Positions 1-38,730 of a DNA stretch of 38,730 nucleotides are shown one piece after another. The stretch is from Nitrospirae bacterium 13_2_20CM_2_62_8 (lineage in GTDB: Bacteria > Nitrospirota > Nitrospiria > Nitrospirales > Nitrospiraceae). The stretch lies in NCBI GenBank assembly GCA_001914955.1, contig MNDM01000042.1:1-38730 (forward strand). The letters run 5' to 3'. The notes beneath the pieces were generated by a model, which saw only the letters and a program-made list of their open reading frames with translations, did not search any database and was not told the DNA's origin. Numbering within the stretch: position 1 is the first letter of the stretch; each line of letters begins with the position of its first letter. Both the position numbers and the translations under genes were made by a program.

Positions 1-63
1 AGGGGAGGGGGACTGAGGGGAAGGGAAATACTGAGGAAAAGTTGGAAGGAGGTGAGTGCGCAA

Positions 64-267
64 ATGAAGTGTCCTTACTTCGTGGATCGTCGCATCACAG
101 GGACGACCTCGCAATGCTTCGGGGTGGTGGTGCCGTTTGAACCGAGCTCGGTCGATCAGAGGGATTTCTGCGCCTCAGGTCGCCACCGATGGTGCCCGTT
201 GTACCGGAACGCCGACAACGATCTGTCCCAGGCGATCCAACGGGAGGTCGCCCGAGCGATCGGGTAG
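64..267 (+). CDS. Small cysteine-containing protein of unknown function
   Basis: Predicted 67-residue soluble protein that I do not recognise. A consensus-like Shine-Dalgarno (GGAGG at 48-52) lies 11 bases before the ATG at 64. A GTG at 52 in the same frame overlaps that Shine-Dalgarno, so I prefer the ATG. Four cysteines are spaced like a metal site: CPYF near the N-terminus, two in the middle, and CPLYR around residue 45. No signal peptide or membrane segment is visible. The gene lies upstream of another small gene in the same orientation. Function cannot be assigned; a small zinc-binding or Fe-S protein is one guess. Confidence 0.55.
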   Translation: MKCPYFVDRRITGTTSQCFGVVVPFEPSSVDQRDFCASGRHRWCPLYRNADNDLSQAIQREVARAIG

Positions 268-327
268 CCGTCCCGAACAGGGTCCGTCCGCTGTCACTGT
301 TCACTGCCGCAAACAGGAGCGATCCCT

Positions 328-555
328 ATGTCTCGCCATCATTCCCGCTGCGAGGAATTGGTGCTCAGTGTGTTGAGGTCTTCAGGGTCTCTGACGATCG
401 AGCAGGCGACTGCGAAGCTTCCGGAGCTGAGTTGGAACGAGCTGTTCCACGCCGTGGACGCATTGAGCCGACGAGGCGCGATCATTCTCCGGCGTAGCGG
501 GTTTGAGTACGAACTCCGTAGTTGCGCCAGCCGTCTTGAAGAGCAAACTATCTGA
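328..555 (+). CDS. Small winged-helix-like protein, unknown function
   Basis: Predicted 75-residue protein. The pattern is a helix, then a helix-turn-helix-like stretch (SLTIEQATAKLPELSWNELF), then a recognition-helix-like segment and a wing-like strand pair near the C-terminus (GAIILRRSGFEYEL). This is typical of compact winged-helix DNA-binding domains. An AGGAG sits about 9 bases before the ATG. It stands in tandem between the preceding small gene and the Ppx/GppA gene. I infer a small transcription regulator, but no target or family name can be given. Confidence 0.6.
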   Translation: MSRHHSRCEELVLSVLRSSGSLTIEQATAKLPELSWNELFHAVDALSRRGAIILRRSGFEYELRSCASRLEEQTI

Positions 556-612
556 TTTGTTTGTCGAAACCTCCAGTTGACTTGATCGCTGCGCTCCCCT
601 AAGCTGCTCCTC

Positions 613-2166
613 ATGACCAAGCTGGCCGTTTTGGACATCGGCACCAACTCGATTCATTTGGTTCTCGCCGAAGTCGAGCCTGATTCCTCCTACAAGATCC
701 TGGACCGGTTCAAGGACATGACCCGTCTGGGCGACGGGGCCTTCAAGAACCGTCGCCTGTCGAACGCGGCAATGGCGCGCGGCCTGGAGGTGATCCGAAC
801 CCTCGCCACGCTCGCCAGTAACAAAGGCTACGAGCGGATCGAGGCCGTGGCCACGAGCGCTGTGCGCGAGGCGAGAAACGGCGGGGAGTTTCTCGAGGAG
901 GTGGCGCGGCAGACCGGACTGACGGCGCGGGTGGTCACCGGCCAGGAGGAGGCCCGCTTGATCTACCTGGGTGTCCGGCATAGCATGGACCTGAGCGATC
1001 GGCCCGCGCTGGTGGTGGACGTGGGCGGAGGCTCGGTCGAGCTGATCGTGGGCAACCGGGACACGATGGTCCAGGGACAGAGCCTGAAGCTGGGCGCGAT
1101 CAGGTTGAAAGACCTGTATCTCGAGCAGGACCCTCCCACGAAGCCGATGCTCCGGGACATGGGGAAGGCCATCGACGCACAGCTTCAATCCGCTCTGAAG
1201 CATTTCAAGACCAAACAGTTTGATCGGCTGGTCGGGACATCCGGCATGATCGGGAACCTGGCCGAGATCATCTACCTGCGCCGCACCGGCCAGCCGATCC
1301 CCCAGCTCAACCTAGCCACGGTGACGCTCAAAGAGGTCGCAGCCGTCGAACGTCTCCTGATCGACGCCAGGCCCAAGGCTCGCCTGGCTATTCCAGGGCT
1401 GGACCCGAAACGGGTCGACACGCTGCTGCCGGCCACCACGGTGGTCCGCAGTTTGATGGAGCATCTCGACCAGGACCAGATGACGATCAGCGACAAGGCG
1501 ATCCGGGACGGGCTGATCTACGATTTCATCGAGAGGAACCGGGAGGGCCTCCGCGCCGAGCGGGAGATTCCCAACGTCCGTCGGCGGAACGTCATCTACC
1601 TGGCCCGCCGCTGTCAGTACCCCAAGACCCATTCCCATCACGTGGCGAAGCTCGCGACCCGGTTATTCGACCAGACCGAGCCGCTGCACGGGTTAGGCGA
1701 GCGCGAGCGCGAGTGGCTCGAATACGCGGCGATCCTGCACGATGTGGGCTATCTCATCAATTCCCGGCAGCATCACAAGCACGCCTATTACCTCATCAAG
1801 AACAGCGACCTGTACGGCCTGACGGCGGACGAAATCGAAATGATTGCGAACATCGCGCGCTACCATCGCCGGGCCTTGCCGCAGGCTGAGCACGTACCCC
1901 TGAAAATACTGTCCGCCCGGGATCGGAGAAGGCTGGAGGCCCTGAGCGCGCTGCTCAGGATCGCCGACGGCCTGGATCGCAGCCACTTCTCCGTGATCCA
2001 GGATCTGGAGGTGAAGCTCGGGAAGCCGGTCACGATCACGCTCCGGACCGCCGGCGACCCCGAGCTGGAAATCTGGGCGGCCCGCGGGCGCTCCGATCTG
2101 TTCGAAAAGGTCTTTAAGAGACCGGTCCAGTTCGTGGCGAAGGCGTCGGGAGGAGCACCGGCATGA
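613..2166 (+). CDS. Ppx/GppA phosphatase with C-terminal HD domain
   Basis: 517 residues. The N-terminal ASKHA fold is shown by DIGTNSIHL at residues 8-16 (phosphate 1 motif) and VDVGGGSVEL around residue 137 (phosphate 2 motif). These are the hallmarks of exopolyphosphatase / guanosine pentaphosphate phosphohydrolase. The C-terminal third carries an HD domain with the HD pair at residues 376-377 (ILHDVGY) and later histidines (HHKHAYY, RYHRR). The family cleaves terminal phosphate from polyphosphate or pppGpp in the cytoplasm. Its stop overlaps the start of the next gene (ATGA at 2163), so translation is probably coupled. With SixA and CHAD genes nearby, polyphosphate turnover is the likelier role. 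No clear Shine-Dalgarno precedes the ATG. Whether it acts on polyP or pppGpp cannot be read from sequence. Confidence 0.9.
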   Translation: MTKLAVLDIGTNSIHLVLAEVEPDSSYKILDRFKDMTRLGDGAFKNRRLSNAAMARGLEVIRTLATLASNKGYERIEAVATSAVREARNGGEFLEEVARQTGLTARVVTGQEEARLIYLGVRHSMDLSDRPALVVDVGGGSVELIVGNRDTMVQGQSLKLGAIRLKDLYLEQDPPTKPMLRDMGKAIDAQLQSALKHFKTKQFDRLVGTSGMIGNLAEIIYLRRTGQPIPQLNLATVTLKEVAAVERLLIDARPKARLAIPGLDPKRVDTLLPATTVVRSLMEHLDQDQMTISDKAIRDGLIYDFIERNREGLRAEREIPNVRRRNVIYLARRCQYPKTHSHHVAKLATRLFDQTEPLHGLGEREREWLEYAAILHDVGYLINSRQHHKHAYYLIKNSDLYGLTADEIEMIANIARYHRRALPQAEHVPLKILSARDRRRLEALSALLRIADGLDRSHFSVIQDLEVKLGKPVTITLRTAGDPELEIWAARGRSDLFEKVFKRPVQFVAKASGGAPA

Positions 2167-2912
2167 GCCCGCCCGTCTTAACGTTCGATCAGCCGCATCC
2201 CTTTCCCGGCAAACTGATCATCGTCGAAGGCCTGGACGGGTCCGGCAAGAGCACGCAATTGCAGTTGCTCCAGAAATGGTTGGACTCAAAGGGCTATAAC
2301 GTGTTTTTTACCGAGTGGAACTCCTCGGAGCTGGTCCGCGAGACGACCCGCCGCGGGAAGAAAAGCAAGGCGTTGACCCCCACCACGTTCAGCCTGCTGC
2401 ACGCGACCGACTTCGCCAATCGGCTCTACCACGACATTCTTCCACCGCTGAAGGCCGGGATGCTGGTGCTGGCCGATCGTTACGTCTATACCGCGTTTTC
2501 GCGTGATGCCGTGCGCGGGGTCTCTCCCATGTGGGTGCGCAAGCTCTACAATTTTGCGATCCGGCCGGATATGGCCTTCTATTTCAAGGTGCCGATTGAG
2601 GTGGCGATCGACCGCTTGCTGGGCGGCACGCGGGCACAGTTCAAATACTATGAGGCCGGGATGGATATGGGCCTCAGTCAGGACATCACGGAGAGTTTCC
2701 GCATTTTCCAGTCCCGCATCCTGGCGGAATACGACAAGATGGTGAGCGAGTACGGGTTCATCACGATGGATGCGACGAAGGATATCGAGGAGCAACAGAA
2801 CGACATGCGCCAACTGGTTTCAAAGGCGCTTGAGAACTACCGGCCGAAGCGAGGCACCCATGGGAAACGGGCATTATTTTGGCGACGGTTTGACCTACCT
2901 AAATCCGAGTGA
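2163..2912 (+). CDS. Thymidylate-kinase-like P-loop kinase (first of a tandem pair)
   Basis: 249 residues. An intact Walker A (GLDGSGKST, residues 23-31) in the thymidylate kinase context VEGLDGSGKST, followed by a DRY motif at 105-107 (VLADRYVYTAFSRD). This is a TMK-superfamily nucleotide kinase fold. It is longer than typical bacterial dTMP kinases (about 205-215 residues) and lacks the usual SxxAYQG continuation after DRY. It overlaps the Ppx gene by four bases. PPK2 polyphosphate kinases belong to the same structural superfamily, so a nucleotide kinase serving polyphosphate metabolism is as plausible as dTMP kinase. The paralogue directly downstream suggests the pair may work together. 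Confidence 0.85.
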   Translation: MSPPVLTFDQPHPFPGKLIIVEGLDGSGKSTQLQLLQKWLDSKGYNVFFTEWNSSELVRETTRRGKKSKALTPTTFSLLHATDFANRLYHDILPPLKAGMLVLADRYVYTAFSRDAVRGVSPMWVRKLYNFAIRPDMAFYFKVPIEVAIDRLLGGTRAQFKYYEAGMDMGLSQDITESFRIFQSRILAEYDKMVSEYGFITMDATKDIEEQQNDMRQLVSKALENYRPKRGTHGKRALFWRRFDLPKSE

Positions 2913-3600
2913 CCTCAAGGGGAGACTGATCGCGATCGAGGGAACCGACGGCGTGGGCCGTTCCACGCATATCGAGATGCTGCAGGAGTGGCTCGAAGTG
3001 CAGGGATACGGCGTCCTCACGACCGGGTGGACAAGGTCCAGTCTCATGTCCAAGACCATCGAGGTGGCCAAACAGGGGAACATCCTGGACCGATGGTCGT
3101 TCAGCCTGCTGTATGCCACCGATTTCGCCGACCGCCTGGAGCACCAGATCATTCCGGCCCTCCGTTCCGGTTTCGTCGTGTTGGCCGATCGCTACATCTA
3201 TACCGCGTTGGCGCGCGACGTGGTCCGCAGCGGGGACCCCACCTGGATTCGGAACGTGTTCGGGTTCGCCATCGTCCCGGATCTGATCTGCTACCTCCGC
3301 ATCGACGTTGACACGCTGGCGCTGCGGGTGATCGAGAGCAAAGGGATGAACTTTTGGGAATCCGGGATGGACCTGAAGCTGGGCGCCGATCTGTACGAGA
3401 GCTTCAAGAAATACCAGTCGCTGCTGATCGAGGAATTCGACAGGATGGCGGAGGAGTTCCACTTCGAGGTGGTGGATGCGCGAAAACCGCCGGATGAGAT
3501 TCAGGAGGCGCTCCGGGCCAAAATCGAGCCGGTCCTCAAGACTGGCCGTCTCACCCAACCCTCGACCGGCCAGCCGGCTAAGGCTTCCTCAGCCTCCTGA
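2860..3600 (+). CDS. Thymidylate-kinase-like paralogue with altered P-loop
   Basis: 246 residues from the ATG at 2860, which has GAGG five bases upstream and lies inside the 3' end of the previous gene (53-base overlap). The protein aligns end to end with its neighbour: IEGTDGVGRST against VEGLDGSGKST, SLLYATDFADRL against SLLHATDFANRL, VLADRYIYTALARD against VLADRYVYTAFSRD. The essential Walker A lysine is arginine here (R34). The DRY motif is kept. Lysine-to-arginine at this place usually cripples phosphoryl transfer, so this may be a regulatory or structural subunit, or a kinase with changed chemistry. The frame is intact and well conserved, so it is not a decaying copy. Confidence 0.85.
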   Translation: MGNGHYFGDGLTYLNPSDLKGRLIAIEGTDGVGRSTHIEMLQEWLEVQGYGVLTTGWTRSSLMSKTIEVAKQGNILDRWSFSLLYATDFADRLEHQIIPALRSGFVVLADRYIYTALARDVVRSGDPTWIRNVFGFAIVPDLICYLRIDVDTLALRVIESKGMNFWESGMDLKLGADLYESFKKYQSLLIEEFDRMAEEFHFEVVDARKPPDEIQEALRAKIEPVLKTGRLTQPSTGQPAKASSAS

Positions 3601-4078
3601 GCTGATCCGGGGTCAGCCACCACCACAAGGCTCCCTTCCCCGCCTTCGGCCCGTCATCAAAACGGATGCAGCAGGCCCCCGCCTTTTTGAGAGAAAGCCC
3701 GGGGGCGGGACGACCGAACAGCATGACTCCCGCCGCCAGCCCGAGATGCGGCTCATGGCCCACGCAGATCACGCAGGCGTCTTCGGGCAAGGAGGCCAAG
3801 AGAGGGAAGAGCTTGTCAGGCGGAGCATCGGGTAGGAGTTCATCACACACCTTCACGTCCGCCAGCCGGAATAACTCCCCGACAAGCTTGGCCGTCTCGA
3901 GCGCCCGTGTCAACGGGCTCGACAGCACATGGGTGGGAGCGATGTCCAGACGACGCAGCCCGACGGCAGCGTCGCGCGCCTTCTCCGCCCCCTTGCGCGT
4001 GAGTGGCCGTTCAGCCTCTTGACCGTCCCAGTCCTCCCGCTCTACCGCGATGCCGTGCCGAAACAGCAGACAGTCCAT
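3578..4078 (-). CDS. SixA-like phosphohistidine phosphatase (histidine phosphatase superfamily)
   Basis: 166 residues. RHG at residues 7-9 near the N-terminus supplies the phosphorylated catalytic histidine. The second catalytic histidine is in CVGHEPHLG at 108. The LSSPLTRALETA segment around residue 52 is the conserved arginine-containing region. Length matches SixA. The ATG at 4078 is preceded by GAGG with good spacing; a GTG two codons upstream overlaps that site and is less likely. It is convergent with the kinase pair and overlaps the end of the second one by 23 bases. SixA, CHAD and Ppx genes are often neighbours in polyphosphate-related clusters. Substrate unknown. Confidence 0.88.
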   Translation of the reverse strand: MDCLLFRHGIAVEREDWDGQEAERPLTRKGAEKARDAAVGLRRLDIAPTHVLSSPLTRALETAKLVGELFRLADVKVCDELLPDAPPDKLFPLLASLPEDACVICVGHEPHLGLAAGVMLFGRPAPGLSLKKAGACCIRFDDGPKAGKGALWWWLTPDQLRRLRKP

Positions 4079-4172
4079 ACGCACCTCACAAGGCGGCGGA
4101 TTCTAGCACACCGGACGGGTCCAAATGAAGCCCCTTGATCGGCCGGACCCGGCATGCTAAAGTTTGGCCCCC

Positions 4173-4388
4173 TAGCCCGCATTATTCATGACGGTTCGTG
4201 GCGAAATCGCGCAGTCGCGTCGCGAGACGGGCGCGTGGAGCCGCGAAGGAGGGAGACATACTCCCCGCAGTACGTTGACCGACTGAGCGGCGAGCCCGCC
4301 CGCCAGCGTGCCGCGAAAGCCGCACGCAGGCTTGTCGCAGCAGCGAATCCGCGATTGCAGCAGAAGCGTTCATGAATAATGCGGGCTA
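4173..4388. mobile_element. 216-bp MITE-like element with 19-bp perfect terminal inverted repeats
   Basis: TAGCCCGCATTATTCATGA at 4173-4191 is repeated in perfect inverted form at 4370-4388. The similarity continues imperfectly inward (AATCGCG is shared on both sides). The outermost TA on each side could be a TA target duplication of the IS630/Tc1 type, or part of the repeat. No transposase is encoded. A 63-codon open frame spanning the element on the minus strand looks like a by-product of the repeat ends. The right end abuts the CHAD gene and supplies an in-frame ATG at 4372. No second copy is in this window. The rest of 4079-4431 holds only the sixA upstream region and the CHAD leader. Confidence 0.75.
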
Positions 4389-4431
4389 CAGCCAACCGGC
4401 GAGATCCTCGGTGAGGTCTAGACCCAAGGAC

Positions 4432-5295
4432 ATGAGACACCTGTCAGCGGAAGATGACCGCGCGGCAAGGTACCAGACCGTCGCGCTGCACGCGCTGGCC
4501 AAGCTGTCGGCAGGAGACGTCCGTCCGAAAACCGTCCATCGTTTGCGCACCCACCTCAGACGGTTACAGGCTTACCTTGAGCTCGTGGGTGAGGACCGAA
4601 ACGCGGAGATTATGGCGAACTGCGCCTCCCGCCTGAGCTCTTTTAGAACCTTGCAGGTGTTCGAACGCTATCTCACTCGGTTGCGAGCCGCTCCATCCGA
4701 TATCCGGAAGGTCAAAGACTGCATCCGAAAAAAACGTGTGAAGCTGGACCGGTCGCAGGTCTACCTGAAAATCGAGCGCCGCGTACGCCGCCATGCGCTT
4801 TCTCCCACACCCGCCTCCCCGGACTGGATGGCTGACCGCATGGAGAAGTTGCGCCGGGAGCATGCCGAGAGCCTCCACGAACGGATCAGCGAGGCAACAG
4901 CCAACCCTCGGCGCAAGACGCTCCATGCACTCCGGTTGAAGATCAAACCGATCCGCTATCAGGAAGACTGGGCGTTGGACCAGGCCTATGCGAGACCCGA
5001 GATCGTGAGCCGGTTGAAGCGGGCCCAGTCCGTGCTGGGTGACTACGAGGAACGCGCGCAGTTCCGCAAGTTGGCGCGCACCCTCCATCTGAAGTCATAC
5101 GCCAGGATTCTAAAGGACTGGCGCCGCGCAAAGACCCGCGCCCGCACGCTCCCGGCCAAACTTACTGGACTCATTGACGCGCTAGCAGGAAGAGGTCTTC
5201 GACTCGTGGAATCGGGGCTACCTTCGAACCGCACGACCAGTCACGAGCTTCGCCTGGCAATGGCCCGCTATGGAGTGGCACATCCCCCCGCTTGA
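4432..5295 (+). CDS. CHAD domain protein
   Basis: 287 residues from the ATG at 4432. The conserved-histidine alpha-helical domain is recognised by two helix-rich halves with basic surfaces: VHRLRTHLRRLQAYLEL, LHALRLKIKPIRYQEDW and the LGDYEERAQFRKL motif. CHAD proteins bind inorganic polyphosphate and are found at polyP granules, consistent with the Ppx, SixA and kinase genes nearby. The start is uncertain. In-frame starts exist at 4372 (inside the right end of the MITE-like element), 4411 (GTG) and 4432. None has a strong Shine-Dalgarno, but the protein-like sequence begins around 4432. Arginine- and lysine-rich throughout, with no signal peptide. Confidence 0.85.
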   Translation: MRHLSAEDDRAARYQTVALHALAKLSAGDVRPKTVHRLRTHLRRLQAYLELVGEDRNAEIMANCASRLSSFRTLQVFERYLTRLRAAPSDIRKVKDCIRKKRVKLDRSQVYLKIERRVRRHALSPTPASPDWMADRMEKLRREHAESLHERISEATANPRRKTLHALRLKIKPIRYQEDWALDQAYARPEIVSRLKRAQSVLGDYEERAQFRKLARTLHLKSYARILKDWRRAKTRARTLPAKLTGLIDALAGRGLRLVESGLPSNRTTSHELRLAMARYGVAHPPA

Positions 5296-5319
5296 CAAAT
5301 CAAGAAATATTGATATAAT
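5292..5319 (+). promoter_or_regulatory. arsR promoter with ArsR operator in the spacer
   Basis: TTGACA at 5292-5297 and TATAAT at 5314-5319 form a near-consensus sigma-70 promoter with a 16-bp spacer. The spacer is filled by ATCAAGAAATATTGAT (5299-5314), matching the ATCAA-N6-TTGAT shape of ArsR/SmtB operators. An almost identical site lies before arsM. Transcription should start at or next to the arsR ATG at 5326, so the mRNA may be leaderless. Confidence 0.85.
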
Positions 5320-5325
5320 CCCGGC

Positions 5326-5652
5326 ATGCCGTCATCCAAGACGAAAGACCTGGAGCAAGCGGCCCGTTTGTTTCATGCGCTGTCCGACCAGACTCGCCTG
5401 CGGATCATCGACTGCTTGCTCGAATGTGAACAATGCGTGTGCGATCTGACCGACATGCTTCAGGCCGGGCAATCCCGCCTTTCGTTTCACCTCAAGATAC
5501 TCAAGGATGCCGGCATCCTGAAGGACCGGAGAGAGGGACGCTGGATTTACTATTCACTGAATCCGGACACGATCGAAGAGTTGCAGGAGTACGCTGGCTC
5601 GCTCAAGACACGAAGCCACGCGGTCACGGGCGGCTCACCATGTTGTGACTGA
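5326..5652 (+). CDS. arsR: ArsR-family arsenite-responsive repressor
   Basis: 108 residues, the usual ArsR length. The winged helix-turn-helix is clear (QSRLSFHLKILKDAGILKDRR). The metalloid site is CEQCVCDL, giving C34, C37 and C39 at the start of the DNA-contact region, like the ELCVCDL motif of classic ArsR; the C-terminus also ends in CC. It should bind the two operators at 5299-5314 and 5673-5688 and release on As(III). It is the first gene of an ars operon, divergent from nothing and 17 bases after the TTGACA-TATAAT promoter. No Shine-Dalgarno is visible, consistent with leaderless translation. Confidence 0.93.
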   Translation: MPSSKTKDLEQAARLFHALSDQTRLRIIDCLLECEQCVCDLTDMLQAGQSRLSFHLKILKDAGILKDRREGRWIYYSLNPDTIEELQEYAGSLKTRSHAVTGGSPCCD

Positions 5653-5665
5653 CCCTTTTTTTGCC

Positions 5666-5694
5666 TTGACGCATCAAGAAACCTTGATTCAAAT
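5666..5694 (+). promoter_or_regulatory. arsM promoter with second ArsR operator
   Basis: TTGACG (5666-5671), a 17-bp spacer and TCAAAT (5689-5694). The spacer contains ATCAAGAAACCTTGAT (5673-5688), which differs from the arsR operator at only two central positions. Binding here would block polymerase directly. Confidence 0.78.
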
Positions 5695-5711
5695 ACAGAG
5701 AGGAGGGCGCC

Positions 5712-6527
5712 ATGAAAGACCGGCACATCAAGGAGATCGTCAAAGAGGAGTATAGCCACGCGGCGTTACAGGCTGCGAGCGGCGCCAGCTCGTGCTGCAG
5801 CACCGAGCGGTCGCGTCGCGACCATGACCCCATCACATCCAATCATTACTCAGCACTGGTGACGGTCGATTTACCCGCCGAAGCCGTCGCGGCCTCCCTG
5901 GGCTGCGGGAACCCGACGGCCCTGGCCCGGCTCAATCCCGGCGAGACCGTCCTGGATCTCGGTTCCGGAGGCGGCATCGACGTGCTGCTGTCGGCCAAGC
6001 GCGTCGGCCCGACAGGGAAGGTCTATGGGCTCGACATGACGGATGAGATGCTGGACCTCGCCCGCGAGAACCAACGAAAAGCCGGGCTGACCAACGTCGA
6101 GTTTCTGAACGGTGATCTAGAACAGATTCCCCTGCCCGACAACTTAGTGGACGTGATCATTTCGAACTGCGTCATCAATCTGGCCGCGGACAAGGACCGC
6201 GTGCTCGCCGAGGCCTTTCGGGTCCTCAACCCGGGGGGCCGCTTCGCGGTCTCCGACATCGTCGTGCGAGGCCCCGTCCCAGCCGAGATCCGCCTCAGCG
6301 TGGAACTCTGGATCGGTTGCGTGGCAGGAGCCCTCGATGAATCGGAATACCGGAACAAGCTGGCGCAGGCAGGGTTTCAGGAGATCGACCTGGTTCCCAC
6401 GCGCGTCTACCGGATGGAAGATGCCCGGGAGTTGCTGGCCGGTTCGGGACTGAATCTCGACGCCGTCGCGCCACAGGTGGATGGTAAGTTCATCAGCGCC
6501 TTTGTGCGCGCTCGGAAGCCGGGGTAA
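5712..6527 (+). CDS. arsM: Arsenite S-adenosylmethionine methyltransferase ArsM
   Basis: 271 residues with a class I SAM fold: [20 protein letters not shown] (motif I) and GLDMTDEML. The three cysteines that bind As(III) in the family are present at C65 (SLGCGNP), C153 (ISNCVINL) and C203 (WIGCVAGAL), plus a C28-C29 pair. It converts arsenite stepwise to methylated arsenicals in the cytoplasm. A good Shine-Dalgarno (GAGAGGAGG) precedes the ATG. It sits directly behind its own ArsR-controlled promoter. Because the efflux gene downstream is broken, methylation may be the main arsenite detoxification route left here. Confidence 0.94.
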
Positions 6528-6547
6528 GGAGGAAAAAAGGAGTCACT

Positions 6548-7126
6548 ATGGAGATTGCACTTGCTGCAGCGCAGCCTCCTGTCACGCAGAAGCGGCTGAA
6601 CCTGTTCGAGCGCTATCTCACGGTCTGGGTCGGGCTGTGCATGCTCGTGGGCGTCGCGCTGGGAAAGTGGGTCCCCGGCTCCGTGCAGGTACTCCGTGAC
6701 CTTGAGCTGGTCCAGGTCTCCATGAACGATCTGATCATGCTCGCTCTCTTTGCTCCGATCGTCGGGCTATTGGTGAGCGGCGCTTCGTCCCTCTCTGTTC
6801 CCTTCGCCGTGCTGCTGTACTCGGTCGTGGCGTTCATCGTCATTCCGTTGGCGATCGGGATGAGCCTCCGGGGATGGTTGATCACGCGACATGGGAAGAC
6901 GTGGTTCGAACAGACCCTGCTGCCTCGGTTTGCCCCGGTAACTATTGTCGCCCTCCTGGCCACATTGATCCTCATCTTCGCCTTTCAAGCCGACAACCTC
7001 ACCCGGAGGTTCCTGCATGTTCTCCTGATCGCCGTGCCCATTCTGCTGCAAGTGTATTTCAATTCATCGCTGGCTTACGGACTCATGAAACTCCTGCACG
7101 TCCCGCATGCGGTGGCCCAGGCGTGA
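6548..7126 (+). pseudogene. Internally deleted and 3'-truncated ACR3 arsenite permease
   Basis: 192 residues against about 350-400 for ACR3. The start (LNLFERYLTVWVGLCMLVG) matches the ACR3 N-terminus with its first membrane helix. After DLELVQVS the sequence jumps in frame to MNDLIMLALFAPIVGLL, which normally lies about 120 residues later, so roughly helices 2-5 are gone, including the region with the conserved catalytic cysteine. It also ends early after LKLLHVPHAVAQA, before the final helices. The frame is open and the Shine-Dalgarno is strong (AAGGAGG and AAGGAG), so a protein may still be made. I judge it a non-functional pump remnant; a shortened membrane protein with another role is possible. 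Confidence 0.75.
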
Positions 7127-7161
7127 GGCGTAAGGGGTTAGGCGCCTTGCGAGGTCGAATT

Positions 7162-7578
7162 ATGAAAAAGACGGTGCTGTTCCTCTGCACGGGGAATTCG
7201 TGCCGCAGCCAGATGGCGGAAGGGTTGTTACGACATCTGGCCGGTGACCGTTTCGAGGCAGCCAGTGCGGGAACGCACCCTGCCGGCCTCAACCCGGGCG
7301 CGGTGGCCGTGATGCAGGAGATCGGAATTGACATCTCGTCGCACCGATCGAAGCGGGTGGATGAGTATAGGGACGCGCGGTTCGACTACGTCATCACGGT
7401 ATGTGACCGGGCTAAAGAGACGTGCCCGATCTTTCCGGCATCGTCAGTGCAGTTGCATTGGAGCTTCGAGGACCCGGCGGCAGCCGTGGGAACGATCGAG
7501 GAACGACAGAGGGTTTTTCGCCGCGTTCGGGATGAGATCGCCGAGCGTATCCGCCCGTTCATTGACGGGGAACGATAG
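7162..7578 (+). CDS. arsC: Arsenate reductase, thioredoxin-coupled (LMW phosphatase fold)
   Basis: 139 residues from the ATG at 7162 (GAGG seven bases upstream). The P-loop CX5R variant is CTGNSCRSQ (C9-R15). The shuttling cysteine pair C81 and C88 (VCDRAKETCP) marks the thioredoxin-dependent ArsC class rather than the glutaredoxin class. It reduces arsenate to arsenite in the cytoplasm. Last gene of the ars operon; the 36-base gap after the acr3 remnant suggests co-transcription. With no intact efflux pump beside it, arsenite produced here would have to leave through ArsM products or a pump elsewhere. Confidence 0.93.
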   Translation: MKKTVLFLCTGNSCRSQMAEGLLRHLAGDRFEAASAGTHPAGLNPGAVAVMQEIGIDISSHRSKRVDEYRDARFDYVITVCDRAKETCPIFPASSVQLHWSFEDPAAAVGTIEERQRVFRRVRDEIAERIRPFIDGER

Positions 7579-7659
7579 GGCCATATCCCTTGCCTGCTTG
7601 AGCCCTTAGCGGCGAATCGCGATCAGCCCACGAATAGGGACCACGCCTAGCCTCACCGA

Positions 7660-7714
7660 TTTAACATTCCAGTAACGCGCCCTCAACTCGCTTGAAACAC
7701 AGGGGACCTACGAT
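7660..7714 (+). promoter_or_regulatory. Pho-type operator and promoter of pst operon
   Basis: Four direct repeats begin exactly 11 bp apart: TTTAAC (7660), AGTAAC (7671), CTCAAC (7682) and TGAAAC (7693), all sharing AAC at the same place. Ten bases after the last one is TACGAT (7709-7714), a fair -10. The 11-bp period is that of PhoB/PhoP-family (OmpR-type) binding sites. The same arrangement appears upstream of the TPR and regulator genes in this window. Confidence 0.65.
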
Positions 7715-7723
7715 GTGCCTCGT

Positions 7724-7742
7724 TTGAATCCAGTTGATTCAA
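7724..7742 (+). promoter_or_regulatory. Perfect hairpin at the pstS ribosome-binding site
   Basis: TTGAATCCAGTTGATTCAA has 7-bp arms and a 5-base loop. It lies just after the predicted transcription start, and its 3' arm runs into the Shine-Dalgarno AAGGAGG (7741-7747). It could affect translation or mRNA stability; it could also be a second operator. Confidence 0.4.
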
Positions 7743-7755
7743 GGAGGACACGAGG

Positions 7756-8766
7756 ATGATCGATGCTCGACCGATGCTGCGGACGATTGCGGCCTTTCTT
7801 CTCCTCGCCCTATTCAGTTTCCCGCGGCTCCTGGACGCTGAACCGGCAGCCTTAATCAAGATAGATGGTTCCAGCACGGTCTTTCCCATCACAGAAGCGG
7901 TCGCCGAAGAGTTTCAAAAGGCCAACCGGGGCGCTGTTCGCGTGACCGTTGGGATTTCCGGGACAGGAGGCGGCTTCAAGAAGTTCTGTCGAGGAGACAC
8001 CGACATCCAGGACGCTTCGCGTCCGATTTCTGCCGAAGAAATCGAGGCGTGTAGAAAAACCGGGGTTCAATACCTTGAACTGCCCATAGCATTTGACGCG
8101 CTGACGATCGCCGTAAGCCAACAAAATACCTGGGCAGACTCCATCACCGTCTCGGAACTGAAGACCATCTGGGAGCCCTCAGCCCAAGGCAGGATCACCA
8201 AATGGATTCAGGTACGCAGCCCGTGGCCTGATGCACCCCTCAAACTGTTCGGCGCTGGGTCCGATTCGGGCACGTTCGATTACTTCACCGAAGCGATTAC
8301 GGGAAAAGCCAAGGCGAGTCGAGGTGACTATACCGCGAGCGAGGATGACAATACGCTCGTTCAGGGCATCGCGAATGAGAAACATGCGTTGGGCTACATT
8401 CCGTTCGCCTATTTTGAGCCGAACAAGAGGAAGCTCAAGGCTCTCGCGGTCGATGGTGGGAAAGGACCCGTACTCCCCTCCCGTGAGACCGTTGAAAATG
8501 GCACCTATCAGCCGCTCTCACGCCCTGTCTTTATCTATGTCAATCGGCATGCAGCCGAACGACCTGAAGTCAGGGAGTTCGTGGAATTTTACCTCACGCA
8601 GGGGGCTACGTTGATCGAGCAAGTCAAATATGTCCCTCTCCCTGCTCAGACGTACCGCCTCACGATGGAACATTTTCGGCAAGGAAAGTTAGGGACCGTG
8701 TTTCACGGGAGCCCGGCAGTGGGTCTCCAGATTGATGAGTTGTTAAGACGTGAAGCCAAGCCCTGA
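7756..8766 (+). CDS. pstS: Phosphate ABC transporter substrate-binding protein
   Basis: 336 residues. An N-terminal signal peptide (hydrophobic [21 protein letters not shown]) exports it to the periplasm. Typical PstS/SphX motifs are [41 protein letters not shown] and [16 protein letters not shown], which contain the serine and threonine residues that wrap the phosphate ion. Strong Shine-Dalgarno AAGGAGG before the ATG. First gene of pstSCAB-phoU, under the 11-bp-repeat operator. It overlaps pstC by 17 bases. Confidence 0.95.
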
Positions 8767-9676
8767 CGGCTCAGGGGGCTGTCCTCGGGGGGCTCACTCA
8801 AGTCGAGTTGCGCGAGAACGCGCGATCGAATGGGCGCTCCTGTTCGCGGCGCTGACCTCGGTGGCCGTCACCGTCGGCATCGCTGGCGTGCTGGTGTATG
8901 AGTCGTTGCCCTTTTTCCGACATGTATCCCTCGCAGAGTTTTTGACAGATCCCCAGTGGACTCCTTTGTTTTCGGAGGCTCATTACGGGATCTTACCGCT
9001 CGTCGCGGGCACGCTGGTCACCACAGCCGTGGCGTTGCTCATGGCTCTCCCGGTCGGCACGATCACAGCCATTTACCTGAGCGAGTGTGCGACACTCGTC
9101 GTCCGCGAGACCGTCAAACCGCTCCTGGAACTGCTGACCGCCGTGCCCACCGTGGTGTTTGGATATTTCGCGCTCTTGTTTGTGACCCCGTTCCTTCAGC
9201 TCATCTGGGCCGACCTGCCTGGCTTCAATATGCTCAGCGCAGGACTGGTCATCGGGGTCATGATCATTCCATACGTCAGTTCGTTGAGCGAAGACGCGAT
9301 GCGGGCCGTCCCGATGGACATCCGGGAAGGCTCGTACGCCATGGGTGCTACTCGCATGCAGACCGCTCTGCGGGTGGTGGTACCTTCTGCGCTTTCCGGG
9401 ATAGCGGCCGCGTATGCCCTGGGGATCTCTCGAGCTATCGGCGAAACGATGGTGGTGGCCATCGCTGCCGGCATGCAGCCCACCCTGACTTGGAACCCTC
9501 TGGAACCGGCGGAAACGATCACAGCCTATATTGTCCAGGTGAGTTTAGGAGACTTACCGCATGGGAGCATTGGTTATCAGAGTATTTTTGCTGCAGGCCT
9601 GACGTTGCTGCTCATGACCCTGCTGTTTAACGTGGCGGGCTACCTGCTCCGAAAAGGATTCTGGAAAGCCTATTGA
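8750..9676 (+). CDS. pstC: Phosphate ABC transporter permease PstC
   Basis: 308 residues, six predicted membrane helices, starting with IEWALLFAALTSVAVTVGIAGVLVYESL. The ABC permease EAA loop is seen in DAMRAVPMDIREGSYAMGATRMQTALRVVVP (about residues 182-210, quoted in part), followed by GIAAAYALGISRAIGETM, the standard PstC signature. Inner-membrane channel half. The start is a GTG at 8750 overlapping the pstS end; no better start is visible downstream. pstA follows after one base. Confidence 0.93.
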   Translation: MKPSPDGSGGCPRGAHSSRVARERAIEWALLFAALTSVAVTVGIAGVLVYESLPFFRHVSLAEFLTDPQWTPLFSEAHYGILPLVAGTLVTTAVALLMALPVGTITAIYLSECATLVVRETVKPLLELLTAVPTVVFGYFALLFVTPFLQLIWADLPGFNMLSAGLVIGVMIIPYVSSLSEDAMRAVPMDIREGSYAMGATRMQTALRVVVPSALSGIAAAYALGISRAIGETMVVAIAAGMQPTLTWNPLEPAETITAYIVQVSLGDLPHGSIGYQSIFAAGLTLLLMTLLFNVAGYLLRKGFWKAY

Positions 9677-9677
9677 G

Positions 9678-10583
9678 ATGCGCCTCCAGTCAGCCATCGC
9701 GAGGAACCGGTTTGTAGACTCCCTGTTCGCCATTTTGGGCCTACTGGCCATGCTGGTAGGATTGGTCACGCTCCTGGCTCTGTTCCTGGGACTTGCCCTG
9801 GATGGTTGGTCGCGCCTGACCTGGCGATTTTTCACGTCTTATCCGTCCCGCTTCCCTGTAGAAGCCGGAATCCTGTCGGCTTGGGTGGGGACGACCACAG
9901 TGATGTTCGTCACGGCCCTCACGGCCGTGCCTATTGGCGTCGGTGCGGCAGTGTATCTTGAGGAGTATGCACCCAAGAACTGGCTGACAGACCTGATCGA
10001 GATCAACATTGCCAATCTGGCAGGGGTGCCCTCCATTGTGTACGGGCTGCTGGCCCTGGGGCTGCTGGTGTACCAGTTGCATCTGGGCCAAAGCATCTTG
10101 ACAGCGGGCTTGACCCTCGCATTGCTGATACTTCCGATCGTCGTGACTTCGGCTCGAGAGGCGATCCGCTCCGTTCCAAACAGCATCCGGGAAGCGGCGC
10201 ATGCTCTCGGCGCCACCAAGTGGCAGACGGTAAAGGACCACGTGCTCCCATACGCGACTGGTGGCATTCTTACCGGGTTGATTATCGCCTTGTCTCGGGC
10301 GATCGGAGAGAGTGCTCCCCTGATTACCATTGGGGCCCTGTCGTTCATTGCCTTCTTGCCCCATCCGCCATGGCAACCAGAGTTTCCCTACTTGTCATTC
10401 CAATGGCTCCTAGACCCCTTCACCGTCATGCCGATTCAAATGTTCAACTGGGTCTCCCGGCCCCAAGAAGAGTTTCACACGAACGCTGCCGCGGCTGGCC
10501 TGGTATTACTGGGCATGACGCTGGCGATGAACGGGCTGGCGATTTTTATTCGCGCGCGTTTCCGCAAACAGATCAAGTGGTGA
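9678..10583 (+). CDS. pstA: Phosphate ABC transporter permease PstA
   Basis: 301 residues with six predicted membrane helices. The EAA region is [20 protein letters not shown], then [21 protein letters not shown], the PstA signature. It pairs with PstC to form the phosphate channel in the inner membrane. The ATG at 9678 lies one base after the pstC stop, so translation is coupled. It overlaps a possible GTG start of pstB (GTGA at 10580). Confidence 0.93.
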
Positions 10584-10594
10584 CCGAGGCCCGC

Positions 10595-11374
10595 ATGTTG
10601 CCATCGAGTCCCCAGGTCGAGAAAGCCCGAGTGAAGGATCTCAACTTCTATTACGGCTCGGTGCACATCCTCAAAAACATCTCGCTCACCATTGGCGAAA
10701 AGCAGGTCACGGCGGTGATTGGCCCGTCAGGGTGCGGCAAGACCACGTACCTGCGATGCTTCAACCGCATGCATGACCTGTATCCGGGTAACCGCTATGA
10801 GGGCGAGGTTATTCTCCATCCTGATTACGTCAATATTCTGAGTCCCACGGTGGACCCGATCGAAATTCGCATGCGGATCAGCATGGTCTTTCAAAAGCCA
10901 AATCCTTTCCCCAAATCGATCTTCGAGAATGTAGCATACGGTCTGCGAGTGCGCGGGTGGACTGACCGGGCGGTGCTGGACGAGAAAGTGGAGCAGGCCT
11001 TGCGGAGAGCCGTCTTGTGGGAGGAGGTCAAGGATCGTTTAACCCATCCGGCCCTGACGCTGTCGGGCGGGCAGCAGCAGCGGTTGTGCATTGCCCGCGC
11101 ATTGGCCACGGAGCCTGAAATTCTGTTGTTCGATGAACCCACCTCTGCTCTGGATCCCACCGCGACGGCACGCATCGAGGAACTCATTCTGGACCTCAAG
11201 ACCCAAGTCACCATCATTATTGTCACCCACAACATGCAGCAGGCTGCTCGTGTCTCTGATTTCACGGCTTTTCTGTATCTCGGCGAATTGGTTGAGTTCA
11301 ACAAAACTGATAAGATGTTCACGGCCCCGTCAAACCGATTGACCGAGGACTATATTACCGGCCGGTTCGGATGA
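10595..11374 (+). CDS. pstB: Phosphate ABC transporter ATPase
   Basis: 259 residues, the usual PstB size. Walker A is GPSGCGKTT (43-51), the signature is LSGGQQQR, and Walker B is [12 protein letters not shown]. The [10 protein letters not shown] and [16 protein letters not shown] segments are diagnostic for PstB rather than other ABC ATPases. The ATG at 10595 has GAGG six bases upstream. A GTG at 10580 overlapping the pstA stop is an alternative that adds five residues. Supplies ATP hydrolysis for the PstSCA importer. Confidence 0.94.
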
Positions 11375-11429
11375 AAGAATCGGGCTCAGGGCGAGCGTCG
11401 ACGGATGAGGCCCTTTAGCTTGGAGGAAC

Positions 11430-12098
11430 ATGGACCGCCACTTTGACGAAGAACTCAAAGAGCTGAAAGCCAAGATTCTCAGCATGGGCAGCATGGTTGA
11501 AAGCCAGATTCAGGGAGCCCTTCGGGCCCTAACCGAACGGGATTCAGCTTTGGCCCGGAGGGTCATTGAAAACGACCACGGTGTGAATGCCCTGGATGTC
11601 GAGGTGGATGAGAACTGTCTGCGCCTGCTTGCCCTTCATCAGCCGGCGGCGCGGGATCTCCGCTTCATCACAACCGCCATGAAAATCTCCACGGAGCTTG
11701 AACGCATGAGCGACCTCGCCGAGAACATTGCCGAACGCGCGATCGAGCTGAACGAAGAGCCTCAGCTCAAACCATACATTGATCTTCCTCGCATGGGTAA
11801 CTGGACGTTGCGGATGGTGAAGGAGAGTTTGGATTCATTCGTGAACCAGGACGCCGTGCTTGCGCGCAAGGTGTGCACGGACGATGATTTCGTGGATGAC
11901 CTCACCGAGCAGTTATTCCGCGAACTGATGTCGTTCATGATCGAGAATCCTCAGACCATTTCGCGTGCCATACGCTTGACGTTTATCGGCAAGTACATCG
12001 AACGGATCGCTGACCATGCCACCAACGTGGCCGAGTTGGTGGTGTACCTGGTCGAAGGCAAGATCATCCGACACACCGTTCCCCCAACCTCCTCCTGA
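11430..12098 (+). CDS. phoU: Phosphate transport regulator PhoU
   Basis: 222 residues, all helical, with two PhoU repeats. The metal-binding signatures are ISTELERMSDLAENIAERAIEL and FIGKYIERIADHATNVAELVVYL (quoted only as landmarks; each has the E-R-x-x-D-x-x-x-N pattern). It links PstSCAB to the PhoR kinase and represses the Pho response when phosphate is plentiful. Strong Shine-Dalgarno (TTGGAGG). Last gene of the operon; no terminator is evident behind it, and 12099-12312 shows no gene. A PhoR/PhoB pair is not in this window. Confidence 0.95.
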   Translation: MDRHFDEELKELKAKILSMGSMVESQIQGALRALTERDSALARRVIENDHGVNALDVEVDENCLRLLALHQPAARDLRFITTAMKISTELERMSDLAENIAERAIELNEEPQLKPYIDLPRMGNWTLRMVKESLDSFVNQDAVLARKVCTDDDFVDDLTEQLFRELMSFMIENPQTISRAIRLTFIGKYIERIADHATNVAELVVYLVEGKIIRHTVPPTSS

Positions 12099-12312
12099 CA
12101 CAAGGTTTCTGGCATGCAGCATGGCTGGCCCCCATCTTGAGCGGTTTTTGACAGGTCTGTAACGGACCGGTCCTCATCTCGTGACAGCGCTCGCGTAACA
12201 GGTGCATCTCAAGAAGCGAGAGGAGCTTAAAGGAGTCCGAGGGAATCACGAGGCATCCGGCGCAGACCTTTCCGATGGTACAAGGTCGGCCGGGATAGGT
12301 TAGGCTCGATGA

Positions 12313-12876
12313 CTATTGAGCGACGCAGTAAGTCTTCTCCGGAAGGGGGGAATAGCCTCCTCCGACACCTTCTTTAAATTCGGCGATCTCGGCGCTTCCT
12401 GTCTGCCAAACATGGATGCAGTCCGCGATCAAGAAGGGCTCGGTCTTCGTCACGCCGTTCACCAGGACCGGTCGTCTGCTCGTAGTAGTTCCCACGATGA
12501 TGAATCGGTTCCCCCTCCTCAGAGCCCGCAGATCAAGCTCTCCTGGGTAGAGAAATGCGAATTCGTAGTCGCCCGTTCTTTTTACGTCCTCCGTGGGTCC
12601 ATACGCGGGATGTTTCACGATGGGAAGTTGTTCCGCGACAATCACTGTACCTTTGCCGTTCTTGTATGCCTGTACGATCCGACCTCCCAGCTCGACTGTA
12701 ATGCCTGAATCGGACTTCCCGGACGGATTCGAGGGAGAGGCATCGCGCCAGGCTTCGAAATGAAAAGTTGGGGAGACCTTTTCCGTCGCTTTCGGTGGAA
12801 AAAGCGTGTTGGCAGCGCACGCAGACATCAACGCGCAGACTGTAATTGTCGCAGCCACGAGAGGAGACGGTTTCAT
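12313..12876 (-). CDS. Slp-family outer membrane lipoprotein
   Basis: 187 residues. Lipoprotein signal peptide with lipobox LMSAC at about residue 19. The mature part resembles the Slp (starvation-inducible lipoprotein) family: ELGGRIVQAYKNGKGTVIVAEQLPI, later FLYPGELDLRALRRGNRFIIVG, and a final cysteine in CIHVW and near the C-terminus. It shares the layout of the divergent paralogue at 13016. In Slp proteins the lipid anchors to the outer membrane; the molecular role is unclear. It faces the 11-bp-repeat operator at 12965-13004, suggesting phosphate-starvation control. Confidence 0.82.
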   Translation of the reverse strand: MKPSPLVAATITVCALMSACAANTLFPPKATEKVSPTFHFEAWRDASPSNPSGKSDSGITVELGGRIVQAYKNGKGTVIVAEQLPIVKHPAYGPTEDVKRTGDYEFAFLYPGELDLRALRRGNRFIIVGTTTSRRPVLVNGVTKTEPFLIADCIHVWQTGSAEIAEFKEGVGGGYSPLPEKTYCVAQ

Positions 12877-12964
12877 TGTCGTGCGCTCCTTCCAGCTAAG
12901 GGGTGGGTTGATTGACCTTCAGAAAATCTTCACAAATATGAAGCTTGAGGTTCCTTAAGTTCTG

Positions 12965-13004
12965 TGTTACAAGTGTGTTACAAGCTAGTTAACAGTCCGT
13001 TACG
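12965..13004. promoter_or_regulatory. Four 11-bp direct repeats between divergent slp genes
   Basis: GTTAC starts at 12966, 12977 and 12999 and GTTAAC at 12988, exactly 11 bp apart. On the opposite strand the same bases read GTAAC/TTAAC repeats that match the pst operator. The block ends only 12 bases before the ATG at 13016, too close for a normal -10, so it fits activation of the minus-strand gene or repression of the plus-strand gene. Confidence 0.62.
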
Positions 13005-13015
13005 GGGGGTCAACC

Positions 13016-13549
13016 ATGAAACAGATACTCAACGATCTCCTTGCCTTAGCTACATGTATATTGGCGGCAGGGTGCTCGACTCCCTCCCTGTTCCCCCCGC
13101 ATGTCGCCAATAGCTCGACCTCTTTGGAGTTCGGGGTGCTGCAAGCCAAACCCGACGTCTTCAATGGTCGAGTCGTGCAACTTGCCGGACGCATTATCGG
13201 AGTGGAAGAATCCACAGGCGGTACGCTCATCTTTGCCCATGAACTTCCCTTGGAGAAGCATCCCGTCTATGGACCTGCAGAGACCAGCGCGTCCACGCCG
13301 GCATTTGCAATCTTCTACCCCGGCAAAGTTGATCCAAGCGCGCTGTGGTATGGCAATAAGTTCGTCGTCATCGCGTTGGCCCAAGGGCGGCAAACCGTGG
13401 CCGTGGATGGCATTCCGCATAGAGAACCGTATGTTGTTGCTCGGTGCATGCATGTCTGGAAGACGGGGGGATACTATGAGATCGCAGATTTTCCCCATAC
13501 GTCCGACGGCTATTATCCACTAGAGCAGGAGACATACTGCGCAAACTAA
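13016..13549 (+). CDS. Slp-family outer membrane lipoprotein (divergent paralogue)
   Basis: 177 residues with lipoprotein signal peptide and lipobox LAAGC (cysteine about residue 20). The mature part parallels the other Slp protein: VVQLAGRIIGVEESTGGTLIFAHELPL, HPVYGPAE, IFYPGKVDPSALWYGNKFVVI, CMHVW and a C-terminal YC. Same length and architecture, so the two arose by duplication. The Shine-Dalgarno is weak (GGGGGG). The repeat operator almost touches its start codon. Expected at the outer membrane inner leaflet; function unknown beyond a starvation link. Confidence 0.82.
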   Translation: MKQILNDLLALATCILAAGCSTPSLFPPHVANSSTSLEFGVLQAKPDVFNGRVVQLAGRIIGVEESTGGTLIFAHELPLEKHPVYGPAETSASTPAFAIFYPGKVDPSALWYGNKFVVIALAQGRQTVAVDGIPHREPYVVARCMHVWKTGGYYEIADFPHTSDGYYPLEQETYCAN

Positions 13550-13657
13550 CTTTTGCCATAGAGCACGGATTGAACGCGGTTGAACGGCAGGGCTGTGCTC
13601 CGTCACTCTCGCCTCACAAGGTCTTTTGTCTTAGCTGTACCCGACAACGGGCGTGAT

Positions 13658-14533
13658 TTAAAGACTGGATCCGACAGACCGAGAAATGACGCGGCTGGAC
13701 CCGCAAGCCGGTAGATAACCTTCTCGGCAGGCGCGCTCATAATCTTCCCGTGCTCCAGTCGAGTTCCCAAGTATGGACCGCGCAATCCCCCGGTTGTAGA
13801 CCAGCACATTGTCGTCGGTCCCCAGGGCTAACGCATGGGAGAAGTCTTTCTCGGCTTGATCGAAGCGGCCGAGAAACATTTCAACCAAGCCACGACTTTG
13901 ATAGACCTCTGGAAGCGCATTATTTAAACCCGCCGCGAGATCGAGATCGTGCTTCGCTTCACGGTACTGCTGCCGTAGTGCATAGATGACGGCGCGATTG
14001 GCGTAGATCGTTGCGTCCTGGCTGTCCAACGCGGCCGCTGTCGTGAGATCGGCGAGGGCTTCTTCGAATCTCCCGAGATGTCTGTACGCCATTCCCCGGT
14101 GTTTGAGCGTATGAGCGGATTGCGGTCCCAACTTAAGCGCTTCATTGAACGCTTGGAGAGCAAGATCCGGATTGCTGCCTGATTCTAAGTACGCGATCCC
14201 GAGGTTGTTTTGGTACATGGCATTGGTTCGATTCAGTCGGACTGCTTGAGCAAAGTCCTCAAGCGCCTCGCTCTTGTGCCCCTGGGAAGCATAAATGAAC
14301 CCCCGGGCATTCCACGCCTGCGCTCGTTCAGGTCCCTGTCGGATGGCATCCGATGCGGTTGCCAGAGCTTGTTCGGTCTTACCCTGGCGGAATTCCATCT
14401 CACATCTGGCCACGAGGTTTGAGACCGCATCCTGCCCACGTACAGGCACGGCTATCGTGGTGCAGCCCCATAACAACCAGGCGTTGCAGCACAGGCTCAG
14501 ACTGTACAGAAACCCACGTTGGACTACACTCAT
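13658..14533 (-). CDS. TPR-repeat lipoprotein
   Basis: 291 residues from the ATG at 14533, which has GGGGAGGAAAG upstream. The signal peptide ends in LLWGC, a lipobox. The rest is a run of about six tetratricopeptide repeats: AWNARGFIYASQGHKSEALE, NNLGIAYLESG, HRGMAYRHLGRFEEALADL, ANRAVIYALRQQYREAKHDL, QSRGLVEMFLGRFDQAEKDF, YNRGIARSILGN. TPRs form protein-protein scaffolds. Its own Pho-type operator lies just upstream. Located on the minus strand after two other lipoprotein genes. Role unknown; assembly or stabilisation of envelope proteins during phosphate limitation is a guess. Confidence 0.85.
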   Translation of the reverse strand: MSVVQRGFLYSLSLCCNAWLLWGCTTIAVPVRGQDAVSNLVARCEMEFRQGKTEQALATASDAIRQGPERAQAWNARGFIYASQGHKSEALEDFAQAVRLNRTNAMYQNNLGIAYLESGSNPDLALQAFNEALKLGPQSAHTLKHRGMAYRHLGRFEEALADLTTAAALDSQDATIYANRAVIYALRQQYREAKHDLDLAAGLNNALPEVYQSRGLVEMFLGRFDQAEKDFSHALALGTDDNVLVYNRGIARSILGNSTGAREDYERACREGYLPACGSSRVISRSVGSSL

Positions 14534-14582
14534 TCTTTCCTCCCCGCTATGGGCCGATCCCCTCACTCAAATTACACCACCC

Positions 14583-14637
14583 AGTGTAATGGAGTGGTAT
14601 TATCCGCGATAAAACTAATTGTTAACTGTGTGTAAAC
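14583..14637 (-). promoter_or_regulatory. Pho-type operator and promoter of the TPR lipoprotein gene
   Basis: On the minus strand GTTTAC (14637), GTTAAC (14626), GTTTTA (14615) and GATAAT (14604) start 11 bp apart. TACACT (14588-14583) follows ten bases after the last, as in the pst promoter. The block begins directly behind the stop codon of the upstream gene. Confidence 0.6.
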
Positions 14638-14639
14638 TT

Positions 14640-15608
14640 TTACTGAGCGGCCGGCTTACGGGGGGCTTGGCGCCCGGAGGAAGGCTTTGAATTACCCGAT
14701 GTGGTTTCGCTACGAAGCTGTTCGAGCTCGGCTTTGAGTTTCTCGATCGTCGCAGATTGTTCCTTCATCTGGGTACGAAGGTCAAGATTGGCGTTGGTGA
14801 GCTCTCGCAGTTGCAGGCGAAGGTCACTCTCCGAATCTGCCGCGCGCGGCATAGAAGAATCAGCTTTCAATGCCGGCTGTCCAGTTGCGGGAACTGCCGC
14901 TTCCTGGCGGGATGATTCTGCGACGACCGGGGGGGTCTCCTTTGTAGCCAGGACCTCAGCTGGGTTGAGGGAGATGTGAACTGTTTCAAACGGATTCCAT
15001 CGCGGTTCTTTTGCATCGGGCACGGTGGCGGCCTGGGCTGGTGGATTCACCCACAGCTTCATGCCTTTTGCATCACGGGGATCACGCTTCTCGCCTCCTC
15101 CTGGATCAGCTTTTAGAAAAGCGTAATGATCAGTGAGGACCACATGTAGGTAGTCATCTCGAAAAAATAGGCTCCCGGACGTTCGGTCTGTCTCATAGCG
15201 TGCGATCGGATTTCGGAGAATAAAGAAGACTCGGTCGCGCAATGTCGCCGCGTGGAACGCGGCGGCGAGCGGCTCAGCCAGAGCAGTGAGTTCAGCTTCG
15301 GTGAAGACTGGTTTAGGCTGAGGGGTTTGGAAGCTATCGAGGAACATCCCGCTCCAACCTGATACCTGGAGTGACCCGATGATCGAACGAATTTCTTGCG
15401 GCGTGTATGTGACGGGGTGTCTATTGATAACCGGCGGAGCGGCGTCCATATCCACGGATAGATCGGTCACGATGCCGACCTGAATGCCTGACGCGTCATA
15501 GAGAAGCCGCTGCTCCGCGCAGGCTGTCAACGCCAGCAGCCAATACAAACCAAGGAGGAGCGTGCTTGCAGCGATTCCTTGCCGGAGCGAATCCTTGTTC
15601 ATTTGCAT
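14640..15608 (-). CDS. Lipoprotein with C-terminal coiled coil, unknown function
   Basis: 322 residues. A signal peptide with lipobox LTAC (cysteine about residue 30). The central part (residues 40-180) is a folded domain without a motif I recognise; it includes VTYTPQEIRSIIGSLQVSG and RVFFILRNPIARYETDR. A proline- and alanine-rich linker follows, then a heptad-type coiled coil (LRLQLRELTNANLDLRTQM, IEKLKAELEQL) and a basic tail. It overlaps the preceding lipoprotein gene by ten bases, so they are co-transcribed. Envelope location is expected. Function unknown. Confidence 0.78.
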   Translation of the reverse strand: MQMNKDSLRQGIAASTLLLGLYWLLALTACAEQRLLYDASGIQVGIVTDLSVDMDAAPPVINRHPVTYTPQEIRSIIGSLQVSGWSGMFLDSFQTPQPKPVFTEAELTALAEPLAAAFHAATLRDRVFFILRNPIARYETDRTSGSLFFRDDYLHVVLTDHYAFLKADPGGGEKRDPRDAKGMKLWVNPPAQAATVPDAKEPRWNPFETVHISLNPAEVLATKETPPVVAESSRQEAAVPATGQPALKADSSMPRAADSESDLRLQLRELTNANLDLRTQMKEQSATIEKLKAELEQLRSETTSGNSKPSSGRQAPRKPAAQ

Positions 15609-15952
15609 TCAAATTGGATCGTCCAGAGTTTTTCCGAAGGGATCTGCCCATTCCATGCCCGATCGATAGTTTGGTTGATCCGCGCAGTCTCTCCCTCGCG
15701 AATCGTCCTGTAGCCGTTCGGGCACTTTTTCGCAAGGAGCTGAAGCGCATCATACCGGCCCGAAGACGAAAGCACGTCTTGTTCTTGGAGGACTGGATAG
15801 TTGATTGTCCCTCCAGTCGCCGTTTCTTTGACCAGACGGGCTCGAGAGGTACAGCCGGTCAGCATAATCATCAGAACGATTCCGGCGAGCAGGTTCGGCA
15901 ATGAGACATGAAGTTGTGGGCATTTACGTGAAGCGTGCCCACGCTTCACCAT
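15599..15952 (-). CDS. Small lipoprotein, unknown function
   Basis: 117 residues from the ATG at 15952. A signal peptide with hydrophobic LLAGIVLMIML and lipobox LTGC. The mature part is about 80 residues with two cysteines (KKCPNGY and the C-terminal FEC), likely disulphide-linked in the periplasm. The KCPNGYRTIREGE stretch recalls small envelope lipoproteins of unknown role. The first codons after the ATG form a perfect 10-bp inverted repeat, so the true start may be downstream. It overlaps and probably is co-transcribed with the coiled-coil lipoprotein gene. Confidence 0.65.
   Translation of the reverse strand: MVKRGHASRKCPQLHVSLPNLLAGIVLMIMLTGCTSRARLVKETATGGTINYPVLQEQDVLSSSGRYDALQLLAKKCPNGYRTIREGETARINQTIDRAWNGQIPSEKLWTIQFECK
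15928..15949. repeat. Perfect 10-bp inverted repeat at the start of the lipoprotein gene
   Basis: GTGAAGCGTG, two bases, then CACGCTTCAC, immediately inside the predicted start codon at 15950-15952. It could be an operator or an mRNA hairpin that limits initiation. Confidence 0.6.
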
Positions 15953-16093
15953 AACGTTCTGACGATACACCCTCACCTGCGTACTGCGGTGCCTCTGGAT
16001 AGACCGGCATTATACCCGACGCCGACGCCCGACGCCACTTCGTCTCGCCTTCATCGTGGTGCAAGAACGTTTTGGGCCGCCTCCTACATTATT

Positions 16094-17542
16094 TTATTGA
16101 TAGCGTACCTGGAACTGAACCAAAAGGGCATTTTTCGCGAACGGATCACCAACCGGGACTGCTGGAGTGCCCGGGCCAGTCCCCTGATGGTGGCGAAATT
16201 CATAGTCGATTGAGAGCTTAGTCTGGATTTTCGGCGGAAGATTTTCAAAGTAGTAGTTGAACCCCACGATGGTGCGTGTATACATATCATTTGACGTCGT
16301 GGTGCTGGGGTCGAACTGTTCATACATGAGGACTGGTTCAAAGTTCTGTAAAGGCCCATTGGAGATGAAATATTTTCCGTACACATACCAGGTCCGCCGT
16401 TGCACGCCAGGCGCCCCGTCGCCACCGCAGATTGCTCTGGTGAGGCAGGAGCCTTGAGCCGGAGTCCCAACGAGCGTTTGATTGGCTCCATCATGTCCTT
16501 GCCAGAATTCTCCCTGCATCATGAAACCTGGGATGAGTCTCGATGTGTAGCGGGCGTCGACTGCGAACCGGTCTAATTTCCCTTTGCCACGCCCGTTGAT
16601 GGCGGTATTGGTATTATTACTCTCGCCGCTTTGCAGCGTAAAACTGACCCAGGAGATGTCCGTCACGAGAAAGCGTTCCCTGGTATAAAAGACTTTAGGG
16701 CTATTCGCGCCGACGGCATTGGCCTGGAAGTTATTGCCGTTCATGATGCCGCCGACAAATTCCATCCGATCGAACAGGGTCCCTCTGACGTCGGCAAAAT
16801 AGTCCCGCTCATGGACGAATTCAATCGTGCCACCGGTGCCATTGGTCGTCAATCCGGTGGTACCACTGCCGCCGACCGAGGTGAGATAGGGCGAGCTGAT
16901 GACATCTCGGAGACCGCCAGAGGTTTCCGTAAAAATGCCGAAGGGCATGCGGAAAATACCCATACGGATCATGTTGAAAGTTGGCGCGATGCTGGGAAAC
17001 GGCCTGAAATCAATGTACGACTCGCGGAAATACGTGGTCGAGGCGGCCGTACCGCCAGGGTTTTGCGTTCTGTTGGTACAATCAGTCCCTGGAGTGCAAC
17101 CCGGCGTGTTGTTCGTCAAGTTGATGCTCTGAAACTCAGCCAAGGCATGCCATTTCGGAACGTATTCGTTGATTTTCCCGTAAAACAGCAGCTCAGACCG
17201 TCGGACCGAGATATTATCGGAGCTCTTGCCCTCAGCCGTTTTGGCATCCAGATGCGTGTATAAAATCTGTAGGGCGTTCATGCCGACATTAAACTTTCCG
17301 CTCAACGACGGAAGTTTCTCAATCTTGGCTTTCCATTCCTCGAGAGCGCCTATGCGCTTTTCATAGTTCACCATCGGATCTTCCACCGACAGGGACGATG
17401 GGGTTGGTTTGGAGCTTGGTGGCTGGATGGGCCCTTGATTCTCCTTGGTGGGGTCAGCAGCTGACGCGACATATCCGCCAGCAAAAAGCGCCAGTAGGAC
17501 GGTCAGAATACTAACCGTAAGAACCATTGGATGGCTGCGCAT
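16094..17542 (-). CDS. Outer membrane porin, probably phosphate-selective
   Basis: 482 residues. Cleavable signal peptide (LTVSILTVLLALFAGGYVASAA), a proline/serine-rich segment, a short coiled-coil (YEKRIGALEEWKAKIEKL), then a beta-barrel rich in alternating strands (GKFNVGMNALQILYTHLD, ESYIDFRPFPSIAPTFNMIRMGIFRMPFG in part). It ends VQFQVRYQ, an outer-membrane strand. The YIDF...RMGIFRMPFG element resembles OprO/OprP-type porins. Good Shine-Dalgarno AAAGGAGG. Its neighbours (Pho-type regulator, pst operon) support phosphate or polyphosphate uptake, but selectivity is inferred from context only. Confidence 0.8.
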   Translation of the reverse strand: MRSHPMVLTVSILTVLLALFAGGYVASAADPTKENQGPIQPPSSKPTPSSLSVEDPMVNYEKRIGALEEWKAKIEKLPSLSGKFNVGMNALQILYTHLDAKTAEGKSSDNISVRRSELLFYGKINEYVPKWHALAEFQSINLTNNTPGCTPGTDCTNRTQNPGGTAASTTYFRESYIDFRPFPSIAPTFNMIRMGIFRMPFGIFTETSGGLRDVISSPYLTSVGGSGTTGLTTNGTGGTIEFVHERDYFADVRGTLFDRMEFVGGIMNGNNFQANAVGANSPKVFYTRERFLVTDISWVSFTLQSGESNNTNTAINGRGKGKLDRFAVDARYTSRLIPGFMMQGEFWQGHDGANQTLVGTPAQGSCLTRAICGGDGAPGVQRRTWYVYGKYFISNGPLQNFEPVLMYEQFDPSTTTSNDMYTRTIVGFNYYFENLPPKIQTKLSIDYEFRHHQGTGPGTPAVPVGDPFAKNALLVQFQVRYQ

Positions 17543-17644
17543 GAAAACCTCCTTTGGGATGCCTCAGTGCAACGGCCTTCGCAGACCTATTTTCGAAGCG
17601 TCTCACTGTTGTATGTCTCGATATCTTGCTCATGACATCACGAT

Positions 17645-17663
17645 AAAAAATCCGGCTGCGGAT
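17645..17663 (-). terminator. Weak intrinsic terminator behind the regulator gene
   Basis: On the minus strand ATCCG-CAGC-CGGAT is followed by six T. It lies 10 bases after the regulator stop and upstream of the porin. The 5-bp stem is short, so read-through to the porin gene is likely. Confidence 0.45.
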
Positions 17664-17672
17664 GTGCCATGA

Positions 17673-17993
17673 TCAAGACGAAGGATCTCGCAACCTGTAA
17701 CCGATGCCCCACACGGTTTCTGCAAGGCTTCGCTCATTTGCAGACGTTCGAAGTTTGTGCCGCAACTTTGACATATGCACATCAACTGTTCGGAGTGTGA
17801 CGTAGACTCCTTTCCCCCAAACCCGCTGCAAGAGTTCCTGTCGCCGATACACCGCCCCAGGACGTGCCGCTAAGGTCCACAGCAGAGCAAACTCCGTGGG
17901 GGTCAAATCAATTGAGCGACTTCCCATCCGCACCGATTGACGTTGTCTATCTATCGCGAGCGGGCCAACGATGACTTTGAACTGCTGTCTCAT
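17673..17993 (-). CDS. PhoB/OmpR-type DNA-binding domain protein lacking a receiver
   Basis: 106 residues from the ATG at 17993; the open frame extends upstream to 18122 through a very basic stretch with no receiver-like sequence. The C-terminal winged helix of OmpR/PhoB regulators is complete: RSIDLTPTEFALLWTLAARPG, RRQELLQRVWG, RTVDVHMSKLRHKL (recognition helix) and TVWGIGYRL. No phospho-acceptor domain precedes it, in frame or in the other frames examined. It lies next to the porin and has its own 11-bp-repeat operator, so it may autoregulate and control the local Pho-like genes without phosphorylation. Start uncertain; GGAG lies 10 bases before 17993. Confidence 0.8.
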   Translation of the reverse strand: MRQQFKVIVGPLAIDRQRQSVRMGSRSIDLTPTEFALLWTLAARPGAVYRRQELLQRVWGKGVYVTLRTVDVHMSKLRHKLRTSANERSLAETVWGIGYRLRDPSS

Positions 17994-18199
17994 GGATGAA
18001 GGTCTCCGTTCCTTGGAATGACGCTTGTGCGTCCGCCGTGCTGATCGGTTCTCGCCGGTCGTCCTCCTCACTCGAGACATATTCAGCGCAAGACTGCAGG
18101 CTAAGGGTCTCCGAGGCATCAACTAAGGCTCTTCTAGAGCCGCTTCGCCAAAGACAAACGAGGCGAAGATCGCAAGAAAACATCTGTAATAACTGAGCG

Positions 18200-18253
18200 A
18201 GCATAGCGAGAAGGTGTTATCGCGCCCTGACAGGGATGTTAAGAATGTGTAAA
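18200..18253 (-). promoter_or_regulatory. Pho-type operator and promoter of the regulator gene
   Basis: Minus-strand repeats TTTACA (18253), TTAACA (18242), GTCAGG (18231) and ATAACA (18220) start 11 bp apart; the third is degenerate. TATGCT (18205-18200) follows after nine bases as a -10. The rest of 17994-18321 holds no gene I can support and would be a long leader. Confidence 0.55.
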
Positions 18254-18321
18254 TTATTACGTTGCGGTTTTGGCGAGCGGCCGAGGAGATTCCTATAGAA
18301 GGAACAGAAGAACGTACAGGA

Positions 18322-18624
18322 TCAGTTCATCGGAAGCAGCCAGAGACCGACCAGGAGCGGGGAAATCCGTTCGCGCGAAATCAAGTCCCGATTTTCGCTC
18401 AAGCGACAGCCTAGCTCAGCCGTGCACTGGTCACGACTTTTCTCCGCGACCAGCTTCATGCCTGCCTGATACTTGGGGCTGTCGTAGGCCTGCGTCTCGC
18501 ACTTATTGTAGTCGGTACCAAAGTCCACTTTCGGGTCGTTGAGAAGACCGCGTCCACTTGGTCCAGCGTCAGCCTCGACAATGGGATGTGCTCCTCCCTC
18601 GGTTTTCTTTGCACCCAAGACCAT
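18322..18624 (-). pseudogene. Decayed paralogue of the small Cys-pair lipoprotein at 24038
   Basis: An open frame of 100 codons whose middle aligns with the lipoprotein at 24038-24289: DFGTDYNKCETQAYDSPKYQAGMKL against EFSHDYTQCETEAYQNPKAQGGMKL (compare from the aromatic residue), then DQCTAELGCRLSE against DRCLAKKGWVLRQ. The signal peptide and lipobox are missing; the N-terminal 28 residues look random, and the C-terminus runs on for about 20 residues past the normal end. No Shine-Dalgarno. Likely a dead copy; a cytoplasmic domain is less probable. Confidence 0.55.
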
Positions 18625-18720
18625 GTGCGTTCGTAAGGTACGCCGTGGAGGGTGCGGCGCAATAACCTCGGTGTTACCAAATTGTAAATTTTGACACGTT
18701 GACGCCGGACAGCTCCTATT

Positions 18721-19635
18721 TCAACGCCGGTTGGCCGCGCGGAACTCCTTTACCACGTCCTTTACAGCCCGTCGCTCACCATCAACCAAGTAATTGAGCC
18801 GTCGCATCTCCTCATCGGTGATGGCCCCGGCGAGCGCGGAGACCGCTTCACGGAGTTCTGGAAAGCGAGCCAGTACCGCGCCGGACATCACCGGCGCCGC
18901 ATGGTAGGAAGGAAAATACCGCTTGTCGTCAGTCAACACAAACAGTCCGAGTTTGGTAATGAGTCCGTTCGTGGAGTCTCCCGCAATGACATCCACCTTC
19001 CGATCCGCCAGCGCCTGATAGGTGAGCGCGAGGTCCATCACCCGAGGCGCCTCGGCAAACCGCAAGCCATAGCTGCGGGAAAGACCCGGGAACCCGTCAG
19101 GCCGCTCCAAGAACTCATACCCGAACGCGGCTCGCAACCGGGGGGTATGCGCGGCCAGTTGCGAGATGGTCTTTACCCCCAACCGGTCGGCGTCCTCCCT
19201 TCTGATGATGATCGCGAAGGTGTTGTTGAACCCGAGCGGAGGCAACCATTCGAGGCGGAAGCGCGTGCGGTAGGCCTCCTGGACGGTACGGAACACGGTC
19301 TCGGAATCGGAGGACGGCGGCAATTGTAAGATGGCGGTCAATGCCGTGCCGGTGTACTCCACATATGCGCCGATCTGACCGGCCATGAGGGCCTGATGAC
19401 AGATGAAGGTTCCGCCCAGGTTGAGCTTTCGTGCCACCCGCAGATCGGTTCGCGCCTCGATCTGCTGCGCGAGTAGCTCACCCAGGATCACCTGCTCCGT
19501 AAAGTTCTTCGACCCGACGACGATGGTACGGTCTGTTTCGGAGCCGCCGCAGCCAGCCACCTGGGTCATGCCGAGCGCCGCCCCGGCGATTCCCAACGCA
19601 GCCCAGCCGACGCACCAGACTAGCCCTCGCATCAT
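18721..19635 (-). CDS. Betaine-type ABC transporter substrate-binding protein (OpuC/OsmX-like)
   Basis: 304 residues. Signal peptide with a probable lipobox (QVAGC, cysteine about residue 29). The ligand-binding type is shown by VVGSKNFTEQVILGELLAQQIE, LGGTFICHQALMAGQIGAYVEYTGTAL (in part) and VIAGDSTNGLI, all typical of OpuCC/OsmX/ProX-like proteins for quaternary amines. The start overlaps the permease stop (ATGA). Last gene of a four-gene operon with an EgtD-like methyltransferase. Ligands of this family include glycine betaine, choline and, for the EgtU branch, ergothioneine; which applies is open. Confidence 0.9.
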   Translation of the reverse strand: MMRGLVWCVGWAALGIAGAALGMTQVAGCGGSETDRTIVVGSKNFTEQVILGELLAQQIEARTDLRVARKLNLGGTFICHQALMAGQIGAYVEYTGTALTAILQLPPSSDSETVFRTVQEAYRTRFRLEWLPPLGFNNTFAIIIRREDADRLGVKTISQLAAHTPRLRAAFGYEFLERPDGFPGLSRSYGLRFAEAPRVMDLALTYQALADRKVDVIAGDSTNGLITKLGLFVLTDDKRYFPSYHAAPVMSGAVLARFPELREAVSALAGAITDEEMRRLNYLVDGERRAVKDVVKEFRAANRR

Positions 19636-20273
19636 GCCGTTGGCCGGGCGCCGAAGCGTTGTTCAACGCGGCCCAGGATCAGATCCGCCGCCAGCGCCAT
19701 GGTAGCTGCCGGAATCGCGCCGGCCAGGATCAAGCGGGAGTCCAGCATCGCCAACCCGCGGAAGATGAACATGCCCAAGCCTCCCGCCCCGATCGCGGCG
19801 GCGATGGTGGCCAGCCCGACCCCGATCACCGTTGCCAGGCGCACGCCGGTCAAAATGACCCCCAGGGCCAGCGGCAGTTCCACGCGCCAGAGGAGCTGTT
19901 GGTTGGTCATCCCCATCGCCACTGCCGCCTCCTTCACCGCCGGGTCGATCCCGGTCAGACCAGCCACGGTATTGCTGACCACCGGCAGGAGGGAATACAG
20001 GACCAACGCGATCAGCGCGGTGCCCGCCCCGATGCCACCGATTACCGGCAGCGGAATGAGAATGGCAAACAGCGCCAAACTCGGGATCGTCTGGATGACG
20101 TTCACGAGCCCGAGCACCGGTCGCCTCCACCGCGGGTTGCGGGCCAGGCCGACGCCAAGCGGAATCCCGATCAGGACCGCGCCCCCCGTAGACAGCCCGA
20201 CCAGGACAAGATGCTCACCCGTCAGCCGCAGCACCTCGTCACCGTGTAAGACGAAGAATTGGATGAATTCCAT
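19632..20273 (-). CDS. Betaine-type ABC transporter permease (OpuCB/OsmW-like)
   Basis: 213 residues, five to six membrane helices. The EAA loop reads IDPAVKEAAVAMGMTNQQLLWRVELPLA (in part), followed by GVGLATIAAAIGAGGLGMFIFRGLA, the signature of OpuCB/ProW-type permeases. The ATG at 20273 has GAGG four bases upstream; a GTG at 20285 is in frame but lacks one. It couples by ATGA overlap to the binding protein. Inner-membrane part of the importer. A gap of 96 bases separates it from the ATPase gene and contains short degenerate repeats. Confidence 0.9.
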   Translation of the reverse strand: MEFIQFFVLHGDEVLRLTGEHLVLVGLSTGGAVLIGIPLGVGLARNPRWRRPVLGLVNVIQTIPSLALFAILIPLPVIGGIGAGTALIALVLYSLLPVVSNTVAGLTGIDPAVKEAAVAMGMTNQQLLWRVELPLALGVILTGVRLATVIGVGLATIAAAIGAGGLGMFIFRGLAMLDSRLILAGAIPAATMALAADLILGRVEQRFGARPTA

Positions 20274-20369
20274 ACGCCCTCGCACGTTATTCGTTCAACG
20301 TGAATCGTTTACTTGCAAGCTTTGCTCAGTCCTCCAGACAGTTATGTGTTCACGATGAACGGTGAACGA

Positions 20370-21131
20370 TTACCGATCATATCGATTGCTTACTCGAAGC
20401 GTCCGCAGCACCGCCTGCACCTCAGGATGCTCCGACCTGAGAAACTCTTCCGGCGTCAGACACTCCACGAGCCGTCCATCCTGCACCAGGCCGATGCGGG
20501 ACCCCAGGAGGCACGCCTCAGGGATATCGTGAGTCACAAACACCAGGGTCCTCTTCAACTGCATTTGTAGATCTCTGAATTCCTGCTGAAGCTCGGCCCT
20601 CGTGATCGGGTCCAACGCCCCGAAGGGTTCGTCCATCAGCACCAGCGGCGGGTCGGCCGCCACCGCGCGTGCGACTCCCACGCGCTGCCGCTGGCCCCCC
20701 GAGAGCTCATGCGGGTACCGATCGCCGAATCGCTCCGGCGAAAGCCCGACCATCCGGAGCAGCTCCCGGACCCGCACGCGGATGCGCTCCGGTTCCCAGC
20801 CCTCCAATGTGGGGACCAGACCGACATTGCGAGCCACTGTGAGGTGAGGAAACAGCCCGACCTCTTGGATCACATAACCGATCCGTCGCCGCAGGCGAAT
20901 CGGATCCCAGGCGGTGGTGGGCACGCCCTCCACCAGCACTTCTCCGGCACTGGGCTCGAAGAGGCGATTGATCAATTTCAATACGGTGGTTTTCCCCGAG
21001 CCGCTTCGCCCGACCAGCGCGAGCGCTTCACCCTTGGACAGGGTGAATGACATCTCGGAGAGGACCGGTCTACCGGAGACATGCCGGAAACTCACACTGC
21101 GGAACTCGACTGCCGTGGATGCCACGGTCAT
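20370..21131 (-). CDS. Betaine-type ABC transporter ATPase (OpuCA-like, no CBS domains)
   Basis: 253 residues. Walker A is GRSGSGKTT, the signature LSGGQRQR, Walker B LVLMDEPFGALDPITR, and the switch histidine lies in VFVTHD. The INRLFEPSAGEV and GYVIQEVGLFPHLTV segments are typical of the ProV/OpuCA subgroup. The CBS pair found at the C-terminus of many OpuCA proteins is absent, so ionic-strength sensing through CBS is unlikely. It starts 18 bases after the methyltransferase stop, in the same operon. Confidence 0.92.
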   Translation of the reverse strand: MTVASTAVEFRSVSFRHVSGRPVLSEMSFTLSKGEALALVGRSGSGKTTVLKLINRLFEPSAGEVLVEGVPTTAWDPIRLRRRIGYVIQEVGLFPHLTVARNVGLVPTLEGWEPERIRVRVRELLRMVGLSPERFGDRYPHELSGGQRQRVGVARAVAADPPLVLMDEPFGALDPITRAELQQEFRDLQMQLKRTLVFVTHDIPEACLLGSRIGLVQDGRLVECLTPEEFLRSEHPEVQAVLRTLRVSNRYDR

Positions 21132-21149
21132 CAGCGCGCCATCTCCACG

Positions 21150-22100
21150 CTAGGGCCTGGGGCGGGCCAGCACCATGAGGAATCGCCGGTCCTCACTCAG
21201 AAACTCGGCCCGCGGCTCGAAGCCACCGTCAGCGATCAGCTTCAGCAACGCCCCGCGTTCGTATTTCCCCGAATGGTTCATCTCGATGCGCTCCCCGGCC
21301 CTGAGGTTGAACGGCTCTCCCCCCACCCGCAGAGCCAAGTCAACGTCCGCACGAAAGTATTTGCCGAGCCGATGCACGCCGGCCCGCACATCGGTCCGGG
21401 GCTCGAACACGAGCGCGCCGTCTGACTCGGTGATGCCGATGCTGCGTAACGGGGCAAACGCAAACGCGCGATTGAGCGGGTTCTCATAGCCTGCCCGCGT
21501 GTCGGAGTCGTTCTGGAGTTCGCCGTCCACCAGCAAGAGGTCATGGCCTCGAACGAGCGGACGGAGACGGCGAAGCATGTCCAGTGGATCGAACCCGCCG
21601 AGCGTGTTCCCGAGCAGCAGCACAAGCCGGCACGGGGTTTCCCGTCCGGGGACGAGTCCGCTCAGGTGTGCGGGGTTCGTAAGATCTGCTTTGATGCCGC
21701 GGCAGATCAGGCCGCGCTCTGCAGCGCCGGCGCAGGCCATTTCCAGCAGCGTCTGTCCCGCATCGACCGGGACATAGGCAACGGCTCGGCCGCCGGCAGC
21801 CAGTTCGGTGAGAAGATGGAAGTCCTTGGTCCCCTGGCCGGCTCCCAGACTGACCACCTCGACGGGGCCCTCGGGCAGCGCGCCTGTGACCTGTGAGACG
21901 CTGGCGCGGACGAGGGCATTGGAGCGGACATAGTTGCGATAAGGACCGTCCTGGCAGAGCGAGAGCCAAGCCCGGACCGAGAGCGGGAACCAGTAGAAGA
22001 ACCGCTCGGGCAAGTAGCGGTTGGCCAGCGCCGCCAGAAAGTCTTCGGCGATCGCCGCTTCAGTCAGTCTGACCTCGATCTGTAACGCCTGATCGTGCAC
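21150..22100 (-). CDS. EgtD-like SAM-dependent methyltransferase (Methyltransf_33 family)
   Basis: 316 residues from the GTG at 22100. The upstream TTG at 22154 is in frame but falls between the -35 and -10 of its own promoter. SAM binding: VEVVSLGAGQGTKDFHLL. Family features shared with histidine Nalpha-methyltransferase EgtD include LLLGNTLGGFD, the DGEL...GYENPLNRAF region and the C-terminal GERIEMNHSGKYERGALLKLI. The N-terminal PPKYFYD/PEYY region of true EgtD is changed to RFFYWFPLSVRAWL, so substrate may differ. EgtD trimethylates histidine to hercynine, the betaine precursor of ergothioneine. The linked betaine transporter makes a related substrate attractive. Confidence 0.78.
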   Translation of the reverse strand: MHDQALQIEVRLTEAAIAEDFLAALANRYLPERFFYWFPLSVRAWLSLCQDGPYRNYVRSNALVRASVSQVTGALPEGPVEVVSLGAGQGTKDFHLLTELAAGGRAVAYVPVDAGQTLLEMACAGAAERGLICRGIKADLTNPAHLSGLVPGRETPCRLVLLLGNTLGGFDPLDMLRRLRPLVRGHDLLLVDGELQNDSDTRAGYENPLNRAFAFAPLRSIGITESDGALVFEPRTDVRAGVHRLGKYFRADVDLALRVGGEPFNLRAGERIEMNHSGKYERGALLKLIADGGFEPRAEFLSEDRRFLMVLARPRP

Positions 22101-22133
22101 GAGCGCCCCATTGTCGGCCGGTCGGTCCGGGCT

Positions 22134-22163
22134 AGTGTAGGGAGAGCCGTGCAATCAAGTCAA
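22134..22163 (-). promoter_or_regulatory. Promoter of the EgtD-like/ABC transporter operon
   Basis: Minus strand TTGACT (22163-22158), 18-bp spacer, TACACT (22139-22134). It diverges from the precursor-peptide promoter about 30 bp away. Confidence 0.55.
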
Positions 22164-22193
22164 CGATGCCAACCCGGGAGGGCGCAAAACTGG

Positions 22194-22223
22194 TTGACAA
22201 GTGAGAGGCGGCCTCCCTATAGT
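22194..22223 (+). promoter_or_regulatory. Promoter of the precursor-peptide/MNIO operon
   Basis: TTGACA (22194-22199), 18-bp spacer, TATAGT (22218-22223): near-consensus sigma-70. The predicted start near 22230 leaves a leader of about 40 bases before the precursor ATG. Confidence 0.78.
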
Positions 22224-22269
22224 CATGCCCAGGTTCGGCCGGAAACTACTCACACCGAGGAGGTACAGG

Positions 22270-22383
22270 ATGGAGACCAAGGCCATCAATCTGGAGGTGG
22301 TGGAGACCGAGGAACTCCAACCCACCTGTCATCAACTGGACATTGTCGACCTCGAGGAACTCGTTCCTACCTGTCATCAATAG
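22270..22383 (+). CDS. Probable RiPP precursor peptide with two PTCHQ modules
   Basis: 37 residues. The ATG at 22270 follows an excellent Shine-Dalgarno (GAGGAGG); a longer in-frame start at 22201 lies inside the promoter. Residues 9-22 (EVVETEELQPTCHQ) and 24-37 (DIVDLEELVPTCHQ) are tandem copies of one module, and the peptide ends with the second PTCHQ. The acidic EEL followed by PTCHQ suggests Cys20-His21 and Cys35-His36 are modified. The next genes encode an MNIO (DUF692) enzyme and its partner, which act on cysteines of ribosomal peptides in methanobactin and bufferin pathways. No signal peptide. I know no described family with this motif. Confidence 0.82.
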   Translation: METKAINLEVVETEELQPTCHQLDIVDLEELVPTCHQ

Positions 22384-22403
22384 GCCACCCTTACGGTAAG
22401 GAG

Positions 22404-22431
22404 AAGGCCCGATCATTGATCGGGCCTTTTT
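22404..22431 (+). terminator. Intrinsic terminator between precursor and MNIO genes
   Basis: AAGGCCCGATC-ATT-GATCGGGCCTT followed by a run of five T (22427-22431): an 11-bp perfect stem with a triloop. It should make the precursor mRNA abundant and let only some polymerase reach the enzyme genes, a common layout in RiPP operons. The enzyme ATG is only seven bases past the T run. Confidence 0.88.
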
Positions 22432-22437
22432 CATTTG

Positions 22438-23262
22438 ATGGCGAGTTCCGTCAGCATCGGGGCCTTCTACAACCCACACCTGGCCCTGGAAACCCTGGCG
22501 GCCGGCGATCTGATCGGCCATCTCGCCATGGCCGATCCGCCGGGGCAACACGATCCCGCCTGGCCGGAGATTCGCGCCCGATATACGCTGCTCCTCCACG
22601 ATTACCTGGGCCAGCTCAGCGAGCCGTTCGATGAAGAGGAACTCGGCCGCGCCCGATCGCTGCTGGACCAATACCGTTCGCCGTGGGCTGCCGAACACCT
22701 GCAACGCATCCGCCGCACGGCCAGCGCCGTCGGGAATGATGCCAGACCCCTGCTCGACTACGTCTTCCCTCCCCTCTACACGGAGGACCTCTTAGCCGAG
22801 TACGCCCGGAACGCGCGCCTGCTCCGGGACCGCCTCGGTGTCCCGCTTGCGGTTGAACCGATTCCTACCTACCTGCACCTCGACTTGCCCCAGATGAGCG
22901 AACCAGAGTTTCTGCACCGCCTCTGCGAACAATCGGGCTGCCACCTGCTGCTGGACATCGTCCACACCTGGCTCTCGGCCCGGTTTGCCGGCCTGGACCC
23001 GCGGTCGCTGCTGTTGCAGCTCCCGCTTGAGCGGGTCATCGAGATGCACGTGTCCGGTCATGCGCCTGACCCCGACCTGGAGGAACCGTGGATCGCCCCG
23101 ATCCTTCCGAATAGGGAAATTCTGGATCTGGCGGAGCTGGCGGCCGCGCGGGCGCCCGGACTTCGCGCGATTACGTTCGACGCCTTCAGCCCCTCTCTCC
23201 GCCCGGAGACGCTTCTGGCCGGGGTGCGCATGCTCCGCGAACGCTTCGGGCAAGGCGGATGA
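22438..23262 (+). CDS. MNIO-family (DUF692) peptide-modifying enzyme, divergent
   Basis: 274 residues. The TIM-barrel family of multinuclear non-heme iron oxidative enzymes is recognised by order and spacing of: GAFYNPH (8-14), LLLH (H54), AEHL (E86-H87), LAVEPIPTYL (E140), EPEFLHRL, LLLDIVHTWLSA (D173, H176) and IEMHVSGHA (E202, H204, H208). The usual LLLDVNNVYVSA asparagine ligand is replaced by H176, the early EVHSENY motif is lost, and the terminal DTH motif is absent. Related enzymes turn cysteines into oxazolone-thioamide or thiooxazole groups, or excise a carbon. No Shine-Dalgarno lies directly upstream. It overlaps the partner gene by ATGA. Role: modification of the PTCHQ precursor. 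Confidence 0.82.
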   Translation: MASSVSIGAFYNPHLALETLAAGDLIGHLAMADPPGQHDPAWPEIRARYTLLLHDYLGQLSEPFDEEELGRARSLLDQYRSPWAAEHLQRIRRTASAVGNDARPLLDYVFPPLYTEDLLAEYARNARLLRDRLGVPLAVEPIPTYLHLDLPQMSEPEFLHRLCEQSGCHLLLDIVHTWLSARFAGLDPRSLLLQLPLERVIEMHVSGHAPDPDLEEPWIAPILPNREILDLAELAAARAPGLRAITFDAFSPSLRPETLLAGVRMLRERFGQGG

Positions 23263-24041
23263 CCGGCCGCTCTCTCCACGACGCGCTGCTTACCGTGCTG
23301 AGCGACGGACCGCTTCGCGCGCGGCTGCTGACTGGAGACACCAGCGCCCGCGGGATGCTGGGCCGTGAGGAGTGGGTAATGCTCAGGCGTGTGTCCGTTG
23401 AACGCCTGTGCCGCATGGCCCGGTTTCTTGCACGTCACTACTACCGCGAGCGGATCGTCAGGCTGTTCCGCCACATACGCACCCTGGCACCACACACAGG
23501 CCGTGATCCCCTGGCCGTCCTCGATACGCCAGCAGGGCTGGCCTCGCTGGATCAGTCAGTCTTAGGAACCCACGCGACTGCTGAGCGCCTGGTCTCGCTG
23601 ATTGAAGACTCTCTCATCGGAAACGACGCAGTGATCAGACTCGCGATTCCGTACTGGAGGGATCTGGTCCGGTACCACGTCACGATGTTTCGAGTAGAGG
23701 CCGGGGCGCCACTTTCCGGAGGCAATCCGGGCGGAACGCCGCGTCGTACCCCGTCCACCCGGATCTTAGATCTGGACTGGGACATCCCTGGCGTGATCGC
23801 CGACCTGCGAAAGGGAGCTCCACCTGTCCCGATCGCGAAAGCGGCCCCGACCTGCCTGTTGGTCGCGCGCTCCCGCGACGGGCGGGTCACCGCGGTCCGC
23901 TGCTCACAAGACATCCGGGTGCTGGTCGAAGCGGCCGACGGTCAGCGAACTGTTGACCAACTGGCTCGGATGAGTGGGCTCTCGGTTCAGGAAATCGGAG
24001 GTCTCTTGCCACAACTGGAGGAGATTGGAGCGATCAGTTAA
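23259..24041 (+). CDS. MNIO partner protein (HvfC/BufC/MbnC-like)
   Basis: 260 residues. The N-terminal half is helical with LRARLLTGDTSARGMLGREE and ERLCRMARFLARHYYRERIVRLF (in part), reminiscent of DUF2063 partners. The C-terminal 80 residues form a winged-helix-like domain (LLVARSRDGRVTAVRCSQDI, then DQLARMSGLSVQEIGGLLPQ) as in MNIO partner proteins, which bind the precursor leader and present it to the enzyme. It overlaps the MNIO stop by ATGA, so the two are translated together. Family assignment rests on position and gross pattern and is less sure than that of the enzyme. The end overlaps the convergent lipoprotein gene by four bases. Confidence 0.68.
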   Translation: MTGRSLHDALLTVLSDGPLRARLLTGDTSARGMLGREEWVMLRRVSVERLCRMARFLARHYYRERIVRLFRHIRTLAPHTGRDPLAVLDTPAGLASLDQSVLGTHATAERLVSLIEDSLIGNDAVIRLAIPYWRDLVRYHVTMFRVEAGAPLSGGNPGGTPRRTPSTRILDLDWDIPGVIADLRKGAPPVPIAKAAPTCLLVARSRDGRVTAVRCSQDIRVLVEAADGQRTVDQLARMSGLSVQEIGGLLPQLEEIGAIS

Positions 24042-24289
24042 CGTTTCTGGCGGAGCACCCAGCCTTTTTTTGCGAGACACCGGTCGATCGACTGCTGGAG
24101 GATCAGCTTCATCCCGCCTTGGGCTTTTGGATTCTGATAAGCCTCAGTCTCACACTGGGTATAATCATGACTGAATTCATCCTTGGGTTTGTTCGGATGA
24201 ACCCATTCTGCCGTGCTACAGCCTGCGACGAGCAGAGCCGCTACCGGTGCGAGAAGACTCCTCAGAACACGATGACGAAGAAGACGCAT
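24038..24289 (-). CDS. Small lipoprotein with conserved cysteine pair
   Basis: 83 residues from the ATG at 24289, with GGGGGG just upstream. Signal peptide and lipobox LVAGC (C24). The mature part holds DYTQCETEAYQNPKAQGGMKL and DRCLAKKGWVL, whose two cysteines could form a disulphide. The same motif recurs in the decayed copy at 18322-18624, so this is a lineage-specific family. Envelope location; function unknown. Convergent with the RiPP operon. Confidence 0.8.
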   Translation of the reverse strand: MRLLRHRVLRSLLAPVAALLVAGCSTAEWVHPNKPKDEFSHDYTQCETEAYQNPKAQGGMKLILQQSIDRCLAKKGWVLRQKR

Positions 24290-24381
24290 GCGCCCCCCTT
24301 TCCAATCCCCGTGCGGCGGGACAAACGGAGCGAGGATAAACCGGCACACCTGACCGAGTCAAGCGGCATCGCCATGGCCTG

Positions 24382-25035
24382 CTATGGCGCCTGTGTCGAG
24401 GGGCGCCACGAACGAGTCAGGCATTGGATGACCTCCTCGTCCTCCACCTGCCGGAAATCGACATAGTGTTGGCCCACCGCATGGAACGGCTCGGGAGACT
24501 CCAGGACCACGCACTCGTCCACCTGAGCGGAAACCTGCTCGGCGGTTTCAGACGGCGCGACCGGCAAGGCCGCCACCAGCCGCGCCACCCCGCCCGATTT
24601 CAGCGCCTGGATCGAGGCGAGATAGGTGGCGCCGGTGGCGACGCCGTCATCGACCAGGATCACCGTGCGTCCAGCCAGCGGGGGCAGGCTCCGCCCTCCT
24701 CGGTAGAGATCGCGACGTCGGACAATTTCTCTCTCCTGTAACCGGCGTTCCTGATCCACCGAACCTGCCAGCCAGGGGTAGCACGCGAGCAGATCCTTAT
24801 TGAGATGCAGGTACCCTGTTTCGGTCAGGGCGCCGACGGCGAGCTCGGGATTGTCCGGGGCTCCGAGTTTCCTGGTGATCAGGACATCCAAGGGAAGATG
24901 GAGAACTAGGCTCATCTGCAGACCGACCACCACGCCTCCGCGTGGGATCGCTAGGATCATGCCATCGGAACAGTCTGAGTACCGGCTGAGGGCGGCGGCC
25001 AGTCGCTGCCCCGCTTCTTCACGATCTTGATACAT
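24382..25035 (-). CDS. Phosphoribosyltransferase-domain protein
   Basis: 217 residues. The PRPP-binding loop VILVDDGVATGAT lies at residues 125-137. ILAIPRGGVVVG (residues 28-38) and RKLGAPDNPELAVGAL are typical of the group of predicted phosphoribosyltransferases often annotated next to hydrolases, not of purine or pyrimidine salvage enzymes. Cytoplasmic. The substrate base is unknown. No Shine-Dalgarno is clear before the ATG at 25035. Stands alone on the minus strand. Confidence 0.88.
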   Translation of the reverse strand: MYQDREEAGQRLAAALSRYSDCSDGMILAIPRGGVVVGLQMSLVLHLPLDVLITRKLGAPDNPELAVGALTETGYLHLNKDLLACYPWLAGSVDQERRLQEREIVRRRDLYRGGRSLPPLAGRTVILVDDGVATGATYLASIQALKSGGVARLVAALPVAPSETAEQVSAQVDECVVLESPEPFHAVGQHYVDFRQVEDEEVIQCLTRSWRPSTQAP

Positions 25036-25180
25036 GGATCGGTACCCCGTGCAGGCTCAGGAAGAACACTGTAGCCGAACGTCCTGGTTGTCGCCTCCGT
25101 CGCGTTCGAGTAAAGGGAAGTTTCACTCGGTCTCCGGCTGCTTGTTGGCCAAGTGTGCTAAGATGGACACAATTTCGAAG

Positions 25181-25256
25181 GCTGGCGTAGCTCAATCGGC
25201 AGAGCAGCGGTTTTGTAAACCGCAGGTTGGAGGTTCGATTCCTCTCGCCAGCTCCA
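25181..25256 (+). tRNA. tRNA-Thr(UGU)
   Basis: 76 bases including encoded CCA. Acceptor GCTGGCG pairs with CGCCAGC; anticodon stem GCGGT/ACCGC with loop TTTGTAA gives anticodon TGT; the T-loop is TTCGATT. The region 25036-25679 otherwise holds no protein gene; it contains a duplication of the tRNA 3' end, GC-rich hairpins and a 101-bp-spaced repeat, listed separately. Confidence 0.96.
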
Positions 25257-25443
25257 TACGCGAGCCATTGATGCAACGGCATGGAGGTTATCATCGAACC
25301 TCCAACCGGGGGTTCCGAAGGGGGCGTGCCCCCTTCGGGGGGCGCGTACGAGGGGGCCTGGCCCCCCTGTAGGAGCCGGGAGGCAGGGTTCAGGGCCGAC
25401 CCGGCGACGGTTGGAGGTTCGATTCCTCTCGCCAGCTCCATAC
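25225..25443 (+). repeat. Direct duplication of the tRNA-Thr 3' end
   Basis: 35 bases covering the variable loop, T-arm, acceptor strand, CCA and TAC (25225-25259) recur exactly at 25409-25443. A 15-base inverted copy of the T-arm (ATCGAACCTCCAACC) lies between them at 25293-25307. The interval also has perfect hairpins at 25315-25338 (CCGAAGGGGGC / GCCCCCTTCGG) and 25351-25368. Two identical tRNA ends flanking an insert are the form of attL/attR sites, but the 149-bp insert encodes nothing. Confidence 0.8.
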
Positions 25444-25469
25444 CAAGCTTTGCTTGAACCGCGGCGTTC

Positions 25470-25620
25470 GATCACACCGCCGCGGAGAGTTCCTTTGCCT
25501 CAAGTAAGCTTAGATTCTTCACTTCGTGTGATCCGCCGCGTGCGATCGTTCGACCCAGAGGCTCTCGACGGGTCACATCGCGGCGGAGAGTTCCTTTGCC
25601 ACCAGGAGGCTATGATTCTT
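25470..25620 (+). repeat. Two copies of an approx. 50-bp imperfect direct repeat, 101 bp apart
   Basis: CGGAGAGTTCCTTTGCC occurs at 25483 and 25584, flanked on the left by similar TCACA(C/T)CGC and on the right by similar GATTCTT. It lies between the duplicated tRNA end and the next gene. No coding potential seen. Confidence 0.65.
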
Positions 25621-25679
25621 TCACCATTCCATGCGTTCCACCGGGGTGGGAACGGACACGTCTTCACGGAGCACGCACG

Positions 25680-26498
25680 ATGCCTCTGACCGAGTCCCTA
25701 ACGGACGTGCCGGTCACGGAACCATACCGGGCCAGTACTTCTCAAGGCGCCTCGAACAGATCTCAGTTTCTGTTGCTGCAGACGATCGTGGTCATCGTCC
25801 TGTCGTATGAACTTCTGTTCAGCTTCAACACTCTTCTCAGCTCCATGGTCCAAGCACTCGTTGTCGTAGCACTGTTGCTGTCTGTGCCCTCCTTGATGCT
25901 GGTGCCTGCTCATCTGTGGGAGGCGAGTTGGTTCATCGGTGCCTTGATCGTCGGCGATACGGCCATTACCAGCTCGATCATCTACCTGTCGGGCGATGTC
26001 GGATCGGACCTGTACCTGACCTATTTCCTCATCATCTTCCTGGCCGGATCCACCCATACATTGAACCAGCACATCGCCTTCTCAGCGATCCTGTGCGCCG
26101 TCTATGGGCTGATCCTCTATTGGGGATCCAGCGAGACCGATCTTGGGTTGGAGGGTAAACTCCTCCGGATCCCTGTCCTCCTCATCATGGCGACGTTCTA
26201 CGGGGCCGGCGCCGAGGCGGCTCGAAGAGAACGGAAGCAGAAGGCCGGCCTCATAGACAGCATCACCGCGTTGAAGCAGGCGGAAGAAGAGCGGGAGAAA
26301 CTGATTCTTCAGCTTCAAGATGCGCTGGCCAATATTAAAACGCTGCATGGATTGCTGCCGATCTGTTCGTTGTGCAAAAAGATACGCGATGACACGGGGT
26401 ACTGGAACCAAATTGAATCCTACATTCGAAGATATTCAGACGCGGACTTTTCTCACGGGATCTGCCCCGAATGTCTCAACAAACGGTTTCCTACCTAA
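25680..26498 (+). CDS. Membrane protein with C-terminal CxxC domain (kinase-type sensor input without kinase)
   Basis: 272 residues from the ATG at 25680 (GGAG eight bases upstream). Six or so membrane helices fill residues 30-185 (QTIVVIVLSYELLFSF, ALVVVALLLSVPSLMLVP, IPVLLIMATFYGAG), then a coiled coil (LIDSITALKQAEEEREKLIL in part). The tail is LLPICSLCKKIRDDTGYW, then YSDADFSHGICPECLNKRFP. This CxxC...CPxC module is common at the end of sensor kinases and response regulators in delta-proteobacteria and Nitrospirota and looks like a zinc- or redox-responsive element. No kinase, GGDEF or other output domain is present. Confidence 0.8.
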   Translation: MPLTESLTDVPVTEPYRASTSQGASNRSQFLLLQTIVVIVLSYELLFSFNTLLSSMVQALVVVALLLSVPSLMLVPAHLWEASWFIGALIVGDTAITSSIIYLSGDVGSDLYLTYFLIIFLAGSTHTLNQHIAFSAILCAVYGLILYWGSSETDLGLEGKLLRIPVLLIMATFYGAGAEAARRERKQKAGLIDSITALKQAEEEREKLILQLQDALANIKTLHGLLPICSLCKKIRDDTGYWNQIESYIRRYSDADFSHGICPECLNKRFPT

Positions 26499-26655
26499 AA
26501 GACGGAGGCACTCATTCTACCCGACAAGTCCGCCGCTCTCCGAGACATATTGACTCCTGTCGCACACTCCAGATAGCTTACCTGACACTTTAGATTACTT
26601 TCCTATGTGATTTATTTAACGCACAATTGTTGATCTATGCTTTCGTCAGTTCGAC

Positions 26656-27465
26656 CTACTCAACTCCCCGACCCTGAAAGATTCGTTGCCGTCGTGAAGA
26701 GCCGTGCAGCGCGGCGAACAGATGGCCTCTGAAGATCAACATCGCCACCGCCGCCGGCGGTGTCAGCACGATCACAAGCGTCGATCCGGCTTCGCTCGGC
26801 AGACCGAGGTAGCTCAGCCACGCCCTGAGGAGCGTAAAGGGAAGGACCAACACCTGAAAGAAGTCCAGGCCGGCCCCGCGCCCCAACCGTTCTGAGATGC
26901 CGAAAAAAAACGACAGGCCGAGCGGAGCCACCACGATCGCCAAGGGGAGAAACCACTCGATCCAGTTCTCGATCACGAACTCGTAGCTCTCCCGGAGGAC
27001 ATCCAGTGGAGAACTGTGCCGGACTTGGTAAATGACTTCCGGCGCGGGATTAAGCAGGATGAACAGCAGCAGAAAAATAGCCGCCGCAAAGAATGGCCCG
27101 TTCGGATTGGCGGCCATCCCCTGCTCCAGGAGCAGCATCGGCACCCAGAGCACGAAGCCCACGCCGATCACATCCCAGAAGTATTGACCGACGCTCCCCC
27201 GGATATCATGCCATCCCAAGCTCCGCGAGCTGGTCACCGCCTGCTCAATCAGGCTCAGCGTCGCGCCGATCACCAATGCATTCAGCGCGCCCAATACGAA
27301 TCCCCCCAGGATGCCCAGCGGCGAGACCAGGAAAGTCACCCCCACCATCACAATGGCAAAGACAACCACCGCGATGGCAATGACCCAGCTTCGACCGAAG
27401 GACCGCAGGGTCGCCCGCAGCGCATGCTGATACAGGCGAAGTGTAGCGCGCACGATGTCGTTCAT
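26656..27465 (-). CDS. Polytopic membrane protein, unknown function
   Basis: 269 residues from the ATG at 27465. About six hydrophobic segments: WVIAIAVVVFAIVMVGVTFL, ILGGFVLGALNALVIGATL, VIGVGFVLWVPMLLL, FFAAAIFLLLFILL, FLPLAIVVAPLGLSFFFG, LVIVLTPPAAVAMLIF. The N-terminal amphipathic TLRLYQHALRATLRSFGRSW precedes the first helix. I do not recognise a specific family; the layout recalls uncharacterised integral membrane proteins. It lies 27 bases downstream of the short-chain dehydrogenase in the same orientation, so probably co-transcribed. Convergent with the sensor-like membrane gene; the AT-richer gap 26499-26655 shows no gene. Confidence 0.8.
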   Translation of the reverse strand: MNDIVRATLRLYQHALRATLRSFGRSWVIAIAVVVFAIVMVGVTFLVSPLGILGGFVLGALNALVIGATLSLIEQAVTSSRSLGWHDIRGSVGQYFWDVIGVGFVLWVPMLLLEQGMAANPNGPFFAAAIFLLLFILLNPAPEVIYQVRHSSPLDVLRESYEFVIENWIEWFLPLAIVVAPLGLSFFFGISERLGRGAGLDFFQVLVLPFTLLRAWLSYLGLPSEAGSTLVIVLTPPAAVAMLIFRGHLFAALHGSSRRQRIFQGRGVE

Positions 27466-27492
27466 CGATCCGCTCGACAATGACCGCAGCTA

Positions 27493-28293
27493 TCAGTCCG
27501 ATCCCTTGGACGTCCTCATCCGCCTCGCCGCCGCTCTCGCGAGCCACGCACGCGGGACCACCCGACTCAGCAGGGCGAGGACGCGCCCTCGCCAGCCGAT
27601 CGTGACGACGGTCGGACCGCGCCCCAGCGCAGCCAGCGAGACGGCAACCACCTTGGCCGGGGTTTGTAGCCCGAGCGGGTTACTGGGACGGACCCCGGCG
27701 GTGGTGTGGAAATCCGTCTCGGTTGAGCCTGGACAGCAGGCCTGGATATGCACCCCAAACGGTCGAACCTCTTCCGCGAGCGCCTCTGACAGCGAGATGA
27801 GAAAGGCCTTCGTCGCGGCATACTCGGCCATGCAGGGAAGCGGGAAGAGACCGGCGATCGAAGAGACGTTGATGATGCCGCCTGAGCGCCGTTCAATCAT
27901 GCCGGGCAGGAACAATCGGATGCTCTCCACGATCGTGTCGACATGCAGCCGCAACATCTCCTGAATGCGCGCCATCGGCATATCCACGAACTCCCCGACT
28001 AGCCCGAAGCCGGCATTGTTGACCAGGAGGTCGAGCGCGCCGCGACGCTGACGGGCCGCGGCATACAGCCGATGAGCGGCCTCCGGCTGCGCCAGATCCG
28101 CCGCTTCCATGTCGACGGTCACGGGGTATCGGCCGGCGAGGTCCGATGCGAGGCGATCCATGCGCGGCTTGTCCCGGGAGACCAGCAGCAGATCGTATCC
28201 CCTGGCGGCCAGCGCGCGAGCGTATTCGGCGCCGAGCCCGCGGGAGGCGCCGGTAATAATCGCAAACGGGCGCAGGTCTTCTGAAGCCTCCAC
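27493..28293 (-). CDS. Short-chain dehydrogenase/reductase
   Basis: 266 residues. Classic SDR: NAD(P)-binding TGASRGLG (14-21), NNAG (92-95), catalytic Ser145, Tyr158 and Lys162 (YAATK), and PGSTETDF after the active site. The fingerprint LLLVSRDKPRMDRLA after the second strand suggests NADPH preference. Start is a GTG with GAGAGGG upstream. Cytoplasmic oxidoreductase; substrate unknown, though similar proteins act on fatty-acid or ketone-type substrates. Confidence 0.9.
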   Translation of the reverse strand: MEASEDLRPFAIITGASRGLGAEYARALAARGYDLLLVSRDKPRMDRLASDLAGRYPVTVDMEAADLAQPEAAHRLYAAARQRRGALDLLVNNAGFGLVGEFVDMPMARIQEMLRLHVDTIVESIRLFLPGMIERRSGGIINVSSIAGLFPLPCMAEYAATKAFLISLSEALAEEVRPFGVHIQACCPGSTETDFHTTAGVRPSNPLGLQTPAKVVAVSLAALGRGPTVVTIGWRGRVLALLSRVVPRAWLARAAARRMRTSKGSD

Positions 28294-28351
28294 GTCGCCC
28301 TCTCTTGTGGGGACAATAATCTGGACCGTCCCCCGCGGTCAAGCCGCGCGC

Positions 28352-28380
28352 TTGACCACTCATCGAATCGCGCCTATAAG
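28352..28380 (+). promoter_or_regulatory. Promoter-like site upstream of clpB
   Basis: TTGACC (28352-28357), 17-bp spacer, TATAAG (28375-28380). An intrinsic terminator follows within 50 bases. A second possible promoter, TTGACT (28448-28453) with TATCAA (28470-28475), lies between terminator and gene. No CIRCE element is present. Confidence 0.5.
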
Positions 28381-28396
28381 CAGTAATTGGAACAAG

Positions 28397-28426
28397 AACC
28401 ACCCCGACCCGAACCGGTGGTTTTTT
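28397..28426 (+). terminator. Intrinsic terminator or attenuator upstream of clpB
   Basis: AACCACC, a 12-base loop region, then GGTGGTT and six T. It is directed at clpB but no plus-strand gene lies before it, so it ends a very short transcript from the promoter at 28352 or acts as an attenuator. Confidence 0.6.
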
Positions 28427-28523
28427 GTATCCTTCTCCGAGAATCCGTTGACTTACTCTACGGCGTGATTATCAAGTCGCTCTAGATCAGGATGTCTTCG
28501 GGCAGTGTGAGGAGAGAGCCGAC

Positions 28524-31118
28524 ATGGACACGAACCGGATGACAGTGAAGCTCCAGGAGGCGTTACAAACCGCGTCCGCCCACGCGATGCGACGCAGTCA
28601 TCAAGGCATCGATGTGGAGCATCTCCTGCTGGCCTTGGTTGAGCAAGCGGACGGACTAGCCGGACCACTGCTTGAACAGGCGGGCATCTCGGTCACGTCC
28701 GTGAGTGGCGCCTTGGAACAGGCCCTGGCCAAGGTCCCGCAGGTCCAGGGGGCCGGGGCAGGACCCGGACAGATCCACCTCACGTCGCGCCTCTCGCAAG
28801 TGTTGACCCGTGCCGAGCAGGAGATGCGTGGGCTCCGAGATGAATACCTGAGCGTCGAGCACGTCCTGTTGTCGATGGCGGAGGAGGGCGGCGTCCTCCG
28901 ACGCCTGGGGCTCACCCGCGATCGGCTTCTGAGCGCGCTCCAGCAGGTCCGTGGCCACCAGCGCGTGACCAGCCAGGACCCGGAGAGCACCTACCAATCG
29001 TTGGAGAAATACGGCCGGGACCTCACCAGGCTGGCAGGACAAGGGAAGCTCGACCCCGTCATCGGACGCGACGAGGAGATCCGCCGCGTGATTCAGATCC
29101 TGTCCCGGCGCACCAAGAACAACCCGGTCCTCATCGGCGAGCCCGGCGTCGGCAAGACGGCGATCGTGGAGGGCCTCGCCCAGCGGATCGTGAAGGGAGA
29201 CGTCCCGGAAGGCCTCAAACAGAAACGGCTGATCGTGTTGGACATGGGCTCGTTGGTGGCCGGAGCCAAATTTCGAGGCGAGTTTGAAGAGCGGCTCAAG
29301 GCTGTCCTGAAGGAAATCCAGGCGGCCGAAGGCCAGGTGCTCCTGTTCATCGACGAGCTCCACACGGTGGTCGGAGCCGGGGCGGCCGAAGGCGCCATGG
29401 ATGCCGCCAACCTCCTCAAGCCGATGTTGGCCCGAGGCGAACTGCACATGATCGGCGCCACCACGCTGGACGAGTATCGCAAGCACATCGAGAAGGATGC
29501 GGCGCTCGAACGGCGCTTCCAGCCCGTCCTCGTGGACCAGCCATCGGTCGAGGACACGATCTCGATCCTGCGGGGCCTGAAAGAACGGTACGAGGTGCAC
29601 CACGGCGTGAGAATCAAGGATGCCGCGCTGGTGGCCGCTGCGAGGCTCTCCCACCGGTACATCAGCGACCGGTTTTTGCCCGACAAAGCGATCGATTTGA
29701 TGGATGAGGCGGCGGCCCGTCTTCGGACCGAGATCGACAGCCTGCCGGCCGAGCTGGACGAAGTGTCGCGCAAAGTGATGCAGCTGGAGATCGAGCGCGA
29801 GGCCCTCCGCAAGGAGACCGACCAGGGCAGCCGGGCTCGGCTAGAGACGCTGGAGCAGGAGCTGACCGAGAAGACTCGGGAGCTCAACACGCTCAAGGCC
29901 CAATGGGATGCCGAGAAAAACTCCGTCGGCCGCCTCCGCAAGCTCCGGCAGCAGATCGAAGAGGTCAAGCACAAGATCGAGCAGGCGGAGCGGGCGTACG
30001 ATCTCAACCGCGTCGCTGAGCTGCGCTACGGCGAACTGCCCCGGCTGGAACGGGAGCTCGCCTCTGAGGAAGCAGCCCTCGCCAAGAAACAGGGGGAGAG
30101 CCGACTGCTCAAGGAAGAGGTCGACGAAGAGGACATCGCGCTGGTGGTCAGCCGCTGGACGGGAATTCCCGTGACCCGCTTGATGGAGGGCGAGATGGAC
30201 AAGCTCCTTCGCCTTGAAGAGCTGCTGCACCGCCGCGTCGTGGGCCAAGACGAAGCCGTCCGAGCGGTGGCGGACGCCGTGTTGCGGGCTCGCTCAGGCA
30301 TCAAGGACCCGAACCGGCCGATCGGCTCATTTCTCTTTCTGGGTCCCACGGGAGTCGGAAAGACCGAGTTGGCGCGCGCGTTGGCCTCCACGCTGTTCGA
30401 TGATGAGGCCAATCTGATCAGGATCGACATGTCCGAGTACATGGAAAAGCACACGGTGGCCCGGCTGATCGGCGCTCCGCCCGGATACGTGGGCTATGAG
30501 GAAGGGGGCCAGCTCACGGAGGCGGTCAGGCGTCGGCCGTTCTCCGTGATCCTCTTCGACGAGATCGAAAAGGCGCATCACGACGTCTTCAACGTCCTGT
30601 TACAAGTGTTAGACGACGGCCGTCTGACCGACTCACAAGGGCGGACGGTGGATTTTAAGAACACGGTGCTGATCATGACCTCGAACCTGGGGAGCCAGGA
30701 GATCCTGGAGGCGCAGCAGCGGAGGATGCCATACGACAAAATGCGGGACATGGTGATGGCCGAACTCCGGCGGCACTTCCGCCCCGAGTTCTTGAACCGA
30801 GTGGACGAAACGGTGGTGTTCCACCCGCTCACGAGCGATCACTTGACCAAAATCGTGGAGATCCAACTGGCCAGGCTGCGGGACCGTCTTGCCGAACGGC
30901 GCATTGCGTTGGTGCTCACGACGGCCGCAACCGCCGACCTGGCGCAGCGAGGATACGACCCTGTCTATGGGGCGCGTCCTCTCAAGCGGCTGATCCAACT
31001 GGATCTCGAGACGCCGATTGCCCGCCTTCTCGTGAAGGGCGAACTCCGGGACGGTGGCACCGCGAAGGTGGATGTCAAGGATGGGAAGATTGTGGTCATC
31101 CCCTCTCGCTCGTTGTAG
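28524..31118 (+). CDS. clpB: Protein disaggregase ClpB
   Basis: 864 residues, the normal ClpB length. The N-terminal Clp_N domain (1-145) is followed by AAA-1 with Walker A GEPGVGKT (from residue 205) and Walker [10 protein letters not shown], then the middle coiled-coil propeller (about 400-520, rich in E/R/L heptads), and AAA-2 with GPTGVGKT (from residue 607), [14 protein letters not shown] and the D2-small domain. It extracts polypeptides from aggregates with DnaK help. The last five codons and the stop lie inside the left arm of a 28-bp inverted repeat. It is followed by two small heat-shock genes. Confidence 0.96.
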
Positions 31119-31375
31119 GGGCAAGCGTAGTACCTTGACGCGACGTGCGTCGGGCGAAGCGCCGCTAGGCAATGGCGCGTCAGTTGTGCCAGCCGGCAAT
31201 GGCGTTCGGTCCCCATAACAAGGTGGGCGTTGCCCACACCATTTCCGGCCCGAATAAGGGGGCCGCCACCTTGATACGGCGGGCCACCTTTTCCTGCACA
31301 GAGCTTCAAAGACACGTTGTAAGGGTTCGCGAGCGTCGGTCCCCCGACTACGCTTGCCCCTACAACGAGCGAGAG
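31103..31375. repeat. 273-bp insertion bounded by 28-bp perfect inverted repeats (MITE-like)
   Basis: The 28 bases at 31103-31130 return perfectly inverted at 31348-31375; both contain TGTAGGGGCAAGCG. The left arm includes the last codons and the stop of clpB, so the insertion shaped the clpB terminus. The interior is non-coding, with short repeats (GGCAATGGCG twice) and an internal inverted motif GGTGGGC/GCCCACACC. No transposase. It separates clpB from hsp20 and spans nearly the whole 282-base gap. Confidence 0.7.
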
Positions 31376-31400
31376 TTAATCCAAGCAAGGAGGTGCGATC

Positions 31401-31850
31401 ATGAGCCTGGTGCGTTGGGATCCGTTCCGGGAGTTGGAAGACATGTCAGACCGACTCAACCGGATGTTCGGTCGTCCAGTGGCGAGACCTGAGAGCGGGA
31501 AAGAGGCCATCACCGTCGCTGATTGGATACCCGCTGTGGACATCAGTGAGACGGACGCCGAATACCTCATCAAGGCCGAGTTGCCGGAGGTCAAGAAAGA
31601 AGACGTGAAAGTGACGGTTCAGCACGGCGTCTTGACGATCCATGGGGAACGCAAGCATGAGAAGGAGGAGAAAGGCAAGAGATACCACCGCGTGGAGCGT
31701 TCCTACGGAAGCTTCACGCGCAGTTTCACGCTGCCCGATGAGGTGGACGAAACCAAGGTCAGAGCGGAGTATAAGGACGGAATGCTGCACCTCCACCTGC
31801 CGAAATCGGAAAAGGCCAAGCCGAAGGCGATCGACGTGAAGCTGGGGTGA
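31401..31850 (+). CDS. Small heat-shock protein, Hsp20 family
   Basis: 149 residues. The alpha-crystallin domain (about 40-140) is recognised by WIPAVDISETDAEYLIKAELP, GVLTIHGERK and GSFTRSFTLPDEVD, with the final GMLHLHLPK giving the beta-strand that precedes the C-terminal I/V-x-I/V-type tail (IDVKL). It holds unfolding proteins for refolding by ClpB/DnaK. The Shine-Dalgarno is very strong (AAGGAGGT). It follows clpB after an inverted-repeat insertion. A 7-bp hairpin (AAGACCC / GGGTCTT, 31850-31869) directly behind may help end or stabilise the transcript. Confidence 0.94.
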   Translation: MSLVRWDPFRELEDMSDRLNRMFGRPVARPESGKEAITVADWIPAVDISETDAEYLIKAELPEVKKEDVKVTVQHGVLTIHGERKHEKEEKGKRYHRVERSYGSFTRSFTLPDEVDETKVRAEYKDGMLHLHLPKSEKAKPKAIDVKLG

Positions 31851-31994
31851 AGACCCACGCTCGGGTCTTGACTTTGGGCAAGGCAGGATTATCTCGCGGG
31901 CGTAACCTCATCAGCCACTGACTATCACACAGGCGAATGACGAGTGACGGGCTTGGTAGGCGGCTGATGAGCTATCGAGAAAGGAGGGTTTACC

Positions 31995-32411
31995 ATGACA
32001 CTGACGACTTACTCGCAAGTTGATGATCAAATGGATCGACTCTTGAATGAGGTGTTCGGCACTCTGAGTGGACGCGCACTGGCGTGGGCTCCGGCCTGCA
32101 ACACCTATGAGGACGAGCAGGGTTTTTGGGTGGAGGCTGCAGTCCCGGGCTTCGACCAGAAGGACATCGAGATCGCGGTTGAAGACGGCGTCCTGACGGT
32201 GAAAGGCGAGCGCAAGAACGAGACGCCTGAGCCCAACCGGACCTACTTCGTCCGCGAAATTGGAAGGGGGGCATTCTCCCGTTCGTTCAGGCTCCCATCC
32301 AACGTGGATCCGAACAAGGTGTCGGCGTCCTACAAGCAGGGCGTGCTGACCATCGAGCTGCCGAAGCGAGAGGAAGCGAAGCCTCGCCGCATCACGATCG
32401 AGACCCAGTAA
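31995..32411 (+). CDS. Small heat-shock protein, Hsp20 family (second copy)
   Basis: 138 residues with the alpha-crystallin domain: NTYEDEQGFWVEAAVPGFDQ, GVLTVKGERKNE, GAFSRSFRLPSNVDP and GVLTIELPKREEAKPRRITIE. Sequence identity with the first copy is limited to the core, so they are diverged paralogues that may form mixed oligomers. AAGGAGGG precedes the ATG. A strong hairpin follows at 32424-32460. Confidence 0.94.
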   Translation: MTLTTYSQVDDQMDRLLNEVFGTLSGRALAWAPACNTYEDEQGFWVEAAVPGFDQKDIEIAVEDGVLTVKGERKNETPEPNRTYFVREIGRGAFSRSFRLPSNVDPNKVSASYKQGVLTIELPKREEAKPRRITIETQ

Positions 32412-32423
32412 GCATGCGAATGC

Positions 32424-32460
32424 CACCGGAGCCGCCGGACAGAATCCGGCGGCTCCGGTG
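32424..32460. terminator. Bidirectional hairpin between convergent genes
   Basis: CACCGGAGCCGCCGGA, loop CAGAA, then its perfect 16-base complement. It lacks a T run on the plus strand but lies exactly between hsp20 and the convergent gene starting to end at 32464, so it probably serves both. Confidence 0.65.
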
Positions 32461-32463
32461 TGT

Positions 32464-32889
32464 CTACCCAATCACGACCGCGCCCCCGTTCAAGTCCGTG
32501 TCTCCGCCACTCAGCCGGCGTTTCTCCACCCGCCACTCGACCGGTGAGATTTCCAGGAGATGGCCTTTGACCGTGAGGAATTCCCCCTTCGGGACCGCCA
32601 CGCGGCCGTTCTCCTTCAATTCCGCCTGCAGCGCCACCTTGCCGCTTTCGACATGGGTGAGCACCAGGCCGGCCGGCAGCTTCGTCAACTCATAGGCCCG
32701 ACGTTCGTTAAAGGCGATCGTGCTGTCCACCACCTTTGCCACGACTCTTCCCACGTTATCGTACAAGACGAAATTCACCAGGAGCGGCCCACCGGGTCTC
32801 CGGAGCGCAAGCATGAGCTGCGGCACGCCTTCAATTTCCACCGCCCCATCGGTATTGCGATAGAGATTTGACCCGATCTCGACATCCAT
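32464..32889 (-). CDS. Hypothetical protein, mostly beta-stranded
   Basis: 141 residues, no signal peptide, no membrane segment. Alternating beta-like strands (LLVNFVLYDNVGRVVAKVVDSTIAF, KVALQAELKENGRVAVP) suggest a small beta-sandwich or beta-helix domain. I recognise no family. Single gene convergent with hsp20. It has no strong Shine-Dalgarno at the ATG. The composition matches its neighbours. Confidence 0.7.
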   Translation of the reverse strand: MDVEIGSNLYRNTDGAVEIEGVPQLMLALRRPGGPLLVNFVLYDNVGRVVAKVVDSTIAFNERRAYELTKLPAGLVLTHVESGKVALQAELKENGRVAVPKGEFLTVKGHLLEISPVEWRVEKRRLSGGDTDLNGGAVVIG

Positions 32890-32959
32890 CTTCGTTCCCC
32901 GTTACCAGTGTCCCGACTTTGGCGTTGCGCTTCCTGTGTTACCCCTTACCCCTCACGCC

Positions 32960-33172
32960 TCACGGCTTTTTTATCCGGTGCAGGATCAACGCCACGCAGC
33001 CGGCCAGCAGTCCTCCGCCCACGATGGCCGTCAATAACTCCACCAGCTTGTCCTCCCAGAGCGATCCTTGAGCTACTATCACCTCACGGATGCCGCCTTG
33101 GAGCATGATCACCGACAAGGCCATCGTCGCGCCGATCACAAACCACCAGGCGAAGATTCTGAAAGAGACCAT
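32960..33172 (-). CDS. Small two-helix membrane protein
   Basis: 70 residues with two hydrophobic segments: FRIFAWWFVIGATMALSVIML and LLTAIVGGGLLAGCVALILH, then a basic end (RIKKP) that should stay in the cytoplasm. It starts three bases after the YifB stop, so it is in that operon. Function unknown. Confidence 0.7.
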   Translation of the reverse strand: MVSFRIFAWWFVIGATMALSVIMLQGGIREVIVAQGSLWEDKLVELLTAIVGGGLLAGCVALILHRIKKP

Positions 33173-33175
33173 GGT

Positions 33176-34702
33176 CTAGAGATCCACGCGGCGATCCAGG
33201 CTTCGATATTGGATCGCCTCAGCCAGGTGCGCAGGCTCGATCCGCTCCGACCCCGCCAGGTCGGCGATGGTCCGTGCCACGCGAAGCATACGACCATAGG
33301 CCCGCGCGGAGAGTTTCAGGCGCGTCATGGCCTGTTCAATGAGATCCCGCCCCGCCCCATCGATCGCGCAAAACTTCTTGACCTGCCGGGACTTCAACTG
33401 AGCATTGCTGAAGAACCCTTGGTGCTGATAGCGGGCCGCCTGGCGCGCTCGGGCTGCTGTCACCCGCGCTCGGATCGAGGCCGACGTCTCCTGTTCTCCC
33501 TCCCCTCCCAATTCCTTGACCGGTACGGGAGGCACCTCGATATGGATGTCCAGGCGATCCAGCAGCGGACCGGACAAACGGGACCGGTACCGCCGAATCT
33601 GGTGGGGCGTGCAGAGGCACTCGCGAGTCCGGTCTCCGTAGTACCCGCAGGGGCAGGGATTCATGGCCGCCACCAGCATCACGCGCGCGGGATACCGCAG
33701 AGACGCGCTGACGCGCGTGAGCATGACCGTCCCATCTTCCAGCGGTTGTCTCAACCCGTCCAGCACGTGCCGTTTAAACTCCATGATCTCATCCAGAAAC
33801 AACACCCCGTGATGGGCCAGCGACACTTCACCCGGACGCGGGACGGTCCCGCCGCCGATCAGCCCGGCGTCGGAGATGCTATGATGCGGGGCCCGGAACG
33901 GACGAGCCGTGATCAGCGGCCGGCCGTCGGTCAGGAGCCCGGCCACGCTGTGAACCCGCGTGGCCTCGATGGCCTCTCCCGGCTCCATGGGTGGAAGAAT
34001 ACCGGGCAGACGCCGGGCCAGCATCGTCTTGCCGGACCCCGGCGGGCCGATCATCAGGATATTGTGACCGCCTGCCGCCGCCACTTCGAGCGCCCGTTTG
34101 GCGTGCTCCTGTCCCCTGACGTCCGCAAAGTCATCCTCCTCGGCCGTCTGAGTCGCAAAGAGCGCCCGACGATCCACCGTCGCCGGGGAAATCGCTCGCG
34201 CTCCGTTCAGGAATTCGACCGTCTCCGGGAGTGTATGGACCGGATACGCGCTCACGCCTTCCACCACCGCCGCTTCCTCGGCATTCTCGGCCGGCAAGAT
34301 CAGCGCGCGCTTATGGCGGCACGCCATCCCGATCGAGAGCGCGCCGGCAATCGGCTTGACGCCGCCGTCCAGCGAGAGTTCGCCGACCAACACACGCCCC
34401 GCCACCGCTTCCGCCGGAAGCACCTCCTGCGCCACCAGGATGCCCACCGCGATGGCCAGGTCCAGACCGGAGCCCTCTTTCTTCAGGTCCGCGGGCGCCA
34501 GATTCACCGTAATCTTTTTTACCGGGAACGAGAACCCGGTGTTCTTGAGCGCCGCGCGCACGCGGTCACGGCTTTCACGCACGGTGGCATCCGGCAGACC
34601 GACCACCGAGAACTGCGGGAGACCGCCGCCAATGTCCACCTCCACCTCAACGAGATGCGCATCGAGCCCGAACAGCGCGGCGCTCAACACCTTGGCCAGC
34701 AT
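33176..34702 (-). CDS. YifB/ComM-family Mg-chelatase-like AAA+ ATPase
   Basis: 508 residues, the normal length. An N-terminal Lon-protease-like fold (SAALFGLDAHLVEVEVDIGG, GLPDATVRESRDRVRAAL), then the AAA+ core with Walker A GPPGSGKT (219-226) and Walker B GVLFLDEIMEF, and a C-terminal Mg_chelatase_C domain with a four-cysteine zinc-like cluster (NPCPCGYYGDRTRECLC). ComM is a hexameric helicase that promotes branch migration during integration of incoming DNA. The small membrane protein gene follows at once. Confidence 0.93.
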   Translation of the reverse strand: MLAKVLSAALFGLDAHLVEVEVDIGGGLPQFSVVGLPDATVRESRDRVRAALKNTGFSFPVKKITVNLAPADLKKEGSGLDLAIAVGILVAQEVLPAEAVAGRVLVGELSLDGGVKPIAGALSIGMACRHKRALILPAENAEEAAVVEGVSAYPVHTLPETVEFLNGARAISPATVDRRALFATQTAEEDDFADVRGQEHAKRALEVAAAGGHNILMIGPPGSGKTMLARRLPGILPPMEPGEAIEATRVHSVAGLLTDGRPLITARPFRAPHHSISDAGLIGGGTVPRPGEVSLAHHGVLFLDEIMEFKRHVLDGLRQPLEDGTVMLTRVSASLRYPARVMLVAAMNPCPCGYYGDRTRECLCTPHQIRRYRSRLSGPLLDRLDIHIEVPPVPVKELGGEGEQETSASIRARVTAARARQAARYQHQGFFSNAQLKSRQVKKFCAIDGAGRDLIEQAMTRLKLSARAYGRMLRVARTIADLAGSERIEPAHLAEAIQYRSLDRRVDL

Positions 34703-34719
34703 GATATCCTCGTAGCTAA

Positions 34720-34806
34720 AAGCGAGCAGCGAACAGCGAGTAGCAAACTCCCCCTGAACGAGACCTCTTTGCTATTCGCTACTGACTATTCGCTATTGGC
34801 TGTTCA
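34720..34806. repeat. Imperfect inverted repeat of short AGCGA/TTCGC units
   Basis: GCGAGTAGCAAA at 34736 pairs with TTTGCTATTCGC at 34768, and AGCGAACAGC pairs with GCTGTTCACT outside it, with extra unit copies on the right. It could form a cruciform or transcript hairpin between yifB and the Kelch gene. Confidence 0.5.
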
Positions 34807-34872
34807 CTTCTTTCGACGTGGCCGGATTATAGGCGTGCCCTCGCAGGTTTTCAACACAGTCCTCGGGCATTG

Positions 34873-34878
34873 TGTATA
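34873..34878 (+). promoter_or_regulatory. TATAAT box just before the Kelch gene
   Basis: A perfect -10 lies ten bases before the ATG at 34888. No good -35 is visible at 16-18 bp. If used, the transcript starts within a few bases of the start codon. Confidence 0.45.
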
Positions 34879-34887
34879 ATACGGCCC

Positions 34888-36438
34888 ATGCCTCTGCCCG
34901 TTCCTGGTAAACAGGAATCAACCGCCACACCGATCCGCCAGCCGCCGACTCTCGTCTCTCCGTCCCGCGCACTCGCCACCCTGGGCGTCATCGCGCTGGC
35001 TTGTGTCTCCGCCTTCGCGCAGGAGACTTTGCCGGTCGGAGGAGCCTGGAAAACAGTCGCGCCTGCTCCGACGATGCGCACTGAGGTCGTCGCGGCCGCC
35101 CTGGGCGGCAAGATCTATGTGATCGGCGGATTCCATGAGCCCAGCCTGCGATACCTCACAACTTTTATGATCAGCGACACGGTGGAGGAGTACGATCCGG
35201 CCACAGACCGATGGGCGACCAAGGCGTCCCTGCCCACGGGGGTTCACCATGCCGGAGCCGGGACGGTCGGGGGACGGCTGTACGTCATCGGGGGGTTTAC
35301 ACGATCGTTCTTCTCGGTCTGGGGCCCTGTCGCAAGCGTGTACATGTACCAACCAGAGACCGACTCCTGGACGGAACGGGCCCCCATGCCCACCCCACGC
35401 GGGGCGCTCGCCGTCGCCGAATCGGGCGGCCAGCTCTATGCGATCGGCGGCTATGACGGATCCGGGAACTCGGCCGCCGTCGAAGTGTATGACCCGGCCA
35501 CCAATACCTGGACCAAGAAGGCCCCCCTTCCCACGCCTCGAGACCATCTGGCCGCCGCGACGGTCGGCGGGAAGGTGTATGCGATCGGCGGCCGCCTGAA
35601 CCGCGACTATGGGCACAATCTGGCGATCAACGAGGCCTATGACCCTGTCACTGACCGCTGGACACCGATGGCCTACCTGCCGACAGCCCGGAGCGGGATC
35701 ACGGCCGCGGTAATTCGGGACTTCATCTACGTGCTCGGCGGGGAATCACCTGACGGAACGTTCCGCACCAACGAGGCCTACTGGCCGCGCGCCGACCGCT
35801 GGCAACCCATGGCTCCGTTACCGACCGGACGTCACGGCCTGGGCTCGGCCGCCGTGAATGACCGGCTGTATGTGATCGCGGGCGGGCCGACGCCGGGCGG
35901 GTCGTTCAGCAACGTGAACGAATTGTTCGTCCCCCCGATCACCCAGGCCGCTACTCAGCCCGAGGCCCGCGCCTCAGCCCAGCAGGTGGGGACGATCATG
36001 GCCCTGCTCGCAGTCTTTCAGGAGGCGGGCTCGCTCCCCCCGGAATCCAGCCCGGAGTCGGACCGGCTGACCAAGGCCCTCATCCAGTTTCAGGCCGCGT
36101 TCATGAAGAGCTCCAACCTGGAGGTGAGGCGATGGCTGACCGAGGCCCTGTTCGCGGGACTGGGCAACGACGCACCGGCAGCAGTCCGGGTATTCCGTAC
36201 CAAGGGGTGGACCTCCCGGACCTTGGAGGCAGTCATCGACTACGCCGCGACGCGGCCCGTGTGGAACCAGCGTGTGTTGATCGAGGGATTTCAGGCCTAC
36301 AACGTCGGACGGAGCGACTTCGAGCTAATGGCCCAGACCTTCAGAACGGCGCGCAGCCGACTGGCCGCTCGTGGGGAGGATCTGCACCAAGCCTATGCTG
36401 CACGACAGGGCGAGATGCCGGGTTTCAAGAATGAGTGA
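34888..36438 (+). CDS. Exported Kelch-repeat protein with helical C-terminal domain
   Basis: 516 residues. A long N-terminal region ends in a signal-type hydrophobic segment (LATLGVIALACVSAFAQ). Six Kelch blades follow, each with the YVIGG/YAIGG and W-x-x-x-x-x-MP pattern: KIYVIGGFHEPS, RLYVIGGFTRSF, QLYAIGGYDGSG, KVYAIGGRLNRD, FIYVLGGESPDG, RLYVIAGGPTPG. The last 150 residues form a separate helical domain (residues about 365-516) I do not recognise. A periplasmic or surface protein that binds a partner or sugar is likely. The stop overlaps the next open frame. Confidence 0.85.
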   Translation: MPLPVPGKQESTATPIRQPPTLVSPSRALATLGVIALACVSAFAQETLPVGGAWKTVAPAPTMRTEVVAAALGGKIYVIGGFHEPSLRYLTTFMISDTVEEYDPATDRWATKASLPTGVHHAGAGTVGGRLYVIGGFTRSFFSVWGPVASVYMYQPETDSWTERAPMPTPRGALAVAESGGQLYAIGGYDGSGNSAAVEVYDPATNTWTKKAPLPTPRDHLAAATVGGKVYAIGGRLNRDYGHNLAINEAYDPVTDRWTPMAYLPTARSGITAAVIRDFIYVLGGESPDGTFRTNEAYWPRADRWQPMAPLPTGRHGLGSAAVNDRLYVIAGGPTPGGSFSNVNELFVPPITQAATQPEARASAQQVGTIMALLAVFQEAGSLPPESSPESDRLTKALIQFQAAFMKSSNLEVRRWLTEALFAGLGNDAPAAVRVFRTKGWTSRTLEAVIDYAATRPVWNQRVLIEGFQAYNVGRSDFELMAQTFRTARSRLAARGEDLHQAYAARQGEMPGFKNE

Positions 36439-36467
36439 GCGGGGAAAAACCAGAAAGGAGGTCCGAC

Positions 36468-36704
36468 ATGGCGACGAAAGCCTACATTCTCATCAAGGTG
36501 AAGGCCGGCAAGACCAAGGACGTTCTCAAGTCGCTCAAGAAGGTCCCCGGCGTCGAGCAAGCGCACCCGTGCTTCGGGCAGCCGGACATCTTCAGCTTCG
36601 TCAGCGTGGGGGATGAGAAGGCCCTGTCCGACGTGGTGATCACCAAGATCCACACCATCGACGGCGTGGAGGAAACGGACACGCACATCGTGGCCGAAAC
36701 GTAA
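36468..36704 (+). CDS. Lrp/AsnC-type ligand-binding domain protein (stand-alone RAM domain)
   Basis: 78 residues from the ATG at 36468, with AAAGGAGG upstream. The alpha-beta fold of the AsnC/Lrp C-terminal (RAM) domain is seen in AYILIKVKAGKTKDVLKSL, VPGVEQAHPCFGQPDIFSFV and HTIDGVEETDTHIV. The DNA-binding half is absent, as in the SMC-like group of stand-alone RAM proteins, which bind amino acids and form rings. Follows the Kelch gene by 29 bases. Confidence 0.87.
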   Translation: MATKAYILIKVKAGKTKDVLKSLKKVPGVEQAHPCFGQPDIFSFVSVGDEKALSDVVITKIHTIDGVEETDTHIVAET

Positions 36705-36719
36705 CCGGGGATGCTGAAC

Positions 36720-37688
36720 TCATAACCGGACTGTTTTCCCCGTGTCCGCTGACTGATAGCAGGCGTCGGCGATTTCCACCGCCCGCTGTCCGTCCAGGCC
36801 TGTGATCGGCATCGGGGCCCCGCGGTCGAGCGCGTCGAGAAACGCCCGAAGCGTGGCGACCACGGTCGGCTGATCCTCAACCGGCCATTCCTCCAAGCCG
36901 CTGCGCGCCGAGGTCATGCTGACCTGGTGGCGCACCCAGTCCGCGATCATCTGTCCATCCGCGCCCACCCATTCGGCTCGGCTCACTCGCCCGCTGGTGA
37001 CACGCGACACATCCACGAGGCACGGCAGATGGCCTGTGGTTCGCAGACTGACCAAGGCTCTGGACTCCGGACTTCCCGCCGATGAACGATCCATTTCACA
37101 GCGCACCTCCGCGACCTCCTCCCCGGTGAGGAAGCGAATGAGATCCAGTTGGTGGATCCCGATCTCCAGCAGCACGCCCCGGCCCGCATAGTCGGTTGGA
37201 TTCCGCGTGACCTCCGGGCGGGGTTCCACCCGGTTGGTCAGCACCAGATACCGTCTTGGCCCGACAGTCGAAAGCCGCGCCTTCAGCGCCAACAGGGCAG
37301 CATCAAACCTGAGCGTCTGGGCGGTCATCAGGGGGATTCCTGAAGATTCAGCGGCGCGGACCATCTCCCGCGCTTCGAGACCGGTGGGGGCCAGAGGCTT
37401 CTCGATCAAAATCGGCTTGCGCGCGCGGGCAGCCTCCAGGCAGATCGGACGGGAAAGGGAAGGCGGCGTGACTGCGACCACGGCCTGTACGCGCGCGTCA
37501 GCGATGAGGCCGCGATAGTCCTGGTAAAACCTGAGAGCGTGGCTGGCCGCAAAGGTCGAGCCCTGCTCGACATTGCGGCGGCAGACAGCGACCAGTCGAG
37601 CATTGGGGAGAGGCTCCAACAGATGCCGGGCATACCGCATGCCGTGCCTGCCCAGCCCGATCAGGCCGATTCCTCTCGGTGTCAACAC
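36720..37688 (-). CDS. Gfo/Idh/MocA-family oxidoreductase
   Basis: 322 residues. Rossmann motif GLIGLGRHGMRYA near the N-terminus, then IEKPLAPTGLEAREM (the EKP motif that positions substrate and cofactor) and a C-terminal alpha/beta domain with GIHQLDLIRFLTG. NAD(P)-dependent sugar or sugar-derivative dehydrogenase type; substrate unknown. The start is a GTG at 37688. Minus strand; a strong hairpin separates it from the RRM gene upstream. Confidence 0.9.
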   Translation of the reverse strand: MLTPRGIGLIGLGRHGMRYARHLLEPLPNARLVAVCRRNVEQGSTFAASHALRFYQDYRGLIADARVQAVVAVTPPSLSRPICLEAARARKPILIEKPLAPTGLEAREMVRAAESSGIPLMTAQTLRFDAALLALKARLSTVGPRRYLVLTNRVEPRPEVTRNPTDYAGRGVLLEIGIHQLDLIRFLTGEEVAEVRCEMDRSSAGSPESRALVSLRTTGHLPCLVDVSRVTSGRVSRAEWVGADGQMIADWVRHQVSMTSARSGLEEWPVEDQPTVVATLRAFLDALDRGAPMPITGLDGQRAVEIADACYQSADTGKTVRL

Positions 37689-37730
37689 GATGCTGCGGCC
37701 ATCTGTCTCTTACCTGGTCTCTACGTAACA

Positions 37731-37760
37731 GAAAGGCCGTGTTGGACAACACGGCCTTTC
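37731..37760. terminator. Bidirectional terminator hairpin
   Basis: GAAAGGCCGTGTTG, two bases, then CAACACGGCCTTTC: a 14-bp perfect stem with AAAG/CTTT ends, giving a short T run on both strands. It lies behind the RRM gene and just upstream of the oxidoreductase start. Confidence 0.75.
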
Positions 37761-37796
37761 TCCGAACACATCACTATGACTTCCGTTGTCGTGCTG

Positions 37797-38117
37797 CTAA
37801 CGACGTCCGCCGCCGCCGCGGCCCCCTCCCTCTCCTCCTCCGCCCCCCCATGAGGAGCGTTCCCGCTTTTCCTGCGGTTTGGCTTCATTCACGACCAGAG
37901 CCCGACCTTCGTACTGCGTCCCATTCAGCGCCGCAATGGCTTTTTGTGCGTCCTCGGACGTCGCCATCTCGACAAACCCGAAGCCGCGTGACCGGCCGGT
38001 ATACCGATCAGAAATGACCTTGGCCGAACTGACCGTTCCGTGTTGCGCGAACAGCTCTTGGAGCTGCTGATCCGTCGTCGTATAGGGCAGGCTGCCCACA
38101 TAAAGCTTGGTTCCCAC
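37797..38117 (-). CDS. RRM RNA-binding protein with glycine-rich tail
   Basis: 106 residues from the GTG at 38117, which has an ideal GAGGAGG five bases upstream; a longer in-frame start at 38168 is less supported. One RRM: RNP2 KLYVGSLPY and RNP1 RGFGFVEM, followed by AIAALNG and a Gly/Arg-rich tail. This is the cold-shock-like Rbp type of bacterial RRM protein that binds single-stranded RNA. Cytoplasmic. Confidence 0.92.
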   Translation of the reverse strand: MGTKLYVGSLPYTTTDQQLQELFAQHGTVSSAKVISDRYTGRSRGFGFVEMATSEDAQKAIAALNGTQYEGRALVVNEAKPQEKRERSSWGGGGGEGGGRGGGGRR

Positions 38118-38258
38118 GGTGACCTCCTCTTCAGATCCATCGCTGAGGCGGTGCAGCATCCCCTGCATGTGCCCGGCCGCCTGATCGGTTCCTGTGACCG
38201 CACATTCTAGTCCTGCCTCACGGACAGGTCAACCAATGGCCCCCGCTTTTGCACACAA

Positions 38259-38287
38259 TTGACAACCACCACTACCGCAGTTATAGT
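38259..38287 (+). promoter_or_regulatory. Promoter for the dienelactone hydrolase gene
   Basis: TTGACA (38259-38264), 17-bp spacer, TATAGT (38282-38287), near consensus. The predicted start near 38294 leaves about 150 bases before the ATG at 38442. The interval 38118-38441 holds this promoter and no further gene I can support; a weak GGGAGG lies at 38347. Confidence 0.75.
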
Positions 38288-38441
38288 ACGCCTCCCCTCA
38301 CGCGAGCCGCGCAACTCGCAGGGTCTCAAGTCGCACCGTTGTCTCCGGGAGGTCCCAATTCCACCATTCCCCCTCGACAAGATCGGCGTCAACGCGGTCC
38401 GTTTCCCCAGCGGGGTCCCGATCCCCTCCGTGTCGGACACC

Positions 38442-38730
38442 ATGACCGATCCGTACGCCGTCACGCGGATTTCCAAAGACGCGCAGGTCGAGGGTCTGCG
38501 GTTCTGGCCTCAGGAAAAAGGCACCTATCCCGGCCTCGTGCTGCTGCACGAGTGGTGGGGACTGACCTCACAGATCAAGGACCTCGCGGCTCGGCTGGCC
38601 TGCGAAGGGTATGCCGTGCTCCTCCCCAATCTATATATCAGGCAGGGCGGCATGGTCACCGTCAACGCAGAGGTCGCGGCTGCGCTGATGAGCCGCATGA
38701 AGGAGAGCGAGATGCTGCAGGACGTCAACT
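38442..38730 (+). CDS. Dienelactone hydrolase family protein, 5' part
   Basis: At least 96 residues; the gene runs off the window end. The alpha/beta hydrolase start is clear: GTYPGLVLLHEWWGLTSQIK with LHEWWGL (oxyanion region), then ARLACEGYAVLLPNLY and a GQ-type cap region to follow. DLH enzymes hydrolyse dienelactones or related esters through a Cys-His-Asp triad; the nucleophile lies beyond the window. Start uncertain: GTG at 38430 or ATG at 38442, neither with a good Shine-Dalgarno, and the frame stays open further upstream without start codons. Confidence 0.82.
   Translation, partial: MTDPYAVTRISKDAQVEGLRFWPQEKGTYPGLVLLHEWWGLTSQIKDLAARLACEGYAVLLPNLYIRQGGMVTVNAEVAAALMSRMKESEMLQDVN

Follow-up and report, generated by a model that had tools for sequence, protein, structure and literature searches.

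The gene at 17673..17993 on the minus strand of the window (the whole stretch of DNA analysed, 38,730 nucleotides from a Nitrospirae genome) probably encodes an added, Pho-controlled and phosphorylation-independent regulator, and the reading that we favour, with moderate confidence, is that it supplies an effector-only PhoB acting as a phosphorylation-independent, feed-forward co-activator of the Pho regulon. The gene has no receiver domain and encodes a complete winged helix, is conserved in its short form, lies among phosphate genes, stands behind a Pho-type promoter with a -10 element in fixed phase, and is under purifying selection in most of the pairs compared. PhoB is the textbook case of a phosphorylation switch; here, the effector half, known on its own as a laboratory construct, seems to have been made by evolution as a separate gene and kept within the would-be regulon. 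The features of the window on which the argument draws are listed below.

613..2166 (+): exopolyphosphatase gene ppx, counterpart of the gene right after the short gene in a group of eleven genomes
3578-4084: SixA-like phosphatase, by similarity/Pfam
7661..7699 (+): Pho-type box upstream of pstS, with TACGAT 9 nt past the box
7756..8766 (+): pstS (PF12849; 63% to pstS of locus L034)
8750..9676 (+): pstC (70%)
9678..10583 (+): pstA (63%)
10220..11374 (+): pstB open reading frame (42%), real start probably near 10.58 kb
11430..12098 (+): phoU (PF01895, E 5e-49)
12313-12876 (-): lipoprotein-like gene, divergent from the gene at 13016-13549
12965..13003 (-): Pho-type box between the two divergent lipoprotein-like genes
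13016-13549 (+): lipoprotein-like gene, divergent from the gene at 12313-12876
13658..14566 (-): TPR protein of the cluster (Pfam)
14598..14636 (-): Pho-type box upstream of the TPR gene, with TACACT 9 nt past the box
14640..15608 (-): conserved open reading frame of the porin cluster, no confident family (Pfam, synteny)
15599..15976 (-): small lipoprotein-like open reading frame of the porin cluster (synteny)
16094..17542 (-): porin-like open reading frame downstream of the short gene, synteny conserved
17673..17993 (-): receiver-less PhoB-like regulator, 106 aa from ATG 17993; 149 aa if the frame is read from TTG 18122
17691..17918 (-): PF00486 (Trans_reg_C) winged-helix domain, residues 69-144 of the 149-aa frame, profile positions 2-77 of 77
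18200..18205 (-): -10-like hexamer TATGCT, 9 nt past the last repeat of the short gene's operator
18215..18253 (-): Pho-type operator of the short gene, TTTACA/TTAACA/GTCAGG/ATAACA at 11-bp steps, 20/24 matches

The frame 17673-18122 (-) is present in the window and would yield 149 residues from a doubtful TTG start. The likely start is ATG 17993, because the nearest relative, a short form from a Nitrospirae MAG (L034) that is 71% identical over the 106-aa part, is itself a 106-aa frame beginning with ATG, and because the codons 5' of the ATG are dissimilar between the two sequences. PF00486 is the sole Pfam family in the frame (E 9.1e-26), and its profile is matched from end to end, so that the winged helix is complete; the best NCBIfam family is PhoB (TIGR02154), matched in its effector half only and at 87.2 bits, short of the equivalog cut-off of 296.2 bits. 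Thus the C-terminal winged helix of an OmpR/PhoB response regulator is present, and its N-terminal receiver with a phospho-acceptor Asp is absent. Neither Pfam nor tblastn detected a receiver, whether within the reading frame or, in all frames, within the 741 bases that precede it; the best match of 31 receivers to window positions 17990-18730 had an E value of 0.022 (19.6 bits) and lay on the plus strand, while positive-control matches reached 1e-50 to 1e-70. Both halves of the first-pass annotation's description, a full OmpR/PhoB winged helix and no receiver in or out of frame upstream, are therefore upheld. A decayed receiver 5' of short genes was also sought with the 31 receivers by tblastn in eight upstream regions and rejected, the best match being at E 0.002 over 17 residues (G060). 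At its other end, the window's protein stops a few residues past GYRLR, directly after the wing.

With pst-phoU, ppx and SixA-like genes in the window, the contig is a phosphate cluster that contains the short gene; the first-pass annotation had named neither the pstS-pstC-pstA-pstB-phoU run (7756-12098) nor ppx. The start of pstB is placed near 10.58 kb because the longer frame overlaps pstA. The adjoining porin of the earlier description survives in part, as a frame conserved in synteny to which no Pfam model matched, and "porin" is therefore only a likely name for it; in the gap before it (17543-17672), no Pho box reaches the threshold used below. Several other elements lie nearby. On the minus strand at 18456-18720 there is a second, relic pstS-like sequence, in which 19 aa are 84% identical to pstS2 of the genome G010, and it sits behind a three-repeat box at 18661-18688; a 100-aa frame at 18322-18624 (-) has stretches 38-41% identical in L223, L224 and L153 and is a conserved small protein; and genes resembling MNIO-type RiPP maturation enzymes (ApyH/BufB-like, weakly ApyI-like) adjoin the phosphate cluster at 22435-24041 (+).

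A profile built from six short forms, the window's included, was run against 235 genomes of the order, and short frames (105-171 codons) were found in at least 18 of them among the matches listed, a lower bound for matches down to E ~2e-22 that includes the six forms used in the profile. The first-pass annotation had left conservation of the short form in relatives for checking, and on this count the form is conserved. Among the same matches, 17 short forms score 103-172 bits and one 95.6, the best full-length regulator scores 99.5, and most genomes of the order lack the short form; those that have it are spread over two families. The neighbourhoods, examined in all 18 genomes, include pst, porin, psiE or polyphosphatase genes in 17. 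In six genomes (G000, G187, G015, G079, G080, G078) the short gene lies by porin-lipoprotein-TPR genes, with psiE or pst, and in eleven (G050, G060, G211, G212, G213, G215, G221, G223, G224, G227, G234) it directly precedes ppx without exception, with sixA, bactofilin, psiE, CBS or Porin_O_P genes nearby where the contig extends far enough. The G003 gene lies outside a Pho cluster, near ExbB- and TonB-looking genes, and a nineteenth, divergent form in G145 (94 bits) has no recognised Pho genes nearby. In a phylum sample of 395 genomes searched with a 17-row profile, no further short form appeared outside the order among the matches listed at 1e-26; the matches from other orders were full-length regulators of 228-270 codons, with one of 613, and for 12 that were inspected the best match was a receiver-bearing PhoB, beside a PhoR-like kinase in 11. 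Frames under 190 codons occurred in two of 80 relatives, L034 and L047, the latter cut by a contig end. Near the short gene in G050, G060 and G227 lies a sigma70-family factor (L117 8244-9872 (-), L116 5117-6769 (+) and L165 9401-11080 (-)), with regions 1.2, 2, 3 and 4 confirmed in the L117 copy and the other two assigned by likeness; it is possibly a Pho-dedicated sigma factor.

In all three trees the short forms make up one group, apart from the full-length regulators sampled, with support of 99/95 (51 rows), 100/94 (61 rows) and an SH-aLRT of 86 (95 rows). All trees omit F_G000c14 on account of its length, the 61-row tree also omits S_G003 and S_G145, and the 95-row tree takes in 44 of 79 other relatives. 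Two placements were considered and rejected: that the short form is a truncated degenerate-receiver regulator, the trees keeping the two apart, and that the short group is sister to orthodox PhoB, a relation with 96/90 support in the 61-row tree, E. coli PhoB falling elsewhere with 44 diverse full-length regulators. The same slot in close relatives can be empty or differently filled. In G010, of the same genus as G187, pstS and the porin gene diverge 244 bases apart with nothing between them, where G187 has the short gene; in G074 a 236-aa regulator with a degenerate receiver stands between psiE and the porin gene, where its congeners G079 and G080 have the short gene. The DNA-binding domain of the G074 copy resembles that of another clade (EEHALDVHIH helix), whose members, though not this copy, are in the trees. 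Full-length OmpR-type regulators also occur in these clusters (L114 5499-6215 (-), L153 375-1112 (-), L154 12976-13770 (+) and L219 6314-7024 (+)), with receivers that by eye lack the acidic pair and the lysine; the L114 protein matches no Pfam receiver model, and in G175 (L167 5859-6585 (+)) such a regulator is split into two overlapping frames, possibly by a frameshift. The four are candidates for a second phosphorylation-independent regulator of the Pho regulon.

PHO boxes are described as 11-nt direct repeats (PMC4415409). We scored boxes as four 6-mers TT[ACT]ACA at fixed steps, with a threshold of 18 of 24; the consensus is that of Bacillus PhoP sites, and it was chosen once visual inspection had shown the repeats. 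Within the window, four places reach the threshold, each 5' of a same-strand cluster gene (short gene, TPR, lipoprotein and pstS), and no place reached 18 in any of 20 windows resampled with a first-order Markov model, which bears out the 11-bp-repeat promoter that had been ascribed to the short gene; the 12965-13003 box has three-repeat matches on both strands. Across 17 Pho loci (250,413 bases) there were 33 places at step 11 vs 2-7 at ten other steps, and the reversed consensus gave 8 at step 11; nine held-out loci, from genomes without the short form, had 12 places at step 11 vs 0-2 at other steps. A set of 29 other loci (203,182 bases), with 17 places at step 11 vs 0-5 at other steps, was rejected as a negative control in favour of step length, several of its boxes preceding pst or regulator genes. 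A three-repeat pattern allowing no more than 2 mismatches, a stricter criterion than the box score and one that misses boxes, had five matches genome-wide, all in the window's contig, and none in the control.

In promoters activated by PhoB, such repeats stand in for the -35 element, and a box with a phased -10 should be the expected look of one. Among 27 hand-chosen sites that are followed by a gene, 14 have TANNNT exactly 9 nt past the box; the 27 comprise 25 of the 33 Pho-locus places, leaving out four with no gene behind and four not clearly before a Pho gene (L153 14498, two in L157, L165 14227), plus two of the 17 other-locus places, before pstS2 in L123 and before a regulator in L121. 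Because of that choice the held-out set matters, in which every site with a gene was kept: 9 of these 11 sites had TANNNT in phase, at 9, 20 or 31 nt, set against a genomic rate of 0.0045 per position. An own-promoter box at threshold precedes the short gene in 6 of 17 short loci, and none stands directly before it in the other 11. Since genomes without the short gene carry the same boxes, these belong to the general Pho regulon and are not private to the short protein. The short gene of the window, with its 11-bp direct-repeat Pho-box promoter, is by sequence a member of that regulon.

The best PDB sequence match of the short protein is 1gxp, the E. coli PhoB effector domain, and for its AlphaFold model (pLDDT 86.1) Foldseek ranks 1gxq and 1gxp at the top; the predicted fold has an N-terminal four-stranded sheet, three helices and a C-terminal hairpin, as in PhoB effector domains. 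VIA-align places YycF/VicR (Z 18.0) above PhoB (15.9), and the fold therefore gives the class and does not single out PhoB or a function. With PhoB numbering taken from the alignment to the PDB match and from the residue ranges of the structural comparison, the equivalents of W184, G185, V190, R193, T194, D196, H198 and R203 are invariant in 17/17 aligned short forms, and wing position R219 is W in all 17. W184, G185 and V190 of the PhoB activation loop have a role in sigma contact. W184 in particular is reported as an RNA polymerase contact (PMC7380067). The invariance of these three favours an activator; the equivalents of D192 (L, V, A, P or S) and of E177 vary, however, and given this variation the sigma contact may be altered, while the lack of a D192 equivalent would be compatible with a competitor.

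The own genome also carries full-length PhoB/PhoR candidates, on contig C65 at 46930-47598 and 48372-49391, adjoining Pit and PhoU-like genes (named by eye and likeness). TIGR02154 and TIGR02966 have matches at 1e-40 in 45/45 genomes, none of them, full-length matches included, above the cut-offs, and the idea that the short form replaces PhoB/PhoR was rejected on this ground; no 300-bit-class PhoR match is listed for G078, G211, G221, G018 and G145. The isolated effector domain of E. coli PhoB is active. The first-pass annotation's reading is supported in part, as to the receiver-less PhoB-type protein with its own Pho-type promoter and conserved short form; binding to the PhoB sites and a feed-forward or competing role are predicted. 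We infer that the short protein would bind the boxes, activate from them and itself be driven by PhoB, in the following way. Under phosphate limitation, full-length PhoB/PhoR from contig C65 would activate the Pho promoters, the short gene's among them; the short protein would then, without phosphorylation, bind head to tail on the tandem 11-bp repeats of those promoters, in the manner of the isolated E. coli effector domain, which is described as binding DNA constitutively once the receiver is removed (PMC4415409). Through its conserved activation loop it would contact sigma70, and it would add to the effect of phosphorylated PhoB by sustaining or amplifying the transcription of pst, porin and polyphosphate genes.

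The main rival, to which we allow a lesser though real chance, has the short protein made from its Pho promoter, occupying the same repeats with weak activation, and so capping or shutting off the PhoB response by negative feedback. The unconserved D192 and E177 equivalents would fit such a dampener, as would the own Pho-type promoter and the impossibility of a receiver dimer where there is no receiver; yet a pure blocker would not need the W, G and V that are invariant in all 17 forms, and the constitutive DNA binding of the isolated E. coli domain (PMC4415409) also speaks against it, as does the activity of that domain. Rather unlikely, in our judgement, is a separate specificity, by which the protein, possibly aided by a partner, would serve not Pho boxes generally but a promoter subset such as porin or ppx. 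Adjacency to the porin gene in six genomes and to ppx in eleven, the separate group formed by the DNA-binding domain in the trees, and the sigma70-family factor near three of the short genes could be read this way, but one box type precedes pst, porin, TPR and short genes alike, and the recognition-helix residues match those of PhoB.

That the gene is a relic, the decaying remainder of a full-length regulator that lost its receiver, is very improbable. The first-pass annotation would have been undone by a full-length regulator in this position together with relaxed selection; the former does occur, in the G074 slot, and one pair of short forms has a dN/dS of 0.40-0.59. Against this, dN/dS is 0.15-0.17 for the window and G187 and 0.26-0.27 and 0.16-0.25 for two further pairs (four pairs being measurable, and G212/G213 not computable), which indicates that selection maintains the protein in at least three of the four. 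There is, moreover, no receiver remnant, the promoter is of Pho type, and the short form recurs in at least 18 genomes and two families as one tree group. From the conserved short orthologues, their single clade and the low dN/dS in three of four pairs, we conclude that the gene is not broken. Barely credible is an ordinary one-domain OmpR-family regulator that landed in the cluster by chance and has nothing to do with phosphate: the G003 and G145 forms do lie outside Pho clusters, but 17 of 18 genomes keep the gene in Pho/polyphosphate clusters, and in two different layouts.

Beyond the feed-forward co-activator that we favour, a wider proposal is tentative, and we regard it as possible rather than probable. 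One order may have rebuilt its Pho regulon on phosphorylation-independent PhoB-type proteins, one clade of them lacking the receiver and a full-length form with a degenerate receiver occupying the corresponding slot in a sister genome. With such regulators behind Pho promoters and directly before ppx in 11 genomes, PhoB/PhoR would merely trigger a self-sustaining, possibly bistable starvation state governed by how much regulator is present and not by whether it is phosphorylated. As a gene family the short form is well supported, and its regulatory function is predicted. Such a gene makes it possible to ask in a natural system what the receiver contributes, and it is a candidate positive-feedback element of Pho signalling; the boxes, for their part, make the Pho box of Nitrospirota readable. 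In the open literature, with subscription journals mostly outside it, we found neither a receiver-less PhoB that serves the Pho regulon specifically nor a study of that regulon in Nitrospira.

Receiver-less PhoB-like regulators as such are already known. RoeA of Yersinia entomophaga is described as a PhoB-like HTH protein of ~15 kDa without a phosphorylation domain, an activator that binds PhoB-like sites and controls exoprotein release (PMC10101115). Compared by description, the short form (106 aa; 149 from TTG) is likewise a PhoB-like HTH protein without such a domain; the two differ in the C-terminal extension of up to 40 aa given for RoeA, absent from the window's protein, and in setting, RoeA lying beside a lysis cassette and the short family in phosphate clusters (PMC10101115). 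ChxR (PMC3960148) and RitR (PMC5965902) are described as phosphorylation-independent OmpR/PhoB-type regulators and, like the ALR domains (PMC4395418), as having atypical, degenerate receivers that keep the receiver fold, whereas the short form has none. Full-length regulators of that look are nonetheless found in the same clusters. One-component regulators of the CadC/ToxR type resemble the short form in having a winged helix without a receiver, and match it structurally. In these proteins, a membrane segment and a sensor domain come after the helix, whereas the short chain ends after the wing with no transmembrane segment following. CadC is described as transmembrane (PMC5430869). With the full-length PhoB/PhoR of Nitrospirota the short form has the effector-domain family in common and, by inference, the sites; the full-length proteins of the order have different activation loops (VWGYDYYGTTRTVDVH in the window's genome) and are placed apart from the short group. 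From E. coli PhoB (1gxp/1gxq) it is set apart by the missing receiver, the W at wing position R219, a score of 87 of 296 bits and boxes that are TTAACA-like here vs CTGTCAT in E. coli (PMC4415409). It nevertheless shares with that protein the winged-helix fold, the nearest PDB sequence, the W, G and V of the activation loop, the R, T, D, H and R of the recognition helix, and tandem 11-bp sites with a -10 element close behind.

Follow-up and report, generated by a model that had tools for sequence, protein, structure and literature searches.

Known MNIOs act mostly on Cys, using a diiron centre, and depend on a partner protein (PMC13419390, PMC10635010). Among the described pairs, ApyHI of the aminopyruvatide pathway (PMC10635010) gives the best NCBIfam matches to the MNIO and partner reported here, and the pearlin/3-thiaglutamate pair TglHI gives the closest solved structures (8hci for the MNIO and 8hi7 for the partner). 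The bufferins, the HvfABC oxazolins and the methanobactins also combine an MNIO and a partner with Cys-containing precursors (PMC12452194, PMC13419390). The locus described here lies in a stretch of 38,730 nucleotides from Nitrospirae bacterium 13_2_20CM_2_62_8 (contig MNDM01000042.1), a MAG that is 73% complete; the whole stretch is called the window. The core of the locus consists of the following features, with the basis of each in brackets.

22194..22223 (+): sigma-70-like promoter TTGACA-18-TATAGT of the precursor gene (consensus match only)
22258..22264 (+): Shine-Dalgarno AGGAGGT, with the ATG 5 nt downstream (sequence)
22270..22383 (+): precursor peptide gene, 37 aa, two tandem modules, no signal peptide (ORF, orthologues, repeat test)
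22294..22335 (+): module 1, EVVETEELQPTCHQ, residues 9-22 (sequence, repeat test)
22339..22380 (+): module 2, DIVDLEELVPTCHQ, residues 24-37 (sequence, repeat test)
22400..22432 (+): strong hairpin with a T-rich 3' flank in the gap between precursor and MNIO, terminator- or attenuator-like (15-bp stem, MFE z-score -4.84)
22438..23262 (+): MNIO (DUF692) enzyme (PF05114, 4.2e-27)
23259..24041 (+): MNIO partner with a C-terminal RRE-like winged helix (4-nt overlap between its start and the MNIO stop)

The locus shares with ApyHI an RRE fused to the partner and a methyltransferase in the cluster. However, it scores far under the ApyH and ApyI cut-offs, has no C-terminal Asp core and no P450 or B12 radical SAM gene, and its methyltransferase comes from another family; ApyA, in turn, is not built of repeated modules. 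With TglHI the likeness lies in a reaction at a C-terminal Cys, carried on a scaffold peptide from which the product is subsequently cleaved. The window system showed no PEARL ligase to add a Cys; its Cys residues come from the coding sequence, recur within the peptide and stand before a His. The bufferins, oxazolins and methanobactins differ in that the window has no Sec signal peptide, EGKCG motif, DUF2063 Pfam signature or MbnC, and the site-3 residues of its MNIO are replaced.

The ORF at 22270-22383 (+) translates to METKAINLEVVETEELQPTCHQLDIVDLEELVPTCHQ, followed by a stop. Its strong Shine-Dalgarno, promoter-like site and conserved orthologues show it to be a real gene. The promoter matches the consensus at 11 of 12 positions, with 0.1 such sites expected in shuffled sequence. 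Two related genomes, the first from the window's genus and the second from its family, hold the cluster with both modules intact; between the same-genus precursors 3 of 37 residues are changed, and 4 further codon changes are synonymous. The hairpin at 22400-22432 was absent from the output of a terminator pattern scan, and NCBIfam scans of the precursors returned chance MoaC matches only. The interval 22155-22270, between the precursor and a divergent EgtD-like gene, carries promoter-like sites in both directions, which suggests that the two genes are under shared control.

The initial annotation described the peptide as a tandem duplication of a 14-residue module, with nearly identical codons at the two module ends and no signal peptide, unlike bufferins. 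This description is correct. The modules fall at residues 9-22 and 24-37 and are identical at 9 of 14 positions, against a maximum of 8 in 20,000 peptide shuffles; CCTGTCATCAA is found in both. The peptide is acidic and lacks a hydrophobic N-terminus. It contains two copies of the pattern [EDKQ][ILV][ILV][ED]xx[ED][LV]xPTCH. The view of the modules as short core repeats was mistaken or incomplete, as the precursor does not follow a layout of one leader plus cores: every module has its own conserved upstream segment. Nor did the annotation take in the exchange of Cys for selenocysteine in sister lineages, which this sequence could not reveal, or the place of the EgtD-like methyltransferase and betaine-type ABC genes in the system. 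In the shortest precursors of the family module 1 starts at the first codons, so that there is no separate leader, and each module seems to bear its own putative recognition segment.

Orthologous clusters occur at 41 loci in five phyla. An MNIO alignment scanned against one genome per species (about 85,000 species) yielded 34 loci, from Nitrospirota, Gemmatimonadota, Acidobacteriota, a Planctomycetota MAG and Rokubacteria; searches by phylum added three loci each in Rokubacteria and Acidobacteriota. The loci derive almost wholly from MAGs, and a scan of viral_contigs gave no relative. At nearly all of the 41 loci the MNIO and the TglI-like RRE partner lie directly downstream of the precursor.

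The precursors of Gemmatimonadota contain two modules (MQIVETQELVPSCHRPEIVETAELVPTCHS), apart from one Gemmatimonadaceae precursor with four, and the acidobacterial Cys precursors contain three. Cys-to-Cys spacing in multi-module precursors is 15 or 16. In a table of 40 distinct modules, compiled before three Acidobacteriota selenocysteine (Sec) precursors were found, P and H are invariant, and the residue between the T position and H is Cys in 35 and Sec in 5. It had been predicted that homologues would vary in copy number around an invariant TCHQ. Copy number does vary, every Cys precursor having 2, 3 or 4 modules and every Sec precursor found having 1, and the Cys-His (or Sec-His) is kept; the fixed element is P-x-[C/U]-H, with T replaced by S or A in some modules and the final Q by H, L, S, R, N or no residue. 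The precursors accordingly end in CHQ, CHS, CHR, CH, UHN or UH. Comparison of the orthologous clusters establishes the repeat as a real module. The restriction of Sec to single modules likely reflects the bSECIS hairpin, which must lie just 3' of the Sec codon and would be easy to accommodate only at the C-terminus.

Two copies of the cluster (L059 and L080) are found on separate contigs of one Gemmatimonadetes MAG, AG41. A tRNA-Thr gene lies downstream of the window cluster at 25181-25256 (+), and in the related genome G004 a stretch 93% identical to this tRNA-Thr region comes just after the partner gene. In view of the patchy distribution of the cluster, the tRNA-Thr region is a possible site of acquisition.

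At eight loci, four from Rokubacteria, one from the Planctomycetota MAG and three from Acidobacteriota, the precursor has an in-frame TGA in place of the Cys codon.

L048:7842-7901 (+): Sec precursor, single module, in-frame TGA at the Cys codon
L050:3216-3284 (+): Sec precursor, single module, in-frame TGA at the Cys codon
L105, L106, L107 (Rokubacteria): Sec precursors, in-frame TGA at the Cys codon
L122, L123 (TGA at 3266), L124 (TGA at 6534) (Acidobacteriota): Sec precursors

These precursors are 16-28 residues long, with one module each. Upstream of the MNIO, the DNA of L048 and L050 reads ..VELVPT-TGA-CAC-AAC-TGA and ..VEVVPT-TGA-CAC-AAC-TGA, respectively, and no Cys precursor was found at either locus. 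A His codon directly follows the in-frame TGA in all eight; the true stop is TGA or TAG depending on the locus, and in Acidobacteriota the C-terminus is Sec-His itself.

Downstream hairpins were judged by the published bSECIS model (PMC13188914). Five of the eight loci fit it fully, with unbulged hairpins of -10.4 to -14.5 kcal/mol, the loop 18-25 nt past the UGA and a G within the first two loop positions; the energy limit is reached by 1-4% of shuffles. The five hairpins covary, with 2-4 base-pair types per position at all six inner stem positions. The hairpins of L105 and L107 reach -7.8 with one bulge each, and that of L050 (-4.5 to -5.5) is too weak for the model. In the Sec genomes tested, which are those of L048, L050 and L105-L107, SelB scored above the cut-off in all five (G414, G415, G509, G519, G520) and tRNA-Sec in both of two (G414, G415). 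SelB was not above the cut-off in G000, G001 and G004, the window's genus being without SelB, and neither was tRNA-Sec in the three Nitrospirota genomes. Several genomes with Cys precursors also have Sec machinery; the machinery thus permits Sec and does not force it.

The reading of the in-frame TGA as Sec, giving PT-Sec-H, is well supported by these sequence features. A sequencing error or a true stop is rejected in view of the eight loci, the conserved His codon, the covarying hairpins and SelB. In an MNIO tree built before the Acidobacteriota Sec loci were found, the window clade groups with L048 and Rokubacteria with support of 100/99, which places Sec-encoding lineages as sisters of the window's system. 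For L048, misbinning or transfer is possible, since no second orthologue was found among 343 genomes searched in its phylum. The SbtM thio/selenooxazole RiPPs likewise have precursors in which a Sec insertion element comes after a TGA, and Cys and Sec are each a proposed substrate; the SbtM enzyme, however, is a radical SAM enzyme and not an MNIO, and no methyltransferase or ABC genes are described with it (PMC11002830).

The MNIO of the window passes the Pfam gathering cut-off for PF05114 with 95.5 bits against 25. It falls below the NCBIfam cut-offs for ApyH (95.5 of 400 bits), BufB (85.8 of 310), HvfB (62.9 of 360) and the MbnB equivalog (12.7 of 325), and the NCBIfam model scan gave no match for the partner MbnC. 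Other MNIOs of Nitrospirota are distant and of the ordinary type. The partner matches the ApyI model at 4e-5, below its cut-off. Its AlphaFold model (pLDDT 93.7) retrieves TglI (8hi7, 3.5e-6) and the DUF2063 protein NGO1945 (3dee, 2.4e-3) in Foldseek. The partner is thus predicted to be TglI-like with a C-terminal RRE domain, and on this model the cluster is of the PME-type 2 class of PMC12452194. With such an MNIO and partner encoded downstream, the 37-residue peptide is very probably a RiPP precursor.

In Gemmatimonadota the precursor and the MNIO have an aldo/keto reductase gene between them (L060:6865-8001 (+) and about 19 other loci). The reductase carries an additional helical domain at its C-terminus, which the model shows as wHTH/RRE-like, and is probably a peptide-tailoring reductase; that of L075 appears degenerate.

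In an alignment with ordinary MNIOs, from which the metal sites were assigned, sites 1 and 2 appear largely intact except for a Glu-to-Thr change at window residue 246. At site 3, His, Gly/Glu and Trp replace N175, D242 and H244 of HvfB, whose alanine variants inactivate that enzyme (PMC13419390). The replacement of three residues that HvfB needs makes it likely, on the alignment, that the reaction differs from thiooxazole formation. These changes bear on an alternative in which the MNIO would convert the Cys to a thiooxazole or oxazolone-thioamide that, together with His, binds copper or another soft metal. The product would be a metal-buffering or metallophore peptide whose several modules bind several ions, as methanobactins, bufferins and oxazolins do. 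The enzyme belongs to the superfamily of the known metal-binding MNIO RiPPs, most known MNIO products bind copper (PMC12452194), a selenium version has been proposed for the radical-SAM thio/selenooxazole RiPPs (PMC11002830), and repeated Cys-His is plausible as a ligand set. The alternative nevertheless has to face, besides site 3, a cluster with no Sec signal peptide, no DUF2063 Pfam match and no bufferin-type genes, whose linked genes encode an EgtD-like enzyme and a betaine-type ABC transporter rather than metal-related functions. We regard it as unlikely.

The linked genes lie on the opposite strand, divergent from the precursor.

21150..22154 (-): EgtD-like methyltransferase (Methyltransf_33), divergent from the precursor (PF10017 7e-21, linkage, co-occurrence)
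20370..21131 (-): ABC transporter ATPase, OpuA type (PF00005, linkage)
19632..20285 (-): ABC transporter permease (PF00528, linkage)
18721..19635 (-): OpuAC/ProX-type substrate-binding lipoprotein, SBP (PF04069 4.8e-55, solved choline/betaine-binding relatives, alignment)

The EgtD-like gene adjoins the precursor in most loci. Among 61 relatives it is present in exactly three, the same three that have the MNIO orthologue. OpuA/OpuAC-type ABC genes are linked in Nitrospirota, most Gemmatimonadota and two Acidobacteriota Sec loci. In L124 the methyltransferase, ATPase, permease, SBP, Sec precursor, MNIO and partner form a single same-strand run, and in L123 the Sec precursor, MNIO, partner and methyltransferase do so. 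In view of the perfect co-occurrence and these in-operon arrangements, the idea that the methyltransferase and ABC genes are unrelated neighbours is rejected. The four Rokubacteria genomes, however, lack the methyltransferase genome-wide, so that the conserved core, by gene content, is the precursor, the MNIO and the partner; methylation and transport would be accessories of most lineages. At the four Rokubacteria loci a CP_ATPgrasp_2-like gene lies directly upstream of the Sec precursor, replacing the EgtD-like gene.

L050:1613-3070 (+): CP_ATPgrasp_2-like gene
L105:7491-8876 (-): CP_ATPgrasp_2-like gene
L106:6417-7982 (-): CP_ATPgrasp_2-like gene
L107:920-2320 (-): CP_ATPgrasp_2-like gene

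Beyond the ABC genes, an MFS transporter gene is found at L060:1373-2623 (-) and at 17 other Gemmatimonadota loci, and it is a possible exporter of the product.

The methyltransferase and SBP belong, respectively, to the families of the histidine N-alpha-methyltransferase EgtD (Methyltransf_33) and the ergothioneine importer EgtU (OpuAC-type substrate-binding protein; PMC9732360), but the key His-binding residues of EgtD and the Gly and Phe of EgtU are not conserved, and the enzyme they accompany is an MNIO. Against the EgtD equivalog the methyltransferase scores 58.5 of 290.9 bits, below the cut-off. In a profile alignment its His pocket has Gly/Ala at EgtD N166 and Asn/Ser at E282, while Y206 and S284 are retained. 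The changes at N166 and E282 make plain histidine trimethylation unlikely. The SBP is, by sequence, of the quaternary-ammonium class. Phe and Tyr replace EgtU G244 and F293 in 12 of 12 SBPs, with the carboxylate-binding Lys retained, the equivalences coming from motif matching rather than direct alignment with EgtUC; membership in EgtU-type ergothioneine import is ruled out on these residues.

The neighbours raise a second alternative, in which the MNIO, acting on a peptide that is afterwards discarded, would link the Cys or Sec to the neighbouring His by a C-S or C-Se bond to give a thio- or selenohistidine. Methylation by the EgtD-like enzyme would then yield an ergothioneine- or selenoneine-like betaine, to be handled by the betaine-type importer. 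Such a reaction would suit a Cys or Sec that immediately precedes His and the linkage of EgtD-like and betaine-type ABC genes, which are co-operonic in L124. In the EgtB and OvoA pathways an iron enzyme joins S to His, but we know of no MNIO that forms a C-S bond to His. Given also the non-conserved EgtD N166 and E282 and EgtU G244 and F293, and the absence of the methyltransferase in Rokubacteria, we consider this reading doubtful. It is very improbable that the short ORF is a regulatory leader, in which the hairpin before the MNIO gene is controlled by ribosomes that pause at Cys/His or Sec codons and the peptide is no substrate: a terminator-like hairpin does sit between the ORF and the MNIO, but a whole amino-acid module (E, V, L and P included) is conserved rather than single-codon runs, its copies multiply at fixed spacing, the Gemmatimonadota aldo/keto reductase gene is interposed before the MNIO, and the MNIO and RRE partner require a peptide substrate for which no other candidate is present.

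The reading we prefer is that the precursor belongs to an uncharacterised MNIO-type RiPP, which the sequences make reasonably probable. The precursor would consist of one to four tandem self-contained units, each with Pro-Thr-(Cys or Sec)-His as its terminal core. In each unit the acidic-hydrophobic segment [IV]V[ED]xx[ED][LV] is the probable docking element for the partner's RRE domain, and the MNIO-partner complex would oxidise the Cys, or the Sec in sister lineages, beside His, the units perhaps acting independently. We hold this oxidation at each PT(C/U)H core to be somewhat more probable than its absence. Cys/Sec exchange marks a residue of a selenoprotein as the one that is chemically used, and the natural exchange at this position makes Cys likely to be the reactive residue. 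A point against it is that, for ApyHI, an MNIO was reported to require a Cys and yet leave it unmodified; ApyHI was functional only when expressed in Burkholderia sp. FERM BP-3421 (PMC10635010).

The later steps are more tentative and, taken together, less likely than not. In most lineages the modified Cys/Sec-His piece might be released, its freed amino group methylated by the EgtD-like methyltransferase, and the resulting betaine handled by the OpuAC-type ABC importer. No dedicated peptidase was seen. The site-3 and N166/E282 changes, an SBP with no EgtU signature and the Rokubacteria without the methyltransferase are points against the pathway.

The survey of MNIO precursors (PMC12452194) and that of bacterial selenoproteins (PMC13188914) mention neither the motif nor an MNIO-linked selenopeptide. 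Literature searches that paired MNIO and ergothioneine, EgtD and RiPP, or selenocysteine and MNIO gave no report of the system. The PTCH-module precursors appear as a previously unnoticed family, whose closest relatives have Sec for Cys. Confirmation would make this a selenocysteine RiPP whose maturation is carried out by an iron oxidase and whose precursors have just 16-28 residues. The natural Cys/Sec pairs indicate the Cys as the reactive atom and so make the target of the enzyme testable. One-module Sec precursors and two-to-four-module Cys precursors offer a natural experiment on the multiplication of RiPP modules. Linkage to EgtD-like and betaine-type genes hints at a product that is a small molecule and that to our knowledge is made by no known MNIO pathway. 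If that product were a thio- or selenohistidine betaine, the system would provide a ribosomally encoded route, a further logic for ergothioneine- and selenoneine-type molecules, and an MNIO-matured selenoRiPP.
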